Source: Microbacterium tenebrionis
GTDB lineage: Bacteria; Actinomycetota; Actinomycetes; Actinomycetales; Microbacteriaceae
Assembly (NCBI RefSeq): GCF_903645325.1
Contig: NZ_CAHJXQ010000004.1
Location: forward strand, 1 to 64,000
Reading direction: 5' to 3'
DNA: 64,000 nt
In this document: in pieces, positions 1 to 64,000 of the stretch
Numbering within the stretch: the first letter of the stretch is position 1
Layout of the letters: every line of letters begins with the position of its first letter
The notes under the pieces: generated by a model
Database searches by the model: none
The model's input: the letters and a program-made list of their open reading frames with translations, nothing else
Told to the model about the DNA's origin: nothing
Translations under genes and position numbers: made by a program

Positions 1-101
1 CGACCTGGCTCGACTACTACAACCTAGACAGGCACCACCTCGGCATCGGAGGCCGCACCCCCATCGACCGAATCAACAACGGTCGAGGTCAGTACAGCTA
101 G
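1..101 (+). mobile_element. IS481-type transposase, C-terminal end only
   Basis: The window opens inside this gene. The reading frame from base 3 to the TAG at 99-101 gives 32 residues with the terminal signature of IS481-family DDE transposases: a W-x-x-Y-Y-N stretch followed by G-G-R-T-P and an R-I-N-N tail. Only the 3' end is present, so the catalytic residues lie off the left edge. The right terminal inverted repeat should follow within a few tens of bases but I could not identify it without the left end. The convergent gene ending at 73 reads into this sequence, as expected if the element inserted into and truncated it. Confidence 0.75.
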
Positions 102-546
102 ACACCCAGTCCGACCCGGAGGCTGGATCAATTCGCCAGTCGCCGTCCTTCCAGACGAGCTTTACCGACAACGAGCCGGCAGCCTGATCTGGAACGCCTG
201 CTCGAAGCTCGATCACGGCAGACTCGTCGTCGAATGCGACGATGCGGTAGCCCATGAACTGGATGCTCGCCAGGTCCGCGTCGGGGGTCCGGACCTTGGC
301 GCCGTTCTCTACTGCCTCGACATGCTGGAGGGTCTCATCCTTCAGCGGGCCGTCGAGCAGCGCGTACTCCAGCAGCGCTCGTGTGCCTTTCCCAGGGGCG
401 TCCACGTTCCCGTGCACAACGTAGTGATAGGTGGCGAGGAGGGCGCCGGTCTGTGTCTGGGCGAAGCCCACACGGTATCCGTCGCGCTCGGTGCAGGGAC
501 CGGCGCCGTCGACGATCGGCAGAGCTGCCCACCTAACTTGAGTCAT
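73..546 (-). pseudogene. Truncated integrative-element protein (DUF8175-like)
   Basis: This 157-residue frame resembles the secreted domain of small proteins found in actinobacterial integrative conjugative elements (DUF8175): a V-x-W start, a G-P then G-Y-R-V-G-F-A-Q segment, T-G-A-L-L-A, and a terminal W-K-D-G-D-W-R-I motif. It has no signal peptide or membrane anchor, which such proteins normally have, and no ribosome binding site ahead of the ATG at 546. Its last ten or so codons come from the adjacent transposase sequence. I therefore read it as a fragment cut at both ends. The family assignment comes from remembered family features, not a search. Confidence 0.45.
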
Positions 547-581
547 GCGGCGGAGCCGTGGACGACCTCGAAGGAGCAGGA

Positions 582-1415
582 ATGGCAGCCCCCGAACGCC
601 CGCAGCAGCGCCCGCAGCGTCCTCAGATCGTCCTGGAGGTGGCCGAGCGGATCCGCCTGACCCCGCACCTCGTGCGGATCGTCGCCGGTGGGCCGGGCAT
701 CTCTGCCGTCGAGGACAACGGATCCACCGACGCGTACACGAAGATGCTCTTCGCTCCGCGCGAGGCAGGGCTCACGCCGCCGTACGACATGGACCAGCTG
801 CGCGCCCTGCTGCCGATCGAGATGCTGCCGACGCGCCGCACCTACACGATCCGCCGATTCGACCTGGATGCCGGACAGATCTGGATCGACTTCGTGACGC
901 ATGGCGACGAGGGTATCGCCGGGCCCTGGGCGGCGTCGGCGCAGCCGGGGGACCCGGTCGTGCTCGGTGGGATCGGCGGCGGGTACGCCCCGGATCCGGA
1001 TGCCGACTGGCACCTGCTGGCGGGCGACGAATCGGCGATCCCGGCCATCGCCTCGGCGCTGGAGGCGATGCCGGCGGATGCTGTGGGCACAGCCTTCCTC
1101 GAAGTGCAGAACGAGTCCGAGCAGCTCGAGCTGACCGCGCCGGCGGGCGTCGAGGTGCGCTGGCTGCACCGTGGCGACCATGCTGCCGGCACGACCGACC
1201 TGATCGTCCACGCCGTGCGCGAGCTCGAATGGCGAGACGGCCGCGTGCAGGTCTTCGCGCACGGCGAGCGGGGCGCCATGAAGACGCTGCGCCCGCATCT
1301 GACCGACGAGCGGGGAGTGGACCGCTCGCAGCTGTCATTGTCGGCGTACTGGGCGCTGGGCCGCATCGAGGACGCGTTCCAGGCTGAGAAGCGCGAGGCG
1401 ATCGGTCAGATCTGA
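582..1415 (+). CDS. Siderophore-interacting protein (FAD-dependent ferric reductase)
   Basis: This 277-residue flavoprotein belongs to the SIP/ViuB family, cytoplasmic enzymes that release iron from ferric siderophores using NAD(P)H. The FAD-binding motif R-T-Y-T-I-R lies near residues 86-91, a D-F-V-T-H-G strand follows, the nucleotide-binding motif G-D-E-S-A-I-P-A-I is near 148, and the family ending S-A-Y-W-A-L-G-R is present. I chose ATG 582 over GTG 558 because AAGGAG at 571-576 is correctly spaced from it. Only a few dozen bases separate it from the mobile-element debris, so its native promoter may have been lost. A second SIP gene is at 24332. Confidence 0.88.
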   Translation: MAAPERPQQRPQRPQIVLEVAERIRLTPHLVRIVAGGPGISAVEDNGSTDAYTKMLFAPREAGLTPPYDMDQLRALLPIEMLPTRRTYTIRRFDLDAGQIWIDFVTHGDEGIAGPWAASAQPGDPVVLGGIGGGYAPDPDADWHLLAGDESAIPAIASALEAMPADAVGTAFLEVQNESEQLELTAPAGVEVRWLHRGDHAAGTTDLIVHAVRELEWRDGRVQVFAHGERGAMKTLRPHLTDERGVDRSQLSLSAYWALGRIEDAFQAEKREAIGQI

Positions 1416-1456
1416 GCGGCCACCGCGGTCGCGCGGGAGCGTGGGACAATGGAGGC

Positions 1457-1771
1457 ATGTCCTCCCCCGAACCCCGTGAGACCGTCGAAGCGACTGTGCG
1501 GCGCGTGCCGCGCTACGGCGTGTTCATGGCGATCGGCGTCGTGCTCGGCATCATCGCCGCCGGCATCCTGACGATGGTTGGCAGCTACGAGCCGTCCGAG
1601 GTGCTCGACGTCGTCTACCCACCGGGCCAGGTCTTCGGATTCGCGCTGCTGTGGACGGTGCCGATCGGCATCGCGCTCGGCGGGCTCGTCGCCATCCTGC
1701 TCGAGCGCATCGCCCGTCGCCACGACCGCGTGGTGCGCGTCGACCGCGAGACGGTCATCGAGCAGGACTGA
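1457..1771 (+). CDS. Small membrane protein, two transmembrane helices
   Basis: The 104-residue product has a charged N-terminus, a first membrane helix at about residues 21-43, a short loop, a second helix at about 58-82, then a basic and acidic C-terminal tail. I do not recognise a characterised family; similar small proteins occur near purM in Microbacteriaceae, but that is from memory. A -10-like hexamer GACAAT (1445-1450) lies exactly 6 nt before the ATG, and GGAGG also lies in that gap, so translation could be leaderless or leadered. It converges with the next gene, leaving only 3 nt between stop codons. Confidence 0.7.
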   Translation: MSSPEPRETVEATVRRVPRYGVFMAIGVVLGIIAAGILTMVGSYEPSEVLDVVYPPGQVFGFALLWTVPIGIALGGLVAILLERIARRHDRVVRVDRETVIEQD

Positions 1772-1774
1772 CCG

Positions 1775-2380
1775 CTACGCCAGCTCGCCGATGATCGGTC
1801 GGATGGCGGCGTCGAAGGCCACGACGTCGCGCCGCATCCCGTCCGTCACGGCGACCGTGAGCGCGCCGATCCACCAGATCCCCCGCTGCGAGAACGGCAG
1901 CACCTGCACGTTCAGCTCGAACGAATGGGCGCGCCGTCCCACCTCGCGCTCGAACTCCGCGATCGCACTGGCGTAGGCGCGGTAGGCGCCTCCCCCGGTG
2001 GCGGTCTTCATCGTGTCGAAATACCTGCCCCGGGCCTTCTGCGCGTACTGCAGAGCGGATGGCGCGAGCGGAGCGATCGCCTCGCGCAGCTCATCCGCGC
2101 CGGTGGTGGGGAGCGCGACCAGCGTGTCGAAGCCGTCGATGAGCTCGAGCGGGACGTCGGACGGGTGCGCGCGCGGCTCGACGGTCATGTCCCAGTACTC
2201 CCGCCACTGCTCCTCGAGCGCGGGCGTCGCGTCCGCGGCATCCGGCGCGCGCACCGGCAGGTCGCGCAGTGCGGGCAGGTCGTCGGGCACTCGGATGCCG
2301 AGCATCTGCCGCAGCGCGAGCGCGATGAGCACCGGCACTCCGGCGTCTTCGCGGATCAGCCACTGCGGCTTGTCGGACAT
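1775..2380 (-). CDS. Conserved hypothetical protein, 201 aa
   Basis: No catalytic motif or membrane segment is visible. The protein is soluble, with a hydrophobic N-terminal helix (residues 12-30), an acidic middle, an A-Y-x-x-A-I-A-E-F helix near residue 140 and a C-terminal strand region W-W-I-G-A-L-T-V-A-V-T-D-G that looks like a core beta sheet. Codon use and GC match the neighbours and the frame stays open over its whole length against strong GC bias, so it is likely real. I do not recognise the function. It is divergent from purM; the 80-bp gap holds both promoters. Confidence 0.65.
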   Translation of the reverse strand: MSDKPQWLIREDAGVPVLIALALRQMLGIRVPDDLPALRDLPVRAPDAADATPALEEQWREYWDMTVEPRAHPSDVPLELIDGFDTLVALPTTGADELREAIAPLAPSALQYAQKARGRYFDTMKTATGGGAYRAYASAIAEFEREVGRRAHSFELNVQVLPFSQRGIWWIGALTVAVTDGMRRDVVAFDAAIRPIIGELA

Positions 2381-2460
2381 GGCCCCATCCTATGGAGGTC
2401 AGTCCGGCAGGGAAGGGCAAGCGGGAAACTCAGTGGGTGTGCGGCCGGTAGTCTTGTCTC

Positions 2461-3588
2461 GTGGCTGCCTCCCCCACCAACCCCTATTCCGAAGCCGGTG
2501 TCGACACCGCTGCCGGCGACCTCGCCGTCGAGCTGATGAAGTCGTCGGTGCGCGCGACGCACGGCCCCGAAGTGCTCGGGGGAGTCGGCGGCTTCGCCGG
2601 CCTCTTCGACGCGAGCGCCCTGCTCGGCTACACCAAGCCGCTGCTCGCGACCAGCACCGACGGCGTCGGCACGAAGGTCGCGATCGCGCAGGCCATCGAC
2701 AAGCACGACACGATCGGGCAGGACCTGGTCGGCATGGTCGTCGACGACATCGTCGTGGTCGGCGCCAAGCCGCTGTTCATGACCGATTACATCGCGTGCG
2801 GCAAGGTCGTCCCCGAGCGGATCGCCGACATCGTCCGCGGCATCGCCGACGCCTGCACGGCCACCGGTACCGCGCTCGTCGGCGGCGAGACCGCCGAGCA
2901 CCCCGGGCTCCTCGGCCCGCGCGACTACGACGTCGCCGGGGCTGCGACAGGCGTCGTCGAGGCGGATGCCGTGCTCGGCGCCGATCGCGTCCAGGACGGC
3001 GACGTCGTCCTCGCGCTGGCATCGAGCGGCCTGCACTCCAACGGCTACTCGCTCGTGCGTCACATCATCACGGGTGCGGGCATCGGCTACGGCGACAACG
3101 CCGCCGACTTCGGCGCGACGTGGGGCGAGGCGCTCCTCGAGCCGACCCGTCTGTACACCCTGCCGCTGCTGCGCCTGATCGATGCGCTCGCCGACGGCAG
3201 CATCCACTCGCTCAGCCACGTCACCGGCGGCGGCATCGCCGCCAACCTCGCCCGCGTCCCGCCCGTCGGCAGCTGGGCGGAGGTCGACCGTTCGACGTGG
3301 TCGCCGAGCCCGGTCTTCCGCGTGCTCAGCGACATCGCCGGCACGCCCCTGGAAGAGACCGAGGGCACCTGGAACCTCGGGATCGGCTTCCTCGCCGTGA
3401 TCGAGGCGGGTCAGAAGGATGCTGCGATCGCGGCTCTGGCCGCCGAGGGCATCGACGCCTGGCAGGTCGCCACGGTCTCCACCGGCGCGCGTCCTGCCGG
3501 TGCATTCGAAGAGGGCGCCAAGGGCGTCGACGGCGGAGCGGTGCGGCTGGTCGGCTCGTACCGGGACAGCGCCCGCGGCCACAACTGA
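2461..3588 (+). CDS. purM: Phosphoribosylformylglycinamidine cyclo-ligase
   Basis: PurM (AIR synthetase) performs the ATP-dependent ring closure of FGAM to aminoimidazole ribotide in purine synthesis. The 375-residue protein carries the family signatures S-T-D-G-V-G-T-K-V near residue 63, D-I-V-V-V-G-A-K-P, G-G-E-T-A-E-H-P-G, S-S-G-L-H-S-N-G-Y and H-V-T-G-G-G-I. The start is GTG 2461. No Shine-Dalgarno sequence precedes it, but TAGTCT at 2449-2454 lies exactly 6 nt upstream, which fits a leaderless transcript. purF follows after 22 nt, so the two probably form one purine operon with the MFS gene behind. Confidence 0.96.
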   Translation: MAASPTNPYSEAGVDTAAGDLAVELMKSSVRATHGPEVLGGVGGFAGLFDASALLGYTKPLLATSTDGVGTKVAIAQAIDKHDTIGQDLVGMVVDDIVVVGAKPLFMTDYIACGKVVPERIADIVRGIADACTATGTALVGGETAEHPGLLGPRDYDVAGAATGVVEADAVLGADRVQDGDVVLALASSGLHSNGYSLVRHIITGAGIGYGDNAADFGATWGEALLEPTRLYTLPLLRLIDALADGSIHSLSHVTGGGIAANLARVPPVGSWAEVDRSTWSPSPVFRVLSDIAGTPLEETEGTWNLGIGFLAVIEAGQKDAAIAALAAEGIDAWQVATVSTGARPAGAFEEGAKGVDGGAVRLVGSYRDSARGHN

Positions 3589-3610
3589 AGAACGGATGAA
3601 GTAACACCCC

Positions 3611-5083
3611 ATGTGCGGAATCGTCGGAATGGTCGCAGGCGGCCCCGTCAACCAGGACATCTACGACGCACTCCTGCTGCTGCAGCATCGCGGGCAGGAC
3701 GCGACCGGCATCGCCACCGCCGAGTCGAACGGCATCATGCACATCGCCAAGGCCGAGGGCCAGGTGCGTGAAGCCTTCCGCACCCGCGACATGCGATCGC
3801 TGCTCGGGAACGTCGGCCTCGGCCACGTCCGCTACGCGACCAAGGGCACGGCATCCAGTGAGGAGGAGATGCAGCCGTTCTACGTGAACGCCCCGTACGG
3901 CATCGTCCTCATCCACAACGGCAACCTCACCAACACCCGTGAGCTGACCGCCGACATGGCCAGGCGCGACCGCCGGCACCTGAACTCCTCCAGCGACACC
4001 GAGCTGCTGCTGAACGTGCTCGCCGGCGAGCTGCAGCACACCACCAGCGACGTCGACCTCGACCCGGAACGCATCTTCGAGGCCGTCGGGCGCACCCACG
4101 AGCGCATCGAGGGCGCCTACGCGGTGATCGCCGTGATCGCCGGCTACGGGCTGCTCGCCTTCCGCGATCCGTTCGGCATCCGTCCGCTCATCCTCGGGCG
4201 GCGCAGGCGCGTCGAGGCCGACAGCGCGAGCCGCGACGAATGGATCGTCGCGAGCGAGTCGCTGGTGCTCGAGAACGGTGACTACGAGGTCGTGCGCGAG
4301 GTCGCCCCCGGCGAGGCCGTCTTCATCACGAATGACGGCGAACTGTTCACCCAGCAGTGTGCGGCGGACCCGAAGCTCTTCCCCTGTGCATTCGAGTACG
4401 TCTACCTCGCCCGCCCCGACTCGATCATGAACGGCATCGCCGTGTACGAGTCCCGGCTTCGCATGGGTGAGCGGCTCGCCGACACGATCGCCAAGCACGT
4501 CCCGCGCGACAAGATCGACGTCGTCATGCCGATCCCGGACTCCGCACGGCCGTCCGCGATGGAGGTCGCCCGCAAGCTCGGCATCGAGTACCGCGAGGGC
4601 TTCTACAAGAACCGCTATGTGGGCCGGACCTTCATCATGCCCGGGCAGGCCGTGCGCAAGAAGAGCGTCCGGCAGAAGCTCAACGCGATGTCGACCGAGT
4701 TCCGCGGCAAGAACGTCCTGCTCATCGACGACTCGATCGTGCGCGGGACGACGAGCAAGCAGATCATCCAGATGGCGCGGGATGCCGGCGCCCTCTCGGT
4801 CACGTTCGCCTCGGCCGCGCCGCCGGTGCGCTTCCCGCACGTCTACGGGATCAACATGCCGTCCAAGCACGAGCTCATCGCCCACGGACGGACGATCCCC
4901 GAGATCGCCGCGGAGCTCGGCGTCGACCACCTCGTGTACCAGGAGGTCGATGACCTGAAGGCGGCGATCATCGAGGGCTCCGAGGTCGCCGACCTCGACA
5001 TGAGCTGCTTCGACGGACGCTACGTCACCGGAACGGTCACCGAGGAGTACCTCGACTGGGTGGAGAGCTCGCAGTCGTCGTGA
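3611..5083 (+). CDS. purF: Amidophosphoribosyltransferase
   Basis: PurF makes phosphoribosylamine from PRPP and glutamine, the committed step of purine synthesis. The 490-residue protein starts M-C-G-I-V-G, so removal of Met exposes the Cys nucleophile of the class II glutaminase domain directly; there is no propeptide. The phosphoribosyltransferase domain has the PRPP loop L-L-I-D-D-S-I-V-R-G-T-T at about residues 372-383. The C-terminal cysteine pair that binds a 4Fe-4S cluster in Bacillus-type PurF is not evident (one Cys near residue 470). It follows purM by 22 nt and overlaps the next start by 4 nt (GTGA). Confidence 0.96.
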   Translation: MCGIVGMVAGGPVNQDIYDALLLLQHRGQDATGIATAESNGIMHIAKAEGQVREAFRTRDMRSLLGNVGLGHVRYATKGTASSEEEMQPFYVNAPYGIVLIHNGNLTNTRELTADMARRDRRHLNSSSDTELLLNVLAGELQHTTSDVDLDPERIFEAVGRTHERIEGAYAVIAVIAGYGLLAFRDPFGIRPLILGRRRRVEADSASRDEWIVASESLVLENGDYEVVREVAPGEAVFITNDGELFTQQCAADPKLFPCAFEYVYLARPDSIMNGIAVYESRLRMGERLADTIAKHVPRDKIDVVMPIPDSARPSAMEVARKLGIEYREGFYKNRYVGRTFIMPGQAVRKKSVRQKLNAMSTEFRGKNVLLIDDSIVRGTTSKQIIQMARDAGALSVTFASAAPPVRFPHVYGINMPSKHELIAHGRTIPEIAAELGVDHLVYQEVDDLKAAIIEGSEVADLDMSCFDGRYVTGTVTEEYLDWVESSQSS

Positions 5084-6387
5084 GCACCGCCGCGCCCTTG
5101 TGGCGGGGGCGGGCTCTGGCCGTCCTCGGCATCCTCCTGTGCGCGTTCTCGTTGCGCTCGGCCGTGGCGTCGCTGTCGCCGGTTCTCGATCACATCGCCG
5201 CGGACTTCGAGCTGCCCACCGCGGTCGTCGGGCTCATCGGCACCGCGCCGCCGGTGTGCTTCGCGGTGTTCGGACTGTGCACGCCGCTGCTCGAGCGGCG
5301 ATTCGGCATCGAGCGAGTGACGATCATCGCCTTGATCGTGATCGCCGCAGGGCTCGTGCTGCGCGGACTCGCGTTCGACGCGACCGGACTGCTGCTCACC
5401 TCCGCCCTCGTCTTCGCCGGGATCGGGATGGGCAACATCCTCGTGCCGCCGCTGGTCAAGAAGTACTTCCCCGACCGCATCGGCATGATGCTCACGCTCT
5501 ACACGACGGCCATGGCGCTGTCGACGTTCCTCCCGCCGCTGGTCGCGGTGCCGGTGGCGGATGCCGCGGGCTGGCGGGCCTCGCTGGGACTGTGGGGTGT
5601 GTTCGCGCTCGCCGGTGCCGTGCCGTGGATCCTGATGCTCGTGTCCGGGCGCGCCGCGTCGCAGCCCGAGCCGGTCGCGCAGCCGGAGACCGTCGCACGG
5701 ACATCGCCTGCGGGCTTCTCCGATCCCGCCGAACTCGCGACCGGTCCGATCGTCGTGGCGCCGGCCGACTCGCAGGTGTTCTTCCGGCTGCTGCGACTGC
5801 CGCTCGCCTGGGCGATCGCCGTGGTGTTCGGCACGTCATCGACCATGGCCTACGTGTCGTTCGCGTGGCTCCCGGCGATCGTCACCGACACCACCGGGGT
5901 GTCGGCGACCGTCGCCGGCCTCCTGCTGTCGCTGTTCGCGATCATGGGACTGCCCGCCTCGTTGCTCGTGCCGACGCTCGTGGTGCGCTTCCAGGCGACA
6001 CGGACGCTGTTCCTCGTCGCCGTGGGGTGCGGGCTCGTCGGCGTCACCGGTCTCCTGTTCTGGTCCGACGCGGTCACGGTCTGGCTGTGGGTCGCCCTCT
6101 TCGGGCTCGTCGGCATCCTGTTCCCGCTGGCGCTCGTGCTCATCAGCATCCGTGCCCGCACGACGCAGAGCGCCGTGGCGCTCAGCAGCTTCGTGCAGAG
6201 CACCGGCTACATCTTCGCGGCCGTGTTCCCGTTGCTCGTCGGAGTTCTGCACGAGGCGACCACCGGATGGACGGTGCCGCTGATCGTCCTGGCCGGGGTT
6301 CTCGTCATCGCGATCCCGTTCGGTGTCATCGCCGGCCGCCGTCGCACGATCGAGGACGAGTGGGAGGCGCGGTACGGGCGCTGGTGA
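5080..6387 (+). CDS. MFS transporter, CynX/NimT type
   Basis: This 435-residue integral membrane protein has about 12 hydrophobic segments split by a hydrophilic central loop (about residues 190-230). The N-terminal S-L-R-S-A-V-A-S-L-S-P-V segment and the G-I-G-M-G-N-I-L-V-P-P stretch in the fourth helix are typical of the CynX/NimT branch, whose known members export or import small anions such as cyanate or nitroimidazoles. Substrate here is unknown. Its GTG start overlaps the purF stop, so it is translationally coupled to the purine genes; whether it moves a purine-related compound cannot be told from sequence. A hairpin follows at 6439. Confidence 0.82.
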   Translation: MSTAAPLWRGRALAVLGILLCAFSLRSAVASLSPVLDHIAADFELPTAVVGLIGTAPPVCFAVFGLCTPLLERRFGIERVTIIALIVIAAGLVLRGLAFDATGLLLTSALVFAGIGMGNILVPPLVKKYFPDRIGMMLTLYTTAMALSTFLPPLVAVPVADAAGWRASLGLWGVFALAGAVPWILMLVSGRAASQPEPVAQPETVARTSPAGFSDPAELATGPIVVAPADSQVFFRLLRLPLAWAIAVVFGTSSTMAYVSFAWLPAIVTDTTGVSATVAGLLLSLFAIMGLPASLLVPTLVVRFQATRTLFLVAVGCGLVGVTGLLFWSDAVTVWLWVALFGLVGILFPLALVLISIRARTTQSAVALSSFVQSTGYIFAAVFPLLVGVLHEATTGWTVPLIVLAGVLVIAIPFGVIAGRRRTIEDEWEARYGRW

Positions 6388-6438
6388 TCAGCGGATGCCG
6401 CGGCGTGCGGTCGTGCGACCCCTCAGGCGTACGACAAA

Positions 6439-6464
6439 GACCCCGCTGCCACGGCAACGGGGTC
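6439..6464. terminator. Hairpin between MFS gene and DUF3073 gene
   Basis: GACCCCG (6439-6445) pairs with CGGGGTC (6458-6464), with an inner TGC/GCA extension after one mismatch. On the minus strand the stem is followed by TTTGTCG, a short T-run, so it fits best as the terminator of the DUF3073 gene. It could act for both convergent genes. Confidence 0.6.
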
Positions 6465-6479
6465 GACGAGTCGGTGGGC

Positions 6480-6668
6480 TCAGGCCCTCTCGAGCTCGTC
6501 TTCGTCTTCGTCCGCGTACTGGTCGGCCCACTTGTCGACGTAGGCGTTCTCGTCGTCCGACGGGTGACCCAGTTCGCGCTCGAGCGCGGAGTAGTTCACC
6601 GACGGACTGTACGCCTTGAGTTCGCGGGCGATTTTGGTGTGTTTCGCCTTCTGACGGCCACGGCCCAT
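6480..6668 (-). CDS. DUF3073 family protein
   Basis: This 62-residue protein matches the small actinobacterial DUF3073 family: M-G-R-G-R-x-K-A-K-x-T-K-x-A-R-E-L-K at the basic N-terminus, a central L-E-R-E-L, and an acidic tail ending in D-E-D-E-D-E-L. The charge split (basic head, acidic tail) is striking for so small a protein. Function is unknown; it is commonly found close to purM/purF in actinomycetes. It is convergent with the MFS gene and divergent from the stress-protein gene. Confidence 0.9.
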   Translation of the reverse strand: MGRGRQKAKHTKIARELKAYSPSVNYSALERELGHPSDDENAYVDKWADQYADEDEDELERA

Positions 6669-6818
6669 GCGCGAGACCCCCTAACGAGTTCAGCTGCCGG
6701 GCGAACTGGCGCCCGGGGCATTTCACGACACCGGCGTGCGGCCGGTAAGAGTAGCATTCAGAATAGCACGAGGGCCAGGTCCTCTGGCCTTCGCCGGCAG
6801 GTGAAGGGAACGATCATC

Positions 6819-7361
6819 ATGACAGACCAGGCCTCCTCCCCGTCCGACGAACTGGCCCAGAACGCCGAGCTCCAGAAGGCCGTGATCGTGGGCATGCAGC
6901 CCGATCAGGCCGGTCACGTGCTCGATGAGGCCGCGCGCTACGCGAAGCTGCTGGGAGTGCCCCTCGTCGTCGCCCACGTCGACGTCACGCGCTTCGTCAC
7001 GTACGAGGATCCGGACGGCTACGTGCACTCCGCGCCCATCGATCTGAACATCGAGGCCGGGGCCGCGGAGTTCGAGGCGGTGCAGGCTGCGGCGGCGACC
7101 GCTCTGAAGGGCACCGACCTGAAGTGGACGGCACGTCAGCTCGTCGGCGACCCGGCTCTGGCGATCAAGCAGCTCGCGAACAAGCTCGACGCGCAGCTGA
7201 TCGTCGTCGGCACCCGCAAGCGGGGCCTGGGCGAATCGATCCGCGAGTTCTTCACCGGCTCGGTGGCCGCCCGGCTCGCCCACCGGCAGCACCGCTCTGT
7301 TCTCGTGGTGCCGCGGGAGGACGCGGTTCCGGACGACCAGCCCGAGATCTGGACCGAGTAG
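6819..7361 (+). CDS. Universal stress protein family
   Basis: The 180-residue product is a single UspA domain. It opens with an acidic tail of about 20 residues, then a first strand K-A-V-I-V-G-M, and ends with the nucleotide-binding pattern V-V-G-T-R-K-R-G-x9-G-S-V-A near residues 129-148, followed by S-V-L-V-V-P. This is the ATP-binding type of Usp, usually linked to stasis or hypoxia survival. The start is ATG 6819 behind GAAGGGA. A GGCCAG/CTGGCC hairpin (6773-6789) lies in the leader. A nested inverted repeat follows the stop and probably terminates transcription. Confidence 0.9.
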   Translation: MTDQASSPSDELAQNAELQKAVIVGMQPDQAGHVLDEAARYAKLLGVPLVVAHVDVTRFVTYEDPDGYVHSAPIDLNIEAGAAEFEAVQAAAATALKGTDLKWTARQLVGDPALAIKQLANKLDAQLIVVGTRKRGLGESIREFFTGSVAARLAHRQHRSVLVVPREDAVPDDQPEIWTE

Positions 7362-7377
7362 CGCCGTCCAGCCCCGC

Positions 7378-7456
7378 ACAGACCCCGCGTCAGCGACGAG
7401 ACCCCGTCGTACACGCGTCGCTACGGCGGGGTCTCGTCGAGAAGACGGGGTCTCTG
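7378..7456. repeat. Nested inverted repeat acting as terminator, copy 1
   Basis: An inner stem pairs 7394-7411 with 7422-7439, almost perfectly. An outer stem pairs AGACCCCG (7380-7387) with CGGGGTCT (7446-7453). It lies between the convergent stress-protein and PadR genes, so it can terminate both. The same two-level design and much of the same sequence recur at 15524-15602, marking a dispersed repeat family. Confidence 0.7.
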
Positions 7457-7462
7457 GATGAT

Positions 7463-8104
7463 TCAGCGCTCGGGGGAGTCGAGCGCGCGCGTGACGGCGT
7501 GCGCTGCGGCATCCAGCGCGTTCTCGAGTTCGGTGACGACGGTCGCTGCAAGTACCCCGCCGCGGGCGACGTGCGTGCGCAGGTCGGTCCGCACCTGGGC
7601 GCGGAAGGCGTTGACCGCGGCATCCGCCCTGTGCAGCTGTTCGCGGCTGCCCGCCCGCTCGTCGCCCGTCGGCGTCGAGGTCGGCAGACGCGACTGCGCC
7701 GCCGTGCGTTCTGCGCCTGCTGCGGCGGCGAGGTCGGCGCGCAGGCTCTTCATCGCCGACTGCACGCTCTGGCGCACCTCGTTGGCGATCAGCCGGACGG
7801 AATCGGCGAGTCCCGATTCGATCCCGGCGAGGTCCCCCTCGCGCTCGGCGAGCTCGGCGCGTCCGGCATCGGTGATCGCATAGATCGTGGTGCGGCCGTC
7901 GACGGTCTTGGTGACCAGGCCCTCCCCTTCGAGCTTCGCCAGCCGAGGGTAGATGGTGCCGGCGCTCGGCGTGTACGTGCCGCCGGTGCGGTCGGTGAGC
8001 GCCTGGATGATGCCGTATCCGTGCTGCGGCGCCTCGGCGAGCAGCGACAGCAGGTACAAGCGCAGGTCGCCGTGCGAGAAGACGGCCGGGGTCACGAGTC
8101 CCAC
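7463..8104 (-). CDS. PadR family transcriptional regulator
   Basis: The 213-residue protein has a PadR winged helix in its first 90 residues: L-R-L-Y-L-L-S-L-L, H-G-Y-G-I-I-Q-A-L, then S-A-G-T-I-Y-P-R-L-A-K-L-E and G-L-V, followed by the R-T-T-I-Y-A-I-T-D-A-G wing. The C-terminal half is helical and probably dimerises. The start codon lies 13 nt inside the end of the upstream DUF4097 gene, so both are one operon. Palindromes of the form CGATATATCG in the operon promoter are good candidates for its operator, making it an autorepressor. Confidence 0.9.
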   Translation of the reverse strand: MGLVTPAVFSHGDLRLYLLSLLAEAPQHGYGIIQALTDRTGGTYTPSAGTIYPRLAKLEGEGLVTKTVDGRTTIYAITDAGRAELAEREGDLAGIESGLADSVRLIANEVRQSVQSAMKSLRADLAAAAGAERTAAQSRLPTSTPTGDERAGSREQLHRADAAVNAFRAQVRTDLRTHVARGGVLAATVVTELENALDAAAHAVTRALDSPER

Positions 8105-8931
8105 TCCTCATCGTCAGCGACGGTCGTGAGTGCCCGGCGCAGCACCGTGGTGTCGCCCGAGACGGAGTTCGAGCGGACGTCGACGAAGGACCCGGCCAGC
8201 TCGCCCGTGGATCCGGTGAAGCTCGTCGGTCCGGAGGTTCCGCGGTCGATGCCGTCGATCGTGACCTTGCCGCTCAAGGAGCGCACGACGTAGTTCGCCG
8301 GCAGGGTCTCCTCGAGTCGGATCGTGCTGTTGCCGGAGACCGTGTTCAGGTTGATGGCGCCCACGGCACCGGAGGCATCCACCCAGATACTGCCGGAGAC
8401 CGTGTCGACGGTCGCCTTGCGCACGGATCCGGTCAGTGCGACGTCGCCCGAGACGCTGTTCGCGTTCGCGGTACCCGTGAGGCCGCGCACCTGTACGTCG
8501 CCGGAAACGGAGTTCAGAGTGAGGTCGCCGGTGTGGGTGTCGACGATGATGTCGCCGGAGACGGTGTTCAGGCGCGCGTTGTTCGCGAGGCCCGACACGA
8601 GGGCGCCGGCGCTGACGACGCCGAGGTTCAGGGCGATGCTGCGGGGGACGGCGATGCTGACCTCGGCCTTCGGTCCGCCGGAACCGAAGTTGCGGAAGAC
8701 CTCGAGGAAGTTGTCCCAGCCCAGCTGCGGGTGGTCGATCTCGATCTGGGTGCCGTCGGATTCGATGCGGAGGTCCTTCACGGTGACGCCGCTCACCTCG
8801 ATGCGGATGCCGGGGTCGTCGTGGGCGATGACGTCGACCTGCCCGCCGACCAGGCCGACCTTGAGTCGGGTCGCCTGGGCGATGTCGATGACGCGTTCCT
8901 CGCCGGGGGCGATGAGCCACTTCTCGGTCAT
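8092..8931 (-). CDS. DUF4097 adhesin-like beta-helix protein
   Basis: This 279-residue protein belongs to the DUF4097 group. It contains at least seven S-V-S-G-D-V or T-V-S-G-type repeats between about residues 125 and 265, spaced about 18-20 residues, which fold as a right-handed beta-helix in relatives. There is no signal peptide or membrane helix, so despite the adhesin label it may be cytoplasmic. AGGAG lies 6 nt before the ATG at 8931. It is the first gene of a two-gene operon with a PadR regulator, an arrangement seen in many actinobacteria and Firmicutes and thought to be related to envelope stress. Confidence 0.85.
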   Translation of the reverse strand: MTEKWLIAPGEERVIDIAQATRLKVGLVGGQVDVIAHDDPGIRIEVSGVTVKDLRIESDGTQIEIDHPQLGWDNFLEVFRNFGSGGPKAEVSIAVPRSIALNLGVVSAGALVSGLANNARLNTVSGDIIVDTHTGDLTLNSVSGDVQVRGLTGTANANSVSGDVALTGSVRKATVDTVSGSIWVDASGAVGAINLNTVSGNSTIRLEETLPANYVVRSLSGKVTIDGIDRGTSGPTSFTGSTGELAGSFVDVRSNSVSGDTTVLRRALTTVADDEEWDS

Positions 8932-8954
8932 GTTCTCTCCTGAGTTCGTTGAAT

Positions 8955-8993
8955 CGCGATATATCGCGTTAAAGAGAGTAACACGATATATCG
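8955..8993. promoter_or_regulatory. Paired CGATATATCG palindromes, likely PadR operator
   Basis: A perfect 14-bp palindrome CGCGATATATCGCG (8955-8968) and a second copy with core CGATATATCG (8984-8993) lie 24 bp upstream of the DUF4097 start. Centres are 27 bp apart. AT-rich dyads of this type occur at promoters of PadR-regulated operons. Assignment to the PadR protein of this operon is inference from position. Confidence 0.65.
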
Positions 8994-9023
8994 CGACTTC
9001 GTCAAGATCCTTCGAGATTTGCC

Positions 9024-9054
9024 TTGACCTTGACGTAACGTCAACTTCTACCGT
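9024..9054 (+). promoter_or_regulatory. MerR-type promoter with central dyad
   Basis: TTGACC (9024-9029) is a good -35. The next 15 bases, 9030-9044, form a perfect dyad TTGACGT-A-ACGTCAA. TACCGT (9049-9054) lies 19 bp from the -35, the stretched spacer typical of MerR-activated promoters. It precedes a MerR-TipAS gene, so autoregulation is likely. Confidence 0.65.
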
Positions 9055-9081
9055 TGAAGTATCGAGAACGGAAGGGATGCT

Positions 9082-9882
9082 GTGAGCGCACAGGACTGGT
9101 CGATCCAGGAGATCGCGAAGCTGGCGGGAACCACGAGCAGAACGCTGCGTCACTACGACGACATCGGACTGCTCGCCCCGTCGCGCGTCGCCGAGAACGG
9201 CTATCGGCACTACGACCAGGCGGCCCTCGTCCGTCTGCAGCGGATCCTGCTGCTGCGCGAGCTCGGGCTCGGGCTGCCGCAGATCTCTGAGGTGCTCTCC
9301 CGCGAGGGAGTGCGCGAAGCATCCGCTCTCGAGACGCACCTCGCGTACCTGCGCGAGGAGCAGAATCGGCTGTCGCGGCAGATCGCGGCGGTCGAATCGA
9401 CCATCAACGCACTGAAAGCAGGTGAATCTCTCATGGCAGAGAACATGTTCGACGGGTTCGATCACACCCGGTACAAGGAAGAGGTCGAGGAGCGCTGGGG
9501 CAAGAAGGCCTACGCCGACGGCGACCGCTGGTGGCGGAGTCTCTCCGCCGACGAGAAGGCCGAGTGGCAGCAGCGCGTCTCGGATCTCTCCCGCGACTGG
9601 GCCGCCGCCGCCGAGAGCGGCGCGGCACCCGAGTCCGATGAGGCCCAGGCGCTCGCGAAGCGCCACGTGGACTGGCTGACAGGTGTGCCCGGCACGCCGA
9701 CATCCGCCCTTCGACAGGCTCAGGGACCGAATGCTGAGGTCAAGGCGTACGTCACGGGACTCGGTGAGATGTACGTCGCCGACCCGCGCTTCGGCGCGAA
9801 CTACGCCACGGCCGACGGCAGCACACGCGGCGCGGAGTTCGTCCGCGACGCGCTGCGCACCTACGCCGAGGCGAACCTCTGA
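9082..9882 (+). CDS. MerR family regulator with TipAS antibiotic-binding domain
   Basis: The 266-residue protein starts with a MerR helix-turn-helix (W-S-I-Q-E-I-A-K-L-A-G-T-T then R-T-L-R-H-Y-D-D-I-G-L-L), a dimerisation coiled coil (about 75-115), and a TipAS domain from about residue 125 (F-D-G-F-D-H-T-R-Y-K-E-E-V-E-E-R-W-G). TipAS domains bind thiopeptide-like or other multidrug ligands and switch on resistance genes. A 19-bp dispersed repeat encodes residues about 209-215 inside a TipAS loop. Start is GTG 9082 behind GGAAGGG. As in tipA, an internal start at ATG 9433 could make a free TipAS domain. Confidence 0.9.
   Translation: MSAQDWSIQEIAKLAGTTSRTLRHYDDIGLLAPSRVAENGYRHYDQAALVRLQRILLLRELGLGLPQISEVLSREGVREASALETHLAYLREEQNRLSRQIAAVESTINALKAGESLMAENMFDGFDHTRYKEEVEERWGKKAYADGDRWWRSLSADEKAEWQQRVSDLSRDWAAAAESGAAPESDEAQALAKRHVDWLTGVPGTPTSALRQAQGPNAEVKAYVTGLGEMYVADPRFGANYATADGSTRGAEFVRDALRTYAEANL
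9707..9725. repeat. 19-bp dispersed repeat, copy 1
   Basis: CCCTTCGACAGGCTCAGGG occurs here, at 17027-17045 and reversed at 40230-40248, all exact. This copy lies inside the TipAS coding region and is read through in frame. Confidence 0.85.
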
Positions 9883-10846
9883 TAGCCGGCGTCCCACCAG
9901 TCGAGCACTCGCGTGCCGATCAGGGTCAGCCAGCGCGACGGCTCCCCTTCCCCGACATCGACGTCGAACCACGTCCATCCGGGGAGGGGAGTCGTCTGCA
10001 ACCAGGTGCCGTCCGGCTGCCTCATCGAGCGCACGAGCTCGACGGCTTCGTGCATCCGCGCATCCGGGGCTGAGCCCTCTGCGAGCGACGCATCCCGGAA
10101 GTGATCGAGCGCCGTCAGTGCGCTGTACCGATGCCTGTTCGGGTAGACGAACTCCGTCACGAAATCCCCCACGATCTCCCCGGTGGACGCCCGCCGCATG
10201 AGCCCCGTTCGAGCAGATACTCCTCGCCGCCGTGCCGTGCCTCGCGCATCGAGAGGTCGCCTGTGAACAGCCCGTAGGCGAGGATGCCGCGCACGGCGTT
10301 GAGCGTCGAGTGGAAGGAGGAGCGCACCGAGTCGCCCTCCTCGGCCTCGCAGTTCCACCCGCCGTCCGCGAGGCGGTGCGCCGGGAACCACCCGGCCAGG
10401 CGCGAGACATCGGCGCCGAGCCACGCCCCGGCTGCGAGCGTGTACGAGTTGATGCAGACGTCGACCTCGCCGCCCCAGAAGGGCATGTCGTCGTGCTCCC
10501 ACGGGCAGCTCTCCGCGAGCCTGCTGACGATGCCCTCGAGTGCTGCGGCATCCACGCCCCATTCGCGCAGGTCCTTGAGCGACCAGCTCGTCGCGACCCA
10601 CGGCTGGCCCGGCTCCTCGCGCTCGTCGCTGTCGAAGAACCCGGCCGGGAAGTGCGCGCCGCCCGCCCAGCGGCCGTCCGCGTCCTGCTTCGCCAGCAAC
10701 GCTGCGCCGAAACCCTCCGTCGCGACGCGCTCCCGCGTCGCCTGCCACACCTCCTCAGGCGCCCCGACCAGGTCGCGTTCGACCTGGCAGCGGATCGCCG
10801 GGTCGGAGTCGAGAAGCCATTCCAGGGTCTGTGCGGAAGCCGGCAT
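9861..10846 (-). pseudogene. Squalene-cyclase-like protein, frameshifted
   Basis: The first 215 or so residues read from ATG 10846 (L-D-S-D-P-A-I-R, then D-A-D-G-R-W-A-G-G and A-D-G-G-W-N-C-E, the alpha/alpha-barrel repeats of prenyltransferase/squalene oxidase folds). At about 10203-10206, a run of four C on the plus strand, the frame shifts by one base. The other frame continues with G-D-F-V-T-E-F-V-Y-P-N-R and Q-P-D-G-T-W-L to a stop at 9861. Adding one base in that run restores a full 320-residue protein. The gene is therefore either a recent pseudogene or a homopolymer sequencing error. Function of this family is unknown. Its end overlaps the MerR gene by 22 bp. Confidence 0.75.
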
Positions 10847-10880
10847 GCCCCGCAGGCTACTCCGCTCGCGGCGTGCACGG

Positions 10881-10946
10881 GAGGAGATCTCACGAAACGG
10901 AGTGCGGTGCGCCCGGCATCCGTCCTCCCGTCCGTGAGATCTCCTC
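10881..10946. repeat. 14-bp perfect inverted repeat ahead of the fluoride channel genes
   Basis: GAGGAGATCTCACG (10881-10894) and its exact reverse complement (10933-10946) are separated by 38 bp. Each arm also contains the palindrome GAGATCTC. It lies between divergent genes, just upstream of crcB. It does not resemble the fluoride riboswitch. It could be an operator or a mobile repeat. Confidence 0.6.
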
Positions 10947-10985
10947 CGGATCGAGGCGGGCGGATGCCCGGACTAGAGTTGCCGC

Positions 10986-11351
10986 GTGACCCTCCGCCGG
11001 CTGCTCCTCGTCGTGATCGGCGGGATGCTGGGCACGGCGGCACGGCTCGGCATCGGACTGCTGGTGCCCGACGTCGGCGGATTCCCCGTCGCGACGCTGA
11101 TCGCGAATGCTGTCGGGGCGCTGCTCATCGGCATCCTGGCCGTACGGCTGCCTGGCTCCTCGGACCGCCGGGTCTTCCTCGGCACCGGCATCCTTGGCGG
11201 CTTCACGACATACAGCGCCTTCGCCGTCGGCACGGTCGAGCTCTGGTCGCAGGCGCCGCTGCTCGCCGCAGCGTACGCGGCCCTCACCATCGTGCTCGGC
11301 GTCGCGGCAGCCGTCGCGGGGATGCGCGTGGGCAGGAGGCGACAGGCATGA
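10986..11351 (+). CDS. crcB: Fluoride efflux channel Fluc/CrcB, first subunit
   Basis: CrcB proteins are small four-helix membrane channels that expel fluoride. This 121-residue subunit shows the family features: G-G-x-L-G-T-x-A-R in helix 1, the A-N-A-V-G-A-L-L-I-G segment with its conserved Asn, and G-I-L-G-G-F-T-T-Y-S-A-F around the pore phenylalanine and sodium site. The GTG start has no ribosome binding site but TAGAGT lies exactly 6 nt upstream, suggesting a leaderless mRNA. Its stop overlaps the ATG of a second crcB by 4 nt, the usual arrangement for heterodimeric Fluc pairs with opposite topology. Confidence 0.93.
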   Translation: MTLRRLLLVVIGGMLGTAARLGIGLLVPDVGGFPVATLIANAVGALLIGILAVRLPGSSDRRVFLGTGILGGFTTYSAFAVGTVELWSQAPLLAAAYAALTIVLGVAAAVAGMRVGRRRQA

Positions 11352-11707
11352 CGCCGCTTGTCTTCCTGCTCGCCTCCGTCGCCGGCGGCGTCGGCGCCGG
11401 CCTGCGCTATCTCGTCGATCTCGGGATCATGTCGCTGACACGCGGGCGCTTCCCCTGGGGGATCGTCATCGTCAACCTCACCGGGTCGTTCGCGCTCGGG
11501 GTGGTCACGGCATCCGTCCCCGATGCCGCTTTCATCGTCGGGGCGGGCCTGCTCGGCGGGTATACGACCTTCAGCACGGCGATGCTCGACGCGATCGCAC
11601 TGTGGCGCGACGGCGATCGACCCGCGTCGGTCGGGCACGTGATCGGAACGTTCGCCGGTGCGGTTCTCGCCGCGCTCGCCGGACTCGGCGTCGGCTTCCT
11701 GATCTGA
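11348..11707 (+). CDS. crcB: Fluoride efflux channel Fluc/CrcB, second subunit
   Basis: The 119-residue partner has the same four-helix plan: G-G-V-G-A-G-L-R-Y in helix 1, V-N-L-T-G-S-F-A-L-G with the conserved Asn, and G-L-L-G-G-Y-T-T-F-S-T-A in helix 3. Tandem, overlapping crcB genes encode the two oppositely oriented halves of one channel, so both are probably needed. It lacks a separate promoter; translation is coupled through the ATGA overlap with the first gene. Confidence 0.93.
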   Translation: MTPLVFLLASVAGGVGAGLRYLVDLGIMSLTRGRFPWGIVIVNLTGSFALGVVTASVPDAAFIVGAGLLGGYTTFSTAMLDAIALWRDGDRPASVGHVIGTFAGAVLAALAGLGVGFLI

Positions 11708-11741
11708 GAGCAGTCCGACTCAGCCGGCGCACAGATCTGTT

Positions 11742-11763
11742 CTGTACAAACGTACATGTACAG
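11742..11763. promoter_or_regulatory. Likely TetR operator (CTGTACA dyad)
   Basis: CTGTACA (11742-11748) and TGTACAG (11757-11763) form a dyad with an 8-bp spacer; an internal GTACATGTAC palindrome (11752-11761) and an ACAGATCTGT palindrome (11731-11740) sit beside it. The dyad ends 15 nt before the TetR start, a typical position for an autorepressor site. Confidence 0.6.
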
Positions 11764-11778
11764 ATGTCCAGGAGGACC

Positions 11779-12345
11779 ATGCCCGAGTCCACGCGTCGTC
11801 GTCGCGATCCCGAGGCCCGGCGGAGCGCGATCGTGCTCGCCGCGGCCGAGCTGATCGTCGAGGTCGGCGTCGACGCGATCACCCATCGCCTCGTCGCCGC
11901 GCGCGCCGATGTGCCCCTGGGTGCCACGACGCAGTACTTCGACACGCTCGACGATCTGCGTCAGGCCGCGCTGGCGCTGCTGGTCGAACACGTCGAAGCG
12001 CACCTGCAGCGGATGCGCGACGCGCTCGCCGCCGACGGCGCCTCCGCCGCGTCGATCGCCGAGTTCGTCTCTGCCGCGCTGACCGATGCGCCGGCCGTGC
12101 ACGCCGACCGCGCTGTCGTCACCGCCGCCGTGCACGACCCGAAGCTCCGCGAGCTCATCCGCACGTTCTCGCACGCGATCATCGGCATGCTCGAACCCGC
12201 GCACGGGGCGGAGCGGGCGACGGCTGCAGCGGTCTTCCTCGACGGCGTACTGTGGCACTCGCAGATCAACGACGTTCCGCTGCCTCGCCACATCATCGAA
12301 ACAGCGCTCGCCGGCATCCTCGCAGGCGACCAGAGCACCACCTGA
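11779..12345 (+). CDS. TetR family transcriptional regulator
   Basis: The 188-residue protein has a TetR DNA-binding domain: R-R-S-A-I-V-L-A-A-A-E-L-I, then T-H-R-L-V-A-A-R-A-D-V-P-L-G-A-T-T-Q-Y-F as the helix-turn-helix. The remainder is the helical ligand-binding and dimer domain, with no recognisable ligand. I chose ATG 11779, which follows AGGAGG closely, over ATG 11764, which overlaps the dyad operator. It lies 17 nt upstream of an RND efflux gene on the same strand, so it most likely represses both itself and the pump. Confidence 0.88.
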   Translation: MPESTRRRRDPEARRSAIVLAAAELIVEVGVDAITHRLVAARADVPLGATTQYFDTLDDLRQAALALLVEHVEAHLQRMRDALAADGASAASIAEFVSAALTDAPAVHADRAVVTAAVHDPKLRELIRTFSHAIIGMLEPAHGAERATAAAVFLDGVLWHSQINDVPLPRHIIETALAGILAGDQSTT

Positions 12346-12362
12346 CCCAGAGAGAACCATTC

Positions 12363-15300
12363 GTGTCGAAACTCGCCGTTCTGAGTCTGCGCAACCGTGC
12401 GCTGATCGCCCTCATCACGATCGTCGCCGCCGTGTTCGGCGGGCTCGCCCTGACGAACCTCAAGCAGGAGCTCATCCCCTCGCTCGAGCTGCCGTCGCTC
12501 GTCGTCATGACGACCTACCCCGGAGCATCCCCCGAGGTCGTCGAGAACGATGTCTCCACGCCCATCGAGACGGCGATCCAGGGGGTGCCGGGGCTCGAGG
12601 AGACCAGTGCGACGAGCACGACGAACGCCTCGATCATCCAGGCCACGTTCACGTACGGCGAGAACCTCGCGACCGCCGAGCAGAAGATGCAGCAGGCGAT
12701 CAACCGGATCTCCTCCACGCTGCCCGACGACGTCGAGCCGCAGGTGCTCTCGGTGTCAATCGACGACTTCCCCGTGATTCAGGTCGCGGTGACCGGGTTC
12801 GCGGATGCCGAGACCGCGCAGGCCGATCTCGAGAACGTCGCCGTCCCCGCGCTCGAGGACGTCGACGGCGTGAACGCCGCCGAGATCATCGGCGGGCTCG
12901 GGCAGCAGATCACGATCACGCCCGACCAGGCCGAGCTCGCCGCAGCCGGCGTCAGCACACAGGCGATCCGCGACGCGCTCGATCAGAACGGCACCCTGTT
13001 CCCCGGCGGCGACATCACCGAGAACGGCGAGACGCTGACGGTGCAGACCGGCGCGAAGATCACCTCGGTCGACGAGCTCGCGGCGCTCCCGCTGGTCGGA
13101 ACGGATGCCACGATCGCCGACGTCGCGACCGTCGAGCTGACCACGGAGCCGGTGACCTCGATCTCGCGCGTCAACGGCGAAGAGGCGCTGACGATCTCGA
13201 TCACCAAGCTCCCCGCGGCGAACACCGTCGAGGTCTCCGACGGTGTCATCGCCGCGATCGACGAGCTGAAGGCGACCTTCCCCGATGCGGAGTTCACGGT
13301 CGTCTTCGACCAGGCGCCGTTCATCGTGCAGTCGATCGAGACGCTGGCCACCGAGGGCCTGCTCGGGCTCGTGTTCGCGGTGATCGTCATCCTCGTGTTC
13401 CTCCTGTCGATCCGCTCGACGCTCGTGACGGCGATCTCGATCCCGACGAGCGTGCTCATCACCTTCATCGGGCTCCAGGCGTTCGGCTACTCGCTGAACG
13501 TCCTCACCCTCGGCGCCCTGACGATCGCGATCGGACGCGTGGTCGACGACTCGATCGTCGTGATCGAGAACATCAAGAGGCACTATGTCGGCGATGCCGA
13601 CAAGGGCGACGCGATCCGCCTCGCCGTGAAGGAGGTGGCCGCGGCGATCACGGCATCCACCATCACGACGGTCGCGGTGTTCCTGCCGATCGTCTTCGTC
13701 GGCGACATGGTCGGCGAGCTGTTCCGGCCGTTCGCGATGACGGTCGCGATCGCGATGGTCGCATCGCTCCTCGTGGCGCTGACGATCGTGCCGGTGCTGG
13801 CGTACTGGTTCCTCAAGCCCGGCAAGGAGCTCACGGATGCCGACGGCCAGGTGATCGACCCCGAGCATCCGGATGCCCCGCCCACACCGCTGCAGCGCGG
13901 CTACCGACCGATCCTGCACTGGACTCTGAAGCACTCCGGACTCACGGTGATCATCGCCGTCGTCGTGCTCGGCGCCACGCTCGCGGCGGCGCCGCTGATG
14001 AAGATCAACTTCCTCAGCGACACCGGTCAGAACACCATGACCGTGACGCAGGACCTCGGCCCGTCCGCGAGTCTCGAGGCCAAGGACGAGGCTGCCGCCG
14101 TCGTCGAGGACGCCCTGGAGGGCATCGACGGCGTCGAGAACATCCAGGTGTCGATCGGTTCGAGCGGTTCGGCGCTGCGCGACGCCTTCTCCGGCGGTGC
14201 CGGGGTCACGTACTCGATCATGACGGAGTCGGGCGTCGACCAGGAGAGGCTCCGTGCCGATGTGCAGGATGCCGTGGACGGTCTCGAGGGCGTCGGCGAG
14301 ATCAGCGTCGCGGCCTCCGCCGGATTCGGGTCCACCGACATCGAGGTCGACATCACCGCACCGAACAGCGAGGCGCTCTCGGATGCTGCGGATGCCGTGA
14401 CCGCCGAGCTCGAGGGACGCGACGGCATCGGCCAGGTCACGAACAACCTCGCCGCATCCCTGCCCTACATCGCCGTGGTCGTCGACCGCGACGAGGCTGC
14501 TGCGCGCGGGCTGAGCGAGGTCTCGGTCGGATCGCTCGTGTCCAGCACGATGCGCCCGCAGCAGATCGGCTCGGTCGAGCTCGACGACACCGCGTTGACC
14601 GTGTATCTCGCGGCATCCGAACCGCCGGCGACGATCGACGAGCTGCGCACGCTCACGATTCCGACCGCCACCGGGCTCATCGAGCTGCAGGACGTCGCGA
14701 CCGTCGAGCAGGCCGAGGGGCCGACGTCGATCACGACCGAGCAGGGCCGGCGGACCGTCACCATCACGGTGCCGCCGTCGTCGGACAACCTCGCCACCGC
14801 CACGGCGTCGGTGAACGCGGCGCTCGAGGCCGTGGATCTGCCGGACGGCGCGTCCGCCTCGGTCGGAGGCGTCGCGTCGCAGCAGGCCGACTCGTTCTCG
14901 CAGCTCGGACTCGCGATGCTCGCCGCGATCCTCATCGTCTACGTCGTCATGGTCGCCACCTTCAAGTCGCTGCGCCAGCCGCTGCTGCTGCTCGTGTCGG
15001 TGCCGTTCGCCGCGACCGGCGCGATCCTGCTGCAGATCGTGACGGGCGTCCCGCTGGGCGTGGCATCGCTGATCGGCGTGCTGATGCTCATCGGCATCGT
15101 GGTCACGAACGCGATCGTGCTCGTGGATCTCGTGAACCAATACCGCGAGAAGGGTCTGTCGACGGCGGATGCCGTGATGGCCGGCGGTGAGAAGCGTCTG
15201 CGCCCGATCCTCATGACGGCGCTCGCGACGATCTTCGCGCTTACGCCGATGGCGCTGGGGATCACCGGGCACGGCGGGTTCATCTCGCAGCCGCTCGCGA

Positions 15301-15515
15301 TCGTGGTGATCGGCGGTCTCGTGTCGTCGACCGTGCTGACGCTGATCGTGCTGCCGACCCTCTACAACCTCGTCGAGGGTGCGCGCGAGCGCCGGGCCGC
15401 CCGCAAAGCGGGGCCCGATGCCGCGGCGTCGGGCGGCAGCGACGATCCCGCGCCGGAGGACCCGGACCACCCGGACCACCCGCTCACGCGTCGGGAGCTG
15501 CGCGAGCACCACTGA
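12363..15515 (+). CDS. RND efflux permease (HAE1/AcrB-like)
   Basis: The 1050-residue protein has the RND layout: TM1 at residues 10-28, a large extracytoplasmic loop (about 30-325), TM2-TM6 (about 330-530), TM7 near 555, a second large loop (575-855) and TM8-TM12 (about 860-1000). TM4 holds the proton-relay pair in G-R-V-V-D-D-S-I-V-V-I-E-N. It resembles the single-gene RND pumps of Gram-positives such as SwrC/YerP; no adaptor or outer-membrane partner is nearby. GTG start at 12363 follows AGAGAGAA. The C-terminus is a hydrophilic tail with repeated D-H-P units. The preceding TetR gene probably controls it. Confidence 0.9.
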   Translation: MSKLAVLSLRNRALIALITIVAAVFGGLALTNLKQELIPSLELPSLVVMTTYPGASPEVVENDVSTPIETAIQGVPGLEETSATSTTNASIIQATFTYGENLATAEQKMQQAINRISSTLPDDVEPQVLSVSIDDFPVIQVAVTGFADAETAQADLENVAVPALEDVDGVNAAEIIGGLGQQITITPDQAELAAAGVSTQAIRDALDQNGTLFPGGDITENGETLTVQTGAKITSVDELAALPLVGTDATIADVATVELTTEPVTSISRVNGEEALTISITKLPAANTVEVSDGVIAAIDELKATFPDAEFTVVFDQAPFIVQSIETLATEGLLGLVFAVIVILVFLLSIRSTLVTAISIPTSVLITFIGLQAFGYSLNVLTLGALTIAIGRVVDDSIVVIENIKRHYVGDADKGDAIRLAVKEVAAAITASTITTVAVFLPIVFVGDMVGELFRPFAMTVAIAMVASLLVALTIVPVLAYWFLKPGKELTDADGQVIDPEHPDAPPTPLQRGYRPILHWTLKHSGLTVIIAVVVLGATLAAAPLMKINFLSDTGQNTMTVTQDLGPSASLEAKDEAAAVVEDALEGIDGVENIQVSIGSSGSALRDAFSGGAGVTYSIMTESGVDQERLRADVQDAVDGLEGVGEISVAASAGFGSTDIEVDITAPNSEALSDAADAVTAELEGRDGIGQVTNNLAASLPYIAVVVDRDEAAARGLSEVSVGSLVSSTMRPQQIGSVELDDTALTVYLAASEPPATIDELRTLTIPTATGLIELQDVATVEQAEGPTSITTEQGRRTVTITVPPSSDNLATATASVNAALEAVDLPDGASASVGGVASQQADSFSQLGLAMLAAILIVYVVMVATFKSLRQPLLLLVSVPFAATGAILLQIVTGVPLGVASLIGVLMLIGIVVTNAIVLVDLVNQYREKGLSTADAVMAGGEKRLRPILMTALATIFALTPMALGITGHGGFISQPLAIVVIGGLVSSTVLTLIVLPTLYNLVEGARERRAARKAGPDAAASGGSDDPAPEDPDHPDHPLTRRELREHH

Positions 15516-15523
15516 CCCATCCG

Positions 15524-15602
15524 CACAGACCTCCTCTAGCTACGAGACCCCGTCGTATTCACGTCGATACGGGGAGGTTTCGTAGGCACGGAGAGGTCTG
15601 TG
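15524..15602. repeat. Nested inverted repeat acting as terminator, copy 2
   Basis: Inner arms 15541-15549 and 15576-15584 pair with one G-T; a further CCGT/ACGG extends inward. Outer arms CACAGACCTC (15524-15533) and GAGGTCTGTG (15593-15602) are perfect. It follows the RND gene and faces the end of the aldose epimerase gene. It is a diverged copy of the element at 7378-7456. Confidence 0.65.
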
Positions 15603-15658
15603 GGAGGAGGCGTGCGTGCGGGAGGCGCGCGTGCGTGCGGGCGGGGCGGGGCGGGGGC

Positions 15659-16555
15659 TCAGCCGAGCTCGATGCCCCACTCCAGCGTCCAGGTCTCGCC
15701 GGGCGCCAGGCGCCGGATGCCGAGACCGCTGTTGAACGCGTCGGCGGGAGCCGTCATCGGCTCGATGGCGACGGCGAGGTCCTGGCCGGGGTACGCCTCG
15801 GTCGTGTACACCTGCACGTAGTCGAAGCCCTCGCCCTGCCAGAGCGTGAGCCGACGGCCGTCGGGTGCGGCGAGGGTGTGCCGCACGCGTCCGTCCGCGT
15901 CGCGGTCGAGGTCGGTGAAGCCGGTGTCGAGGTCGACGTCTCCGAGCCGCACGCCGTCGCGCAGCGACTCGGGCGCCGGTGAGGTGCCGGTCGGCAGCAT
16001 CCGATCATCGACGTCGAACTGGGTCGCAGCCGGAACACGCAGCACGAGCTCGCGCGGATCCGCGTCGCCGATCGTGATGAACGGGTGGGTGCCGAGCGCG
16101 ACCGGCGCGCTCTCGGAGGACCGGTTCGTGAGCTCGTGCGTGACCAGGACGCCGGCAACCGTCAGCGTGTACGTGACCGTCGTCGCGACCTCGTACGGGT
16201 ACCCCGTCTGCGGGTGGATCGTCGCGCTCAGGGTGACCGCGGCATCCGTCTGCTCGATCCCGTAGGCGGTGAAGCGCAGCAGCCCGTGGCTCGCGTTGCC
16301 GAACTTCGGCTCGGTGATCGCGAGCTGGCGCACCGTGTCGCCGTCGGACCACCTGCCGTCGCGGATGCGGTTCGGCCACGGTGCGAGGACGACACCGGAG
16401 CACGACGGGGTCGGCACGTCCTCGGGATAGCGGGCGACGAGGTCGACCCCGCAGATCGCGAGGCCGCGCAGGGATGCTCCGACCTGGGCGATCTGCGCCG
16501 TCACAGCGCCGCGGGTCAGGTGGATCTGGGTTCCGGTGGGGGAGAGGGAGGTCAC
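15659..16555 (-). CDS. Aldose 1-epimerase family protein
   Basis: This mutarotase-type enzyme interconverts alpha and beta anomers of aldoses such as galactose or glucose. The two catalytic histidines sit in N-A-S-H-G-L-L-R and G-T-H-P-F-I, and the catalytic Glu is in V-A-I-E-P-M-T-A-P-A-D-A-F-N. The length, about 298 residues, is normal. GTG 16561 is possible, but TACGAT (16562-16567) lies directly against it and exactly 6 nt before GTG 16555. The spacing seen at other leaderless genes here favours 16555. No sugar operon surrounds it. Confidence 0.88.
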   Translation of the reverse strand: MTSLSPTGTQIHLTRGAVTAQIAQVGASLRGLAICGVDLVARYPEDVPTPSCSGVVLAPWPNRIRDGRWSDGDTVRQLAITEPKFGNASHGLLRFTAYGIEQTDAAVTLSATIHPQTGYPYEVATTVTYTLTVAGVLVTHELTNRSSESAPVALGTHPFITIGDADPRELVLRVPAATQFDVDDRMLPTGTSPAPESLRDGVRLGDVDLDTGFTDLDRDADGRVRHTLAAPDGRRLTLWQGEGFDYVQVYTTEAYPGQDLAVAIEPMTAPADAFNSGLGIRRLAPGETWTLEWGIELG

Positions 16556-16658
16556 CTGCACATCGTACGAGGGCTCTCCCAGGTGCGTCCGGTAGGCTTG
16601 GGGCGTCGGCTTCGGGCACCCGCGTCACGCGGGGGATCTGAATCAAAGTGTGAGCCCA

Positions 16659-16696
16659 GGGGCCGATGGTTCATAAACCATCACATGAATGGCCCC
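16659..16696 (+). promoter_or_regulatory. Stacked hairpin in the long helicase leader
   Basis: GATGGTT (16665-16671) pairs with AACCATC (16676-16682) over a 4-nt loop, and GGGGCC (16659-16664) pairs with GGCCCC (16691-16696) around it. It lies about 95 nt before the DEAD-box helicase start. If TAGGCT (16593-16598) is the -10, the leader is about 185 nt. Structured leaders are common in cold-induced helicase mRNAs. Confidence 0.45.
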
Positions 16697-16789
16697 GGCC
16701 GATGGATGCTCGGGTATGTCCGCCGTGCGCTGATCTCTGTGCGCCGCCCGCGGATGCTGTTCTCGTGTCAGAGACAGTCAGGAAACACC

Positions 16790-19162
16790 ATGCCCAAGAA
16801 CGGCAAGCCCAAGGGCGGTCGCCCGTCCCGCAACTTCGAGCCGCGCTACGCGAAGAAGACCTCGTTCCACGACCGTCACGCCGGCGGGCGGCCCGGTGCC
16901 GGTCGCCCCGATCGTGATAACCGTGACGAGCGCACGGATGCTGGCGACCGCGGCTTCTCCTCCGACCGCAGCCGCACGTCCGATCGCGGCTTCGACCGCC
17001 GCCCCGGCAGCAAGAGCCCTTCGACAGGCTCAGGGCAGGCCGGGCGGCGGCCTGGCAGCCGCAGCCCGAGTCATCGCGGCTACCGCCCCGCCGAGGCCGA
17101 CGGCGGCGCGCCCAAGCGCCGCTGGACCGACCAGGAGCGCGCCGGTCGCGACGAGGCTCGCGGCATCCGCGGCCGCGCCGCGTCCGGACGCCGCGAGGCA
17201 CCCCATCACCGCGACGAGCGCTCGCAGGACTCCCGCGGCTCGTACGGCGAGCGTCCGCGCTACGGCAATGACCGCGCCGCCGGCGACCGCCGGTACGAGG
17301 ACCGTCCCCGCCGCGACGAGCGCGGCGGCGACCGCCCCCGCTTCCAGGGCGACCGCCCTCGTTTCCACAGCGACCGCAGCGACCGCCCTCGCTACAACGA
17401 TGACCGCAGTGGCGACCGTCGGTCGTTCAACAACGATCGCAATGACCGCGCCGCCGGCGACCGTCGGTCGTTCAACGATCGCAATGAGCGCGGCGGCGAC
17501 CGTCGGTCGTTCAACAACGATCGCGATGACCGTGGCGGCGATCGTCGGTCGTCGGGTCGCGACGATCGTCCGGCTCGCGACGACCGTCGGTCGTTCAACC
17601 GTGACGCTCGTCCGGCCCGGGATGACCGTCCGGCTCGGGATGGTCGTCCGTTCACGAACGACCGCAACGAGCGCCCGCGCCACAACGACGACCGTCCGCG
17701 CTTCGACCGCGACGAGCGCCCCGCACGCGATGACCGCCGTCCGTTCACCCGTGACGACCGCACCCGTCGTGATGACCGTCCCCGTTTCGACCGCGACGAC
17801 CGACCGCGTCGCGACGACCGGGGCGCGACTGACCGCGCCCGCCGTGACGACCGCGCGCAGCGTCCGAGCCGCGACGACTGGAACAAGCAGGCTCCGGCGC
17901 GCTTCGAGCCGACCGAGGACGTCGTTCACGAGCGCCTCGAGGCCCAGGTCGTCGCCGCCCCCGAGGTCGAGGGCACGACGTTCGCCGACCTCGGACTCGG
18001 CTCGAACATCGTCGAGACGCTGACGAACATGGGCGCCACCGCGCCGTTCCCCATCCAGGGCGCGACGATCCCCTCGATCCTCGAGGGGCGCGACGTGCTC
18101 GGCCGGGGCCGTACCGGCTCGGGCAAGACCATCGCGTTCGGGGCGCCGCTCGTCGAGAGCATCCTGACCTCGCAGGCCGGCAAGCGCCGCGAGATCGGCC
18201 GCGCGCCGCGCGCGATCATCCTCGCGCCGACGCGTGAGCTCGCGCTGCAGATCGACCGCACGGTGCAGCCGATCGCCCGCAGCGTCGGCCTGTTCACCAC
18301 GCAGATCTACGGCGGCGTGCCGCAGGGACGCCAGGTCGGTGCGCTCAAGAAGGGCGTGGACATCGTGATCGGCACGCCCGGTCGCGTCGAGGATCTCATC
18401 AACCAGGGCAAGCTCGACCTGTCCGACTGCCGCATCGCCGTGCTCGACGAGGCCGACCACATGTGCGAGCTCGGCTTCGTCGAGCCCGTGCAGCGGATCC
18501 TCCGTCACACGCAGGAGGGCAGTCAGAAGCTGCTGTTCTCGGCGACGCTCGACCGCGAGGTCGCAGCCCTCGTCGACGAGTTCCTCGTGGACCCCGCCGT
18601 GTACGAGGTCGCCGGCGAGGACCAGGACTCGAGCACGATCGACCACCGCGTGCTCGTGATCGACCACCGCGACAAGGCCGAGATCCTCACCTCGATGGTC
18701 GACCGCGACGGCAAGACGCTCGTCTTCGCCCGCACCCGCGCTTACGCCGAGATGCTCGCCGAGCAGTTCGAGGATGCCGGCATCCCGGCCGTCTCGCTGC
18801 ACGGCGACCTGAACCAGGCCAAGCGCACGCGCAACCTGCAGAAGATGACCTCGGGTCGCGTGAACGTGCTCGTCGCGACGGATGTCGCAGCCCGCGGCAT
18901 CCACGTCGACGACATCGATCTGGTGATCCAGGCCGATGCTCCCGACGAGTACAAGACCTACATGCACCGTGCCGGCCGTACCGGCCGTGCGGGTCGCTCG
19001 GGCCGGGTCGTCACGCTCATCACGCGTCAGCGTCAGCGCCGTATGAACGAGCTGCTCGAGCGCGCCGAGATCGACGCGCCGTTCGAGCCGGCGCGCCTCG
19101 GCGACGACGTCATCGAGGAGCTCGCTGGACGCATGCCGTCCGACGCCGACCTCACCGCCTGA
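16790..19162 (+). CDS. DEAD-box RNA helicase with long Arg/Asp-rich N-terminal tail
   Basis: Residues about 395-790 are a complete DEAD-box core: Q motif around F-P-I-Q-G-A-T, Walker A G-R-T-G-S-G-K-T (about 438), P-T-R-E-L-A, D-E-A-D (about 552), S-A-T (about 583), and H-R-A-G-R-T-G-R (about 727). The first 370 residues are low complexity, built from D-R, R-D-D-R and D-R-R-S-F-N units, predicted disordered and RNA-binding or condensate-forming. Part of the tail is a recent tandem duplication (17411-17554), and a 19-bp dispersed repeat adds residues about 80-86. In related proteins the basic tail is usually at the C-terminus. The long structured leader suggests post-transcriptional, possibly cold, control. 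Confidence 0.9.
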   Translation: MPKNGKPKGGRPSRNFEPRYAKKTSFHDRHAGGRPGAGRPDRDNRDERTDAGDRGFSSDRSRTSDRGFDRRPGSKSPSTGSGQAGRRPGSRSPSHRGYRPAEADGGAPKRRWTDQERAGRDEARGIRGRAASGRREAPHHRDERSQDSRGSYGERPRYGNDRAAGDRRYEDRPRRDERGGDRPRFQGDRPRFHSDRSDRPRYNDDRSGDRRSFNNDRNDRAAGDRRSFNDRNERGGDRRSFNNDRDDRGGDRRSSGRDDRPARDDRRSFNRDARPARDDRPARDGRPFTNDRNERPRHNDDRPRFDRDERPARDDRRPFTRDDRTRRDDRPRFDRDDRPRRDDRGATDRARRDDRAQRPSRDDWNKQAPARFEPTEDVVHERLEAQVVAAPEVEGTTFADLGLGSNIVETLTNMGATAPFPIQGATIPSILEGRDVLGRGRTGSGKTIAFGAPLVESILTSQAGKRREIGRAPRAIILAPTRELALQIDRTVQPIARSVGLFTTQIYGGVPQGRQVGALKKGVDIVIGTPGRVEDLINQGKLDLSDCRIAVLDEADHMCELGFVEPVQRILRHTQEGSQKLLFSATLDREVAALVDEFLVDPAVYEVAGEDQDSSTIDHRVLVIDHRDKAEILTSMVDRDGKTLVFARTRAYAEMLAEQFEDAGIPAVSLHGDLNQAKRTRNLQKMTSGRVNVLVATDVAARGIHVDDIDLVIQADAPDEYKTYMHRAGRTGRAGRSGRVVTLITRQRQRRMNELLERAEIDAPFEPARLGDDVIEELAGRMPSDADLTA
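17027..17045. repeat. 19-bp dispersed repeat, copy 2
   Basis: This is an exact copy of CCCTTCGACAGGCTCAGGG inside the helicase N-terminal tail, translated in a different frame from copies 1 and 3 (here as P-S-T-G-S-G-Q). Confidence 0.85.
17411..17554 (+). repeat. Tandem repeat in the helicase tail
   Basis: Three units of 45, 39 and 42 bp (17411, 17456, 17495), each starting GGCGACCGTCGGTCGTTCAA, are followed by a partial fourth. All lengths are multiples of three, so they expand the protein by about 14 residues each. High identity indicates recent slippage or unequal exchange. Confidence 0.8.
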
Positions 19163-19172
19163 TCGCTGTCGG

Positions 19173-19205
19173 CGCGCGCCCCGCTCTCACACCGCGGGGC
19201 GCGCG
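19173..19205. terminator. Bidirectional terminator, 12-bp perfect stem
   Basis: CGCGCGCCCCGC (19173-19184) pairs perfectly with 19194-19205 over a 9-nt loop. It follows the helicase stop by 10 nt and overlaps the last codons of the convergent YaeQ gene. No T-run follows, as is common in high-GC actinomycetes. Confidence 0.65.
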
Positions 19206-19726
19206 TGCACGGCGGAGCTCAACGTCGTGCCGTTCAGGTCGAGGTAGAGCTGCCGCTCGGTCACGGTCAGCGTGGCGGCGTTGCGGCGCTCGAGAAGTCC
19301 CGCCGCTTGGTCGACGAATCCGGGGTCGAAACTGAACACCTCGATCGCCTCGGCGTTGTAGATCTTCTTGCCTGCCCACGGCGCGATGACCTTGACGGGA
19401 TCGCGGTGCGTGTACACGGCGACGCGTTCGGCGAGCCGACTGCCGTGGTGCAGGCGCTCGGCATCGGGTGCGCCGACTTCGATCCACGCCGTGACGGCGC
19501 CGGTCAGGTCGCGCGCGATCACGGCCGGCTCGTCCGTGGACGAGATGCCCGAACCGAATTCGATCCCCTCGACGTATTCGAGGCAGTAGGCCAGCAACCG
19601 GGTCACCATGTACGCGTCCGTCTCGGACGGATGCTTCGCCACGCGCAGCGCGAGATCGTCGTAGACGCCGCGGTCCATGTCTGCCAGCTGCACCGCGAAC
19701 GTGTGGATCGTCGAACCGATTGCCAT
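19187..19726 (-). CDS. yaeQ: YaeQ family protein
   Basis: The 179-residue protein matches YaeQ, a conserved family with a PD-(D/E)xK nuclease-like fold and no firmly established role. Features include the start A-I-G-S-T-I-H-T-F, V-A-K-H-P-S-E-T-D-A-Y-M-V-T-R-L-L-A-Y, E-F-G-S-G-I-S, D-L-T-G-x5-W-I-E-V-G and A-E-A-I-E-V-F-S-F. These cover the acidic residues of the proposed active site. TAGGCT lies 8 nt before the ATG, so the mRNA may have almost no leader. It is upstream and convergent to the helicase. Confidence 0.9.
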   Translation of the reverse strand: MAIGSTIHTFAVQLADMDRGVYDDLALRVAKHPSETDAYMVTRLLAYCLEYVEGIEFGSGISSTDEPAVIARDLTGAVTAWIEVGAPDAERLHHGSRLAERVAVYTHRDPVKVIAPWAGKKIYNAEAIEVFSFDPGFVDQAAGLLERRNAATLTVTERQLYLDLNGTTLSSAVHARPAV

Positions 19727-19758
19727 AGCTCTCGAGCCTACGCGGCGCGGTGCCAGGC

Positions 19759-20802
19759 TCAGAACAGCGTCGGCTGCGGGGGAGGCGCCGGTGGTGTGAG
19801 GACGGCCGGCCTGGTGAGCGTTCGCTCCGGATAGGCGTCATCCGAGTGCCGGGCCTCGAGCCCGTGCGCGCGGATCAGTGGTCGGATCCGTTTCGCCAGC
19901 CATTGCCGGTACGCCCTCGGCGCCTCGGCGGCAGCCCCCGGGTAGAGCCCGCGATACGACGACATCAGCTCGGGATGCTCGCGCTCCAGCCACTGCAGGA
20001 ACCACGGCTTGACGCCGGCGCGCAGGTGCAGCGCGCCGTAGATGACGTGGTCGGCTCCGGAGGCCTTGATGCGCCGGAGCGCCTGGTCGATCTGCTCCAC
20101 CGAGTCGGTCAAGTGCGGAAGGACGGGCATGAGGAACACGCCGACCCGGAACCCCGCATCCGTCAGCGCGCGCACGGTGTCCAGACGCGCCTGCGTCGAC
20201 GGCGTGCCCGGTTCGATCGAATGCTCCAGTTCGTCGTCGTACATCGCGATCGACATCTGCACGTCGACGGGCACCGACGTCGCAGCCTCGACCAGCAGTG
20301 GGATGTCGCGCCGGATCAACGTGCCCTTCGTGAGGATCGAGAACGGCGTGCCCGACTCCGCCAGAGCCCGGATGATGTCAGGCATGAGCCGGTAGCGCCC
20401 CTCCGCCCGCTGATACGGGTCGGTGTTCGTGCCGAGGGCCACGGTTTCGTGGTTCCACGTGCCGCGGCGCAGCTCGCGCTGCAGGACCTCGGCGACATTC
20501 GTCTTCACGACGATCTGCGAGTCGAAGTCTCCGCCGCCATCGAGATCGAGGTAGTGGTGCGTCCCACGAGCGAAGCAATAAACGCAGGAATGACTGCATC
20601 CGCGGTACGGGTTGATCGTCCAGCTGAACGGCATCCGTGATCCGCCGGGGACGCGATTGAGCGCCGACTTCGCCAGCACCTCGTGGAAGGTCATGCCGGC
20701 GAACTCGGGCGTCGTCACCGAGTGGACGATGCCGGTGCGGTTCTCGAGGCCGGGGAGCGCTGCGGCATCCGCATCGTCGATCGTCTGTCCCTGCCACCGC
20801 AT
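19759..20802 (-). CDS. Rv2578c-type radical SAM protein
   Basis: This 347-residue protein has the radical SAM cluster motif C-S-H-S-C-V-Y-C near residue 72, preceded by N-P-Y-R-G, with a V-A-L-G-T-N-T-D-P-Y-Q segment downstream. It belongs to the Rv2578c-like group related to spore photoproduct lyase. A TTG at 20832 would add ten residues, but ATG 20802 gives the family start M-R-W-x-G-Q and sits 6 nt behind a -10-like TCGAAT with TTGACT 17 bp further up. A LexA-like dyad lies in that spacer; the M. tuberculosis homologue is a known LexA target. A DNA-damage role is plausible but unproven. Confidence 0.88.
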   Translation of the reverse strand: MRWQGQTIDDADAAALPGLENRTGIVHSVTTPEFAGMTFHEVLAKSALNRVPGGSRMPFSWTINPYRGCSHSCVYCFARGTHHYLDLDGGGDFDSQIVVKTNVAEVLQRELRRGTWNHETVALGTNTDPYQRAEGRYRLMPDIIRALAESGTPFSILTKGTLIRRDIPLLVEAATSVPVDVQMSIAMYDDELEHSIEPGTPSTQARLDTVRALTDAGFRVGVFLMPVLPHLTDSVEQIDQALRRIKASGADHVIYGALHLRAGVKPWFLQWLEREHPELMSSYRGLYPGAAAEAPRAYRQWLAKRIRPLIRAHGLEARHSDDAYPERTLTRPAVLTPPAPPPQPTLF

Positions 20803-20808
20803 GCCATC

Positions 20809-20837
20809 ATTCGAACAAAAAATCGAAGACAAGTCAA
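20809..20837 (-). promoter_or_regulatory. Promoter with LexA-like box for radical SAM gene
   Basis: Read on the minus strand, TTGACT (20832-20837) and TCGAAT (20809-20814) are spaced 17 bp, and the ATG follows 6 nt later. TCGATTTTTTGTTCGA (20811-20826) overlaps the spacer and matches 10 of the 12 fixed positions of the actinobacterial SOS box TCGAACNNNNGTTCGA. Confidence 0.55.
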
Positions 20838-20884
20838 CCCGATGTGCGATTTATGTTCGATCCGACTTAAGCGACAATGGAACG

Positions 20885-21811
20885 ATGAGCGACGCCCGGT
20901 ACCCGCGGCACGCGTCGCGTCCACACCGTGCCCTCTCCGTCGCGCTGCCGATCGGGATAGCGGTCACCGCGCTCGGAGCGCTGTGGGCGCTGGCCGACGT
21001 GCCGATGGCGGTCGACGCCGCTGTGCCGCCAGTCCCCGCCGCCGCGGGCGAGCTTCCCGGTGTCGAGGTCGCTTCGACCCTCGCCGCCGACCCGTGCGCC
21101 GACACGGCAGTGGCCGGAGCGCTCGATGCGGGAGACGATGAGGCGCTGGTCGCGGCCTTCGGTGGCGGCGCTGCGTTCCGCGAGGCCGTCGTCGCGGGGA
21201 ACGCCCCCTGCATTTCGCTCGCGGACCCCACCCGCGCGTGGGTGGTCGTCAACAAGGCGCGCCCCCTCGTGCCGACCGACTACGTCCCCGCCGATCTCGT
21301 CGCCTCCCCGATCCAGCAGACGACGGCATCCCGCCTGATCCACCCGGATGCCGCCACCGCCCTCGCCGCGATGTCAACCGATCTCGCGGACGCCGGTGCG
21401 GGCTCGCTCGGGATGAACAACTCCTACCGCTCCTACCTGCTCCAGGTCTCGAACTACACCGGTTTCGTGAGCACCGAGGGGCAGGAGAACGCCGACCGGG
21501 GCTCCGCTCGCCCCGGGTTCAGCGAGCACCAGACCGGTCTCGCCGTCGACGTCGTCGCGTGCAGCGCCGGCTGCGGCGAGATCGCCGGGTTCGGCGGGAC
21601 GCCCGAGAGCGACTGGGTCGCAGCGCACGCATGGGAGTACGGGTTCATCGTGCGGTACGAATCGGGCGCGACCGGCACGACCGGCTACGAACCCGAGCCC
21701 TGGCATCTGCGGTACATCGGCCCGTCGCTGGCCGCCGCGTATCACGAGGGCGGCTACCACACGCTCGAGGCGTTCTTCGGGCTGCCCGCCGCCCCCGACT
21801 ACGCGCACTGA
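20885..21811 (+). CDS. VanY-type D-alanyl-D-alanine carboxypeptidase (M15)
   Basis: The 308-residue protein has an N-terminal membrane anchor or signal (residues 17-38), a 100-residue linker, and a C-terminal M15B peptidase domain. Zinc ligands are seen in S-E-H-Q-T-G-L-A-V-D-V (about residue 213) and E-P-W-H-L-R-Y (about 273). Such enzymes trim the terminal D-Ala from peptidoglycan stem peptides outside the cell. GACAAT lies exactly 6 nt before ATG 20885 and there is no clear ribosome binding site, suggesting a leaderless mRNA. Nothing nearby suggests a vancomycin-resistance cluster, so a house-keeping cell-wall role is likely. Confidence 0.9.
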   Translation: MSDARYPRHASRPHRALSVALPIGIAVTALGALWALADVPMAVDAAVPPVPAAAGELPGVEVASTLAADPCADTAVAGALDAGDDEALVAAFGGGAAFREAVVAGNAPCISLADPTRAWVVVNKARPLVPTDYVPADLVASPIQQTTASRLIHPDAATALAAMSTDLADAGAGSLGMNNSYRSYLLQVSNYTGFVSTEGQENADRGSARPGFSEHQTGLAVDVVACSAGCGEIAGFGGTPESDWVAAHAWEYGFIVRYESGATGTTGYEPEPWHLRYIGPSLAAAYHEGGYHTLEAFFGLPAAPDYAH

Positions 21812-21964
21812 ATCCACGTGATCCGGCGGTTCTGTGGCATCCCACAAACGCGGAACCCGGTCTCACGCATCGTGGGATGCATTCTCACAACGCCCTGCCC
21901 CGGCATCCCCGCTCCGGCATAGACTCGCCGGAGCAAAGAAGCCAGACACGTTCGGGAGGACGGC

Positions 21965-23128
21965 ATGGAACGCGACATCTACGACGAGGACCACGAGGCA
22001 TTCCGCGACCTGGTCAAGGACTTCGTCAAGCGGCACGTGAGCACCGAGAGCATCGAGAAGTGGGAAGCCGCGGGCGAGATCGACCGCGAGACCATGCTCG
22101 CCGCCGGTGAGGCGGGCCTGATCGGACTCTCGGTCCCCGAGGAGTTCGGCGGCGCCGGGATGCTGCAGGACTACCGCTTCCGCACCATCGTCATGGAAGA
22201 GGTCATCGCGGCCGGTGCCGGTTCGCTGGCGGGCGCCTTCGGCATCCAGGACGACCTGGCCGTCCCCTACCTCGTGCACATGGGCACGCAGGAGCAGAAG
22301 GAGAAGTGGCTGCCCCGCATGGCCAGCGGTGAGGTGCTCGGCGCTCTCGCGATGACCGACCCTGGTGCGGGCTCCGACCTCCGCGGCATCAAGACCAACG
22401 CGAAGAAGGTCGACGGCGGCTACATCGTCAACGGCGCGAAGACCTTCATCTCGTCGGGCACCACCGCCGACATCGTCGTCACGTTCGTGAAGACCGGCGA
22501 GGGCAACCGCCCCGACGCATTCAGCCTGCTCATCCTCGAGAAGGGCATGGAGGGGTTCGATCAGGGCAAGAAGCTCAAGAAGATGGGCTTCCACGGCTGG
22601 GACACCGCCGAGCTCAGCTTCACCGACGTCTTCGTGCCCGATGAGAACCTCATCAGCGGCAAGGAGGGTCAGGGCTTCATCCAGCTGATGATGAACCTGC
22701 CGCTCGAGCGCCTCTCGATCGGTGTCGCCGCGGCCGCTGCCGCGCAGGCCGCGACCGACTGGACCATCGCCTACACGAAGGACCGCGAGGCGTTCGGCGA
22801 GCGGATCGCCGACTTCCAGAACACCCGATTCCAGCTCGCCGACATGGTCACCACGACCGAGGTCATGTGGGCGTACATCGACCGCGCGCTGCTCGCCTAC
22901 AAGGACAGCAAGCTCACCGCCGAGGATGCCGCGAAGGTCAAGTACTGGGCCACCGAGCGCGAGTGGGAGGTGCTCGACACCGGCGTTCAGCTGCACGGCG
23001 GCTACGGCTACATCATGGAGTACCCGATCGCCCGGGCCTTCACCGACGCCCGCGTGCACCGCATCTATGGCGGCACCAACGAGATCATGCGCGACCTCGT
23101 CGGCCGTCAGATCGCCGGCAAGCGCTGA
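21965..23128 (+). CDS. Acyl-CoA dehydrogenase, long-chain type
   Basis: This FAD enzyme of 387 residues oxidises acyl-CoA thioesters in fatty-acid or branched-chain degradation. M-T-D-P-G-A-G-S-D-L (about 129) and I-Y-G-G-T-N-E-I-M (about 370) are family signatures. The usual catalytic Glu position in the last motif is Gly; instead Glu is found in L-P-L-E-R-L, where long-chain and isovaleryl-type enzymes keep their base. GGGAGGA precedes ATG 21965. It stands alone without other beta-oxidation genes. A 9-bp inverted repeat (21837-21845 with 21872-21880) precedes it. Confidence 0.92.
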   Translation: MERDIYDEDHEAFRDLVKDFVKRHVSTESIEKWEAAGEIDRETMLAAGEAGLIGLSVPEEFGGAGMLQDYRFRTIVMEEVIAAGAGSLAGAFGIQDDLAVPYLVHMGTQEQKEKWLPRMASGEVLGALAMTDPGAGSDLRGIKTNAKKVDGGYIVNGAKTFISSGTTADIVVTFVKTGEGNRPDAFSLLILEKGMEGFDQGKKLKKMGFHGWDTAELSFTDVFVPDENLISGKEGQGFIQLMMNLPLERLSIGVAAAAAAQAATDWTIAYTKDREAFGERIADFQNTRFQLADMVTTTEVMWAYIDRALLAYKDSKLTAEDAAKVKYWATEREWEVLDTGVQLHGGYGYIMEYPIARAFTDARVHRIYGGTNEIMRDLVGRQIAGKR

Positions 23129-23139
23129 GGCGCTTGGCG

Positions 23140-23186
23140 GCCATGCTACTCCGGTAGCACTCTCGGTGCTACCGGAGTAGCATGGC
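23140..23186. promoter_or_regulatory. Perfect 21-bp inverted repeat over the antitoxin start
   Basis: Bases 23140-23160 are the exact reverse complement of 23166-23186, with a 5-base loop. Each arm is itself nearly palindromic around GCTACTCCGGTAGC. The right arm contains both GGAG (23174-23177) and the ATG (23182) of the antitoxin gene. As DNA it offers two operator half-sites for a ribbon-helix-helix dimer; as RNA it would hide the ribosome site. It may also end the acyl-CoA dehydrogenase transcript. Confidence 0.75.
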
Positions 23187-23412
23187 CCGCATGGGCACCA
23201 CGAAGATCAGTCTCAGCCTGAGCGAATCCGACCTGGCCTTCCTCGACGCGGAAGCGCTGGGCGGGCGGTACGCGTCGCGCTCGGCGGCAGTGCAGGACGC
23301 TGTTCGACTTCTGCGGGAGAGCCGCCTCGCGGACGCCTACGCGGAAGCGTTCGCCGAGGGCTACGACGAGGACTGGGACCTCGCGGCCGACGACGGACTG
23401 GCGTCGGCGTGA
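23182..23412 (+). CDS. Ribbon-helix-helix antitoxin
   Basis: This 76-residue protein starts with a ribbon-helix-helix DNA-binding segment (T-T-K-I-S-L-S-L-S-E-S-D-L-A-F-L-D, then R-S-A-A-V-Q-D-A-V-R-L-L) and ends with a highly acidic tail (E-G-Y-D-E-D-W-D) that would wrap the toxin. Its stop overlaps the GTG of a MazF-type toxin by 4 nt, the classic antitoxin-first order. The start ATG 23182 has GGAG 4 nt upstream, but both are inside the 21-bp inverted repeat; ATG 23191 is the alternative. Autorepression through that repeat is likely. Confidence 0.85.
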   Translation: MARMGTTKISLSLSESDLAFLDAEALGGRYASRSAAVQDAVRLLRESRLADAYAEAFAEGYDEDWDLAADDGLASA

Positions 23413-23771
23413 CCGTGAGCCTGTTGCGCCGAGGCCAGATCGTCGTGGTGTCCTTGGATCCGGCGGTGGGGTCGGAATCCCGCAAAACGCGGCCCGCAGT
23501 GATCGTCAGCAACAACGCTGCGAACGGCGTGGCGGCGCGCACTCCGAACGCGACGATCACCGTCGTGCCGGTGACGTCGAACATCACGCGGGTGCTGCCT
23601 TTTCAGGTGCTGCTTCCGGCAGCGGCGACGGGTCTCGATCGGGATTCGAAGGCTCAGGCCGAGCAGATCCGCACGATCGCGGTGGAACGAGTCATCCGTC
23701 CTGTCGGCTGGGTTCCCGCCGAGCTCATGGGCGCGATCGACGAGACGCTCCGGACGCATCTCGCGCTGTGA
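23409..23771 (+). CDS. MazF/PemK family toxin endoribonuclease
   Basis: The 120-residue protein follows the MazF pattern: R-R-G-Q-I-V-V-V-S-L-D-P, K-T-R-P-A-V-I-V-S-N-N near residue 27, V-V-P-V-T-S-N-I-T, then A-E-Q-I-R-T-I near residue 79. The Arg in K-T-R-P and the Thr in P-V-T-S are the usual active-site residues for sequence-specific mRNA cleavage. The GTG start overlaps the antitoxin stop, coupling toxin translation to antitoxin translation. There is no sign of a surrounding mobile element. Confidence 0.9.
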   Translation: MTVSLLRRGQIVVVSLDPAVGSESRKTRPAVIVSNNAANGVAARTPNATITVVPVTSNITRVLPFQVLLPAAATGLDRDSKAQAEQIRTIAVERVIRPVGWVPAELMGAIDETLRTHLAL

Positions 23772-23780
23772 GCAGCGCCC

Positions 23781-24335
23781 TCAGCGCCGCCCGACGCCGG
23801 CGGCGCGCAGTCGATCGGCGATGAGGATGCCGAGCGCGGTCGCGCCGATGCAGCTGGCGAACGTGACCGCGAAGAAGAGGATCTGCGACCACAGCGGCTG
23901 CGATCCCATGTGGAAGAACTCCCACGAGAACAGCGGGTAGACCACGCCGAGCACGGCCGCTCCGGCGTAGTGCATCCAGGTCTTCCAGTACCGCCACAGC
24001 ACGAGCATGAACGGCAGCTCGGCCGGCAGCGCCCAGGACGCGTTCGTGATCACGCTGTAGAAGCCGTACCCCGAGAACGGCACGATCACGAGCCCGGCGA
24101 TGATGCCGACGAGGATGCCGACCAGGGGCCGGCGCAGCAGCCGCAGCGCGATCACCGACGGCAGCACCCACAGTCCCGTGATCGCCACCGACAGCGTCGG
24201 GTTGCCCAGCGACAGCAGCACGGTCGAGAGCCAGTTCGCGGGCGCCAGCAGCAGCCCGCCGGCCACGCCGAGCGCGGCGCAGGTCAACAGCAGCGTCGTC
24301 GGCATCGCCGATCTGCGCGGGGCGGTGCCGCTCAT
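23781..24335 (-). CDS. ECF transporter S component (YkoE-like), operon copy
   Basis: The 184-residue protein has five or six membrane helices with the YkoE/PF09819-type layout: W-V-L-P-S-V-I-A-L-R-L-L-R-R-P-L-V-G after the second helix, then a P-F-S-G-Y-G-F-Y-S-V-I-T loop and an E-L-P-F-M-L helix. S components bind the substrate and lend it to a shared ECF module. This is the last gene of the minus-strand operon that holds both ATPases, the T component and a siderophore-interacting protein. Its ATG overlaps the SIP stop by 4 nt. YkoE handles a thiamine precursor, but no thiamine riboswitch is seen here; iron context suggests another substrate. Confidence 0.75.
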   Translation of the reverse strand: MSGTAPRRSAMPTTLLLTCAALGVAGGLLLAPANWLSTVLLSLGNPTLSVAITGLWVLPSVIALRLLRRPLVGILVGIIAGLVIVPFSGYGFYSVITNASWALPAELPFMLVLWRYWKTWMHYAGAAVLGVVYPLFSWEFFHMGSQPLWSQILFFAVTFASCIGATALGILIADRLRAAGVGRR

Positions 24336-25207
24336 GCCAGCGGCTCCGCGGCGATCTCACGGGCCGTCTTCGAGCTCGGCGATGCGGCGCCGACCTTCCA
24401 GTAGCCGCAGAAGCTGACGGCGTTCCGATCGACGCCGCGCTCGGTGACGAGCTGCTTGCGCGCCCCGGATGCGAGCGCCTGCTCTCCCGCCGCGTACGCG
24501 TGGAACGGAGCATCCGGCAGAGCGATCCCGCGCAGCGCCTCGAGCGCGAGCGCCCCGGGCACGGCCGCATGCGGTCGCGCGAGCCACTGCACGCTCACGT
24601 CGACCGGATGCGCGAATCCGAGGGCGTCGTCCTGGCTCTGCACCTCGATGATCACGGTTCCGGACGCCGTCTCCGGCAGCGATGCGCAGATCGAGGCGAT
24701 CGCCGGCAGCGCCGTCTCGTCGCCGATGAGCACGACACGATCGGTGCCGCGCTCCGGGTTGAACATCAGCCCCTCGTCGATGATCAGCACGCGGTCACCC
24801 GGCTCGCAGGTCTCCGCCCAGCGGGATGCCGGACCAGCCGTGCCGTCGGCGGCTGAACCGTGCAGGGCGAAGTCGACGTCGATCTCGGCTCCGCGATCGC
24901 CCGCGGCCGGCCGGTACGCGCGCACCGTGTAGTTGCGCATGACCGGTCGCTCGCCGTCGGGGATCCGCAGGAACTTGAGGTAGCCGAACAGCTTGTGCGC
25001 CTTCGCCGGTACGCGTTCGAGTCCGGTGTCTCCGGCGACCGGAATGAACAGCCGGAACCACTGGTCGTAGCCCATCGGACGATACTTCTCGATCTCGCCG
25101 CCGCCGAGGGTGACGCGCATCCAGTGCGGCGCGAGCCGTTCGGTGCGGAGCACCTCGAGGGGGATGAGCTGCGTGCTGTGCGGCTTGACCTGTTTGCTGA
25201 ATGCCAT
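24332..25207 (-). CDS. Siderophore-interacting protein inside an ECF operon
   Basis: The 291-residue flavoprotein is a second SIP-family reductase. Motifs are R-N-Y-T-V-R-A-Y (about residue 91) for FAD, D-F-A-L-H-G near 113, G-D-E-T-A-L-P-A-I near 168 for NAD(P)H, and the ending F-C-G-Y-W-K-V-G. It sits between the T component (10-nt gap) and an S component (ATGA overlap) of an ECF transporter, so it is made together with the uptake machine. That pairing implies reduction or release of iron from whatever the transporter imports. An iron-box-like site heads the operon. Confidence 0.9.
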   Translation of the reverse strand: MAFSKQVKPHSTQLIPLEVLRTERLAPHWMRVTLGGGEIEKYRPMGYDQWFRLFIPVAGDTGLERVPAKAHKLFGYLKFLRIPDGERPVMRNYTVRAYRPAAGDRGAEIDVDFALHGSAADGTAGPASRWAETCEPGDRVLIIDEGLMFNPERGTDRVVLIGDETALPAIASICASLPETASGTVIIEVQSQDDALGFAHPVDVSVQWLARPHAAVPGALALEALRGIALPDAPFHAYAAGEQALASGARKQLVTERGVDRNAVSFCGYWKVGAASPSSKTAREIAAEPLA

Positions 25208-25217
25208 GCTGTGCCTC

Positions 25218-26051
25218 TCAGGCGGGTGCCCACGGGAACGTGAGCGAGAAGATCAGGGCGGATGCCGCGATGAAGGCGGCGATGAAGACGGTGTCGCGGG
25301 TGCGGAACGGCACGAGGTGTCGCTCGGTCCGTGTCGGGTGGGCGCCGAAGGCGCGGGCATCCATCGCCAGGGCGACGCGCTCGGCATGCCGGATGGCACC
25401 GGCCAGCAGCGGCACGATGTACCCCCAGCCGCGGGCCAGGCGCGCGAACGGCCCGCCGCCGCCGTGATGGCCGCGCACCCGGTGGGCTGCGCGGATCACG
25501 CTCAGCTCGTACCCGAACCGCGGCACGAAGCGGTAGGCGGCCAGCGCCGTGTAACCGATCCGGTACGGAACGCGCAGCTGCTGGATGCTCGCGCGCACGA
25601 GGTCGGGCCCGGTCGTGGTGAGCCCGCCGATGAGGGCGAGGGCGAGGATGGATGCCAGTCGCAGGGCGGTGGCGAACCCGATCTCGAGGGCGCCGGTGAA
25701 CAGCGTCCACCCGCCGACCCGGAGCAGCGGCGCGGTGCCGTCGACGCCGGCGGCATCCACCCACAGCGAGAACCCGAATCCGATGAGTGCGACACCGAGA
25801 GGGATCGCGAGGAAGAGCAGCGCCGCCGTGCGCGCGGTGATGCGGGTGCCGGAGAGGATCAGCGCATAGGCGAGCACGATGAACCACAGCGGCGTCTCGA
25901 GATCCTGCACGAAGACGAGCAGGACGATCGCCGGCAGGACCGCCGCCACCTTGGCCAGAGGATTGAGATGGTTCAGGTAGAGCCGTGCCGGGGCCGGGAC
26001 TCCGGGCGAATACGGGTCGATGGGCGCCGTGGGCGAGGTGATGGCGGTCAT
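25218..26051 (-). CDS. ECF transporter T component (EcfT/CbiQ-like)
   Basis: The 277-residue membrane protein has about five or six helices and the two cytoplasmic A-R-x motifs of EcfT coupling helices: an A-S-I-Q-Q-L-R-V-P-Y region and A-G-A-I-R-H-A-E-R-V-A-L-A-M-D-A-R-A-F-G in the C-terminal part, the latter a hallmark of the family. It links the two ATPases to the S component. Its ATG overlaps the stop of the upstream ATPase gene (ATGA). Confidence 0.88.
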   Translation of the reverse strand: MTAITSPTAPIDPYSPGVPAPARLYLNHLNPLAKVAAVLPAIVLLVFVQDLETPLWFIVLAYALILSGTRITARTAALLFLAIPLGVALIGFGFSLWVDAAGVDGTAPLLRVGGWTLFTGALEIGFATALRLASILALALIGGLTTTGPDLVRASIQQLRVPYRIGYTALAAYRFVPRFGYELSVIRAAHRVRGHHGGGGPFARLARGWGYIVPLLAGAIRHAERVALAMDARAFGAHPTRTERHLVPFRTRDTVFIAAFIAASALIFSLTFPWAPA

Positions 26052-26881
26052 CCGGCGGCCTCCGCGAGGATGCCGCGCAGCCGCGGATTCAGGGCGCGGT
26101 GCAGCGCGGGGAGGCGGAGGCCCGCCGACTCGAAAAGCCCGTCCGTGGCGAACAGCTCGACGGTCGGTCCCGATGCGTGCACCCGCCCCTCGGCGAGGAT
26201 CACGGTGTGCGTCGCGTGGTCGGCGACGAGTTGCAGGTCGTGCGTGACGATGAGGACCGTGGTGCCGTCTGCGCGGAGGTCCGCCAGCAGGCGCAGAAGC
26301 TCGTCGGCGCGGGCGCGGTCCTGCCCGAAGGTCGGCTCGTCGAGGGCGAGCACACCGGGGCGGGTGATCAGGGCTGTGCCGACCGATAGCCGCCGCTTCT
26401 CGCCGCCGGAGAGCAGGAACGGATGCACCTCGGCCTTGTGCTCGAGCCCGAACCGCCGGAGCATCTCGCCGACGCGTTTCGCGATCTCGGCATCGGGCAC
26501 GCGGCGAAGGCGGAGCCCGTGGGCGAGCTCGTCGAAGACGGTGTGCGCGATGAACTGGTGCTCAGGGTTCTGGAACACGAAGCCGATGCGCGAGGCGATC
26601 TCGCGCGGGGACGCCCGACCCGGGTCGAGGTCGCCGATCACGACGCGGCCGCGTGGCGGCGGGACGACCCCGGCCAATGCCTGCATGAGGGTCGTCTTGC
26701 CGGCGCCGTTCGCGCCGACGACGGCGGTGAGGGAACCTGCGGGGATGTCGAGGTCGATGCCGTGCAGGATCTCGGCGCGGCTGCGCTTCACGGTGAGGTT
26801 CCGGGCCTGGACGATCGCCGCGGCCGATTTCGACTCGCCTTCGGCTCGCTCAATCCGTTTCGTCTCGCTGCGCTCGCTCAA
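26048..26881 (-). CDS. ECF transporter ATP-binding protein, second
   Basis: A full ABC ATPase of about 277 residues: Walker A G-A-N-G-A-G-K-T-T, Q-loop F-Q-N-P-E-H-Q, signature L-S-G-G-E-K-R-R-L-S, Walker B V-L-A-L-D-E-P-T, H-loop V-T-H-D. The Q-N-P-E-H-Q and D-E-P-T-F-G-Q stretches are typical of EcfA. I place the start at TTG 26881, which overlaps the previous stop (TTGA). The first 22 codons come from a dispersed repeat (26828-26882) lying on the gene junction, so the native start may have been replaced. Confidence 0.82.
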   Translation of the reverse strand: MSERSETKRIERAEGESKSAAAIVQARNLTVKRSRAEILHGIDLDIPAGSLTAVVGANGAGKTTLMQALAGVVPPPRGRVVIGDLDPGRASPREIASRIGFVFQNPEHQFIAHTVFDELAHGLRLRRVPDAEIAKRVGEMLRRFGLEHKAEVHPFLLSGGEKRRLSVGTALITRPGVLALDEPTFGQDRARADELLRLLADLRADGTTVLIVTHDLQLVADHATHTVILAEGRVHASGPTVELFATDGLFESAGLRLPALHRALNPRLRGILAEAAG

Positions 26882-26882
26882 C
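26828..26882. repeat. Dispersed repeat at a gene junction, copy A
   Basis: A segment starting TTTCGACTCGC, with two CGCTCGCTCAA-type units around CCGTTTCGTCT, spans the junction of the two ATPase genes. A close copy lies after recQ at 49562-49624. Here it is translated as the first residues of the second ATPase. Confidence 0.7.
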
Positions 26883-27765
26883 GCCCCGTGGGGAGATCCA
26901 CTTGCGGGTCGCCCACCATCCCCGCGAGCTCCTCGGGGGTCAGCGGCAGCGGAGCGTCGTCGGGCAGGATGCCGCGTTCGCGCAGCATCCGACCCGCGAG
27001 CGTCGCGGCGGGCAGCCACACGCCCATCGTCAGCAGTTCGTCGGCGTTCTCGCGCAGCACCTGCCCGACCGGGCCGTCGAACGCGAGCCGCCCCTGCTGG
27101 TCGAGGACGATCGCCCTGGTCGCGAAGCGCATCGCGGCATCCAGGTTGTGCTCGACGAGGATGATCGCCCGATCGCCGGTTGCGACGAGATCTGCGAGCG
27201 CCTCGTAGACGTCGTCGATGCCCTGAGCGTCGAGGTTCGCGGTCGGCTCGTCGAGCACGATCACGGGCGATTCCATCGCGATGGCGCACGCGATCGCCAG
27301 ACGCTGGCGCCCTCCGCCGGAGAGGCGATCGGGGTTCCACCCGCGACGGTCCCACAGCCCGACACGGCGCAGTGCCTGCTCCGACCGCGAGAGCACCTCG
27401 TCGACAGGAAGGAGGAGGTTCTCGAGCGCGAACGCGACCTCGTCGAGCAGGGTGCCCGTGACGATCTGCGCATCCGGGTCCTGGAACACCATCGCGACGT
27501 CGGCGCTGAGTGCGGCAACCGGGGTCTCGGCGGTGCTCCGGCCCCGGACCTCGACCGAGCCGGTGACGGTCGCGGGCACCGACTGGGGGACGAGGCCGTT
27601 CAACGCCAGCGCCAGGGTGGACTTGCCCGATCCGCTCGGGCCGAGCACGAGCACGACCTCGCCGGGCGCGACATCGACGCTGACGGACCTCGGTGAGGGG
27701 TGCGTCGCGCCGGCGTGGGTGATCGACAGATCACGCACGCGGAGATGAGGCGCGGACGGAGGCAC
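26878..27765 (-). CDS. ECF transporter ATP-binding protein, first
   Basis: This 295-residue ABC ATPase opens the operon. Walker A G-P-S-G-S-G-K-S-T is near residue 42, Q-loop F-Q-D-P-D-A-Q near 93, signature L-S-G-G-G-R-Q-R-L near 148, Walker B V-I-V-L-D-E-P-T and E-H-N-L-D as the H-loop. The C-terminal 60 residues extend beyond the core, as in EcfA subunits. The start is GTG 27765 with a weak AAGGGG ribosome site. An iron-box-like dyad ends only 5 bp upstream. Confidence 0.87.
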   Translation of the reverse strand: MPPSAPHLRVRDLSITHAGATHPSPRSVSVDVAPGEVVLVLGPSGSGKSTLALALNGLVPQSVPATVTGSVEVRGRSTAETPVAALSADVAMVFQDPDAQIVTGTLLDEVAFALENLLLPVDEVLSRSEQALRRVGLWDRRGWNPDRLSGGGRQRLAIACAIAMESPVIVLDEPTANLDAQGIDDVYEALADLVATGDRAIILVEHNLDAAMRFATRAIVLDQQGRLAFDGPVGQVLRENADELLTMGVWLPAATLAGRMLRERGILPDDAPLPLTPEELAGMVGDPQVDLPTGR

Positions 27766-27769
27766 CCCT

Positions 27770-27788
27770 TCAGGTTAGCTGAGCCTTA
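27770..27788. promoter_or_regulatory. IdeR/DtxR-like iron box
   Basis: TCAGGTTAGCTGAGCCTTA matches 15 of 19 positions of the actinobacterial iron box TWAGGTTAGSCTAACCTWA. It sits 5 bp upstream of the first ECF gene, where a bound repressor would block transcription. The presence of a siderophore-interacting protein in the operon supports iron control. Confidence 0.6.
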
Positions 27789-27825
27789 CCTGATGCGCAT
27801 ACGACCGCATGCGGGGCGCGACGGG

Positions 27826-28368
27826 TCAGACGCGGATGACGCCCGCTCTGCGCAGGGCGCTGCCGATCGCGAGCCCGATCACAGTCCACGCCACAGGACC
27901 GATGACGAACAGCACGGCGAAGCCGGCCGCCGCCCACGGTGCAAGCGTCGAGACGTGGAATGCGAACCACAGCGGCACCGCGATCACGATGCCGGTGACG
28001 GCGGAGGACAGCAGGAACCGCCAGGGCTCCCAGTGCCGGTATCGGGTGAGGGCGGACACGCCCTCCTGCACGCCCCCGAACACGACGGCGGCGAGCAGAT
28101 AGCGCCCGGCCATGGCGGGGACGAAGGCGAGGCCGATCAGCGCTGCGATCGCATGCGTGATGAGTGCCACCCACGGAGCCCGCAGAACCTGTTGGGCGAT
28201 GACCCCGGGGAGGACGTGGAATCCGAGGACGAGTCCGTACAGCGGAATGGCGCCCGCTGCGGCGATGACGTGGAGGCCCGCCCATCCGGCCGAGACGAGT
28301 CCCGTCGCGACGCCGACAGCGGCGCAGATGAGCAGCACGCGGGTCGACGGGACGCGGTTCTTCGGCAC
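27826..28368 (-). CDS. ECF transporter S component (YkoE-like), upstream copy
   Basis: The 180-residue membrane protein shares the plan of the S component at 23781 (L-L-I-C-A-A-V-G-V-A-T-G at the first helix, H-V-L-P-G-V-I-A-Q-Q-V-L-R-A-P after the second, G-R-Y-L-L-A-A-V-V-F-G-G-V-Q-E-G, R-Y-R-H-W) but sequence identity looks low. It lies upstream of the ECF operon on the same strand with a 60-bp gap holding the iron box. Two S components flanking one ECF module suggest either two substrates or a duplicated and diverged receptor. ATG 28368 is the start. Confidence 0.72.
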   Translation of the reverse strand: MPKNRVPSTRVLLICAAVGVATGLVSAGWAGLHVIAAAGAIPLYGLVLGFHVLPGVIAQQVLRAPWVALITHAIAALIGLAFVPAMAGRYLLAAVVFGGVQEGVSALTRYRHWEPWRFLLSSAVTGIVIAVPLWFAFHVSTLAPWAAAGFAVLFVIGPVAWTVIGLAIGSALRRAGVIRV

Positions 28369-28537
28369 CAGATCAGCCTAGCGGCGCGGTCGTCGCACGG
28401 GCCCGGCGGCAGCCGGTGAAAAGCCGTTCGTCGCCCGGTCGGTGCCGCTCGTCGCATCCGCCCGCCGATCGCCCCGCATCGGCCCCGTCCGGTTCCTAGC
28501 GTTGGATCACGCAATGACGCGCACACAAGGAGCATCC

Positions 28538-30823
28538 ATGTCATCACCTTCTTCGCGCCGCTCACGCGCCGGCGCCACCCTGGACGGCGAGCCCGAGCTC
28601 GTCGGCGATCCGAACCTCCCGCCCACCTCTCTCACTCCTGAGCAGGATGCCAAGGAATCCCGCTGGACTCTGCCGAAGATCATCCTCTGGGCCGCGATCG
28701 CGCTGCTGGGCGCTGTCGCCTGGACGATGCTCGCGATCGTCCGCGGTGAGACCGTCAACGCGATCTGGTTCGTGTTCGCCGCGGTCTGCACCTACCTGAT
28801 CGGCTACCGCTTCTACTCGAAGGTCATCGAGCGCTACATAACACGCCCGAACGACCGGCGTGCGACGCCCGCCGAGGTCAAGCAGGACGGCAAGGACTTC
28901 GTCCCCACCGACCGGCGCATCCTCTACGGCCACCACTTCGCCGCGATCGCCGGCGCCGGCCCGCTCGTCGGGCCCGTGCTCGCCGCGCAGATGGGCTACC
29001 TCCCCGGCACGATCTGGATCATCGTCGGCGTCGTGCTGGCCGGCGCCGTGCAGGACTACACGGTCCTCTTCTTCTCGATGCGCCGCGGCGGCCGCACGAT
29101 CGGCCAGATGGCGCGGCAGGAGCTCGGCAAGATCGGCGGCTCGGCCGCGATCATCGCCGCCCTCCTCATCATGATCATCATCGTGGCGATCCTCGCCCTC
29201 GTCGTCGTCAACGCCCTCGGCGAGAGCCCGTGGGGCGTCTTCTCGGTCGCGATGACGATCCCGATCGCGCTGTTCATGGGGGTGTATCTGCGCTTCCTGC
29301 GCCCCGGCAAGGTCACCGAGGTCTCGATCATCGGCTTCGTGCTGCTCATGGGCGCGATCATCGGCGGCGGCTGGGTCGCGGGCACCGAGTGGGGCGCCGC
29401 GATGTTCCACCTCGACCGCGAGGTCATCGCCTGGGGCATCATCGTCTACGGCTTCATCGCAGCGATCCTGCCCGTGTGGCTGCTGCTCGCCCCGCGCGAC
29501 TACCTGTCGACGTTCATGAAGATCGGCGTCATCGTCATGCTCGCCGGCGCGATCGTGATCGTGCGCCCGGAGATCTCGGTCCCCGCCGTCACGGTCTTCG
29601 GCGAGAACGGCCTCGGTCCGGTGTTCGCCGGGCCCCTGTTCCCGTTCCTGTTCGTCACGATCGCCTGCGGTGCTCTGTCGGGCTTCCACGCCCTGATCTC
29701 GTCGGGGACGACCCCGAAGCTCATCGAGAAGGAGCGTCAGACGCGCTTCATCGGCTACGGCGGGATGCTCATGGAGTCGTTCGTCGCGATCATGGCGCTC
29801 GTCGCCGCGATCTCGATCGACCAGGGCATCTACTTCGCGATGAACGCGTCGGCGGCATCCACCGGCGGCACGGTCGAAGGCGCGGTGGCGTTCGTGAACT
29901 CGCTGGGGCTCACGGGCGTGAACATCACGCCGGAGATCCTCACCGGCACGGCCCAGGCCGTCGGCGAGCCGTCGATCGTCTCGCGCACAGGTGGCGCCCC
30001 GACACTCGCGCTCGGCCTCGCGCACATCATGCAGCAGGCGCTGGGCGGTCAGGCGCTCATGGCGTTCTGGTACCACTTCGCGATCATGTTCGAGGCTCTG
30101 TTCATCCTCACGGCTGTGGATGCCGGCACCCGTGTCGCCCGCTTCATGCTGCAGGACACGATCGGCGCCTGGTTCCCGAAGTTCCGCGACGTCTCGTGGC
30201 GTCCCGGCGTCTGGATCTGCACCGCGATCATGGTCGCCGGCTGGGGCTACATCCTCATCCTCGGCGTCACCGACCCGCTCGGCGGCATCAACACGTTCTT
30301 CCCGCTGTTCGGCATCGCCAACCAGCTGCTGGCGGCGATCGCGCTCGCCGTGGTGATGGCGATCGTCGCCAAGCGCGGCAAGAACTACCTGCGCTGGCTG
30401 TGGATCGTGGCTCTTCCGCTCGCCTTCACCGCTGTGGTCACCATCACGGCATCCATGTACAAGATCTTCTCCCCGGTGCCCGCCATCGGCTATTGGGCGA
30501 ACAACGTCAAGTACCGGGAGGCACTCGCGTCGGGCGACACGAGCCTCGGCGAGACCGCCGTGCTCGAAGCCGTCATCCGCAACACCGCCGTGCAGGGCAC
30601 GCTGTCGATCATCTTCGTGGTGCTCGCGATCATCGTGATGATCGTCGCGGTCCTCGTCACGATCAAGGCGATCCGAAACGGCGGCGGCGAGAACACCGAG
30701 GACGAGCCGGTGGCTTCCCAGCGCTACGCGCCTGCGGGCTTCATCCCGACCAAGGCCGAGCGCGAGCTCGAGAAGGAATGGGAGCCGATCCTGGCAGACG
30801 AGCACCGGACGTCGGCGCACTGA
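28538..30823 (+). CDS. cstA: Carbon starvation protein CstA (pyruvate/peptide permease)
   Basis: CstA/BtsT-type permeases import pyruvate or peptides during carbon limitation. This 761-residue protein has about 16-18 membrane helices. Recognisable family stretches are G-H-H-F-A-A-I-A-G-A-G-P-L-V-G-P near residue 128, A-G-A-V-Q-D-Y near 167, S-G-F-H-A-L-I-S-S-G-T-T-P-K near 385 and D-A-G-T-R-V-A-R near 528. AAGGAG is 5 nt before ATG 28538; TAGCGT (28497-28502) is a plausible -10. ybdD follows within about 30 nt. Confidence 0.95.
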   Translation: MSSPSSRRSRAGATLDGEPELVGDPNLPPTSLTPEQDAKESRWTLPKIILWAAIALLGAVAWTMLAIVRGETVNAIWFVFAAVCTYLIGYRFYSKVIERYITRPNDRRATPAEVKQDGKDFVPTDRRILYGHHFAAIAGAGPLVGPVLAAQMGYLPGTIWIIVGVVLAGAVQDYTVLFFSMRRGGRTIGQMARQELGKIGGSAAIIAALLIMIIIVAILALVVVNALGESPWGVFSVAMTIPIALFMGVYLRFLRPGKVTEVSIIGFVLLMGAIIGGGWVAGTEWGAAMFHLDREVIAWGIIVYGFIAAILPVWLLLAPRDYLSTFMKIGVIVMLAGAIVIVRPEISVPAVTVFGENGLGPVFAGPLFPFLFVTIACGALSGFHALISSGTTPKLIEKERQTRFIGYGGMLMESFVAIMALVAAISIDQGIYFAMNASAASTGGTVEGAVAFVNSLGLTGVNITPEILTGTAQAVGEPSIVSRTGGAPTLALGLAHIMQQALGGQALMAFWYHFAIMFEALFILTAVDAGTRVARFMLQDTIGAWFPKFRDVSWRPGVWICTAIMVAGWGYILILGVTDPLGGINTFFPLFGIANQLLAAIALAVVMAIVAKRGKNYLRWLWIVALPLAFTAVVTITASMYKIFSPVPAIGYWANNVKYREALASGDTSLGETAVLEAVIRNTAVQGTLSIIFVVLAIIVMIVAVLVTIKAIRNGGGENTEDEPVASQRYAPAGFIPTKAERELEKEWEPILADEHRTSAH

Positions 30824-30854
30824 TCCATTGATGCAGAATCGGAGGATGGCCTCC

Positions 30855-31091
30855 ATGACGAATCAGACGGATGCCGTGACCGACCCGCTCCGCGCGCTCG
30901 CCGCGTGGACGGTCAGGGTCGGTCACGGCATCCGCTGGTACATGCGGGGTCTCATGGGCGACACCGCCTACGAGACGTATCTTGCGCATCACCGGCGGAC
31001 CCATACGGACGAGCAGCCCATGACCGAGCGGCAGTTCTGGCGAGACCGCATGGACGAGCAGGACCGCAACCCGGGAGCCCGCTGCTGCTGA
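30855..31091 (+). CDS. YbdD/YjiX family small protein
   Basis: The 78-residue protein is the usual companion of CstA. It has W-Y-M-R-G-L-M-G-D-T-A-Y-E-T-Y-L-A-H-H and ends in the family signature R-C-C. GGAGG at 30841-30845 is 9 nt before ATG 30855. ATG 30846 is an alternative start, preceded by CAGAAT at 6 nt. The function is unknown; conserved pairing suggests it assists or regulates CstA. Confidence 0.9.
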   Translation: MTNQTDAVTDPLRALAAWTVRVGHGIRWYMRGLMGDTAYETYLAHHRRTHTDEQPMTERQFWRDRMDEQDRNPGARCC

Positions 31092-31096
31092 TCGGA

Positions 31097-32293
31097 TCAG
31101 CCGGCCGGTGCCGCGACCCCGATGCTCCACACGAAGTCGGGGACGGTGCCGTTGACGGTCAGATCCCCGAGCTGCCGCGCCTTGAACAGCCACGGGTTGT
31201 GCGAGGCGACCGCGCGGGCGTTGCGCCAGTGCCGGTCCAACGACCGGGACGCGCTGATCGCGGACGCGCCGAGCGTGTCGAACAGCCGCGTCGCAGCGGC
31301 GGGAACCGACTGCGAGAGCACGACCTGGGCGCGGGCTGACGCGAATTCAGCGGCCACCACGGCGTCGCGATGCGCTGCGCCGTCAGGATCGTGCGCGGTG
31401 TCGGCGGCGAGCTGGACGGCTCTGGCGACCTCGTTCACGAGAGCGCGCGCCGTGAAGGCGGTGGCGTCGATCTCTCCGATCGTCTGCAGGACCTGAGGAT
31501 CGTGCTGCGTGCGCGTGGCGTTGCCGTGGCTGTACGTGCGGGTGCGGGCGGCCACGGCGTCGGCGGCATCCCGGCGCGTCGCCGAGGCGATGCCGGCGAG
31601 CACCGTGAGCAGCACGAGCTGGTAAACGGCCGTCTGGTAGCGGAAGCGATCCGCGAAGGCGCCCAGGTCTGCCTCGTCCACGCTGGCGTCCGTGAACTCG
31701 GCCGTGCCGGTTCCGGTCACGGGTTGACCGAAGCCGTCCCAGTCGTCGTCGACACGGACCCCGGGCTGACCGGTGCGGATGAGTGCGGTCGCGGCGGTGC
31801 CGTCGGCATCGACTGTCGCATCGATCCAGTCGGCGAAGATGCTGCCGGTCGTGTAGAACTTCTTCCCCGTCACCGACCACCCGCCGTCAGCGGCGCGCGT
31901 CGCCCGCGTGGCGTTCGTGCCGAGCGCGACGCCGCCGGTCTCGCTCCAGGCGTTGCCGACGAGGTCCCCGCCGACGATGCGGTCGATCCACGCCTGTCGA
32001 TGCTCCGAGGGCGGCGCCGCGAGCAGGTGCTCGACGAACGCGATGTGTCCGCGGAAGATCTGCGGCAGGTTCGAGTCGGCCTCGGCGAGTTCGACGAGAA
32101 GCTCGGCGAACTCGACCCATCCCAGTCCCTCTCCGCCGTCCTCCCTCGGGATGCGGAGGCATCCGAGACCGGCGAGCGTGAGCGCCTTCACCTGAGCCCG
32201 GGGGAGAGCCCGCTCGCGTTCCCTCTCCAGCACCCCACCGGCGATGCCGGGGAGGAGCGATCGGATGGCACTGACCGCGTCTGCGTGCGTCAT
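31097..32293 (-). CDS. Acyl-CoA dehydrogenase-fold flavin monooxygenase (DszC-like), second copy
   Basis: The 398-residue protein has the acyl-CoA dehydrogenase fold but belongs to the DszC/SfnC branch that uses reduced flavin and oxygen: an early G-L-G-C-L-R-I-P-R-E-D-G-G-E-G-L, E-A-D-S-N-L-P-Q-I-F-R-G-H, then G-N-A-W-S-E and V-T-G-K-K-F-Y-T-T-G-S. It lacks the acyl-CoA dehydrogenase C-terminal G-G-T-x-E motif, as expected for this branch. Its ATG overlaps the upstream stop (TGATG), so it is the third gene of an operon with a second DszC-like and a DszA-like enzyme. Substrate unknown, possibly an organosulfur compound. Confidence 0.8.
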   Translation of the reverse strand: MTHADAVSAIRSLLPGIAGGVLERERERALPRAQVKALTLAGLGCLRIPREDGGEGLGWVEFAELLVELAEADSNLPQIFRGHIAFVEHLLAAPPSEHRQAWIDRIVGGDLVGNAWSETGGVALGTNATRATRAADGGWSVTGKKFYTTGSIFADWIDATVDADGTAATALIRTGQPGVRVDDDWDGFGQPVTGTGTAEFTDASVDEADLGAFADRFRYQTAVYQLVLLTVLAGIASATRRDAADAVAARTRTYSHGNATRTQHDPQVLQTIGEIDATAFTARALVNEVARAVQLAADTAHDPDGAAHRDAVVAAEFASARAQVVLSQSVPAAATRLFDTLGASAISASRSLDRHWRNARAVASHNPWLFKARQLGDLTVNGTVPDFVWSIGVAAPAG

Positions 32294-33519
32294 CAGGTGT
32301 ACAGCGAGATCGGCTGCAGCTCGCCGTTGAGCACCCAGGCGCCCACCTCGAGCTTCTTGTAATCGACCGGATCGTGCAGCGAATGCGTCCGCACGTTCCG
32401 CCAGAACAGGTCCAGACCCACCGAGGCCTTGGCCGAACTCGATCCGGTGATCTCGAAGATGCGGTTGGCGACCTCCACGCTGGTGTCGCTGGAGACGACC
32501 TTGAGCTGCGCGATCGCGATCTCGAGATCGCCCCGCACCTGGGCGGTGACGTCGTCGCCGAGCGCGGCGACTTCGTCGAAACGGCGCCCGCGCAGATCGG
32601 CGAGGGCCTCGACGGCGGCGATGCGCGACGAGAAGTCGCCGACCACGCGCTGCACGAACGGGTCGTCGCGGTAGCGGTCGACCGTCGAGAGGAACCACGA
32701 GTTGTGGCGATTGCGGGCGAGTTCGACGCCTCGCGCCAGCGCGCCCTCGGCGATCCCCAGGTAGATGTTGCCGAAGGCGAGCTGGATCCCCGGTGTGATG
32801 AGGCTCGCGAAGGGCTCATCGGTGAGCGGCGCGAGGACATCCGCCGCTTCCACCCTGACCTCGTCGAAGCGCACGGAGCCGCTCGCGGACAGACGCTGAC
32901 CGAGCGCGTCCCAGTCGCCGAGGTAGCGGATGCCCGGTGCGTCGTGATCGAGCACGACCAGCAGCGACTCGCCGTCGCGGTCGCCGCCGTTCACGATGGC
33001 GGACGCGAGCACGACGTCGCCGGCCGAGGCGCCCGTCGAGAAGCGCTTGAGGCCGGTGAGGCGGTAGCCGTCTCCCTCCGGCGTCAGCACGAGGTCGGGG
33101 TCGACGGGATTCACCGAGTCGCCCCAGACCCAGTGCCCCTGCACCGAGCGGCGGTACCAGTCGGCCTGCGAGGCGGGGTCGGCTGCGAAGCCGATGTTGC
33201 CCGAGTTGATGTAGTGGTAGGCGAGCACCTGCGCGACCGAGGCGTCGGCACGGGAGAGGATGCGCACGACCCGGAAGGCGCTCTCCCAGTGCCCGCCCCC
33301 GCCGCCGAACTCGGCCGGGTGCAGGAGGTCGACGAGGCCGGCGTCGCGCAGCACGTCGAGCTCGTCGCGGGGATCGGCGCCCCGTCGGTCGCGCTCCAGA
33401 GCGTCGGAGCGGAGCACATCGGCGACGCGCTCGGCGACAGCATCCCAGTGGGACAGCTCGGCGGGATCAGCCGTGCCTGTCCAGGGGGTGCGCGCTGCGG
33501 AGAGTGAGATGTCGGTCAT
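32293..33519 (-). CDS. Acyl-CoA dehydrogenase-fold flavin monooxygenase (DszC-like), first copy
   Basis: This 408-residue relative of the next gene has G-L-V-D-L-L-H-P-A-E-F-G-G-G, S-V-A-Q-V-L-A-Y-H-Y, W-G-D-S-V-N-P and L-T-G-L-K-R-F-S-T-G, and ends with an L-F-W-R-N-V-R-T-H-S-L-H-D-P stretch that is diagnostic of DszC-type monooxygenases (the next gene has the variant H-W-R-N-A-R). In Rhodococcus DszC, the reaction is flavin-dependent S-oxidation. The gene overlaps both neighbours by 1-4 nt. A separate flavin reductase is needed and none is seen in the operon. Confidence 0.82.
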   Translation of the reverse strand: MTDISLSAARTPWTGTADPAELSHWDAVAERVADVLRSDALERDRRGADPRDELDVLRDAGLVDLLHPAEFGGGGGHWESAFRVVRILSRADASVAQVLAYHYINSGNIGFAADPASQADWYRRSVQGHWVWGDSVNPVDPDLVLTPEGDGYRLTGLKRFSTGASAGDVVLASAIVNGGDRDGESLLVVLDHDAPGIRYLGDWDALGQRLSASGSVRFDEVRVEAADVLAPLTDEPFASLITPGIQLAFGNIYLGIAEGALARGVELARNRHNSWFLSTVDRYRDDPFVQRVVGDFSSRIAAVEALADLRGRRFDEVAALGDDVTAQVRGDLEIAIAQLKVVSSDTSVEVANRIFEITGSSSAKASVGLDLFWRNVRTHSLHDPVDYKKLEVGAWVLNGELQPISLYT

Positions 33520-34970
33520 CCTCTGCTTCCTTCCGTGATGAGGTCGGTCGTCGTGTCGAAAGCGGCCGGTCGGATCCCGTCGGCCGCGGAGGGGCGGTTC
33601 GCGTATGCACCGCGGTAGGCGTGCGCCGGATGCCACGTGGGCACGGTCGGCGAGCCGTCGCCCTGGAGACGCCCTCGCAGGGTCGTGCCGGGCAGGTCGT
33701 CACGGAGATGACCGCGTCGGCGGAGCTCGGGGACGGCGTGCTCGACGAAGTCCTCGAAGGTGCCGGGGGTGACCGCGTAGGCGAGGTTGAAGCCGTCGAC
33801 GCCGCCGACGTCGACCCAGCGCTCCAGCTCGTCGGCGACCGTCGCGGGGCTGCCGACGATGACGGGGCCGATGCCGCCGATGCCGACGTACTCGGCGATG
33901 TCGCGCGGCGTCCATTCGCGCTCAGGGTCCGCCTTGGTGAAGATCGACAGCGCGGAGCGCGCGGCATCCGTGTCCACGTACTTCAGCGGCACGTCGGGTT
34001 CGAACTCCGACAGGTCCAGTCCCGACCATCCGCCGTAGAGCGCGAGCGCTCCCTCGAGGCTCACGTACTGGCGGTAGTCGTCGTACTTCGCCTGCGCCTC
34101 CTCGTCGGTCGCGGCGACGATCACCGTCGCGAGGGTGAGGATGCGCACGGAGTCGCGCGGTCGCCCGATCCGCTCGGCGCGGTCGCGGATGTCGTCGGTG
34201 ATCGCGCGCGTGATCTCGGGGCGCAGACCGTTGATGAAGATCGCCTCGCCGTGCTTCGCCGCGAACTCCCTGCCGCGAGGCGAAGCGCCGGCCTGGAAGA
34301 TCACCGGGGTGCGCTGGGGGCTGGGCTCAGCGAGATGGATGCCGGGCACCCGGAAGTGCTCTCCCTCGTGGGCGATCGGATGCACCAGAGTCGCGTCGGT
34401 GAACACGCCCGTCTCGCGATCGCGGACGACGGCGCCGTCCTCCCACGAGCCCTCCCACAGCTTGTAGGTGACATCGAGGAACTCCTCGGCGATCCCGTAG
34501 CGGTCATCGTGGGCGATCTGCTGCGAGAGCCCGAGGTTCGTCGCGGCGGAGTTCAGATAGCTGGTGACCACGTTCCATCCGATGCGTCCCCTCGTCGCGT
34601 GGTCGAGTGTCGAGAACCGTCGAGCGAGGGCGTAGGGCTGGTCGTAGGTCAGCGCCACGGTGACGCCGAACCCCAGGCGCTCGGTGACGTGCGACATGGC
34701 CGAGATCGGCACGATGGGGTCGCCGAGAGGCACCTGCGCCGCGTCTCCGAGCGCGGGGGCCGCCGAGTCGCGGTACACGTCGTAGACACCGAGCACGTCG
34801 GCCAGGAACAGGGCGTCGAAGCCGCCGCGCTCGAGCAGCCGAGCGAGGCTCGTCCAGTAGTCGAGGTCCGTGTAGCGGTGCGCCTCGTTGTCCGGATGGC
34901 GCCACAGGCCCGGTGCCTGGTGGGTCACGCACGACATGTCGAAGGCGTTGAAGATGAAGCGTCGGGTCAC
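33516..34970 (-). CDS. LLM-class flavin monooxygenase (NtaA/SnaA/DszA type)
   Basis: The 484-residue enzyme belongs to the bacterial-luciferase-like monooxygenases of the NtaA/DszA group, which cleave C-S or C-N bonds with reduced FMN and oxygen. Signatures are F-N-A-F-D-M at the start, A-L-F-L-A-D-V-L-G-V-Y-D near residue 53, R-F-S-T-L-D-H-A-T-R-G-R-I-G-W-N-V-V-T-S near 117, and V-I-F-Q-A-G-A-S-P-R-G near 224. It leads the minus-strand operon with two DszC-like genes. It is divergent from an ABC importer, which probably supplies the substrate. Confidence 0.9.
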   Translation of the reverse strand: MTRRFIFNAFDMSCVTHQAPGLWRHPDNEAHRYTDLDYWTSLARLLERGGFDALFLADVLGVYDVYRDSAAPALGDAAQVPLGDPIVPISAMSHVTERLGFGVTVALTYDQPYALARRFSTLDHATRGRIGWNVVTSYLNSAATNLGLSQQIAHDDRYGIAEEFLDVTYKLWEGSWEDGAVVRDRETGVFTDATLVHPIAHEGEHFRVPGIHLAEPSPQRTPVIFQAGASPRGREFAAKHGEAIFINGLRPEITRAITDDIRDRAERIGRPRDSVRILTLATVIVAATDEEAQAKYDDYRQYVSLEGALALYGGWSGLDLSEFEPDVPLKYVDTDAARSALSIFTKADPEREWTPRDIAEYVGIGGIGPVIVGSPATVADELERWVDVGGVDGFNLAYAVTPGTFEDFVEHAVPELRRRGHLRDDLPGTTLRGRLQGDGSPTVPTWHPAHAYRGAYANRPSAADGIRPAAFDTTTDLITEGSRG

Positions 34971-35047
34971 GGAGGGTCCTTCTCGAGCGGAGATCGTGCC
35001 CCGAGGTTACTGAGCGGAGCGGCCCGGGATGGTGCTCGGCGTCGTCA

Positions 35048-35124
35048 GATGACGCTGGATGACGCCCTGCGTCGGACGATGACGGAGCCCGAGCGGCGGC
35101 GGCTCGAGCGTCCCTACGATGACG
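35048..35124 (+). promoter_or_regulatory. Helically phased GATGACG repeats with -10 element
   Basis: GATGACG occurs at 35048, 35058, 35078 and 35118, intervals of 10, 20 and 40 bp, so all face the same side of the helix. TACGAT at 35115-35120 is a plausible -10 for the ABC transporter genes. Three copies would lie upstream of its -35 region, as for an activator. The region also serves the divergent monooxygenase operon. Confidence 0.5.
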
Positions 35125-35174
35125 TCGTTCCCACGCCTCGCTCCTGCACGAGCACCCATACCCGAGGAGTTCCC

Positions 35175-36503
35175 ATGAGTCATCACATCCGACGCCGGAT
35201 CGCCGTCACGACAGCCGCGGCGCTGTCGGCATCGCTCGTGCTGGCCGGCTGCGCCGCCGACACGACGTCCGCCGATGGCAGCGCCGACGGAGACTTCTCC
35301 GGTCAGACGCTCAGCGCACTGCTGATCACCTCTCACGAGGGAGCCGCCAACTGGCTCAAGGAGGAGTTCACGGAGCGCACGGGCGCCGACGTCGAGCTGA
35401 CGATCGTCCCCTACGACGAGATCGGCTCCACGCTCGCCCTCGACCAGCAGTCCGGGGCGAACACGTTCGATGTGGCGGCACCCTGGTACGTCTCGATCGG
35501 CGACCTCGCCGCGAACGGCTCCATCCAGGACCTCACCGACTGGATCGACTCGACGCCGTCGATCGAGACCGATGACTTCATCCCCTCCATCTACGACCCG
35601 TACACGCTGTACGACGGACGCCGGTACGGGCTGCCGTTCGACGGCGACACCCACGTGCTGTTCTCGAACACCGAGATCCTCGAGCGCAATGGCATCGACG
35701 CCCCGCCGACGACGTGGGACGAGTACCTCGAGGACGTCAAGACGATCACCGAGAACGAGAGCGCCGACGGCGTCTACGGTGCCGCGGTGTTCGGACAGAA
35801 GTCGCCGCTGATCCTCGGGGCGTCGTTCGCGAACCGCCTCGCGGGCTTCGGGGGCAGCTTCGTCGACGAGGAGGGCAACCCCACGATCAACTCGCCGGAG
35901 GCCGTCGCCGCGGCGCAGGCGCTCGTGGACGTCAACGAATACGCGTTCCCGACTCCCGCCGAGACGGATTTCGGCGTCGGCAACGGCGCCTGGTACGACG
36001 GCAAGGTTGCCTTCATCGAGAACTGGACCGACCTCGGCGTCGGGTCGGAGACGAACCCCGACTCGACCGTCGCCGGCAAGTGGCAGGTCACCACGCTCCC
36101 CGTGGGCGGGGAGGGCGATGCGTCCCGTGCGTCGCTGGTCGCCGGCTTCACCTGGGTCATCGCGGCGAACACGCAGAAGACCGATCTCGCCAAGGCGTTC
36201 ATCGAGTTCGCGGCGTCGAGCGAGATCAACTCCGAGCTCCTCGTGGCCGATCCGCAGACGGGCATCGACCCGAACCGTGAATCGTCGCTGGAGAGCGAGG
36301 CGTACGGCGAGGCCTACCCCGAGCTCCAGGAGGTCAACCGTGCCACGCTGTCCGGATCGCTCGCCTGGCCGACGGGCAAGAACGCCTCGCAGGCCGCCCA
36401 GATTCTGACCGACGAGCTCGCCAAGCTCCTCGCCGGCGAGGGCGGAACCGCCCAGGAGACGCTGGACCGGGTGCAGGCCGAGTGGGAGCACATCCTTGGC
36501 TGA
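35175..36503 (+). CDS. ABC transporter substrate-binding lipoprotein (CUT1 type)
   Basis: The 442-residue protein has a lipoprotein signal with lipobox L-A-G-C (Cys26) and the family 1 extracellular solute-binding fold, including Y-G-L-P-F-D-G-D-T-H-V-L-F-S-N and P-P-T-T-W-D-E-Y. GAGGAG lies 5 nt before ATG 35175. It overlaps the next gene by 8 nt. Family 1 proteins usually bind sugars, but the divergent flavin monooxygenase operon suggests a sulfur- or nitrogen-containing ligand, perhaps a sulfonated or aromatic glycoside. No glycosidase is nearby. Confidence 0.88.
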   Translation: MSHHIRRRIAVTTAAALSASLVLAGCAADTTSADGSADGDFSGQTLSALLITSHEGAANWLKEEFTERTGADVELTIVPYDEIGSTLALDQQSGANTFDVAAPWYVSIGDLAANGSIQDLTDWIDSTPSIETDDFIPSIYDPYTLYDGRRYGLPFDGDTHVLFSNTEILERNGIDAPPTTWDEYLEDVKTITENESADGVYGAAVFGQKSPLILGASFANRLAGFGGSFVDEEGNPTINSPEAVAAAQALVDVNEYAFPTPAETDFGVGNGAWYDGKVAFIENWTDLGVGSETNPDSTVAGKWQVTTLPVGGEGDASRASLVAGFTWVIAANTQKTDLAKAFIEFAASSEINSELLVADPQTGIDPNRESSLESEAYGEAYPELQEVNRATLSGSLAWPTGKNASQAAQILTDELAKLLAGEGGTAQETLDRVQAEWEHILG

Positions 36504-37416
36504 TGCCCTCGCGGTGAGCCCGCGCCGCGCTACCGGTCCCGGTTCGGGGTCAGCGGCTCGGGCTCACCGCCTGTTCATCTCCCCGACGGTCCTCGCCGTC
36601 CTCGTACTGGGCGCGTATCCGCTGGCGTTCATGATCGCCGCCGCCGCCACGGAGTCGAGCCTCGGACGCCCGTTCGCCTCGTTCACGGGAACACGAAACT
36701 TCGAGACCGTCCTCGCCGACGGGGATGTGGTCGCCTCGCTCGCACGCACGGTCGGCTATGCGCTCGCCGTTTCGGTGGCCAGCACGGTTCTCGGAGTCGT
36801 CGTGGCACTGGCGCTCGTGAACGCCACACGGGCCGGCTCTCTGGTGCGCACGCTGCTCCTGCTCCCGATGATCATGCCGCCGGTCGTGGTCGGCACGCTG
36901 TGGAAGCTCATCTTCAACCCGGGCGGCGGTCTCATCGACGCGATCCTCCGTGGCTTCGGCGCGGAGCCTGCGTCCTTCGCGCCGCTGTCGTCGAGTCTGT
37001 GGGCCCTGCCCGCGATCGGGCTCGCCGATGTGTGGCAGTGGACGCCGCTGGTCGCCCTGCTCGTGTACGCCGCCCTGCTCACGCAGGACGCCTCAGTGCG
37101 GGAGGCGGCGGCCCTCGACGGCGCGCACGGATTCGCCTTCTTCCGGCACATCACGTGGCCGACCATCGCCGGCACCGTCGGGGCCGTCCTCCTCATCCGA
37201 CTGGTGATCGCCCTGAAGGTCTTCGACCTCGTGTTCGTCATGACATCCGGCGGACCCGGTCAGTCGACCACGACGACCTCGTACCTCATCCACCAGATCG
37301 CCTTGAAGGAGTTCGATGTCGGGCGGGCGTCGGCGGTGACACTGCTCTTCGCGGTGATCGTCACGGCCGTCACCGTGCCCATCGTCCTGCTGACACGAAA
37401 GGCTGCGCATGAGTGA
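36496..37416 (+). CDS. ABC transporter permease, MalF-like
   Basis: The 306-residue permease has six membrane helices and the EAA coupling loop (E-A-A-A-L-D-G-A-H-G-F-A-F-F-R-H-I-T-W-P near residue 204). I use TTG 36496, since GGAG lies 8 nt upstream and it overlaps the binding-protein gene by 8 nt; GTG 36511 is an alternative. The permease belongs to the CUT1 family. No ATPase gene follows, so it probably relies on a shared MsiK-type ATPase encoded elsewhere. Confidence 0.88.
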   Translation: MADALAVSPRRATGPGSGSAARAHRLFISPTVLAVLVLGAYPLAFMIAAAATESSLGRPFASFTGTRNFETVLADGDVVASLARTVGYALAVSVASTVLGVVVALALVNATRAGSLVRTLLLLPMIMPPVVVGTLWKLIFNPGGGLIDAILRGFGAEPASFAPLSSSLWALPAIGLADVWQWTPLVALLVYAALLTQDASVREAAALDGAHGFAFFRHITWPTIAGTVGAVLLIRLVIALKVFDLVFVMTSGGPGQSTTTTSYLIHQIALKEFDVGRASAVTLLFAVIVTAVTVPIVLLTRKAAHE

Positions 37417-38230
37417 GGTCTTCTCAGCACGCGCGCGGCGCACGGGCGGAGCGCTGCTGATCGTCGCGCTCACCGTCACCGTGCTGCCGCTGCTCTACCT
37501 GGTCTCGGTCTCGCTGATGGGACGCGGTGAGACGGTCTCCGGGGCTCTGGTTCCGGCGGCGCCGCAGTGGGGGAACTGGGGCGACGTGCTCGCATCGAGC
37601 ATCCCCCAGTCGGTGCTCAACTCGCTGCTCGCCGCCGTCGGTGGCGCTGTTCTCACTCTCGTGCTCGCGACGCCGGGCGCCTGGGCGATCGCCCGCTACC
37701 GCACGGGCGGTCGCACCCTCGGCGCGACGCTCATGAGCCCGTGGCTGCTTCCGCCGATCGTCGCGGTGGTGCCGCTGCTGACCTTGCTGCGGGTGCTGCA
37801 CCTGAACAACACGCTGGTCGGGCTGACGCTCGTCTACGCGCTCGTCAACCTGCCCGTAGCCGTCTGGCTGCTCGAGGGGTTCGTGCGCCGGATCCCGCAC
37901 GAGATCGACGAGGCCGCGGCGCTCGACGGCGCTGGGGCCTTCCGCACCCTGGTCTCGGTGATCGCTCCGCTGCTGATCCCGAGCCTGGTGGCCGTCGGCA
38001 TCATCGTCGCGATCCTGAACTACAACGAGTTCCTGCTGGCGACCTTCCTCACGCAGAGCGCCGACACCCAGACGTTCCCGGTCGCGCTGTCCCTGTTCTA
38101 CGGAGACCGCACTCCGCACTTCGGCAAGATCGCAGCGGCGTCATTCATCGGTGTGATCCCGGTGTTCGCGGCGGCGGTGCTGTTCCAGCGGTGGCTCGTC
38201 GGCGGGCTGACGGCGGGGACGCTGCGCTGA
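37409..38230 (+). CDS. ABC transporter permease, MalG-like
   Basis: This 273-residue partner permease has six helices and an EAA loop (D-E-A-A-A-L-D-G-A-G-A-F-R-T-L near residue 168). The ATG at 37409 overlaps the previous gene by 8 nt. It ends the transport operon: the next gene is a sensor kinase with its own start signals. The three-gene set of binding protein and two permeases without ATPase is typical of actinobacterial CUT1 importers. Confidence 0.88.
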   Translation: MSEVFSARARRTGGALLIVALTVTVLPLLYLVSVSLMGRGETVSGALVPAAPQWGNWGDVLASSIPQSVLNSLLAAVGGAVLTLVLATPGAWAIARYRTGGRTLGATLMSPWLLPPIVAVVPLLTLLRVLHLNNTLVGLTLVYALVNLPVAVWLLEGFVRRIPHEIDEAAALDGAGAFRTLVSVIAPLLIPSLVAVGIIVAILNYNEFLLATFLTQSADTQTFPVALSLFYGDRTPHFGKIAAASFIGVIPVFAAAVLFQRWLVGGLTAGTLR

Positions 38231-38265
38231 GGCGAGAGCCGCCGGCGAGTCCCTAGGCTGAAGCC

Positions 38266-39456
38266 ATGACTGACGCCGTCGTGCTCGCCGCCGTTCTGGG
38301 CGTGCTCGGCGGCATCGTCCTCACAGTGCTGCTGCTGCTCGCGTGGCGGCTCGCGCGCGGAACAGCCGATCTCGGAAGCGCCGCAGAACGGGCGTCCTAC
38401 GAGGTGATGCACCACGCGAGCCTCGCAGCCCGCGATCTGCGCGGCGGGCTGCGCGGGCCGGACGTCGCCCGGGCCGCACGGCACTTCCGGGTGCTGCTGG
38501 GCAGCGCCGCCGTCGCGATCGTCGCCGATGAGGTCAGCGTCGCGACCGACGGCTCGGCTGACGGGCTCGAGGCATCCGCTCTTCGGATCGCCGCCCGTGT
38601 CCGCGATTCCGGTAGGCGTCAGGTGTTCCCGAGCCCCGACGGCGAGGCGCTCGAGGCGGTCGGTGCGCCGATCATCGTGGACGGCGCCGTCGTCGGCGTC
38701 GTGGTCGCCTTCGCAGCGCCGGTCCGCGCCGCACTGGTGCGTGCGGCGGGCGAGGTCGCCGATTGGTGCGCAGCCCAGGTCGAGCTGGGGGAGCTGGATG
38801 CTTCGCGCACAGCGCTCGTCGAGGCCGAGCTGCGGTCGCTGCGGGCCCAGATCTCGCCGCACTTCATCTACAACGCCCTCACGGCGATCGCATCGTTCAC
38901 CCACGTCGACCCGGAGCGCGCCCGGGACCTCGTGCTCGAGTTCGCCGACTTCACGCGCTACTCGTTCCGGCGCCAGGGGGAGTTCACGACTCTGGCGGAG
39001 GAGCTGCAGAGCATCCACTCCTACCTCGCCCTCGAGCGCGCCCGCTTCGGCGACCGTCTCGAGGTGACGCTGCGGATCGCGCCGGAGACCCTGTCCACCG
39101 TCATCCCGTTCCTGTCCGTCCAGCCGCTCGTCGAGAACGCCGTGCGGCATGGACTGGAGCCCGGCGAGGGCGGCGGGACGATCCGCATCGCGTCGGTGGA
39201 CGACGGAACCCATACCGAGATCACGGTCGAGGACGACGGCGTGGGGATGGATCCCGAGGTGCTGCGGACGCTCCTGACCTCGGCGGTCGACGGCGCGCAC
39301 GTGGGCCTGCGCAACGTCGACACGCGCCTGCGTCAGATGTACGGCAGAGACGGGGGACTGGTCGTGGAGACGAACACTGGCGCCGGTACGCTGGTGCGGA
39401 TGCGGGTCCCGAAGTCGCAGCCGATGCACGACCCCGCACGGGATGGAGTGCGATGA
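38266..39456 (+). CDS. LytS/YehU-type sensor histidine kinase
   Basis: The 396-residue kinase has a single N-terminal helix (residues 4-26), a GAF-like region (about 50-165), the His-kinase box L-R-A-Q-I-S-P-H-F-I-Y-N-A-L (phosphoacceptor His near residue 201) and an ATPase domain with Q-P-L-V-E-N-A-V-R-H-G-L and D-D-G-V-G-M. TAGGCT ends 6 nt before the ATG without a ribosome site, suggesting a leaderless message. It is the first gene of a four-gene operon with a LytTR regulator, a small membrane protein and a symporter, so it probably senses the symporter's substrate. Confidence 0.92.
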   Translation: MTDAVVLAAVLGVLGGIVLTVLLLLAWRLARGTADLGSAAERASYEVMHHASLAARDLRGGLRGPDVARAARHFRVLLGSAAVAIVADEVSVATDGSADGLEASALRIAARVRDSGRRQVFPSPDGEALEAVGAPIIVDGAVVGVVVAFAAPVRAALVRAAGEVADWCAAQVELGELDASRTALVEAELRSLRAQISPHFIYNALTAIASFTHVDPERARDLVLEFADFTRYSFRRQGEFTTLAEELQSIHSYLALERARFGDRLEVTLRIAPETLSTVIPFLSVQPLVENAVRHGLEPGEGGGTIRIASVDDGTHTEITVEDDGVGMDPEVLRTLLTSAVDGAHVGLRNVDTRLRQMYGRDGGLVVETNTGAGTLVRMRVPKSQPMHDPARDGVR

Positions 39457-40172
39457 TCGACGTCCTCGTCGCCGATGACGAGCAGCCCGCGCGAGACGAA
39501 CTGGCCCACCTGCTGCGGCGAGATCAGCGCATCGGCGAGATCGTCCTCGCGGCATCCGGCGCGCAGGCGCTGCGCGAGCTCACCGAGCGGGCCGTGACGA
39601 TCGCCTTCCTCGACATCCACATGCCGGGGCTGGGCGGCATGGACCTGGCTCGCTCGCTCGCGGCGCTCGCCGAGCCGCCCGCCGTCGTGTTCGTGACGGC
39701 AGACGACGCGCGCGCGGTCGACGCGTTCGACGTGCGCGCCGCCGACTACCTGCTCAAGCCCGTGCGCACCGATCGGCTGCGGCGCGCGATCGATCGCGTT
39801 CTCGAGCTGGGCGGCGCCGCGGCGGCCCCGCCGGGCGACGAGGTCCTGACCGTCACCGTCGGGTCGAGCGTGCGCTTCGTGCAGCGCAGCGAGGTGCGCT
39901 GGGTGCAGGCTCAGGGCGATTATTCGAGGCTGCACACGGCCGACGGGACCGGCCATCTCGTGCGCATCCCGATCTCGGAGCTCGAGCAGCGCTGGGCCGA
40001 CGGTTTCGTCCGCGTGCACCGCTCCTATCTGGCAGCGGTCGCGTCGATCGACGAGGCGCGGCTGTCGGGCGCCGAACCGTCCGTGTCGGTCGGCGCGGTC
40101 GTGCTCCCGGTCAGCCGTCGCCTGCTCCCCGGCGTCCGTGAGGCGCTCGTCCGCCGCGAGGGCGCGCGATGA
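39453..40172 (+). CDS. LytTR family response regulator
   Basis: The 239-residue regulator has a receiver domain with acidic pocket D-D-E near residues 8-10 and phosphoacceptor Asp54 in F-L-D-I-H-M-P-G, K in L-L-K-P-V near residue 105, and a C-terminal LytTR DNA-binding domain (V-R-W-V-Q-A-Q-G-D-Y-S-R-L, F-V-R-V-H-R-S-Y-L). It overlaps the kinase and the next gene by 4 nt on each side. LytTR regulators bind tandem direct repeats; the likely target is a promoter of this operon or of carbon-uptake genes. Confidence 0.93.
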   Translation: MIDVLVADDEQPARDELAHLLRRDQRIGEIVLAASGAQALRELTERAVTIAFLDIHMPGLGGMDLARSLAALAEPPAVVFVTADDARAVDAFDVRAADYLLKPVRTDRLRRAIDRVLELGGAAAAPPGDEVLTVTVGSSVRFVQRSEVRWVQAQGDYSRLHTADGTGHLVRIPISELEQRWADGFVRVHRSYLAAVASIDEARLSGAEPSVSVGAVVLPVSRRLLPGVREALVRREGAR

Positions 40173-40567
40173 CCGAGCATCCCCCGCGGCGTGTGCGGGT
40201 GACCGCAGACGGGCCGTCCGTCGCCCGCTCCCTGAGCCTGTCGAAGGGTGCCGCGGCCACCCGGGGCATCGCACTGCCAGGATCGCCGGTCGACGACGCG
40301 GATGCCGTGTACGCGCGCGCCCTGCGCCGCAGCCAGCTGCGCCTCGCGCTCGGCACGGTCGCGGGCTTCATCATCGTCACGGCGGTGCTCACCCTCGTCA
40401 TCGTGCTGATCCCCGAGATCGATCGCGTGATCGTTGCGGGGCTTCCGTTGTCGTGGATCCTGCACGCCTTCGCCTTCTACCCGGTGATCATCCTCTTCGC
40501 GCTGCTGTACGCGCGCGGGGCCGCACGCAACGAGCGGGCGTTCCGAACGCTCGACGAGCACGGATGA
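40169..40567 (+). CDS. Small membrane protein, companion of the symporter
   Basis: The 132-residue protein has two membrane helices (about residues 58-80 and 92-115) and resembles the DUF485-like small subunits encoded next to acetate or pyruvate symporters. Residues about 21-27 (S-L-S-L-S-K-G) are encoded by a 19-bp dispersed repeat that lengthened the N-terminal tail. It overlaps both neighbours by 4 nt. It probably helps membrane insertion or activity of the symporter, but that is inference. Confidence 0.75.
   Translation: MTEHPPRRVRVTADGPSVARSLSLSKGAAATRGIALPGSPVDDADAVYARALRRSQLRLALGTVAGFIIVTAVLTLVIVLIPEIDRVIVAGLPLSWILHAFAFYPVIILFALLYARGAARNERAFRTLDEHG
40230..40248. repeat. 19-bp dispersed repeat, copy 3 (reversed)
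   Basis: CCCTGAGCCTGTCGAAGGG is the exact reverse complement of the copies at 9707 and 17027, and again lies within a coding region without breaking the frame. Confidence 0.85.
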
Positions 40568-42021
40568 ACCCCGTCTTCGACCTCGTCGGAGTCGCGCTGG
40601 TCATCATCGCGACGCTGCTCATCGGCGTGTACGGGCTGCGGGTGTCGCGCACGACGGGCGACTTCTTCGTCGCCTCGCGCACCGTGCGGCCGGTGTGGAA
40701 CGCTTCGGCGATCAGTGGGGAGTACCTCTCGGCGGGCACCTTCCTGGGGCTGTCGGGACTCGTGCTGCTCGAGGGGGCCCGGGGGTTCTGGTTCCCGATC
40801 GGGTACGCCGCCGGCTACCTGCTCGTGCTCGTCTTCGTCGCGGCTCCCCTGCGGCGCAGCGGCGCGTACACGATCCCGGATTTCATCGAGGCGCGGCTGG
40901 AATCCCAGCGCGCGCGACGCGTGACCAGCCTCGCCGTGCTCGTCATCGGATGGCTCTACATCGTTCCGCAGCTGCACGGGGCGGGCCTCACCCTGACCGT
41001 CGTCGCAGGGCTCCCGCCCTGGGCCGGCGAGGTGGCGATCGCCGTGCTCGTGGCGGGTTCGGTGGCGGCGGGAGGCATGCGTGCGATCACGTACGTGCAG
41101 GCGTTCCAGTACTGGCTGAAGCTCCTCGCCCTGCTGATCCCGCTCGTGTGCATCGCCTTCGCCCTGACCGGCGGTCCGCACGACATCGATCCTGTGGCGG
41201 TGTTCCCCGTCGAGGCGGGGCCCGCAGGGTTCGGGCTGTACGAGACCGTCTCGCTCATGCTCGCCCTGCTGCTGGGAACCATGGGCCTGCCGCACGTCCT
41301 GGTGCGGTTCTACACGAGCCCCACAGGCGTCTCGGCACGGCAGACGACAGTGCTCGTGATCGTCATGGTGAGTGCTTTCTACGCGGTCTCGAGCGGGATG
41401 GGCCTGGTCTCGCGGATGCTCGCGCCCGACCTCGCCGATCCGGCGGTCGCCGACACGGCCGCGCTCGTCCTGCCGTCGCGCGTGTTCCCGGGCCTGTTCG
41501 GCGAGCTGCTCACGGCGCTCGTCGTCTCCGGCGCCTTCTCGGCGTTCCTGGCGACATCGGCCGGCCTCATCGTGTCGCTCGCGGGGGTGGTGAGCCAGGA
41601 CGTGTTCTCGGGGTCCGTGCGCTCGTTCCGGATCTCCGCCGTTCTCTGCGCGGCTGTTCCGCTCGCGATCGCCCTCGTGACGACGCCGGCCGGGCTGGGC
41701 TCGAGCGTCGGGATGGTGTTCGTGTTCGCGGCATCCATGCTCTCGCCCGTCGTGCTGCTCGGCGTCTGGTGGGCGGGGCTGACGGCGCGAGGCGCCGTCG
41801 CCGGCATCGTGACCGGGGGCGTGGCCTGCGCGCTGTCGCTCATCGTGCACGCGGCCGTGGGCGGCATCGGCGTCGCAGCGCCCCTGCTGGCGCAGCCCGC
41901 TGCATGGACCATCCCGCTGGCGACGGCGGTGAGCGTCGGGGTCTCCCTGCTCGACACCCGGGGCACGCCGAGTCGGGCCGACCGCTATCTCGCCCGGCTG
42001 CACACCCCGGAGCGGGGATAG
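40564..42021 (+). CDS. Sodium:solute symporter (acetate/monocarboxylate type)
   Basis: The 485-residue transporter has about 13 membrane helices of the SSS family. Features include R-T-T-G-D-F-F-V-A-S-R, S-G-E-Y-L-S-A-G-T-F-L-G near residue 51, G-A-Y-T-I-P-D-F-I-E-A-R-L, and L-G-T-M-G-L-P-H-V-L-V-R-F-Y-T near residue 239, all typical of ActP/MctC-like monocarboxylate carriers. It is the last gene of the kinase-regulator operon. The likely substrate is acetate, propionate or pyruvate. Confidence 0.9.
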   Translation: MNPVFDLVGVALVIIATLLIGVYGLRVSRTTGDFFVASRTVRPVWNASAISGEYLSAGTFLGLSGLVLLEGARGFWFPIGYAAGYLLVLVFVAAPLRRSGAYTIPDFIEARLESQRARRVTSLAVLVIGWLYIVPQLHGAGLTLTVVAGLPPWAGEVAIAVLVAGSVAAGGMRAITYVQAFQYWLKLLALLIPLVCIAFALTGGPHDIDPVAVFPVEAGPAGFGLYETVSLMLALLLGTMGLPHVLVRFYTSPTGVSARQTTVLVIVMVSAFYAVSSGMGLVSRMLAPDLADPAVADTAALVLPSRVFPGLFGELLTALVVSGAFSAFLATSAGLIVSLAGVVSQDVFSGSVRSFRISAVLCAAVPLAIALVTTPAGLGSSVGMVFVFAASMLSPVVLLGVWWAGLTARGAVAGIVTGGVACALSLIVHAAVGGIGVAAPLLAQPAAWTIPLATAVSVGVSLLDTRGTPSRADRYLARLHTPERG

Positions 42022-42166
42022 GCCCGGCGCACCAGAAGGCCGGGGTCGACTCCGCCCTAGGTCGCAGTCCGTATGGCGAATCGGCCAATAGCGTCCTCTC
42101 CGAGGCGCCGTTAGCTTGAGCGACAGTGCCGGTCACGGGACCGCACACGATCATCGGAGAACCTCT

Positions 42167-45100
42167 ATGGGTCGATCACCTCTCCGGTTGACGGTCGGCG
42201 TCGCACTCGCCGCTCTCGTCATCGGATCCTCGGCAACCGCAAGCTTCGCAGGCGTCGAGGGGGTGACGCATCCGACACCCGTCGACGGGACGCCAGGTCA
42301 TTACATCGTCGTGATGAAGGCCGACCCGCTCGCCACCTACGAAGGCGACACCACAGGGCTGCGTCGCACCAAGCCCGACAAGGGCAAGTCGCTCGACGCG
42401 CACTCCGCCGACTCGCAGAAGTACGTCGCGCACCTGAAGAACGAGCAGCGCAAGCTCACGCAGACCGAGGGCGTGACGCCCGATGCTACCTATCAGGTCA
42501 CCCTCAACGGCTTCAGCGCAGACCTCTCGGGCGAGCAGGTCGACGCGCTGCGCTCCTCGAAGGACGTCCTGGGCGTGTTCCCCGACGAGATCCGTCACCC
42601 GGACGCGCAGTCCTCCACCGACTTCCTCGGCCTCGGCGACGACAAGAAGGGCAAGGGCGGCGTCTGGGAGGAGACCGGAGGCGTGGGGCACGCCGGCGAG
42701 GGGGTCGTGGTCGGTGTCATCGACACCGGCATCGCTCCGGAGCATCCGTCCTTCAAGGGGGACAAGCTCAAGAAGAAGAACAACAAGAAGAGCGACGGCC
42801 AGCCGTACACCGATGGCTCCTACGTGTACTTCGACAAGTCCGACGGCACGCAGTTCCGCAGCGCCATCGTCGGCGGCCAGGACTGGGATAAGCACGACTA
42901 CACGACCAAGCTCGTGGGCGGCCACTACTTCTCCACCGGCGCCGCCGCGGCGGGCTTCGACTTCCAGTACGACTACCTCTCGCCGCGTGACGGCGACGGA
43001 CACGGGTCGCACACCGCCAGCACGGCCGCGGGCAACTTCGGCGTCGAAGCGCAGGTCGAGGATGTCGAGTTCGGCACCATCTCGGGTGTCGCGCCGGCGG
43101 CGAAGGTCTCGGCCTACAAGGCCTGCTACGTCGGCCCGGATCCGCTGGTGACGACCGACGACATCTGCGCGCTCAGCGACCTGATCGCCGCGATCGATCA
43201 GGCGGTCACCGACGGTGTCGACGTTATCAACTACTCGATCGGTGGCGGCGCGCCGTCTTCGGTGCTGCAGCCGGACGACATCTCGTTCTTCAACGCGGCA
43301 GCTGCGGGCGTGTTCGTCTCCGTCAGCGCCGGCAACTCCGGACCGGACGCCTCGACCGCCGATCACGCATCGCCGTGGTACACCACGGTCGCGGCATCCA
43401 CCATCCCGACCTGGGAGGGCACGGTCAGCTTCGACGGTTTCGCGCAGGCCGGAGCATCCGTGTCCGTGCCGTTCGGCGAGACCGTCACGGGACCTGCGAT
43501 CTATGCGGGCGATGCGGCGGCAGCAGGCGCTGCGGACCCGCGGCTGTGCCAGCCCGGCGCCCTGGACCCCGCCAAGGTGAGCGGACACATCGTGGTCTGC
43601 GACCGCGGTGTCAACGCCCGTGTCGAGAAGTCGCAGGTCGTGAAGGATGCCGGCGGCATCGGCATGGTGCTCGTCAACGTGCCCGGTGAGGCGGACTCGC
43701 TCGACAACGACTTCCACGCCGTTCCGACCGTCCACCTCTCGGCGGTGCACCGCGAGGCCGTGCTGGCCTATGTGCAGGGCGGGGCGGATCGCCCGATCGC
43801 CCTGACCGGTGAGAACACGACGGAGGAGACCACTCCGGTTCCGCAGATCGCGGGCTTCTCGAGCCGTGGACCCATGCAGGCCGACGGCAGCGACGTCATG
43901 AAGCCCGATGTCGCCGCCCCCGGTGTGGCGATCCTCGCCGCGACGAACAATGCCAAGAAGGACAAGCCGACCTTCGGCATCCTCTCGGGCACCTCGATGG
44001 CGTCGCCGCACGTGGCGGGTCTCGGCGCGCTGTACCTCGGCGAACGGCCGACCGCGTCGCCGGCCGAGGTCAAGTCCGCGCTGATGACCACGGCGTACGA
44101 CACCGTGAACGCCGACGGATCGAAGAACACCGACCCGTTCGCGCAGGGCGCCGGTCAGGTCGATGCGACGCGGTTCCTGAACCCGGGGATGCTGTATCTG
44201 AACGGCGCGGCCGACTGGGCGGCGTTCCTCGAGGGCAAGGGACTGGCGGAGTTCGGCGCCATCGAGCCGATCGACGGCAGCGACCTCAATCTCGCGTCGA
44301 TCTCGATCGGCACGCTCGCCAGCGCGCAGACGGTTACGCGCACCGTGACGTCGACGGCGGCGGGCACGTACACCGTGAGCGCTGACGTCCCGGGTGTGAA
44401 CGTGAGCGTCGAGCCGTCCACGCTGTCGTTCGGCGGCGCCGGTGAGACCGCGACCTACACGGTCACGTTCGACAACGCCTCGGCACCCGTTGAGGAGTGG
44501 GCCACCGGTTCGCTCACCTGGACGGGCGACGCGGGTGCCGTGCGCACGCCGGTCGCCGTGTTCCCGGTGACGGCGGATGCTCCGGCCGAGGTCGCGGGCA
44601 CCGGTGTCGACGGTTCGACGACGGTCGAGATCACCCCGGGGATCGACGGCCAGCTGCCGTTGAACCTCGCCGGCCTCACGCCGTTCGAGTTGCTGGCCGT
44701 CCCGGACAACGCGGTCGAGGGGCACTCGGGAGATGAGAACTCGGGCGACGCCAACAAGGACGTCGCGTGGATCGTGGACGTGCCCGAGGGCACGACGCTG
44801 TCGCGCTTCGATCTGGACTCGTCGGACGACGAGGGCAGCGACCTCGATCTGACGGTCTACCGGGTGGTGTCGGCGGACGACCTGCGGTACTACGAGTCGT
44901 GGCAGTCGGCGACGGCATCCGCGGACGAGCGGGTGACGATCCCGACGCCGACGCAGGGCACCTATCTCGTCGTCGCGAACGTGTACTCGACGAGCGGACC
45001 GATGACGTGGGACATGACCTACGCGAACGTCTCGGAGTCCGGTGAGGGTGCGTTCACGGCGACCCCGAATCCGCTCGAAGCGGTTCAGGGCCAGCAGACG

Positions 45101-45208
45101 AGTTACGACCTCAGCTGGTCGGGGCTCACCGCCGGCACTCGCTATCTCGGTGTCGTGCAGTACGGCGACTCCGCGGTGCGGACTGTCGTGACGGTCGACG
45201 CCGAGTAG
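42167..45208 (+). CDS. Secreted subtilisin-like serine protease with PA domain
   Basis: The 1013-residue protein has a signal peptide (residues 1-29, A-S-F-A-G), an I9 inhibitor propeptide (about 45-140), and an S8 catalytic domain with Asp186 (V-I-D-T-G-I), His279 (G-H-G-S-H-T) and Ser610 (G-T-S-M-A-S-P-H). A protease-associated insertion lies around 440-550. After residue 690 come an Fn3-like domain and a beta-rich C-terminal domain. There is no sortase signal. A lysine-rich loop (K-L-K-K-K-N-N-K-K) lies just after the catalytic Asp. It is an extracellular degradative enzyme, monocistronic, with a terminator hairpin after it. Confidence 0.93.
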   Translation: MGRSPLRLTVGVALAALVIGSSATASFAGVEGVTHPTPVDGTPGHYIVVMKADPLATYEGDTTGLRRTKPDKGKSLDAHSADSQKYVAHLKNEQRKLTQTEGVTPDATYQVTLNGFSADLSGEQVDALRSSKDVLGVFPDEIRHPDAQSSTDFLGLGDDKKGKGGVWEETGGVGHAGEGVVVGVIDTGIAPEHPSFKGDKLKKKNNKKSDGQPYTDGSYVYFDKSDGTQFRSAIVGGQDWDKHDYTTKLVGGHYFSTGAAAAGFDFQYDYLSPRDGDGHGSHTASTAAGNFGVEAQVEDVEFGTISGVAPAAKVSAYKACYVGPDPLVTTDDICALSDLIAAIDQAVTDGVDVINYSIGGGAPSSVLQPDDISFFNAAAAGVFVSVSAGNSGPDASTADHASPWYTTVAASTIPTWEGTVSFDGFAQAGASVSVPFGETVTGPAIYAGDAAAAGAADPRLCQPGALDPAKVSGHIVVCDRGVNARVEKSQVVKDAGGIGMVLVNVPGEADSLDNDFHAVPTVHLSAVHREAVLAYVQGGADRPIALTGENTTEETTPVPQIAGFSSRGPMQADGSDVMKPDVAAPGVAILAATNNAKKDKPTFGILSGTSMASPHVAGLGALYLGERPTASPAEVKSALMTTAYDTVNADGSKNTDPFAQGAGQVDATRFLNPGMLYLNGAADWAAFLEGKGLAEFGAIEPIDGSDLNLASISIGTLASAQTVTRTVTSTAAGTYTVSADVPGVNVSVEPSTLSFGGAGETATYTVTFDNASAPVEEWATGSLTWTGDAGAVRTPVAVFPVTADAPAEVAGTGVDGSTTVEITPGIDGQLPLNLAGLTPFELLAVPDNAVEGHSGDENSGDANKDVAWIVDVPEGTTLSRFDLDSSDDEGSDLDLTVYRVVSADDLRYYESWQSATASADERVTIPTPTQGTYLVVANVYSTSGPMTWDMTYANVSESGEGAFTATPNPLEAVQGQQTSYDLSWSGLTAGTRYLGVVQYGDSAVRTVVTVDAE

Positions 45209-45221
45209 CGGCTGGTCGAGG

Positions 45222-45253
45222 AGGGCGTCCCGGGCTTCGGCGCGGGGCGCCCT
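45222..45253. terminator. Hairpin between protease and HNH genes
   Basis: AGGGCG (45222-45227) pairs with CGCCCT (45248-45253), one G-T pair follows, then CCCG with CGGG, around a 10-nt loop. It follows the protease stop by 14 nt and can serve the convergent HNH gene as well. Confidence 0.6.
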
Positions 45254-45315
45254 TCTCGCGTTCGGCCGGGAACGACCTGCGGGGCGACGGTCCGCTCGGG
45301 CGATCGCGCGCCCGT

Positions 45316-47052
45316 TCAGGTGAACATGACGCGGAGGGGCGGTTCGTCGGTGTAGGTGCGGCCGAGGGGGCTGGTCCAGAGGATGACGCCGTCGTCGAGT
45401 TGCTTGGCGGTCCATCGGTCGCGGTCGTCGACGTCGGGATGCTTGAGAGGGTGGTGGCTGGTGCAGAACAGGCTGAGGTTGCACAATGCTGTCGGTCCGC
45501 CCTGGGCGTGGTCGTGGTTGTGGTCGATCTGGCATCGGTGGGCGGGTGCGCGGCACCCGGGGAATCGGCAGTGCTGGTCGCGGGCGCGAAGGAAGCGTTT
45601 CATCCCCGCCGTGGGGACGTAGTTGTCGGTTCGGGTGACCATGCCTTGGGGGGTGAGGAAGAGGCGGTCCCAGCTGGTCGCGTTTCCGGCGAGGGTGAGT
45701 GCGGCGTCGGTGGTCATGGGGCCGTGCCCGTCGAGGAGGGTGAGGAGATCGCCGCCGCTGCCGCTGGTGTCGCTGCCGGTGCTGTTGCCGGTGCTGCTGC
45801 CGCTGTTGGTGAGGGCTGAGGCGGGGATCGTGACCTGCACGGTCGCCTTGATCGATTCGAGTGAGGTTTCGGTGACGCTGGTAGGGGCGGTGGTGAGGAG
45901 CAGGTCGGCGAGGATGTCGGCGCGGAGCTGGTCGAGGGTGCGGGTGTCGTGTTCGAGGGGACCGTATCCGTCGTGCATCGGCGTGGACTCGTGGAACACC
46001 GTGCTGCGGTCGTCGAGATCGTCGCGTCGGCCGATCGGGGCGGACTGGTCGGCCTGCTCCCTGTCGAACTGCTCGATGTAGGCGCCATCGATGTGCGCCG
46101 GCAGGGCCGCAGAGGCGGCGTCGGATACATCGCCGGACACATTGCCGGGCGCGGCGTCGGCTGCAGTGGCGTGCGCGTCGTCCGGTGCGGAGGCAGGGTC
46201 AGCGTCAGACGTCCTGGAGGCATCCGTGGTCTCTTCCCAGGGCGGTGCCTGATCGAACTCGCGTTCAAGGCGGCGCAGGAGCGCGTCGTCGAGGGCATCG
46301 GGCGGGGGAGGTCCGGTGGGTTTCTGCTGTGCGAGGGCGGCCTCGCGTTCGGCGCGGATCTTCTCCAACGTGGACCGGCGGGGACGCCGCTGGCCTTCCG
46401 GGCGGGCTTGGATGACCTGGTTGCTCATCCGGGTGAGCCTGTCGTGGATCGCGTAGGCGAGGACTTCGGGAAGGATCGCGATGAGCACCGCCCTCCCGTC
46501 CCCATCCGCCTTCACGGTCACGGCACGCTCCCCCCTGGCCCGCCGGTGCTGCTCGGTCGTGCCCAGGGGGAACACGGCCGCGGCGACCTCTCGGGCGGCC
46601 GCCCGGGTGCGGGCCGCGGTCTCGCGCTGCGCGAACGGCACGACTCGCTCCTCGTACTCGGCACGCACGCTCCCGGCCTCGTACCCGGACACGTTCGGCG
46701 CCGCGGCCACGATCACGTCCGCATGGCGCTTGCTGATCGTCCCGGACGCGAGCGCCTCGAACGTCGCCGGGAGGGTGCGGGCCAGCATCCACGCCGCCGA
46801 GATCTGCTGAGCGAACGTCGACGGCGACACATGCCCGGCAGCGGCGTACTCGGCGCACATCGACCGGAACGCCATCTCATCCCCGTCCAGACGCTCGTGC
46901 GCGAGCAGGTCGAGACGCCGCGCGAGCAACTCGACCCGTTCCGCCTCCAGCGCCCCGATCCGCGCCCCGACACCCACCCAGTCATCCAGCAGCTCGCCCT
47001 GAAGCACGAGGGAATCCTCGAGTGCCTGGGCCTGCGGGCTGAGCGTTGACAT
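45316..47052 (-). CDS. HNH endonuclease-like protein with DUF222 (13E12 family)
   Basis: The 578-residue protein has an N-terminal DUF222 domain (helical, about residues 30-230) and a C-terminal HNH motif: C-R-F-P-G-C, D-H-N-H-D-H-A-Q-G-G, N-L and C-x2-H-H-P-L-K-H, with zinc-type cysteines. The middle (260-400) is low complexity. In mycobacteria this family is called 13E12 and several members are LexA-controlled. TAAAAT lies 6 nt before ATG 47052, and an SOS-like dyad lies in the promoter spacer. Its role is unknown, perhaps in DNA-damage processing or mobile-element biology. Confidence 0.9.
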   Translation of the reverse strand: MSTLSPQAQALEDSLVLQGELLDDWVGVGARIGALEAERVELLARRLDLLAHERLDGDEMAFRSMCAEYAAAGHVSPSTFAQQISAAWMLARTLPATFEALASGTISKRHADVIVAAAPNVSGYEAGSVRAEYEERVVPFAQRETAARTRAAAREVAAAVFPLGTTEQHRRARGERAVTVKADGDGRAVLIAILPEVLAYAIHDRLTRMSNQVIQARPEGQRRPRRSTLEKIRAEREAALAQQKPTGPPPPDALDDALLRRLEREFDQAPPWEETTDASRTSDADPASAPDDAHATAADAAPGNVSGDVSDAASAALPAHIDGAYIEQFDREQADQSAPIGRRDDLDDRSTVFHESTPMHDGYGPLEHDTRTLDQLRADILADLLLTTAPTSVTETSLESIKATVQVTIPASALTNSGSSTGNSTGSDTSGSGGDLLTLLDGHGPMTTDAALTLAGNATSWDRLFLTPQGMVTRTDNYVPTAGMKRFLRARDQHCRFPGCRAPAHRCQIDHNHDHAQGGPTALCNLSLFCTSHHPLKHPDVDDRDRWTAKQLDDGVILWTSPLGRTYTDEPPLRVMFT

Positions 47053-47058
47053 GCTCCT

Positions 47059-47087
47059 ATTTTAGAACAAAGTTTCGAATCCTACAA
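47059..47087 (-). promoter_or_regulatory. Promoter with LexA-like box for HNH gene
   Basis: On the minus strand, TTGTAG (47082-47087) and TAAAAT (47059-47064) are spaced 17 bp, with the ATG 6 nt on. TCGAAACTTTGTTCTA (47063-47078) in the spacer matches 10 of the 12 fixed bases of the SOS box TCGAACNNNNGTTCGA. The arrangement equals that of the radical SAM promoter at 20809. Confidence 0.55.
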
Positions 47088-47135
47088 GGGTGAGGCGCAA
47101 GAGATCGCGAGCTCACCGGATGCTGCGCGGGTCGA

Positions 47136-47462
47136 TCATTCCGGGGTGGCCTCCGTCGGATCATCGGGCAGTTGCGGCCACCGGATCTCGGCGCCGGGAA
47201 CGTCGTTGCGCTTCAGATAACGAGCGATGTACGGGCAGTACGGCACGATCGTGTCGCCCGACGCCACGGCATCCGCCAGCGCCTGTGCAGCCAGAACCGG
47301 CGCGAGCCCTCGGCCCTGGAATGCCGGATCGAGTTCGGTGTGCACGAACAGGATCTCGCCCGGGCGCTCCTTGTACTCGGCGAAACCGGCGAGGACATCG
47401 CCGACGCGGATCTCGTAGCGCGACGTCTCGGCGTTGCGGGTGACAGTGGGCTCATCGGTCAT
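47136..47462 (-). CDS. GNAT-type N-acetyltransferase, YjdJ-like
   Basis: This short 108-residue acetyltransferase shows the acetyl-CoA strand-loop T-E-L-D-P-A-F-Q-G-R-G-L-A-P near residues 46-59, a reduced GNAT core, and an ending P-Y-C-P-Y-I-A-R-Y-L, typical of the small YjdJ-type (Gcn5-related) proteins. GGGAG precedes the ATG at 47462. Its substrate is unknown. It is divergent from recQ, with about 87 bp between starts. Confidence 0.88.
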   Translation of the reverse strand: MTDEPTVTRNAETSRYEIRVGDVLAGFAEYKERPGEILFVHTELDPAFQGRGLAPVLAAQALADAVASGDTIVPYCPYIARYLKRNDVPGAEIRWPQLPDDPTEATPE

Positions 47463-47549
47463 GGCTGCTCCCTTGCTCGGCGCCCGTCGGGCGCGCGTTA
47501 TCCCCACCCTAGAACCGCCCGTGTCGGCGCGGGTCGTTACGCTGGAGGG

Positions 47550-49547
<1,998 letters not shown>

Positions 49548-49561
49548 GGCGACTGGGGCGG

Positions 49562-49624
49562 TTTCGACTCGCTCCGCTCGCTCAACCCGTTTCGTCTGCG
49601 CGGCGTGCGGCCGCTCCGCTCAAC
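49562..49624. repeat. Dispersed repeat after recQ, copy B
   Basis: This begins TTTCGACTCGCTCCGCTCG and continues with CTCAACCCGTTTCGTCT, then a CGCTCAAC-like end. It closely matches copy A at 26828-26882. It lies between convergent recQ and ohr and slightly overlaps the ohr stop. Confidence 0.7.
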
Positions 49625-50036
49625 GACCCGCGGTGGCGTATGGCTCCGCATGAACGGCGACCGTCGCCGAGCCACCGAGCAGCTTCGAGACCGGGCAGCG
49701 CGCGTGCGCCTGCGCGAGCACGCGCTCGGTCTCGTCGAGCGACGCGCCTTCGACCGACAGGTACGCGTCGACATGGAACTCGTAGCCCGGGCCGTCCGCC
49801 GCATCGTGCAGCTCGACCTCGACGCGCACCGCCGTGCGCTGCTCCGGCGCGACGAAAACGCGTGCCGTCGCGTTCAGGCAGGTCGCCCAGGCGAGGGCGA
49901 GCAGTTGCTCCGGGTTGCTCGCCGCCGGGTCGCGATCGGGGTTCAGGGGAGAGGCCACCGCGACCCTCATACCGCCGGTGACGCTCGAGACGCCCGTCCC
50001 GCCGTCGCCGTTGCTCGCTTCCGTCCGATACCGCAT
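49620..50036 (-). CDS. ohr: Organic hydroperoxide resistance protein (Ohr/OsmC)
   Basis: The 138-residue thiol peroxidase carries the two reactive cysteines in L-A-W-A-T-C-L-N-A-T (about 52) and A-R-C-P-V-S-K-L-L (about 117), with the Arg near residue 18 replaced by its usual context G-G-T-G-V-S-S-V. Such enzymes detoxify organic peroxides in the cytoplasm. ATG 50036 is preferred to ATG 50042 because GGAGGG directly abuts the latter but is 6 nt from the former. No OhrR regulator is adjacent. Confidence 0.9.
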   Translation of the reverse strand: MRYRTEASNGDGGTGVSSVTGGMRVAVASPLNPDRDPAASNPEQLLALAWATCLNATARVFVAPEQRTAVRVEVELHDAADGPGYEFHVDAYLSVEGASLDETERVLAQAHARCPVSKLLGGSATVAVHAEPYATAGR

Positions 50037-50076
50037 GCTCATCCCTCCATCCTCCCTGCCTGCCCACCACGTCGGC

Positions 50077-50138
50077 GGATGCCGTATCAGTTCGGTCGGT
50101 TACGGCTCCGGATAACCGACCGAAGTGATACAGCATCC
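50077..50138. repeat. 26-bp near-perfect inverted repeat
   Basis: Arms 50077-50102 and 50113-50138 pair with two mismatches over a 10-base loop. It lies between the divergent ohr and acyl-CoA oxidase-like genes, so it is not placed as a terminator. It may be a miniature mobile element or an operator pair; the arm begins GGATGCCGTATCA and contains TTCGGTCGGTTA. Confidence 0.65.
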
Positions 50139-50284
50139 CCGCGTTCACGGCATCCTGTCGGCTCGCGACAACCGGCCCAGGCCACGCCCGCCGTCACGAT
50201 TGGAGATTCCGCACAGCACGCTTCGCCTCGGGTTGGAGAAGTTCTACGGTTGAAGCATCCTTACTTCTCTCTGAGAGGAATATC

Positions 50285-52336
50285 ATGGTCGACGCCGTCC
50301 GCACTTCGCAGAAGACGGAAGACAAGAGCCCGCAGATCGATGTGCCCCGGGTCACCGACCTGCTGCTCGGCACCTGGGCGGACACCCGCCGCACCGCGCG
50401 CGAGATGATCAAGGACCCCGCGTTCTGGCGCGACGACTCGCTCGGCAAGGACGAGCACCGCGAGCGCGTGCTCAGCCAGCTGCACCTGCTCGTGCAGAAC
50501 AGCGCCGTGCACCGCGCGTTCCCGAAGGAGTTCGGCGGCGAGGAGAACAACGGCGCCAACATCGCCGGCTTCGAAGAACTCGTCGCGGCCGACCCGAGCC
50601 TGCAGATCAAGGCCGGCGTGCAGTGGGGCCTGTTCGGCTCGGCCGTGCTGCAGCTCGGCACCCAGGAGCACCACGACAAGTGGCTGCCCGGCATCATGGA
50701 TCTCTCCATCCCCGGGGCCTTCGCGATGACCGAGATCGGGCACGGATCGGATGTCGCTGCGGCCGCGACCACGGCGACCTTCGACCCCGAGACCGACGAG
50801 TTCGTCATCAACACGCCCTTCCGGGCGGCGACGAAGGAGTACCTGGGCAATGCCGCGCTGCACGGTGTCGCGGCCACGGTCTTCGCGCAGCTCATCACGA
50901 ACGGCGTGAATCACGGCGTGCACTGCTTCTACGTCCCGCTGCGCGGCGAGGACGGCAACGACCTCCCGGGCATCAGCCGCGAGGACGACGGGCTCAAGGG
51001 CGGGCTCAACGGCATCGACAACGGCCGTCTCGCGTTCGACAACGTGCGCGTCCCGCGCACCAACCTGCTCAACAAGTACGGCGACGTCGATGAGAACGGC
51101 GTCTACACCAGCCCGATCGACAACCCCGGTCGCCGCTTCTTCACCATGCTCGGCACGCTGGTGCAGGGCCGCGTCTCGCTCGACGGTGCAGCGTCCTGGG
51201 GGTCGGCCCTGGGCCTGTACATCGCGATCACCTACGCGACTCAGCGCCGCCAGTTCGACGGAGCGGACGGGCAGGAGGTCGTGCTGCTGGACTACGGCAA
51301 GCACCAGCGCCGGCTGCTGCCGCGCCTGGCCACCACGTACGCCCAGATCTTCGCGCACGACGAGTTCCTGCAGAAGTTCGACGGGGTCTTCTCGGGCCGG
51401 ACCGACACCCCGGATGACCGGGAGGACCTCGAGACGCTCGCCGCGGCGCTCAAGCCCCTGTCGACCTGGCACGCGCTCGACACCCTCCAGGAGGCGCGCG
51501 AGGCCTGCGGTGGATCGGGCTACATGTTCGAGAATCGCCTGGTCGGGCTGCGTCAGGACCTCGACATCTACGTCACCTTCGAGGGGGACAACAACATCCT
51601 GCTGCAGCTGGTCGGCAAGCGTCTGCTCACCGACTTCGCGAGCCAGTTCAAGGACAAGGATGCCGCGGCACTCGCCAAGTACGCCGTCGGCCAGACTGCG
51701 GGCAAGGTGTTCCACGGTGCGGGCCTGCGCCGATTCGGTCAGGCGATCGCCGACTTCGGTCAGGTCGCCCGTTCGGTCGAGAACGGACTGCGCGCCGAGC
51801 AGCAGCACGAGCTGCTCGCCGACCGCGTGCAGCAGATGGTCGCCGATATCGCCGGCCGCCTTCGCCCGGCCGGCAAGGACAGGGTGCTCGGCGAGAAGCT
51901 CTTCAACGAGAACCAGGCCGACCTCATCGAAGCCGCTCGCGCCCACGGCGAACTGCTGCAGTGGGAGGCCTTCACGGATGCCGTGAACAGCATCCCCGAC
52001 GAGGGGACGCGGCAGGTGCTCACGTGGCTGCGCGACCTGTTCGGGCTGCAGCTCATCGAGAAGCACCTCGCGTGGCACATCATCAACGGCCGCCTCTCGA
52101 CCCAGCGCGCCGCAGCGGTCTCCAGCTACATCGACCGGCTGTGCCTGCGTTTGCGCCCGCACGCCCTCGACCTCGTGAACGCGTTCGGGTACGAGCCCGA
52201 GCACGTCCGGGCGCCCATCGCGAGCGGCATCGAGCAGCAGCGCCAGGACGAGGCCCGTGCGTACTATGCCGAGCTCGCGGCATCCGGCAACGCTCCCGTC
52301 TCCGAGAAGGCGCTGAAGAAGGCCGCCAAGAAGTAG
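50285..52336 (+). CDS. Acyl-CoA oxidase/dehydrogenase-like protein
   Basis: The 683-residue flavoprotein has the acyl-CoA oxidase arrangement: dehydrogenase-like N-terminal and central domains (M-T-E-I-G-H-G-S-D-V near residue 148; Y-A-T-Q-R-R-Q-F near 318), the C-A-C-G-G-S-G-Y-like E-A-C-G-G-S-G-Y-M near residue 408, and the catalytic Glu in T-F-E-G-D-N-N-I-L near 430, followed by a second helical domain. A lysine-rich end (K-A-L-K-K-A-A-K-K) closes it. It would perform the first step of fatty acid beta-oxidation, passing electrons to oxygen or a flavoprotein. AGAGAGGA precedes the ATG. Confidence 0.88.
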   Translation: MVDAVRTSQKTEDKSPQIDVPRVTDLLLGTWADTRRTAREMIKDPAFWRDDSLGKDEHRERVLSQLHLLVQNSAVHRAFPKEFGGEENNGANIAGFEELVAADPSLQIKAGVQWGLFGSAVLQLGTQEHHDKWLPGIMDLSIPGAFAMTEIGHGSDVAAAATTATFDPETDEFVINTPFRAATKEYLGNAALHGVAATVFAQLITNGVNHGVHCFYVPLRGEDGNDLPGISREDDGLKGGLNGIDNGRLAFDNVRVPRTNLLNKYGDVDENGVYTSPIDNPGRRFFTMLGTLVQGRVSLDGAASWGSALGLYIAITYATQRRQFDGADGQEVVLLDYGKHQRRLLPRLATTYAQIFAHDEFLQKFDGVFSGRTDTPDDREDLETLAAALKPLSTWHALDTLQEAREACGGSGYMFENRLVGLRQDLDIYVTFEGDNNILLQLVGKRLLTDFASQFKDKDAAALAKYAVGQTAGKVFHGAGLRRFGQAIADFGQVARSVENGLRAEQQHELLADRVQQMVADIAGRLRPAGKDRVLGEKLFNENQADLIEAARAHGELLQWEAFTDAVNSIPDEGTRQVLTWLRDLFGLQLIEKHLAWHIINGRLSTQRAAAVSSYIDRLCLRLRPHALDLVNAFGYEPEHVRAPIASGIEQQRQDEARAYYAELAASGNAPVSEKALKKAAKK

Positions 52337-52364
52337 CCGCGCCCGCGGTGCGTACGCTGGGCGC

Positions 52365-52937
52365 ATGACCTCCCTCCTCACCGGAACCGACGGGCGCGCG
52401 CGCTGCGCGTGGGTCGGGACGGATGCCGAGTACGCGCGCTATCACGACGAGGAGTGGGGGACGCCGCTGCACGGCGACCGCGCACTGTTCGAGAAGATGT
52501 CGCTGGAGGGCTTCCAGGCGGGCCTGAGCTGGATCACGATCCTGCGCAAGCGCCCGCGCTTCCGCGAGGTCTTCGAGGGCTTCGTCCCGGAGCGCGTCGC
52601 GCAGTTCGATGAGGACGACGTCGAGAGGCTCATGGCGGATGCCGGCATCATCCGCAATCGCGCGAAGATCCTGGCCACGATCGGCAATGCGCGCATCGTC
52701 GCCGAGATGGCGGAGGGTGAGCTGGATGAATTCATGTGGTCGTTCGCGCCACCGGCATCCGCTGCTCGTCCGGCATCCTTCGCCGATGTACCGGCCGTCA
52801 CGGCGGAATCGACCGCGATGAGCAAAGAGCTTCGGAGGCGAGGGTTCCGGTTCGTCGGCGCAACCACGATGTACGCCCTGATGCAGTCGGCCGGAATGGT
52901 CGACGATCACGTCGAGGGATGCTGGCGCGCAGCCTGA
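52365..52937 (+). CDS. tag: DNA-3-methyladenine glycosylase I
   Basis: The 190-residue base-excision enzyme matches TAG: R-C-A-W-V-G at the N-terminus, Y-H-D-E-E-W-G-T-P, F-E-K-M-S-L-E-G-F-Q-A-G-L-S-W, and V-D-D-H-V-E-G-C-W near the end. The zinc snap ligands (early Cys, His of Y-H-D, late His and Cys) are all present. It removes 3-methyladenine from alkylated DNA. TACGCT is exactly 6 nt before the ATG and no ribosome binding site is seen, so the mRNA is probably leaderless. Confidence 0.94.
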   Translation: MTSLLTGTDGRARCAWVGTDAEYARYHDEEWGTPLHGDRALFEKMSLEGFQAGLSWITILRKRPRFREVFEGFVPERVAQFDEDDVERLMADAGIIRNRAKILATIGNARIVAEMAEGELDEFMWSFAPPASAARPASFADVPAVTAESTAMSKELRRRGFRFVGATTMYALMQSAGMVDDHVEGCWRAA

Positions 52938-53056
52938 TCCGGTGGGCATCTCTCCCCGTCGTGGCCCTTCATGCCCTGCGGTTAGTATGTAGCGGTGCGT
53001 CCGGTCGATCTGCGTCCGTGGGCAACATGTGAACGTGTACCGGGGGGATACCGAGG

Positions 53057-56000
53057 ATGAAGGCGCTGTCGTGGTTGCGCACCAAACCCAAGACAGCCGC
53101 ATCCATTGCGGGGATCACAGCCGGGATCGTGGCGATCGGCACCCTCGCATTCGCGTATGAGGGCAACCCCACCACCAAGGTCGATCTGAACGACGGCAGC
53201 GTGTGGATCACCAAGTCCTCCGCGCTCATGGTCGGCCACTTCAACAATGAGTCGGCGCTGATCGACGGCGGTCTGCGCACGACGGGCGAGAGTTTCGACA
53301 TCGTCCAGGACGAGTCGACGATCCTCGTCACCGACACCTCGAACTCGACCCTCACGGCTGTCGATCCCGCACGCGTCTCGCTCGAGGACAGCACCACCGT
53401 CCCCGGCGGCGCCAAGGTCGCCCTCGGCGAGCAGACGACCGCGATCCTCGACCCGCAGTCCGGTAACCTCTTCGTCGTCCCCGTCAAGGGCATCTCCGGG
53501 TTCGAGCTCGAGGGCGCCGAGCCGACCGCTGAGCTCGGCAAGAACTCCGATGTCACCGTCGGCGTCGACGGCACCGTCTACGCGGTCTCCGGCGAGAAGT
53601 CCGAGGTCGTCACGATCCCCGTCGACAACCAGGGCGAGCCGCTGGATGCGCAGACGGCATCGCTCGGCGAGCTCGACACGTCCATCGCGCCGACCATCAC
53701 TGCGGTCGGCACGACCCCGGTCGTCCTCTCACCCGCCGACAGCGCGGTCATGACCCCTGGCGGGTTCCGCACCGAGATCACCGGTGCGGATTCCGCTGTG
53801 CTGCAGTTCGCCTCGGCGCCGACCGACTCGGTCGCCGTCGCCACGGCATCCCAGCTCCTCGAGGTTCCGCTCGACGGCGGCGACCCGACGGGGACGGATG
53901 CCGGCGGCGAGGGCAGCCCTGCCGCACCCGTCTCGCTCCTCGGCTGCACCTACGGCGCCTGGTCGGGCACGGGGCAGTTCTTGCGCGACTGCCCGTCCGA
54001 CGCAGACGACGTGCACGAGGAGATCCCTGGGATCCAGACGTCCGCATCGCTGACGTTCCGCGTCAACCGCGAGGTCATCATCCTCAACGACACCGTCGGC
54101 GGCGCCGCGTGGCTCACCGACGAGAGCCTGCAGCAGGTCGACAACTGGGACGACCTCACCCCGCCCGAGGGTGAGACCGAGGACGAAGAGGACACCACAC
54201 AGGAGACGGTCGAGACCACCCTGCCGGTGCGCACGGCCGAGAACACACCGCCCGTCGCCGAGGACGACTCCTTCGGAGTGCGTCCCGGCCAGACCACGGC
54301 GCTCCCCGTGCTCGACAACGACAACGACGCCGACGGCGACGTGCTGGTCGCCGCGCTGACCGGCAAGCAGCCCTCGATCGGCACCGTCCAGCCGATCTAC
54401 GACGGCGGATCGCTGCAGATCGCCGTCGGCGAGGAGGCCTCGGGCTCGGCATCCTTCACGTACGAGGTCGATGACGGACGCGCGGGCAAGGACACCGCGA
54501 CCGTCAGCCTGACCGTGAAGGACTGGGACACCAACACCGCTCCCAAGCCGAAGCGCAAGACGGCGCTGGCGATCGAGACCGGCGGCACGGTCTCGTACAA
54601 CATCCTCCCGGACTGGATCGACCCCGAGGGCGACGACATCTACCTCCGCGAGGTGATCGCCGCGCCCGGTGACGAGGTCGAGTTCACCACCGACGGTCAG
54701 ATCACCTACCGCGCGACCGCGAGCCTGCAGGGCCGCAAGGAGGTGCAGGTCGTCGTCGCCGACGCGCTGGGCGAAGCGGCGACCGGGACGATCGTGCTCG
54801 ACGTCCGCCCATCGGGCTCCACGCTCCCCAAGACCAACGCCGACCACGTGCAGACGCGCGTCGGCGAGCAGGTGACCGTCTCGCCGCTCGCGAACGACTC
54901 GAGCTCCGGCCGCGAGCCGCTCCGGCTCACGCGCGTGAACGGCGACGAGTCACCGGGTGCGGCGATCGAGCCGGACTACCCGAACAAGACCTTCACCTTC
55001 AGCGCCCCGGCCCCCGGCGTCTACTACGTGCTGTACGAGGTCGCCGCCGGCCCGAACGGCGTGCCAGGCATCGTCCGGGTCGACGTCGCCGACGCCGCTG
55101 AGCAGGATCTGCCGCCGATCGCCGTGCGCGATGTCGCGCTGCTGCCGACCGGTGGCGAGGTGCTGCTGGGCGTGCTGAACAACGACACCGATCCGTCCGG
55201 CGGCATCCTCGTCGTCCAGTCCGTCAGCGTCGAACCCGGCAGCGGGATCTCGGTGTCGGTGCTCAACCACGAGTCGCTCCGCATCGGCGACCAGGGGGCC
55301 CTCGACGAGCAGGTGACCATCACCTATCGGATCTCGAACGGGTCGAAGACGGCCGAGGGCGAGGTGATCGTCATCCCGATCCCCGCGCCGGACAAGATCA
55401 TGCCGCCGGTGGCGACGCCGGACAAGGCCGTGGTTCGCGTGAACGATGTCGTCACGATCCCCGTGCTCGACAACGACAGCAGCCCGATCGGCGACGCCCT
55501 GTCTCTCGAACCCGAGCTCGTCGAGCCGCTCGTCGATCCGGAGGACGGCGAGATCTTCGTCTCGCAGGACACCGTGCGCTTCAAGGCGGGCCCCGAGGCG
55601 AAGACCGTCTATGCCACGTACGAGGTCTCGGACACCCGCGGCAACAAGGTCGGCGGGTACATCACGATCCAGATCGTGCCGGAGCAGGACGAGAACGCCG
55701 CCCCCCGTCCGAAGGACATCACCGCGCGCGTGCTGAGCGGCAACACGGCCAACATCGCCGTGCCGCTCGACGGCATCGACGAAGACGGCGACTCGGTCGA
55801 GCTCATCGGCCAGGCGACCAGCCCTGAGAAGGGCCGGATCACGGAGGTCGCCCAGAACTACTTCGTGTACGAGGCGTACGCCGACTCCGCCGGCGTCGAC
55901 ACGTTCTCCTACCGGGTCCGCGACCGGCTCGGCAAGGAGGGCACGGCGACCATCCGTGTGGGCATCGCCGCCGCGGAGGACATCAACCAGGCGCCGTATG

Positions 56001-59000
56001 CGGTTAAGGACTCCGTCGTCGTGCGGCCAGGACGCGAGATCGCCGTCCCGGTCATGGCGAACGACTCCGATCCCGAGGGCGACAAGATCTCTCTCGTCGA
56101 GGACGGCCTCGTCGAACCCGACGTGGAGGGCATGAGCGCCCGCGTCTCGGGCGACCGCATCCTCGTCCAGGCGCCCGACCGCGCGGTCGAGACCTCGTTG
56201 CAGTACACGATCGTGGACGCGCGGGGCGCGGAGGCACAGGCCGTGCTGCAGATCAGCGTCGACGAGGACGTCCCGCTCGTCGCTCCGATCGCCCGCGACG
56301 ACCGCGTGCTCCCGGCCGACCTCACCGACGGCGAGCTCACCACCGACGTGGACATCCTCGCCAACGACGAGGATCCGGACGGCACGACCGAGGGTCTGAC
56401 GGTCGAGGTCGGCGACGGCGGCACGCTCCGCCAGGACGGCACGGTGCGCGTCACCGTCGGCGAGCAGATGCAGCTCATCCGCTACACGCTGACCGACCGT
56501 GACGATCTGTCGACCTCGGCGTTCATCTTCGTGCCCGCGGTGAAGGACCTCCGGCCCGCTCTCACCTCGACCAAGCCGGTCGAGGTGGTCAGCGGCGAGA
56601 CCAAGGAGCTGCCGCTCGACGACTACGTCACCGTCGCCGGCGGCGGCTCGGTGACGCTGACCGAGCACGCCAAGGTCTCCGCGGCCCACAGCGACGGCTC
56701 GGATCTCGTCAAGGACGGAAGCACGCTTGTCTACACCTCGGCAGACCGCTACTTCGGCGAGGACGGCGTCTCCTTCGAGGTCACCGATGGCACGGGACCG
56801 GATGACCCGGAGGGTCGCAAGGCCACGCTGACGATCCCGATCACGGTGCTGCCCCCCGACAACCAGCAGCCCGAGTTCACGCGCGGCGAGGTCAATGTCG
56901 CGCCGGGCGAAGAGGCCACCACGCTCGACCTCGCGGCTCTGACGACCGACCCCGATCCTGAAGACGCCGGCAGACACACGTACCAGTTGGTCGGGAACGC
57001 CGGCGACGGCGTGAGCGCGCGCGTCGAGGGCGACACACTCTCGGTCGAGGCTGCATCGAACGCGCGCAAGGGCACGTCGCAGACCCTGACGATCCGCATC
57101 TCGGACGGCGAGACGGAGCCCATCGAGGGCACGGTGGTCGTGAACGTCACGGCCTCGACGCGCGAGCTCGCGACGGCGAACACCGACACGATCGACGAGG
57201 CGAACCAGGGCGAGACGATCATGGTGCCCGTCCTGGACAACGACACGAACCCGTTCCCGGACACCCCGCTGAATGTCCGAACCGTCAACATCGAGACCGG
57301 AGTCGGCAGCGCCGAGGTCGTGGGCGACCAGGTGCAGGTCACACCGGGAGCGCAGTTCGTCGGGCAGCTCGTGCTCCGCTACACGATCGAGGACGCCACG
57401 GAGGACCCCGACCGCCACGTCGACGGCCGGATCGTCCTCACCGTGCAGGGCGTTCCAGACGCCCCGGGGCGGCCGCAGGTGACGAGCGTGCAGGACCGCA
57501 CCGTCGTGGTGTCGTTCTCGGCACCGTCGAACAACGGAGCCGAGATCACCGGCTACACGGTCACGAGCACCTCGGGCAGCTCCTACAGCAAGGAGTGCGC
57601 GACGACCACCTGCACCCTGGACGGTCTGACCAACAACGTCGAGTACACGTTCCAGGTCACCGCGCACAACCGCGTCGGAGAGTCGGATCCGTCCGGTGCG
57701 TCGGAGGTCGCGCGCCCCGACGCGCGACCGGACACCCCGGTGCCGCCGACGCTCGTGTTCGGCGACAAGTCGCTCAAGGTGGCGTGGAAGACGCCGACGA
57801 CGCCCGGATCCCCGGTCGAGTCGTACAACCTGCAGATCTCGCCGGCCCCGCCGTCCGGCGTCACCGAGAAGACCGGTGTGACCGGCAACTCGCTGACCTG
57901 GGAGGGGCTGGAGAACGGCACGTCCTACCAGGTGCGCGTGCAGGCGGTGAACCGCGCGCCGGAGCCGTCGAGCTGGAGCGAGTGGTCGCTGGCCGAGATC
58001 CCGGCAGGGCCCCCGATGCAGGCCGCCGCCCCCACGACGGCCGAGCTGACGCCCGTCGGCGACCAGGCGCAGATGCAGGTGAGCTGGGTCGCACCGAACA
58101 ACAACGGAGCCCCGATCACCGGCTACCAGCTGCAGGTCCTCGAGGGCGGAACCACGGTGCGCACCATCCCGGTGCCCGCGGGGCAGACGAGCCAGGCGGT
58201 CGTGGTCCCCACGTCCGAGGCGGCTTACTCGTACATCGTCCGCGCTGAGAACAAGGCGTCGTGGGGCCAATGGAGCCCGGCGTCGGCCGAGCGTCGCGGT
58301 GCCATCCGACCGGATGCCCCGACCAAGCCGACGATCTCGGCCGGCGATCGGTCGATCACGATCACCTCGAACTACACCCTCACCGCCGAGCAGCGAAACG
58401 GCGCCAGGGCATCCGAGATCACGTATCAGTACCTGCTCAACGGCGGTGGCGGCTGGAAGAACCTCACCAGCAACACGATCGGCGGACTGAGCAACGGCAA
58501 CGACTTCTCGCTGCAGATCCGGGCGCTGTCGAACACCGGCACCGGCAGCTACACCGGCGTCGCCTCTGCGGCGTCGAACACGGTGACGCCGTTCGGCATC
58601 CCGCCCACGCCGAACGCGAGTGCGCGCAACAACGGCGGCAACATCACGATGAGCTGGAGCAGCAACGGCAACAACGGTGCCGCGATCCAGATGCAGATCC
58701 GCATCCGCGACCACAACGGCAACTGGACGGGCTGGCAGGACGTCGCCAACAGCGGCAGCCGCAACGTCGGCGGCCAGTACTCGCAGACCTGGGTGATCGA
58801 GGCTCGCGCGACGAACAAGGCCGGCACGTCGGGCGTGGCCAGGGACTCGGCGACGACGGATGCCAAGCCGCAGCCGACGGCGAAGACGGGCAAGGGTGCA
58901 GGGGGCTACTGGCCAGGGGAGTGCACCCATTCCAGCTGCGCGTACCTGACGGTCACCGTGGCCAACTTCCCTGCGGGCGACTACCGCCTGTACTGCGACG

Positions 59001-59140
59001 ACGGCGGGCGCTTCGGCGGGGCTCGCAAGTACGTTCCGGCCAACGGCACGGTCCAGCTCGGCTGCTTCTACGGCATGCCCGGCAAGTCGATCCGCGTGTA
59101 CATCGAAGGCTGGGGCTACGCGGACCCGATCACCTGGTGA
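53057..59140 (+). CDS. Giant Ig/cadherin-like and Fn3 repeat surface protein
   Basis: The 2027-residue protein has a single N-terminal membrane helix (residues 15-34), a beta-rich head (35-380), about eleven repeats of roughly 97 residues starting near 396, 495, 592, 685, 782, 881, 977, 1075, 1168, 1269 and 1373, most with V-L-x-N-D-x-D-P-type calcium-binding or Big_9/VCBS signatures, five Fn3 domains (1465-1940) and a C-terminal domain from about 1945 with four cysteines. Basic residues before the helix predict the repeats are outside the cell. It heads an operon with MoxR, DUF58 and transglutaminase-fold genes. It may be a stalk-like surface sensor or adhesin. Confidence 0.88.
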   Translation: MKALSWLRTKPKTAASIAGITAGIVAIGTLAFAYEGNPTTKVDLNDGSVWITKSSALMVGHFNNESALIDGGLRTTGESFDIVQDESTILVTDTSNSTLTAVDPARVSLEDSTTVPGGAKVALGEQTTAILDPQSGNLFVVPVKGISGFELEGAEPTAELGKNSDVTVGVDGTVYAVSGEKSEVVTIPVDNQGEPLDAQTASLGELDTSIAPTITAVGTTPVVLSPADSAVMTPGGFRTEITGADSAVLQFASAPTDSVAVATASQLLEVPLDGGDPTGTDAGGEGSPAAPVSLLGCTYGAWSGTGQFLRDCPSDADDVHEEIPGIQTSASLTFRVNREVIILNDTVGGAAWLTDESLQQVDNWDDLTPPEGETEDEEDTTQETVETTLPVRTAENTPPVAEDDSFGVRPGQTTALPVLDNDNDADGDVLVAALTGKQPSIGTVQPIYDGGSLQIAVGEEASGSASFTYEVDDGRAGKDTATVSLTVKDWDTNTAPKPKRKTALAIETGGTVSYNILPDWIDPEGDDIYLREVIAAPGDEVEFTTDGQITYRATASLQGRKEVQVVVADALGEAATGTIVLDVRPSGSTLPKTNADHVQTRVGEQVTVSPLANDSSSGREPLRLTRVNGDESPGAAIEPDYPNKTFTFSAPAPGVYYVLYEVAAGPNGVPGIVRVDVADAAEQDLPPIAVRDVALLPTGGEVLLGVLNNDTDPSGGILVVQSVSVEPGSGISVSVLNHESLRIGDQGALDEQVTITYRISNGSKTAEGEVIVIPIPAPDKIMPPVATPDKAVVRVNDVVTIPVLDNDSSPIGDALSLEPELVEPLVDPEDGEIFVSQDTVRFKAGPEAKTVYATYEVSDTRGNKVGGYITIQIVPEQDENAAPRPKDITARVLSGNTANIAVPLDGIDEDGDSVELIGQATSPEKGRITEVAQNYFVYEAYADSAGVDTFSYRVRDRLGKEGTATIRVGIAAAEDINQAPYAVKDSVVVRPGREIAVPVMANDSDPEGDKISLVEDGLVEPDVEGMSARVSGDRILVQAPDRAVETSLQYTIVDARGAEAQAVLQISVDEDVPLVAPIARDDRVLPADLTDGELTTDVDILANDEDPDGTTEGLTVEVGDGGTLRQDGTVRVTVGEQMQLIRYTLTDRDDLSTSAFIFVPAVKDLRPALTSTKPVEVVSGETKELPLDDYVTVAGGGSVTLTEHAKVSAAHSDGSDLVKDGSTLVYTSADRYFGEDGVSFEVTDGTGPDDPEGRKATLTIPITVLPPDNQQPEFTRGEVNVAPGEEATTLDLAALTTDPDPEDAGRHTYQLVGNAGDGVSARVEGDTLSVEAASNARKGTSQTLTIRISDGETEPIEGTVVVNVTASTRELATANTDTIDEANQGETIMVPVLDNDTNPFPDTPLNVRTVNIETGVGSAEVVGDQVQVTPGAQFVGQLVLRYTIEDATEDPDRHVDGRIVLTVQGVPDAPGRPQVTSVQDRTVVVSFSAPSNNGAEITGYTVTSTSGSSYSKECATTTCTLDGLTNNVEYTFQVTAHNRVGESDPSGASEVARPDARPDTPVPPTLVFGDKSLKVAWKTPTTPGSPVESYNLQISPAPPSGVTEKTGVTGNSLTWEGLENGTSYQVRVQAVNRAPEPSSWSEWSLAEIPAGPPMQAAAPTTAELTPVGDQAQMQVSWVAPNNNGAPITGYQLQVLEGGTTVRTIPVPAGQTSQAVVVPTSEAAYSYIVRAENKASWGQWSPASAERRGAIRPDAPTKPTISAGDRSITITSNYTLTAEQRNGARASEITYQYLLNGGGGWKNLTSNTIGGLSNGNDFSLQIRALSNTGTGSYTGVASAASNTVTPFGIPPTPNASARNNGGNITMSWSSNGNNGAAIQMQIRIRDHNGNWTGWQDVANSGSRNVGGQYSQTWVIEARATNKAGTSGVARDSATTDAKPQPTAKTGKGAGGYWPGECTHSSCAYLTVTVANFPAGDYRLYCDDGGRFGGARKYVPANGTVQLGCFYGMPGKSIRVYIEGWGYADPITW

Positions 59141-59166
59141 CGGCGAGAGAGAAAGAGCATCACGAC

Positions 59167-60138
59167 ATGACAATGACCCCCGAACAGGCGAGCTGGTTCC
59201 AGGGCACCTTCACTCGCCTCGTCGAGAACATCGACAAGGCCGTGCAGGGCAAGCACGAGGTCGTCAGTCTCGTCCTGGCATCCATGCTGGCCGAGGGTCA
59301 CGTGCTCCTCGAGGATGCGCCAGGAACCGGCAAGACGAGCCTCGCGAAGGCGCTCGCGGCGACCGTCCAGGGCACGAGCTCTCGCATCCAGTTCACGCCC
59401 GATCTGCTGCCCTCCGACGTCACCGGTGTGACGATCTACGACCAGCAGTCGCACAAGTTCGAGTTCCACAAGGGCCCGATCTTCGCGTCGATCGTGCTGG
59501 CCGACGAGATCAACCGCGCCTCCCCGAAGACCCAGTCGGCGCTGCTGGAGGTCATGGAGGAGTCCAAGGTCACCATCGACGGCGTCACCCACGAGGCCGG
59601 CCGCCCGTTCCTCGTGATCGCGACCCAGAACCCCGTCGAGCAGGCCGGCACCTACAAGCTCCCCGAGGCGCAGCTGGACCGCTTCCTCATCAAGACCTCG
59701 ATCGGCTACCCCGACCTGGCCGTGACCGAGAGCATCCTCGCCGGGGCATCCGACCGCAACCCGTCGTCGCACCTGACCGCGATCATCACGACCGGTGCCG
59801 TCGCCGACATGGCCGACCTGGCCTCGACCGTCCACGTCGAGCCCGCCGTGCTGCGCTATGTCGCAGAGCTCGCCGAGGCGACGCGTGAGGATGCCGGCGT
59901 GCGACTGGGCGTCTCCGTCCGCGGTGCCATCGCGATGGTCCGTCTGGCGAAAGTGTGGGCGGCAGCGCGCGGGCGCCACTACGTCCTGCCCGACGACATC
60001 AAGGCGCTCGTCGCGCCGGCATGGCAGCACCGCCTGATGCTCGACCCCGAGGCCGAGTTCTCGGGTGTCACGGCCGACGTCGTCATCAGCCGTGTGCTCG
60101 AGCGCGTCGCTGCACCGCAGGCCAGAGCGGCGGCTTGA
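59167..60138 (+). CDS. MoxR family AAA+ ATPase
   Basis: The 323-residue ATPase has Walker A D-A-P-G-T-G-K-T-S (about residue 50), Walker B L-A-D-E-I-N-R-A-S-P-K-T-Q near 112, sensor 1 A-T-Q-N-P-V-E and a C-terminal lid. MoxR proteins act as chaperones that insert or remodel partners, often DUF58 or VWA proteins. It starts 26 nt after the giant repeat protein and ends in a TGATG overlap with DUF58, so all are one operon. Confidence 0.93.
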   Translation: MTMTPEQASWFQGTFTRLVENIDKAVQGKHEVVSLVLASMLAEGHVLLEDAPGTGKTSLAKALAATVQGTSSRIQFTPDLLPSDVTGVTIYDQQSHKFEFHKGPIFASIVLADEINRASPKTQSALLEVMEESKVTIDGVTHEAGRPFLVIATQNPVEQAGTYKLPEAQLDRFLIKTSIGYPDLAVTESILAGASDRNPSSHLTAIITTGAVADMADLASTVHVEPAVLRYVAELAEATREDAGVRLGVSVRGAIAMVRLAKVWAAARGRHYVLPDDIKALVAPAWQHRLMLDPEAEFSGVTADVVISRVLERVAAPQARAAA

Positions 60139-61397
60139 TGACCGCAGAGGCGCTGCGCGTCGCACCCGAGACCGCCCGCGACGCCGGCTGGCGCGACATC
60201 GCGGCGCTCATCGCCGTGCGCATCGGCAACCGTCTCCGCAAGGTCGCGGCCGTCATCCGTCCGCTCGCCTGGATCCTCATCGCCCTCGCCGTCGTTTTCT
60301 GGATCGTGGGCCTGAGCCTCGGTTGGCGCGAGCTCATCGTCACCGCGGTCGTCGTCACGATCACGCTGCTCATCTGCTCGGTGTTCCTCATCGGCCGGAC
60401 CGAGTACGACGTGAACCTCGACCTCGCGCGGACGCGTGTCGTCGTCGGGGAGCGCGCCGTGGGAGCGCTGACGCTGGCGAACCCGGGCAGCCGCGCGATT
60501 CTTCCGTCACGGGTCGTGCTGCCCGTCGGGAACGGGCGCGGCGAATTCGGCATCCAGCGCCTCGCGCCCGGAGAGAAGGCCGAGGAGCTGTTCGCGATCC
60601 CCACCCAGCGCCGCGGGGTCGTCCAGGTCGGTCCGGTCAGCGTCGTCCGCGGCGATCCGCTCGGGCTGTTCGAGCGCGCGCACCGCCGCGACGAACCCGT
60701 CGACCTCTTCGTGCACCCGCAGACCGTGCTCTTCGACGGCCAGTCGCTCGGCTTCCTGCGCGACCTGGAGGGTCTGCCCGCCGCGGACCTTTCGCGCGAC
60801 GACGTCTCGTTCCACGCGCTGAACGAGTACCAGCCCGGCGACGACCTGCGCCACGTGCACTGGCGATCGACCGCGCGCACCGGCATCATGATGGTCCGCC
60901 AGTACGAGGAGACGCGGCGCTCCCACTTCGTGATCGGACTGTCCACCTCGACCGGCGACTACGCCGACCCGGCGGATTTCGAGTTGGGCATCTCGGCCGC
61001 CGGCTCGATCGGGCTGCGCGCCCTCCGCGACTCGCAGCGCGTCGACGTCCGCGTCCAGGGGCGCGCGCTGCGTGCAGACACCGGCAAGCAGCTGCTGGAC
61101 TCGCTCGCGGCCGTCGACGGCAGCAGGCCGCGCGAGGGCGGCATCGCCGAGCTCAGCGGCGTGATCGCCGCGACCATGCCGCTGGCGAGCGTGGTCGTGC
61201 TCGTGTGCGGTTCCAAGGTCTCGAACGAGGATCTGCGGGTCGCCTGCTCTCGGCTGCCGTTCGGCGCCCGCGTCATCGCCGTCGTCACCGACACCGCCGT
61301 CGAGGTTCCGGCGCTGCGCCGCATCGGAGACGCCGACGTCGTCAGCGTCGGTGCGCTCGACCAGCTCCCCCTCGCACTCCAGAAGGTCCTCGCATGA
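60138..61397 (+). CDS. DUF58 domain membrane protein
   Basis: The 419-residue protein has two neighbouring membrane helices (about residues 40-85), then a soluble region with the DUF58 signature Y-Q-P-G-D-D-L-R-H-V-H-W-R-S-T-A-R-T-G near residue 232, followed by a VWA-like C-terminal part. It is a standard partner of MoxR ATPases. The gene overlaps its neighbours by 1 and 4 nt, so stoichiometric synthesis with MoxR and the transglutaminase-fold protein is likely. Confidence 0.92.
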   Translation: MTAEALRVAPETARDAGWRDIAALIAVRIGNRLRKVAAVIRPLAWILIALAVVFWIVGLSLGWRELIVTAVVVTITLLICSVFLIGRTEYDVNLDLARTRVVVGERAVGALTLANPGSRAILPSRVVLPVGNGRGEFGIQRLAPGEKAEELFAIPTQRRGVVQVGPVSVVRGDPLGLFERAHRRDEPVDLFVHPQTVLFDGQSLGFLRDLEGLPAADLSRDDVSFHALNEYQPGDDLRHVHWRSTARTGIMMVRQYEETRRSHFVIGLSTSTGDYADPADFELGISAAGSIGLRALRDSQRVDVRVQGRALRADTGKQLLDSLAAVDGSRPREGGIAELSGVIAATMPLASVVVLVCGSKVSNEDLRVACSRLPFGARVIAVVTDTAVEVPALRRIGDADVVSVGALDQLPLALQKVLA

Positions 61398-63793
61398 GCG
61401 CCCCCGCACCGTCGGCATCGATCCGCGAGCTGCCCCTGCGCCGCTGGGGTCTCGACATCGCCGCCGTGCTCGTGCTGCTGGGAGCAGCGGCCGTCGGGTT
61501 CTGGCCGAGCTTCGCCGGCCCGAGCTTCCTGGGCGCTGCGATCGGTGGGGCGGTGATCGGCATCGCCATCGCGGTCGTCGCAGCCTGGCGCCGGTGGGGG
61601 ATCCTCATCATCACCGGGCTCACCGTCGCGGCGTACTTCGTCTTCGGCGGCGCGCTGGCCCTGCCGCACACCGCGATCCTCGGGTTCATCCCGTCGCTGG
61701 AGACCCTGAAGCAGCTGGCATTGGGCGTCGTCACCTCGTGGAAGCAACTGCTGACGACCGTCGCGCCGGTCTCGGGCGCCGACGGGCACTTCATCGTCCC
61801 GTTCCTGCTCCTGCTCGTGACGGCGGTGCTGACCGCGTCCCTCGCGCTGCGGCTCACGCAGCCGGCGTGGGCGCTCATCCCCGCCGGCGTCCTGCTCGCC
61901 ACCGTCATCGCACTCGGGACGCCCGACCCCGCCACGCCGTTGATCCAGGGAGCGGTGTTCGCCGTCGTCAGCATCGCCTGGCTCGCGGTGCGTCAGATCT
62001 GGATGCCGCAGAACGCCGCGGTCTCGGTCAGCGAGATCGACCCGGCGCGCGCGAACCACATGCGGATGCGCCGGATCGTCGCCGGCGGCATCGTCCTCGC
62101 CGCCGCCACCGGTGCCGGCGTCGCGACGACCGCGTTCACCGCACCGGGCGAGGTGCGCCACGTGCTGCGCGACACCATCATCCCGCCGTTCAACATCCGC
62201 GACTACCCGAGCGCCCTGCAGTCGTTCCGCGGAATCGTCCGCGACGACAAGGACTCCACGCTGTTCACCGTCCAGGGGCTCCCGGAAGGCGCCCGCATCC
62301 GCCTGGCGGGAATGGACGAGTTCGACGGCCAGGTCATCAACGTCGTCGACGGCGGGCCGGGCACCTCGAGCGCGTTCGCGCCGATCCGCTCCAACATGTC
62401 GCCGGATGCCGAGGGGCTGCCGGTGACGATGCAGGTCGACATCGGCGACTACACCGGCGTCTGGGTGCCTCAGGCCGGCCTCGTCTCCGAGATCCGGTTC
62501 GCGGGCGCCGACGCCGACGAGCTGCGCCGCGGAACGTACTACAGCAACGGCTCCGCGACAGCGGTCGCGACCACGGGCCTGCACAGGGGCGACAGCTACA
62601 CCGTCCAGACCACGATCCCCGCCGAGGTCACCGACAAGCAGCTCGGCGACGCCGAGTTCGGCAATGTTCGGATGCCGAAGAACAAGAACGTCCCCGAGGA
62701 GCTCACGACGCTCGCCGGCGAGATCGTCGCCGAGGCCGAGACGCCTGCCGAGCAGGCGCAGGCACTCGCCGACTACCTGTCGGAGGAGGGCTTCTTCAGC
62801 CACGGTCTCGAGGGCGAGGTGCTCTCCCGCGCCGGCCACACCGCCGAACGCATCTCGACGCTCATCGGCGGCGACCAGATGGTGGGCGACGACGAGCAGT
62901 ACTCCGTCGCGATGGCGCTGCTTGCCGGCGAACTGGGCATCCCGGCACGTGTTGTGATGGGCTTCTACCCCGATGAGAAGGATGCGGGAGCCTCGTCGTT
63001 CGTCGCGAACGGCGACAACCTGCGCGCCTGGGTCGAGGTGAACTTCGACGGGTTCGGGTGGGTGCCGTTCGACCCGACGCCGCCGGAGGACCAGGTCCCC
63101 AACGATCAGAACACCAAGCCGCGCGCCGACCCGAAGCCGCAGGTCCTGCAGCCGCCGCCCCCGCCGCAGGAGCCGGTCGACCTGCCGCCCACGCTTCCGG
63201 ACGATCGCGAGGGCGAGGACGAGTCGCTGAACATCGGCGGCATCATCCTGGCGATCCTCGCCATCGGTGGCATCTCGCTGGCCGTCATCGCGCTGCTCAT
63301 GTCACCGTTCATCGTGATCGGCGCGTGGAAGGCGTCGCGGCGACGTGCGCGCCGGTCGGCCGATCGCACGGCCGACCGGATCGCCGGCGGCTGGGACGAG
63401 CTCACCGATCGCGCGGTCGACTACGGCGCCCGGCTGACGCCCGGCGCGACCCGCGGCGAGGAGGCGGTGCTCGTCTCGGACGCGCTCGCCGTCCCGACGG
63501 TGACGGCGCTCGCCGACCGGGCGGACGCCGAGGTGTTCGGCCCGCACGACCCGAGTCAGGACGACGTCGACGCCTTCTGGAAGGAGGTCGACGGCATCGT
63601 CGTCGGCCTCGGTGCCGAGGCAGGATTCTGGAAGCGGATGAAGGCGCGGCTCAGTCTGCGATCGCTGCTGGGAGGGTCCGCGATCCAGTCCGGTTTCCAG
63701 GGACTGAAGGATGCCGCGGCCGCGCGCATCCGGCGAGAACCTGGCACCATCGACAACAGCACGACAGAAGCATCCGAGAGCGAGACATCATGA
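61394..63793 (+). CDS. TgpA-like transglutaminase-fold membrane protein, catalytic residues lost
   Basis: The 799-residue protein has about six N-terminal helices (residues 18-245), an extracellular region, a transglutaminase-like domain (about 470-565), a proline-rich linker, another helix (about 615-640) and a cytoplasmic tail. The domain aligns with canonical TGc, but the Cys position reads G-D-D-E-Q-Y (Asp instead of Cys) and the His position reads N-L-R-A-W-V-E-V (Arg instead of His); the Asp in F-D-P-T-P is kept. It is therefore expected to be inactive as a peptidase or transglutaminase and may bind or scaffold instead. ATGA overlaps couple it to DUF58 and RDD. Confidence 0.88.
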   Translation: MSAPAPSASIRELPLRRWGLDIAAVLVLLGAAAVGFWPSFAGPSFLGAAIGGAVIGIAIAVVAAWRRWGILIITGLTVAAYFVFGGALALPHTAILGFIPSLETLKQLALGVVTSWKQLLTTVAPVSGADGHFIVPFLLLLVTAVLTASLALRLTQPAWALIPAGVLLATVIALGTPDPATPLIQGAVFAVVSIAWLAVRQIWMPQNAAVSVSEIDPARANHMRMRRIVAGGIVLAAATGAGVATTAFTAPGEVRHVLRDTIIPPFNIRDYPSALQSFRGIVRDDKDSTLFTVQGLPEGARIRLAGMDEFDGQVINVVDGGPGTSSAFAPIRSNMSPDAEGLPVTMQVDIGDYTGVWVPQAGLVSEIRFAGADADELRRGTYYSNGSATAVATTGLHRGDSYTVQTTIPAEVTDKQLGDAEFGNVRMPKNKNVPEELTTLAGEIVAEAETPAEQAQALADYLSEEGFFSHGLEGEVLSRAGHTAERISTLIGGDQMVGDDEQYSVAMALLAGELGIPARVVMGFYPDEKDAGASSFVANGDNLRAWVEVNFDGFGWVPFDPTPPEDQVPNDQNTKPRADPKPQVLQPPPPPQEPVDLPPTLPDDREGEDESLNIGGIILAILAIGGISLAVIALLMSPFIVIGAWKASRRRARRSADRTADRIAGGWDELTDRAVDYGARLTPGATRGEEAVLVSDALAVPTVTALADRADAEVFGPHDPSQDDVDAFWKEVDGIVVGLGAEAGFWKRMKARLSLRSLLGGSAIQSGFQGLKDAAAARIRREPGTIDNSTTEASESETS

Positions 63794-64000
63794 CGCAACC
63801 GACATTCGGCACCGTCGCCCCGACCTCCCGTCGCGCCGTGGCGTACATCATCGATGCGGCGATCGCCGCGGGCATCGGGATCGTCCTGAGCATCCTGCTC
63901 GTCGTGTTCGCCGTCCTCGCCGGGACGGACGGGATGCTGGCCGTCATCGGCGTCGGCGCACCGCTGATCTGGCTCGTGCTGCTCGGCTGGTTCGTGTTCT
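63790..64000 (+). CDS. RDD family membrane protein, cut by window edge
   Basis: Seventy residues are visible. They include the R-R-A-V-A-Y-I-I-D-A-A-I start typical of RDD proteins and two hydrophobic helices. The start ATG overlaps the previous stop. In related operons further genes follow (FHA, phosphatase 2C, Ser/Thr kinase), but those lie beyond this window. Confidence 0.8.
   Translation, partial: MTQPTFGTVAPTSRRAVAYIIDAAIAAGIGIVLSILLVVFAVLAGTDGMLAVIGVGAPLIWLVLLGWFVF

Follow-up and report, generated by a model that had tools for sequence, protein, structure and literature searches.

CUT1 sugar importers that share an ATPase of the MsiK type comprise a solute-binding protein (SBP) and two permeases without an ATPase of their own. 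Dsz-like monooxygenases (ssu/seu genes) were reportedly described by Koch in 2005 in an actinobacterium, Corynebacterium glutamicum. In the accessible text on this organism seuB and seuC are named sulfonate ester monooxygenases, the genes ssuC and ssuB also appear, and the importer is of the Ssu type (PMC1779776). The sulfo-SMO/ASMO systems (SmoC/SquD, SmoB/SquF, SmoF) combine an SsuD-like LLM monooxygenase with an ABC transporter for SQGro and reduction of the aldehyde product, as the available part of the source describes them (PMC9594981), and the available text of a further paper reports such clusters in Actinomycetota (PMC13372026).

Here we analysed a window of 64,000 nucleotides from Microbacterium tenebrionis, which contains a cassette of three oxygenase genes divergent from a sugar-type importer. 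No title or abstract among the open-licence papers searched describes this gene layout. The importer has the composition of the MsiK type, with a stand-alone UgpC-type ATPase in the genome, but it is linked to oxygenases rather than to glycoside hydrolases or sugar kinases. With C. glutamicum the cassette shares Dsz-like monooxygenases in an actinobacterium, a likeness of description. With sulfo-SMO it shares an LLM enzyme, an ABC importer, the SBP fold and, in some relatives, an aldehyde reductase; it differs in that the LLM is DmoA-like and not SsuD-like, there are two DszC-like enzymes, and neither a flavin reductase nor an ATPase is present. In contrast to the dsz 4S operon, no DszB desulfinase is found in the oxygenase operon, whose genes are the LLM and the two DszC-like enzymes only, and neither of the latter reaches the DszC equivalog cut-off.

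Gene layout, importer and ATPase

The first-pass annotation had described an operon of one LLM and two DszC-like enzymes divergent from a CUT1 importer lacking an ATPase, and this arrangement was borne out (see table), using a home-made gene caller rather than a standard one. The oxygenase genes span 31097-34970 and overlap each other (ATGA and TGATG), and 204 bp separate them from the importer genes (35175-38230). Among the called genes between 28.4 and 42.0 kb, the larger of which were matched to families (open reading frames 30831-31091 and 40193-40567 were left unscanned), no ABC ATPase was identified. The divergent intergenic region contains four same-strand copies of GATGACG (at 35048, 35058, 35078 and 35118), an array that the other 34 divergent intergenic regions compared do not share. 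A k-mer comparison of all 35 regions gave no clear operator, and a promoter and terminator scan of the 204-bp gap found nothing.

Features of the oxygenase-importer cassette (positions in the window)
Feature	Position	Strand	Remarks
DszC-like / SfnB-like flavin monooxygenase 2, acyl-CoA dehydrogenase fold	31097..32293	-	398 aa
DszC-like / MsuC-like flavin monooxygenase 1	32293..33519	-	408 aa; own TGA overlaps ATG of DszC-like 2
DmoA-like LLM flavin monooxygenase, first gene of the oxygenase operon	33516..34970	-	484 aa; GTG start
Divergent intergenic region	34971..35174		204 bp
Solute-binding lipoprotein (SBP), sugar (CUT1) type	35175..36503	+	442 aa; PF01547, 117.7 bits
CUT1 permease A	36496..37416	+	306 aa; TTG start; PF00528
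CUT1 permease B	37409..38230	+	273 aa; PF00528

The importer can be assigned to CUT1 on the basis of an SBP_bac_1 lipoprotein and two BPD_transp_1 permeases of the MalFG/UgpAE type, with NCBIfam equivalog cut-offs not reached (permease A, best with UgpA, 94.7 bits, cut-off 335; permease B, best with MalG, 103.7 bits, cut-off 261). The SBP has the lipobox LAGC, with Cys26 invariant among 10 orthologues. An AlphaFold2 model (pLDDT 86.5; alignment of 28 sequences from the window and 41 related loci) is closest to structure 5iai (Z 48.9, rmsd 2.3 over 392 residues), and it also fits SmoF (rmsd 2.0 over 381 residues) with a Z of 45.6, which ties with the values for maltose and trehalose binders. 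The nearest solved relatives are sugar-type binders, and the predicted structure gives a clear fold but does not separate ligand classes. Within the genus, SBP relatives at 43-46% identity (5 of 15 matches) adjoin LsrK/LsrF-like genes without oxygenases, so that finding a close relative of the importer by itself is no indication of sulfur use.

Searching the genome for an MsiK-like ATPase, as the first-pass annotation had proposed, identified one stand-alone gene of the UgpC subfamily (G000:C1:410837-411913), the sole gene to pass the NF008653 cut-off of 432 bits (it scores 472), with no permease seen beside it. An ATPase of this type adjoins the cassette at one related locus (L173). These genes are consistent with a shared ATPase powering the importer.

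Families of the three oxygenases

The LLM protein matches the NtaA/DmoA family model TIGR03860 well above its cut-off (543.3 versus 279.7 bits). It had been labelled DszA-like, but among solved structures it is closest to DmoA of Hyphomicrobium (6ak1, 631 bits, E 1e-188) and far from DszA (5tlc, 248 bits). It aligns with DmoA without gaps over residues 1-473 at 57% identity, and 18 of 20 DmoA binding residues are identical (the exceptions being G231P and L367I), according to a list in the accessible part of PMC9259527 in which contacts with FMN and with the substrate are not distinguished. In LadA, a relative that does not act on DMS, seven of the 20 differ, three of them within a gapped stretch. 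A tree, from which the short LLM of locus L115 was left out and in which rows identical over residues 21-400 were merged, places the protein in a clade with DmoA (support 0.93). Four LLM enzymes without the importer (L158-L161) group with DmoA, and four importer-less LLM enzymes from the order are nearer to it than the cassette enzyme is (64% versus 57%). Score and binding residues thus rule out the DszA label in favour of a DmoA-like one, with the difference that in the cassette the LLM is accompanied by DszC-like enzymes and an importer.

A sulfosugar route resembling sulfo-SMO, in which the importer would take up sulfoquinovosyl glycerol or a similar sulfonate and the LLM would release sulfite, has in its favour the similar layout of that pathway, its reported occurrence in Actinomycetota and the superposition of the SBP on SmoF. 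However, with the SsuD model TIGR03565 the LLM reaches 71 bits, far short of the cut-off of 518, and it is not of the SsuD/SmoC type, which speaks against membership in sulfo-SMO. Its best match among solved sulfonate- or sulfone-type enzymes is SfnG (8t0u, E 1e-12), followed by 7oh2 (1e-5) and 7olf (4e-4), which we take to be SmoC. Moreover, sulfo-SMO has no place for two DszC-like enzymes, no sulfoquinovosidase was noticed among the recurrent genes of the partly annotated flanks, and the SmoF score is tied with those of other sugar binders. We consider this route very improbable. A sulfonated glycoside, the example offered in the first-pass annotation, is likewise not favoured because the SsuD type, with which the LLM scores so low, is the one used on sulfoquinovose according to the available text (PMC9594981).

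Both DszC-like proteins match the SfnB (TIGR04022) and DszC models best, although below the cut-offs of 430.9 and 850 bits, respectively (DszC-like 1, 257.4 and 241 bits; DszC-like 2, 247.4 and 116 bits). The nearest solved relatives are MsuC for DszC-like 1 (6u76, 260 bits) and both TdsC (5xb8) and MsuC (6u76) for DszC-like 2 (126 bits each). DszC-like 1 carries the motif RTHSLHDP, where TdsC has RTHTLHDP and MsuC RTQTLHDP. These matches resemble the group D organosulfur monooxygenases (SfnB, MsuC, DszC/TdsC and Dms1-3, the last likened by description in the accessible text of PMC13352529), although the scores lie far below the cut-offs and a specific substrate is not transferable.

The target of the oxygenases could instead be a nitrogen, halogen or carbon centre in a sugar-linked compound that the importer takes up, with chemistry like that of the relatives NtaA, EmoA and HcbA1, since the solved relatives of the LLM include LadA, a hexachlorobenzene dehalogenase, a riboflavin lyase, and NTA and EDTA monooxygenases. 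The DszC-like partners match sulfur families best, however, and in Nesterenkonia and Garicola the cassette lies among genes for sulfur uptake and MetY, making a sulfur-free use improbable.

Conservation of the cassette across genomes

Among 149 genomes of the genus, the ten that encode the LLM (at least 76% identity) are the same ten that encode the SBP (at least 66%), using identity bands set post hoc from gaps in the match lists, and the two genes are adjacent in all ten. An LLM lies within 5 kb of the SBP in 38 of 41 SBP loci, a set that overlaps the genome sets (e.g. L083/G122 and L114/L174), such that the counts are not independent. Since labels at these loci follow the best match alone, weak LLM or DszC copies can escape (the first LLM of L118 escaped the gene caller). 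The cassette was found in Microbacterium, Arthrobacter, Mycetocola, Labedella, Clavibacter, Actinotalea, Brevibacterium, Nesterenkonia, Galactobacter and others, and this recurrence in relatives, which the first-pass annotation had named as a check, makes the pairing look like a real unit. DszC-like 2 is missing from some of these cassettes.

In this strain the two operons lie on opposite strands, and the identified flanking genes on both sides are for carbon transport and unrelated to sulfur, which counts against a sulfur module and would be expected if the operons were unrelated neighbours. Against the latter, importer and oxygenases share one strand at 12 of the 41 loci, co-occurrence is complete in the genus, and the linkage is conserved while the flanks vary (21 left and 27 right labels, a contig end counting as one). 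In Actinotalea (L099) the genes form one overlapping operon, LLM-DszC1-SBP-PermA-PermB-DszC2-reductase. Conserved linkage over unrelated flanks rules out chance neighbours, and unrelated operons are scarcely credible.

Among 396 genomes of the order, the LLM (E 1e-120 or better) is present in 91 and the SBP in 16; most LLM homologues thus occur without this importer, which counts against a sulfur module. A DmoA-type LLM lies within 5 kb in 13 of the 16 SBP-bearing genomes, and a 41-42% identical LLM is next door in two more. Brevibacterium loci have only an LLM of ~41% identity beside the same importer, and Nesterenkonia/Garicola loci have one of ~40% and one of 51-55%. Judged from these sequences, the LLM partner is exchangeable, whereas the importer and one DszC-like enzyme are retained, so that the constant part may be something other than DmoA chemistry.

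Genes of the Ssu, MetY or MetQ type occur within 10 kb of the SBP in 7 of the 41 loci, nearly all in Nesterenkonia/Garicola. By gene, SsuA was found at six loci, MetY at five, MetQ at four and an HpaC/RutF-type flavin reductase at five, the reductase and MetQ labels at Nesterenkonia loci scoring below curated cut-offs. The links comprise six Nesterenkonia/Garicola loci, MetY in Salinibacterium (L098) and a MetI-like gene 7.9 kb away in Arthrobacter (L101). In Garicola (L112) SsuB-SsuA-SsuC lies in one co-directional run with DszC2-DszC1-AKR-LLM-SBP-PermA-PermB-LLM, and a Nesterenkonia locus (L118) is arranged similarly.

A YghZ-type aldo-keto reductase (AKR) lies within 5 kb at 13 of the 41 loci, with no entry named SmoB among its solved relatives (1e-30), and the Actinotalea operon ends in an enzyme of the malonic-semialdehyde-reductase type (225 bits, cut-off 152). 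Such reductases, of small-aldehyde families (L-glyceraldehyde-3-phosphate reductase and malonic semialdehyde reductase), would suit a small C1- or C3-sulfur compound of the DMSP, methylthiopropionate, sulfone or DMS type, as would the resemblance of the LLM to DmoA; the LLM would then act like DmoA, and the sugar-family importer would have been recruited for a charged precursor. Since the SBP is closest to sugar-type binders and DMS itself requires no importer, we regard such a substrate as unlikely.

A proposed sulfur-scavenging module

Taken together, gene content, conserved linkage, family membership and the presence of an ATPase lead us to propose that the six genes form one sulfur-scavenging module, with a probability of roughly 0.6. 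The cassette looks like a real unit, most likely for scavenging a sulfur compound, in which the three oxygen-using enzymes probably cut carbon-sulfur bonds. The view that importer and monooxygenases belong together therefore stands, while the DszA label and the sulfonated glycoside as preferred example do not; as for the organosulfur role given in the first-pass annotation, we infer the same.

The module most likely takes up a polar organosulfur compound, whose sulfur is oxidised and whose carbon-sulfur bond is then cut. The lipoprotein would capture this compound, which would resemble a polyol or a sugar, and the two permeases would import it using the shared UgpC/MsiK-type ATPase encoded elsewhere in the genome. 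With FMNH2 and O2, the DszC-like enzymes may oxidise the sulfur (thioether to sulfoxide or sulfone, or a sulfinate step), for which group D enzymes that form DMSO and DMSO2 and rely on a single common reductase are a precedent in the available part of the source (PMC13352529). The DmoA-like LLM may then cleave the bond, releasing an aldehyde together with either a thiol or a sulfinate. The aldehyde would be reduced by an aldehyde reductase whose gene is linked to the cassette in some relatives but not here, and the released sulfur would feed cysteine and methionine synthesis. FMNH2 would be supplied by a flavin reductase encoded elsewhere: none lies beside the cassette and PF01613 has no match in the whole genome, but the search proposed in the first-pass annotation did find five PF03358 genes, all away from the cassette (the nearest ~120 kb off on the same contig), two of which immediately follow other LLM genes (contigs C2 and C9).

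More tentatively, and at less than even odds, the cassette may represent a sulfur-scavenging system of actinobacteria that has so far escaped recognition: an importer of the sugar type, energised by MsiK, would take up a sugar- or polyol-like thioether or sulfoxide, and DszC/SfnB-type enzymes together with an exchangeable NtaA/DmoA-type LLM would cut the carbon-sulfur bond. If true, this would add an import route for oxygenolytic desulfurisation to the Ssu-type and amino-acid-type transporters, and would point to thio-sugars of a class that is not so far known to serve as a source of sulfur. Annotations such as sugar ABC transporter, acyl-CoA dehydrogenase and LLM oxidoreductase are generic and would mask such use of sulfur. 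The conserved lipoprotein offers a direct handle, as a ligand screen on this one protein could name the substrate. If the proposal is right, the recurrent gene set marks the use of an organic sulfur pool.

Layout of the locus

The host genome (2.95 Mb, 24 contigs) carries three oxygenase genes on the minus strand, overlapping by a few bases, and a three-gene CUT1-type importer on the plus strand, with 204 bp between the start of the LLM flavin monooxygenase gene and the gene for the solute-binding lipoprotein (SBP). This confirms the arrangement described in the first-pass annotation. No ABC ATPase gene was identified beside the cassette genes. The cassette is flanked by a CstA carrier and, at its other end, by a histidine kinase/LytTR regulator/SSF symporter set, and it perhaps interrupts a single carbon-transport region. 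The divergent gap holds the only four-copy GATGACG cluster in the window; the array was absent from all 34 other divergent gaps compared, although in eight of them one GATGAC occurs at a comparable position, 64-65 bases in.

Table. Features of the cassette and of the surrounding window
Feature	Position	Strand	Remark
DszC-like 2	31097-32293	-	overlapping gene trio
DszC-like 1	32293-33519	-	overlapping gene trio
LLM monooxygenase	33516-34970	-	overlaps next gene
SBP (lipoprotein)	35175-36503	+	
Permease A	36496-37416	+	
Permease B	37409-38230	+	
GATGACG array	35048-35124		four copies, same strand, spacing 10, 20 and 40 bp
CstA flank	28442-31091		pyruvate-type carrier, then 86-aa ORF
Kinase/LytTR/SSF flank	38266-42021		
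AcrB/AcrD/AcrF-family (RND) protein	12363-15515		1050 aa, 710 bits, in an actinobacterium
Large protein	53057-59140		2027 aa, eight Big_9 and three fibronectin type III stretches

Linkage of importer and oxygenases

SBP homologues were present in 15 of 149 genus genomes (at least 66% identity in ten) and LLM homologues in 35 (at least 76% in ten). The two sets of ten are the same genomes, and the genes adjoin in every one. The remaining five SBP matches (43-46%) adjoin LsrK/LsrF-like genes and no oxygenases. Importers of this kind at L072-L076 (43-46% identical) lie in operons encoding an LsrK-like kinase, an LsrF-like thiolase, and cupin-like and 2-hydroxyacid-dehydrogenase-like proteins (both named by eye), a gene content that suggests an AI-2-like or sugar route.

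Among 396 genomes of the order, LLM homologues occur in 91 and the SBP in 16, so the majority of LLM homologues are without this importer. A DmoA-type LLM lies within 5 kb of the SBP in 13 of these 16 genomes, and in 11 of the 13, from two other families, SBP identity drops to 42-44% with the LLM still at 63-65%. In two others (G231 and G312) a 41-42% LLM adjoins the SBP, and one (G162) is divided among contigs.

Scanning titled genome records yielded 41 SBP loci, with permease A (41), permease B (40), the LLM (38), DszC-like 1 (37) and DszC-like 2 (28) within 5 kb; those without the LLM are L113, L122 (Pacificoceanicola, SBP 41%) and L107, which lies close to the end of its contig. The importer-monooxygenase coupling proposed earlier is upheld in the genus genomes and in the titled loci. 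Counted by hand, 25 loci are divergent (16 with the six genes exactly as in the window), 12 have importer and oxygenases on a single strand and four are otherwise arranged; in Actinotalea L099 the order LLM-DszC1-SBP-PermA-PermB-DszC2-reductase has mutual overlaps of 4 to 11 bases. Flanking genes are highly varied.

Predicted properties of the proteins

The LLM scored 543 bits against the NtaA/DmoA family model (cut-off 279.7), and its nearest solved protein is the dimethylsulfide monooxygenase DmoA (6ak1, 631 bits), ahead of LadA (488), hexachlorobenzene dehalogenase (341), riboflavin lyase (310) and DszA (248); the earlier DszA label should therefore read DmoA-like. LLM and DmoA align over 473 residues without gaps at 57% identity. 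Of the 20 DmoA binding residues listed in PMC9259527, 18 are kept in the LLM (exceptions G231P and L367I); seven are changed in LadA, three of them within a gapped stretch. A second DmoA-like LLM, 57% identical, is encoded elsewhere in the host genome (G000:C2:556750-558093), and no adjoining importer or DszC-like gene was found there.

DszC-like 1 is nearest, among solved proteins, to the methanesulfinate monooxygenase MsuC (6u76, 260 bits), and its RTHSLHDP motif corresponds to RTHTLHDP in TdsC and RTQTLHDP in MsuC. DszC-like 2 is more distant (126 bits each to TdsC and MsuC), with the first His of this motif substituted. Neither reaches the SfnB or DszC cut-offs.

The SBP model (pLDDT 86.5) matches sugar-type binders in its fold, 5iai scoring best (Z 48.9); the sulfoquinovosyl binder SmoF, at Z 45.6, is level with maltose and trehalose binders in this model-based comparison. 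The sulfonated glycoside once offered as an example substrate is not favoured.

One host gene passed the UgpC cut-off (G000:C1:410837-411913, 472 bits), with no permease seen beside it. At L173, a Brevibacterium-like cassette in G231, a UgpC-type ATPase adjoins the cassette (440 bits, cut-off 432), and Brevibacterium L114 and L117 have what looks like a similar ATPase at the same place. Because the host genome has no match to the flavin reductase family PF01613 and its five PF03358 genes are all away from the cassette, FMNH2 must be supplied from elsewhere. In Acinetobacter baylyi, according to PMC13352529, one reductase serves many such enzymes, and group D enzymes convert DMS to DMSO and DMSO2.

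Sulfur context and proposed role

Six Nesterenkonia/Garicola loci (L112, L113, L115, L116, L118 and L120) are sulfur islands with Ssu-type and CUT1 importers and up to two LLMs; four include MetY and MetQ/MetI-type genes. Garicola L112 is a one-strand run (SsuB, SsuA, SsuC, DszC2, DszC1, aldo-keto reductase, LLM, SBP, PermA, PermB, LLM) with intergenic gaps of at most 233 bp, and Nesterenkonia L118 is similar; at L113, L115, L116 and L120 the Ssu-, Met- and MetY-type genes nearby are partly off the cassette strand. Family scores were 179 bits for the L118 SsuA (aliphatic-sulfonate binding, cut-off 163.5) and 589 for the L116 MetY (O-acetylhomoserine sulfhydrylase, cut-off 495). Within 10 kb of the SBP in the 41 titled loci we counted SsuA in six, MetY in five, MetQ in four and an HpaC/RutF-type flavin reductase in five, the flavin reductase and MetQ labels scoring under their cut-offs. 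These neighbours, the chief support for the predicted sulfur role, belong to a single lineage; outside it, Salinibacterium L098 has MetY and Arthrobacter L101 a MetI-like gene. The host genome has two MetY-type genes above cut-off.

Thirteen of the 41 loci have a YghZ/AKR14A1-type aldo-keto reductase within 5 kb; the L118 copy (446 bits) is slightly under the cut-off of 448, and an unlinked YghZ-type gene of the host (440 bits) also falls short of it. In Actinotalea (L099, L100) a malonic semialdehyde reductase family enzyme follows the operon (L099: 225 bits, cut-off 152). The occurrence of two unrelated aldehyde reductases near the module fits C-S cleavage that releases an aldehyde, by analogy with the sulfoquinovose route and its reduction of 6-dehydroglucose (PMC9594981).

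In a FastTree tree the cassette LLMs split into several clades: the main one close to DmoA, others from families with a 42-44% SBP and from the second LLM of Nesterenkonia/Garicola, and a group at ~40% in Brevibacterium and Nesterenkonia/Garicola cassettes. The importer is retained while its LLM partner varies. DmoA-clade LLMs in the order also occur without this CUT1 importer, in some cases with SsuA/SsuC adjoining (L163, L164) or MetQIN-like genes (L159), as though one type of enzyme had been combined with different importers. Most likely, judging from gene content and homology, the module would import a polar organosulfur compound, its enzymes would oxidise the sulfur, and cleavage of the C-S bond would supply sulfur to the cell.
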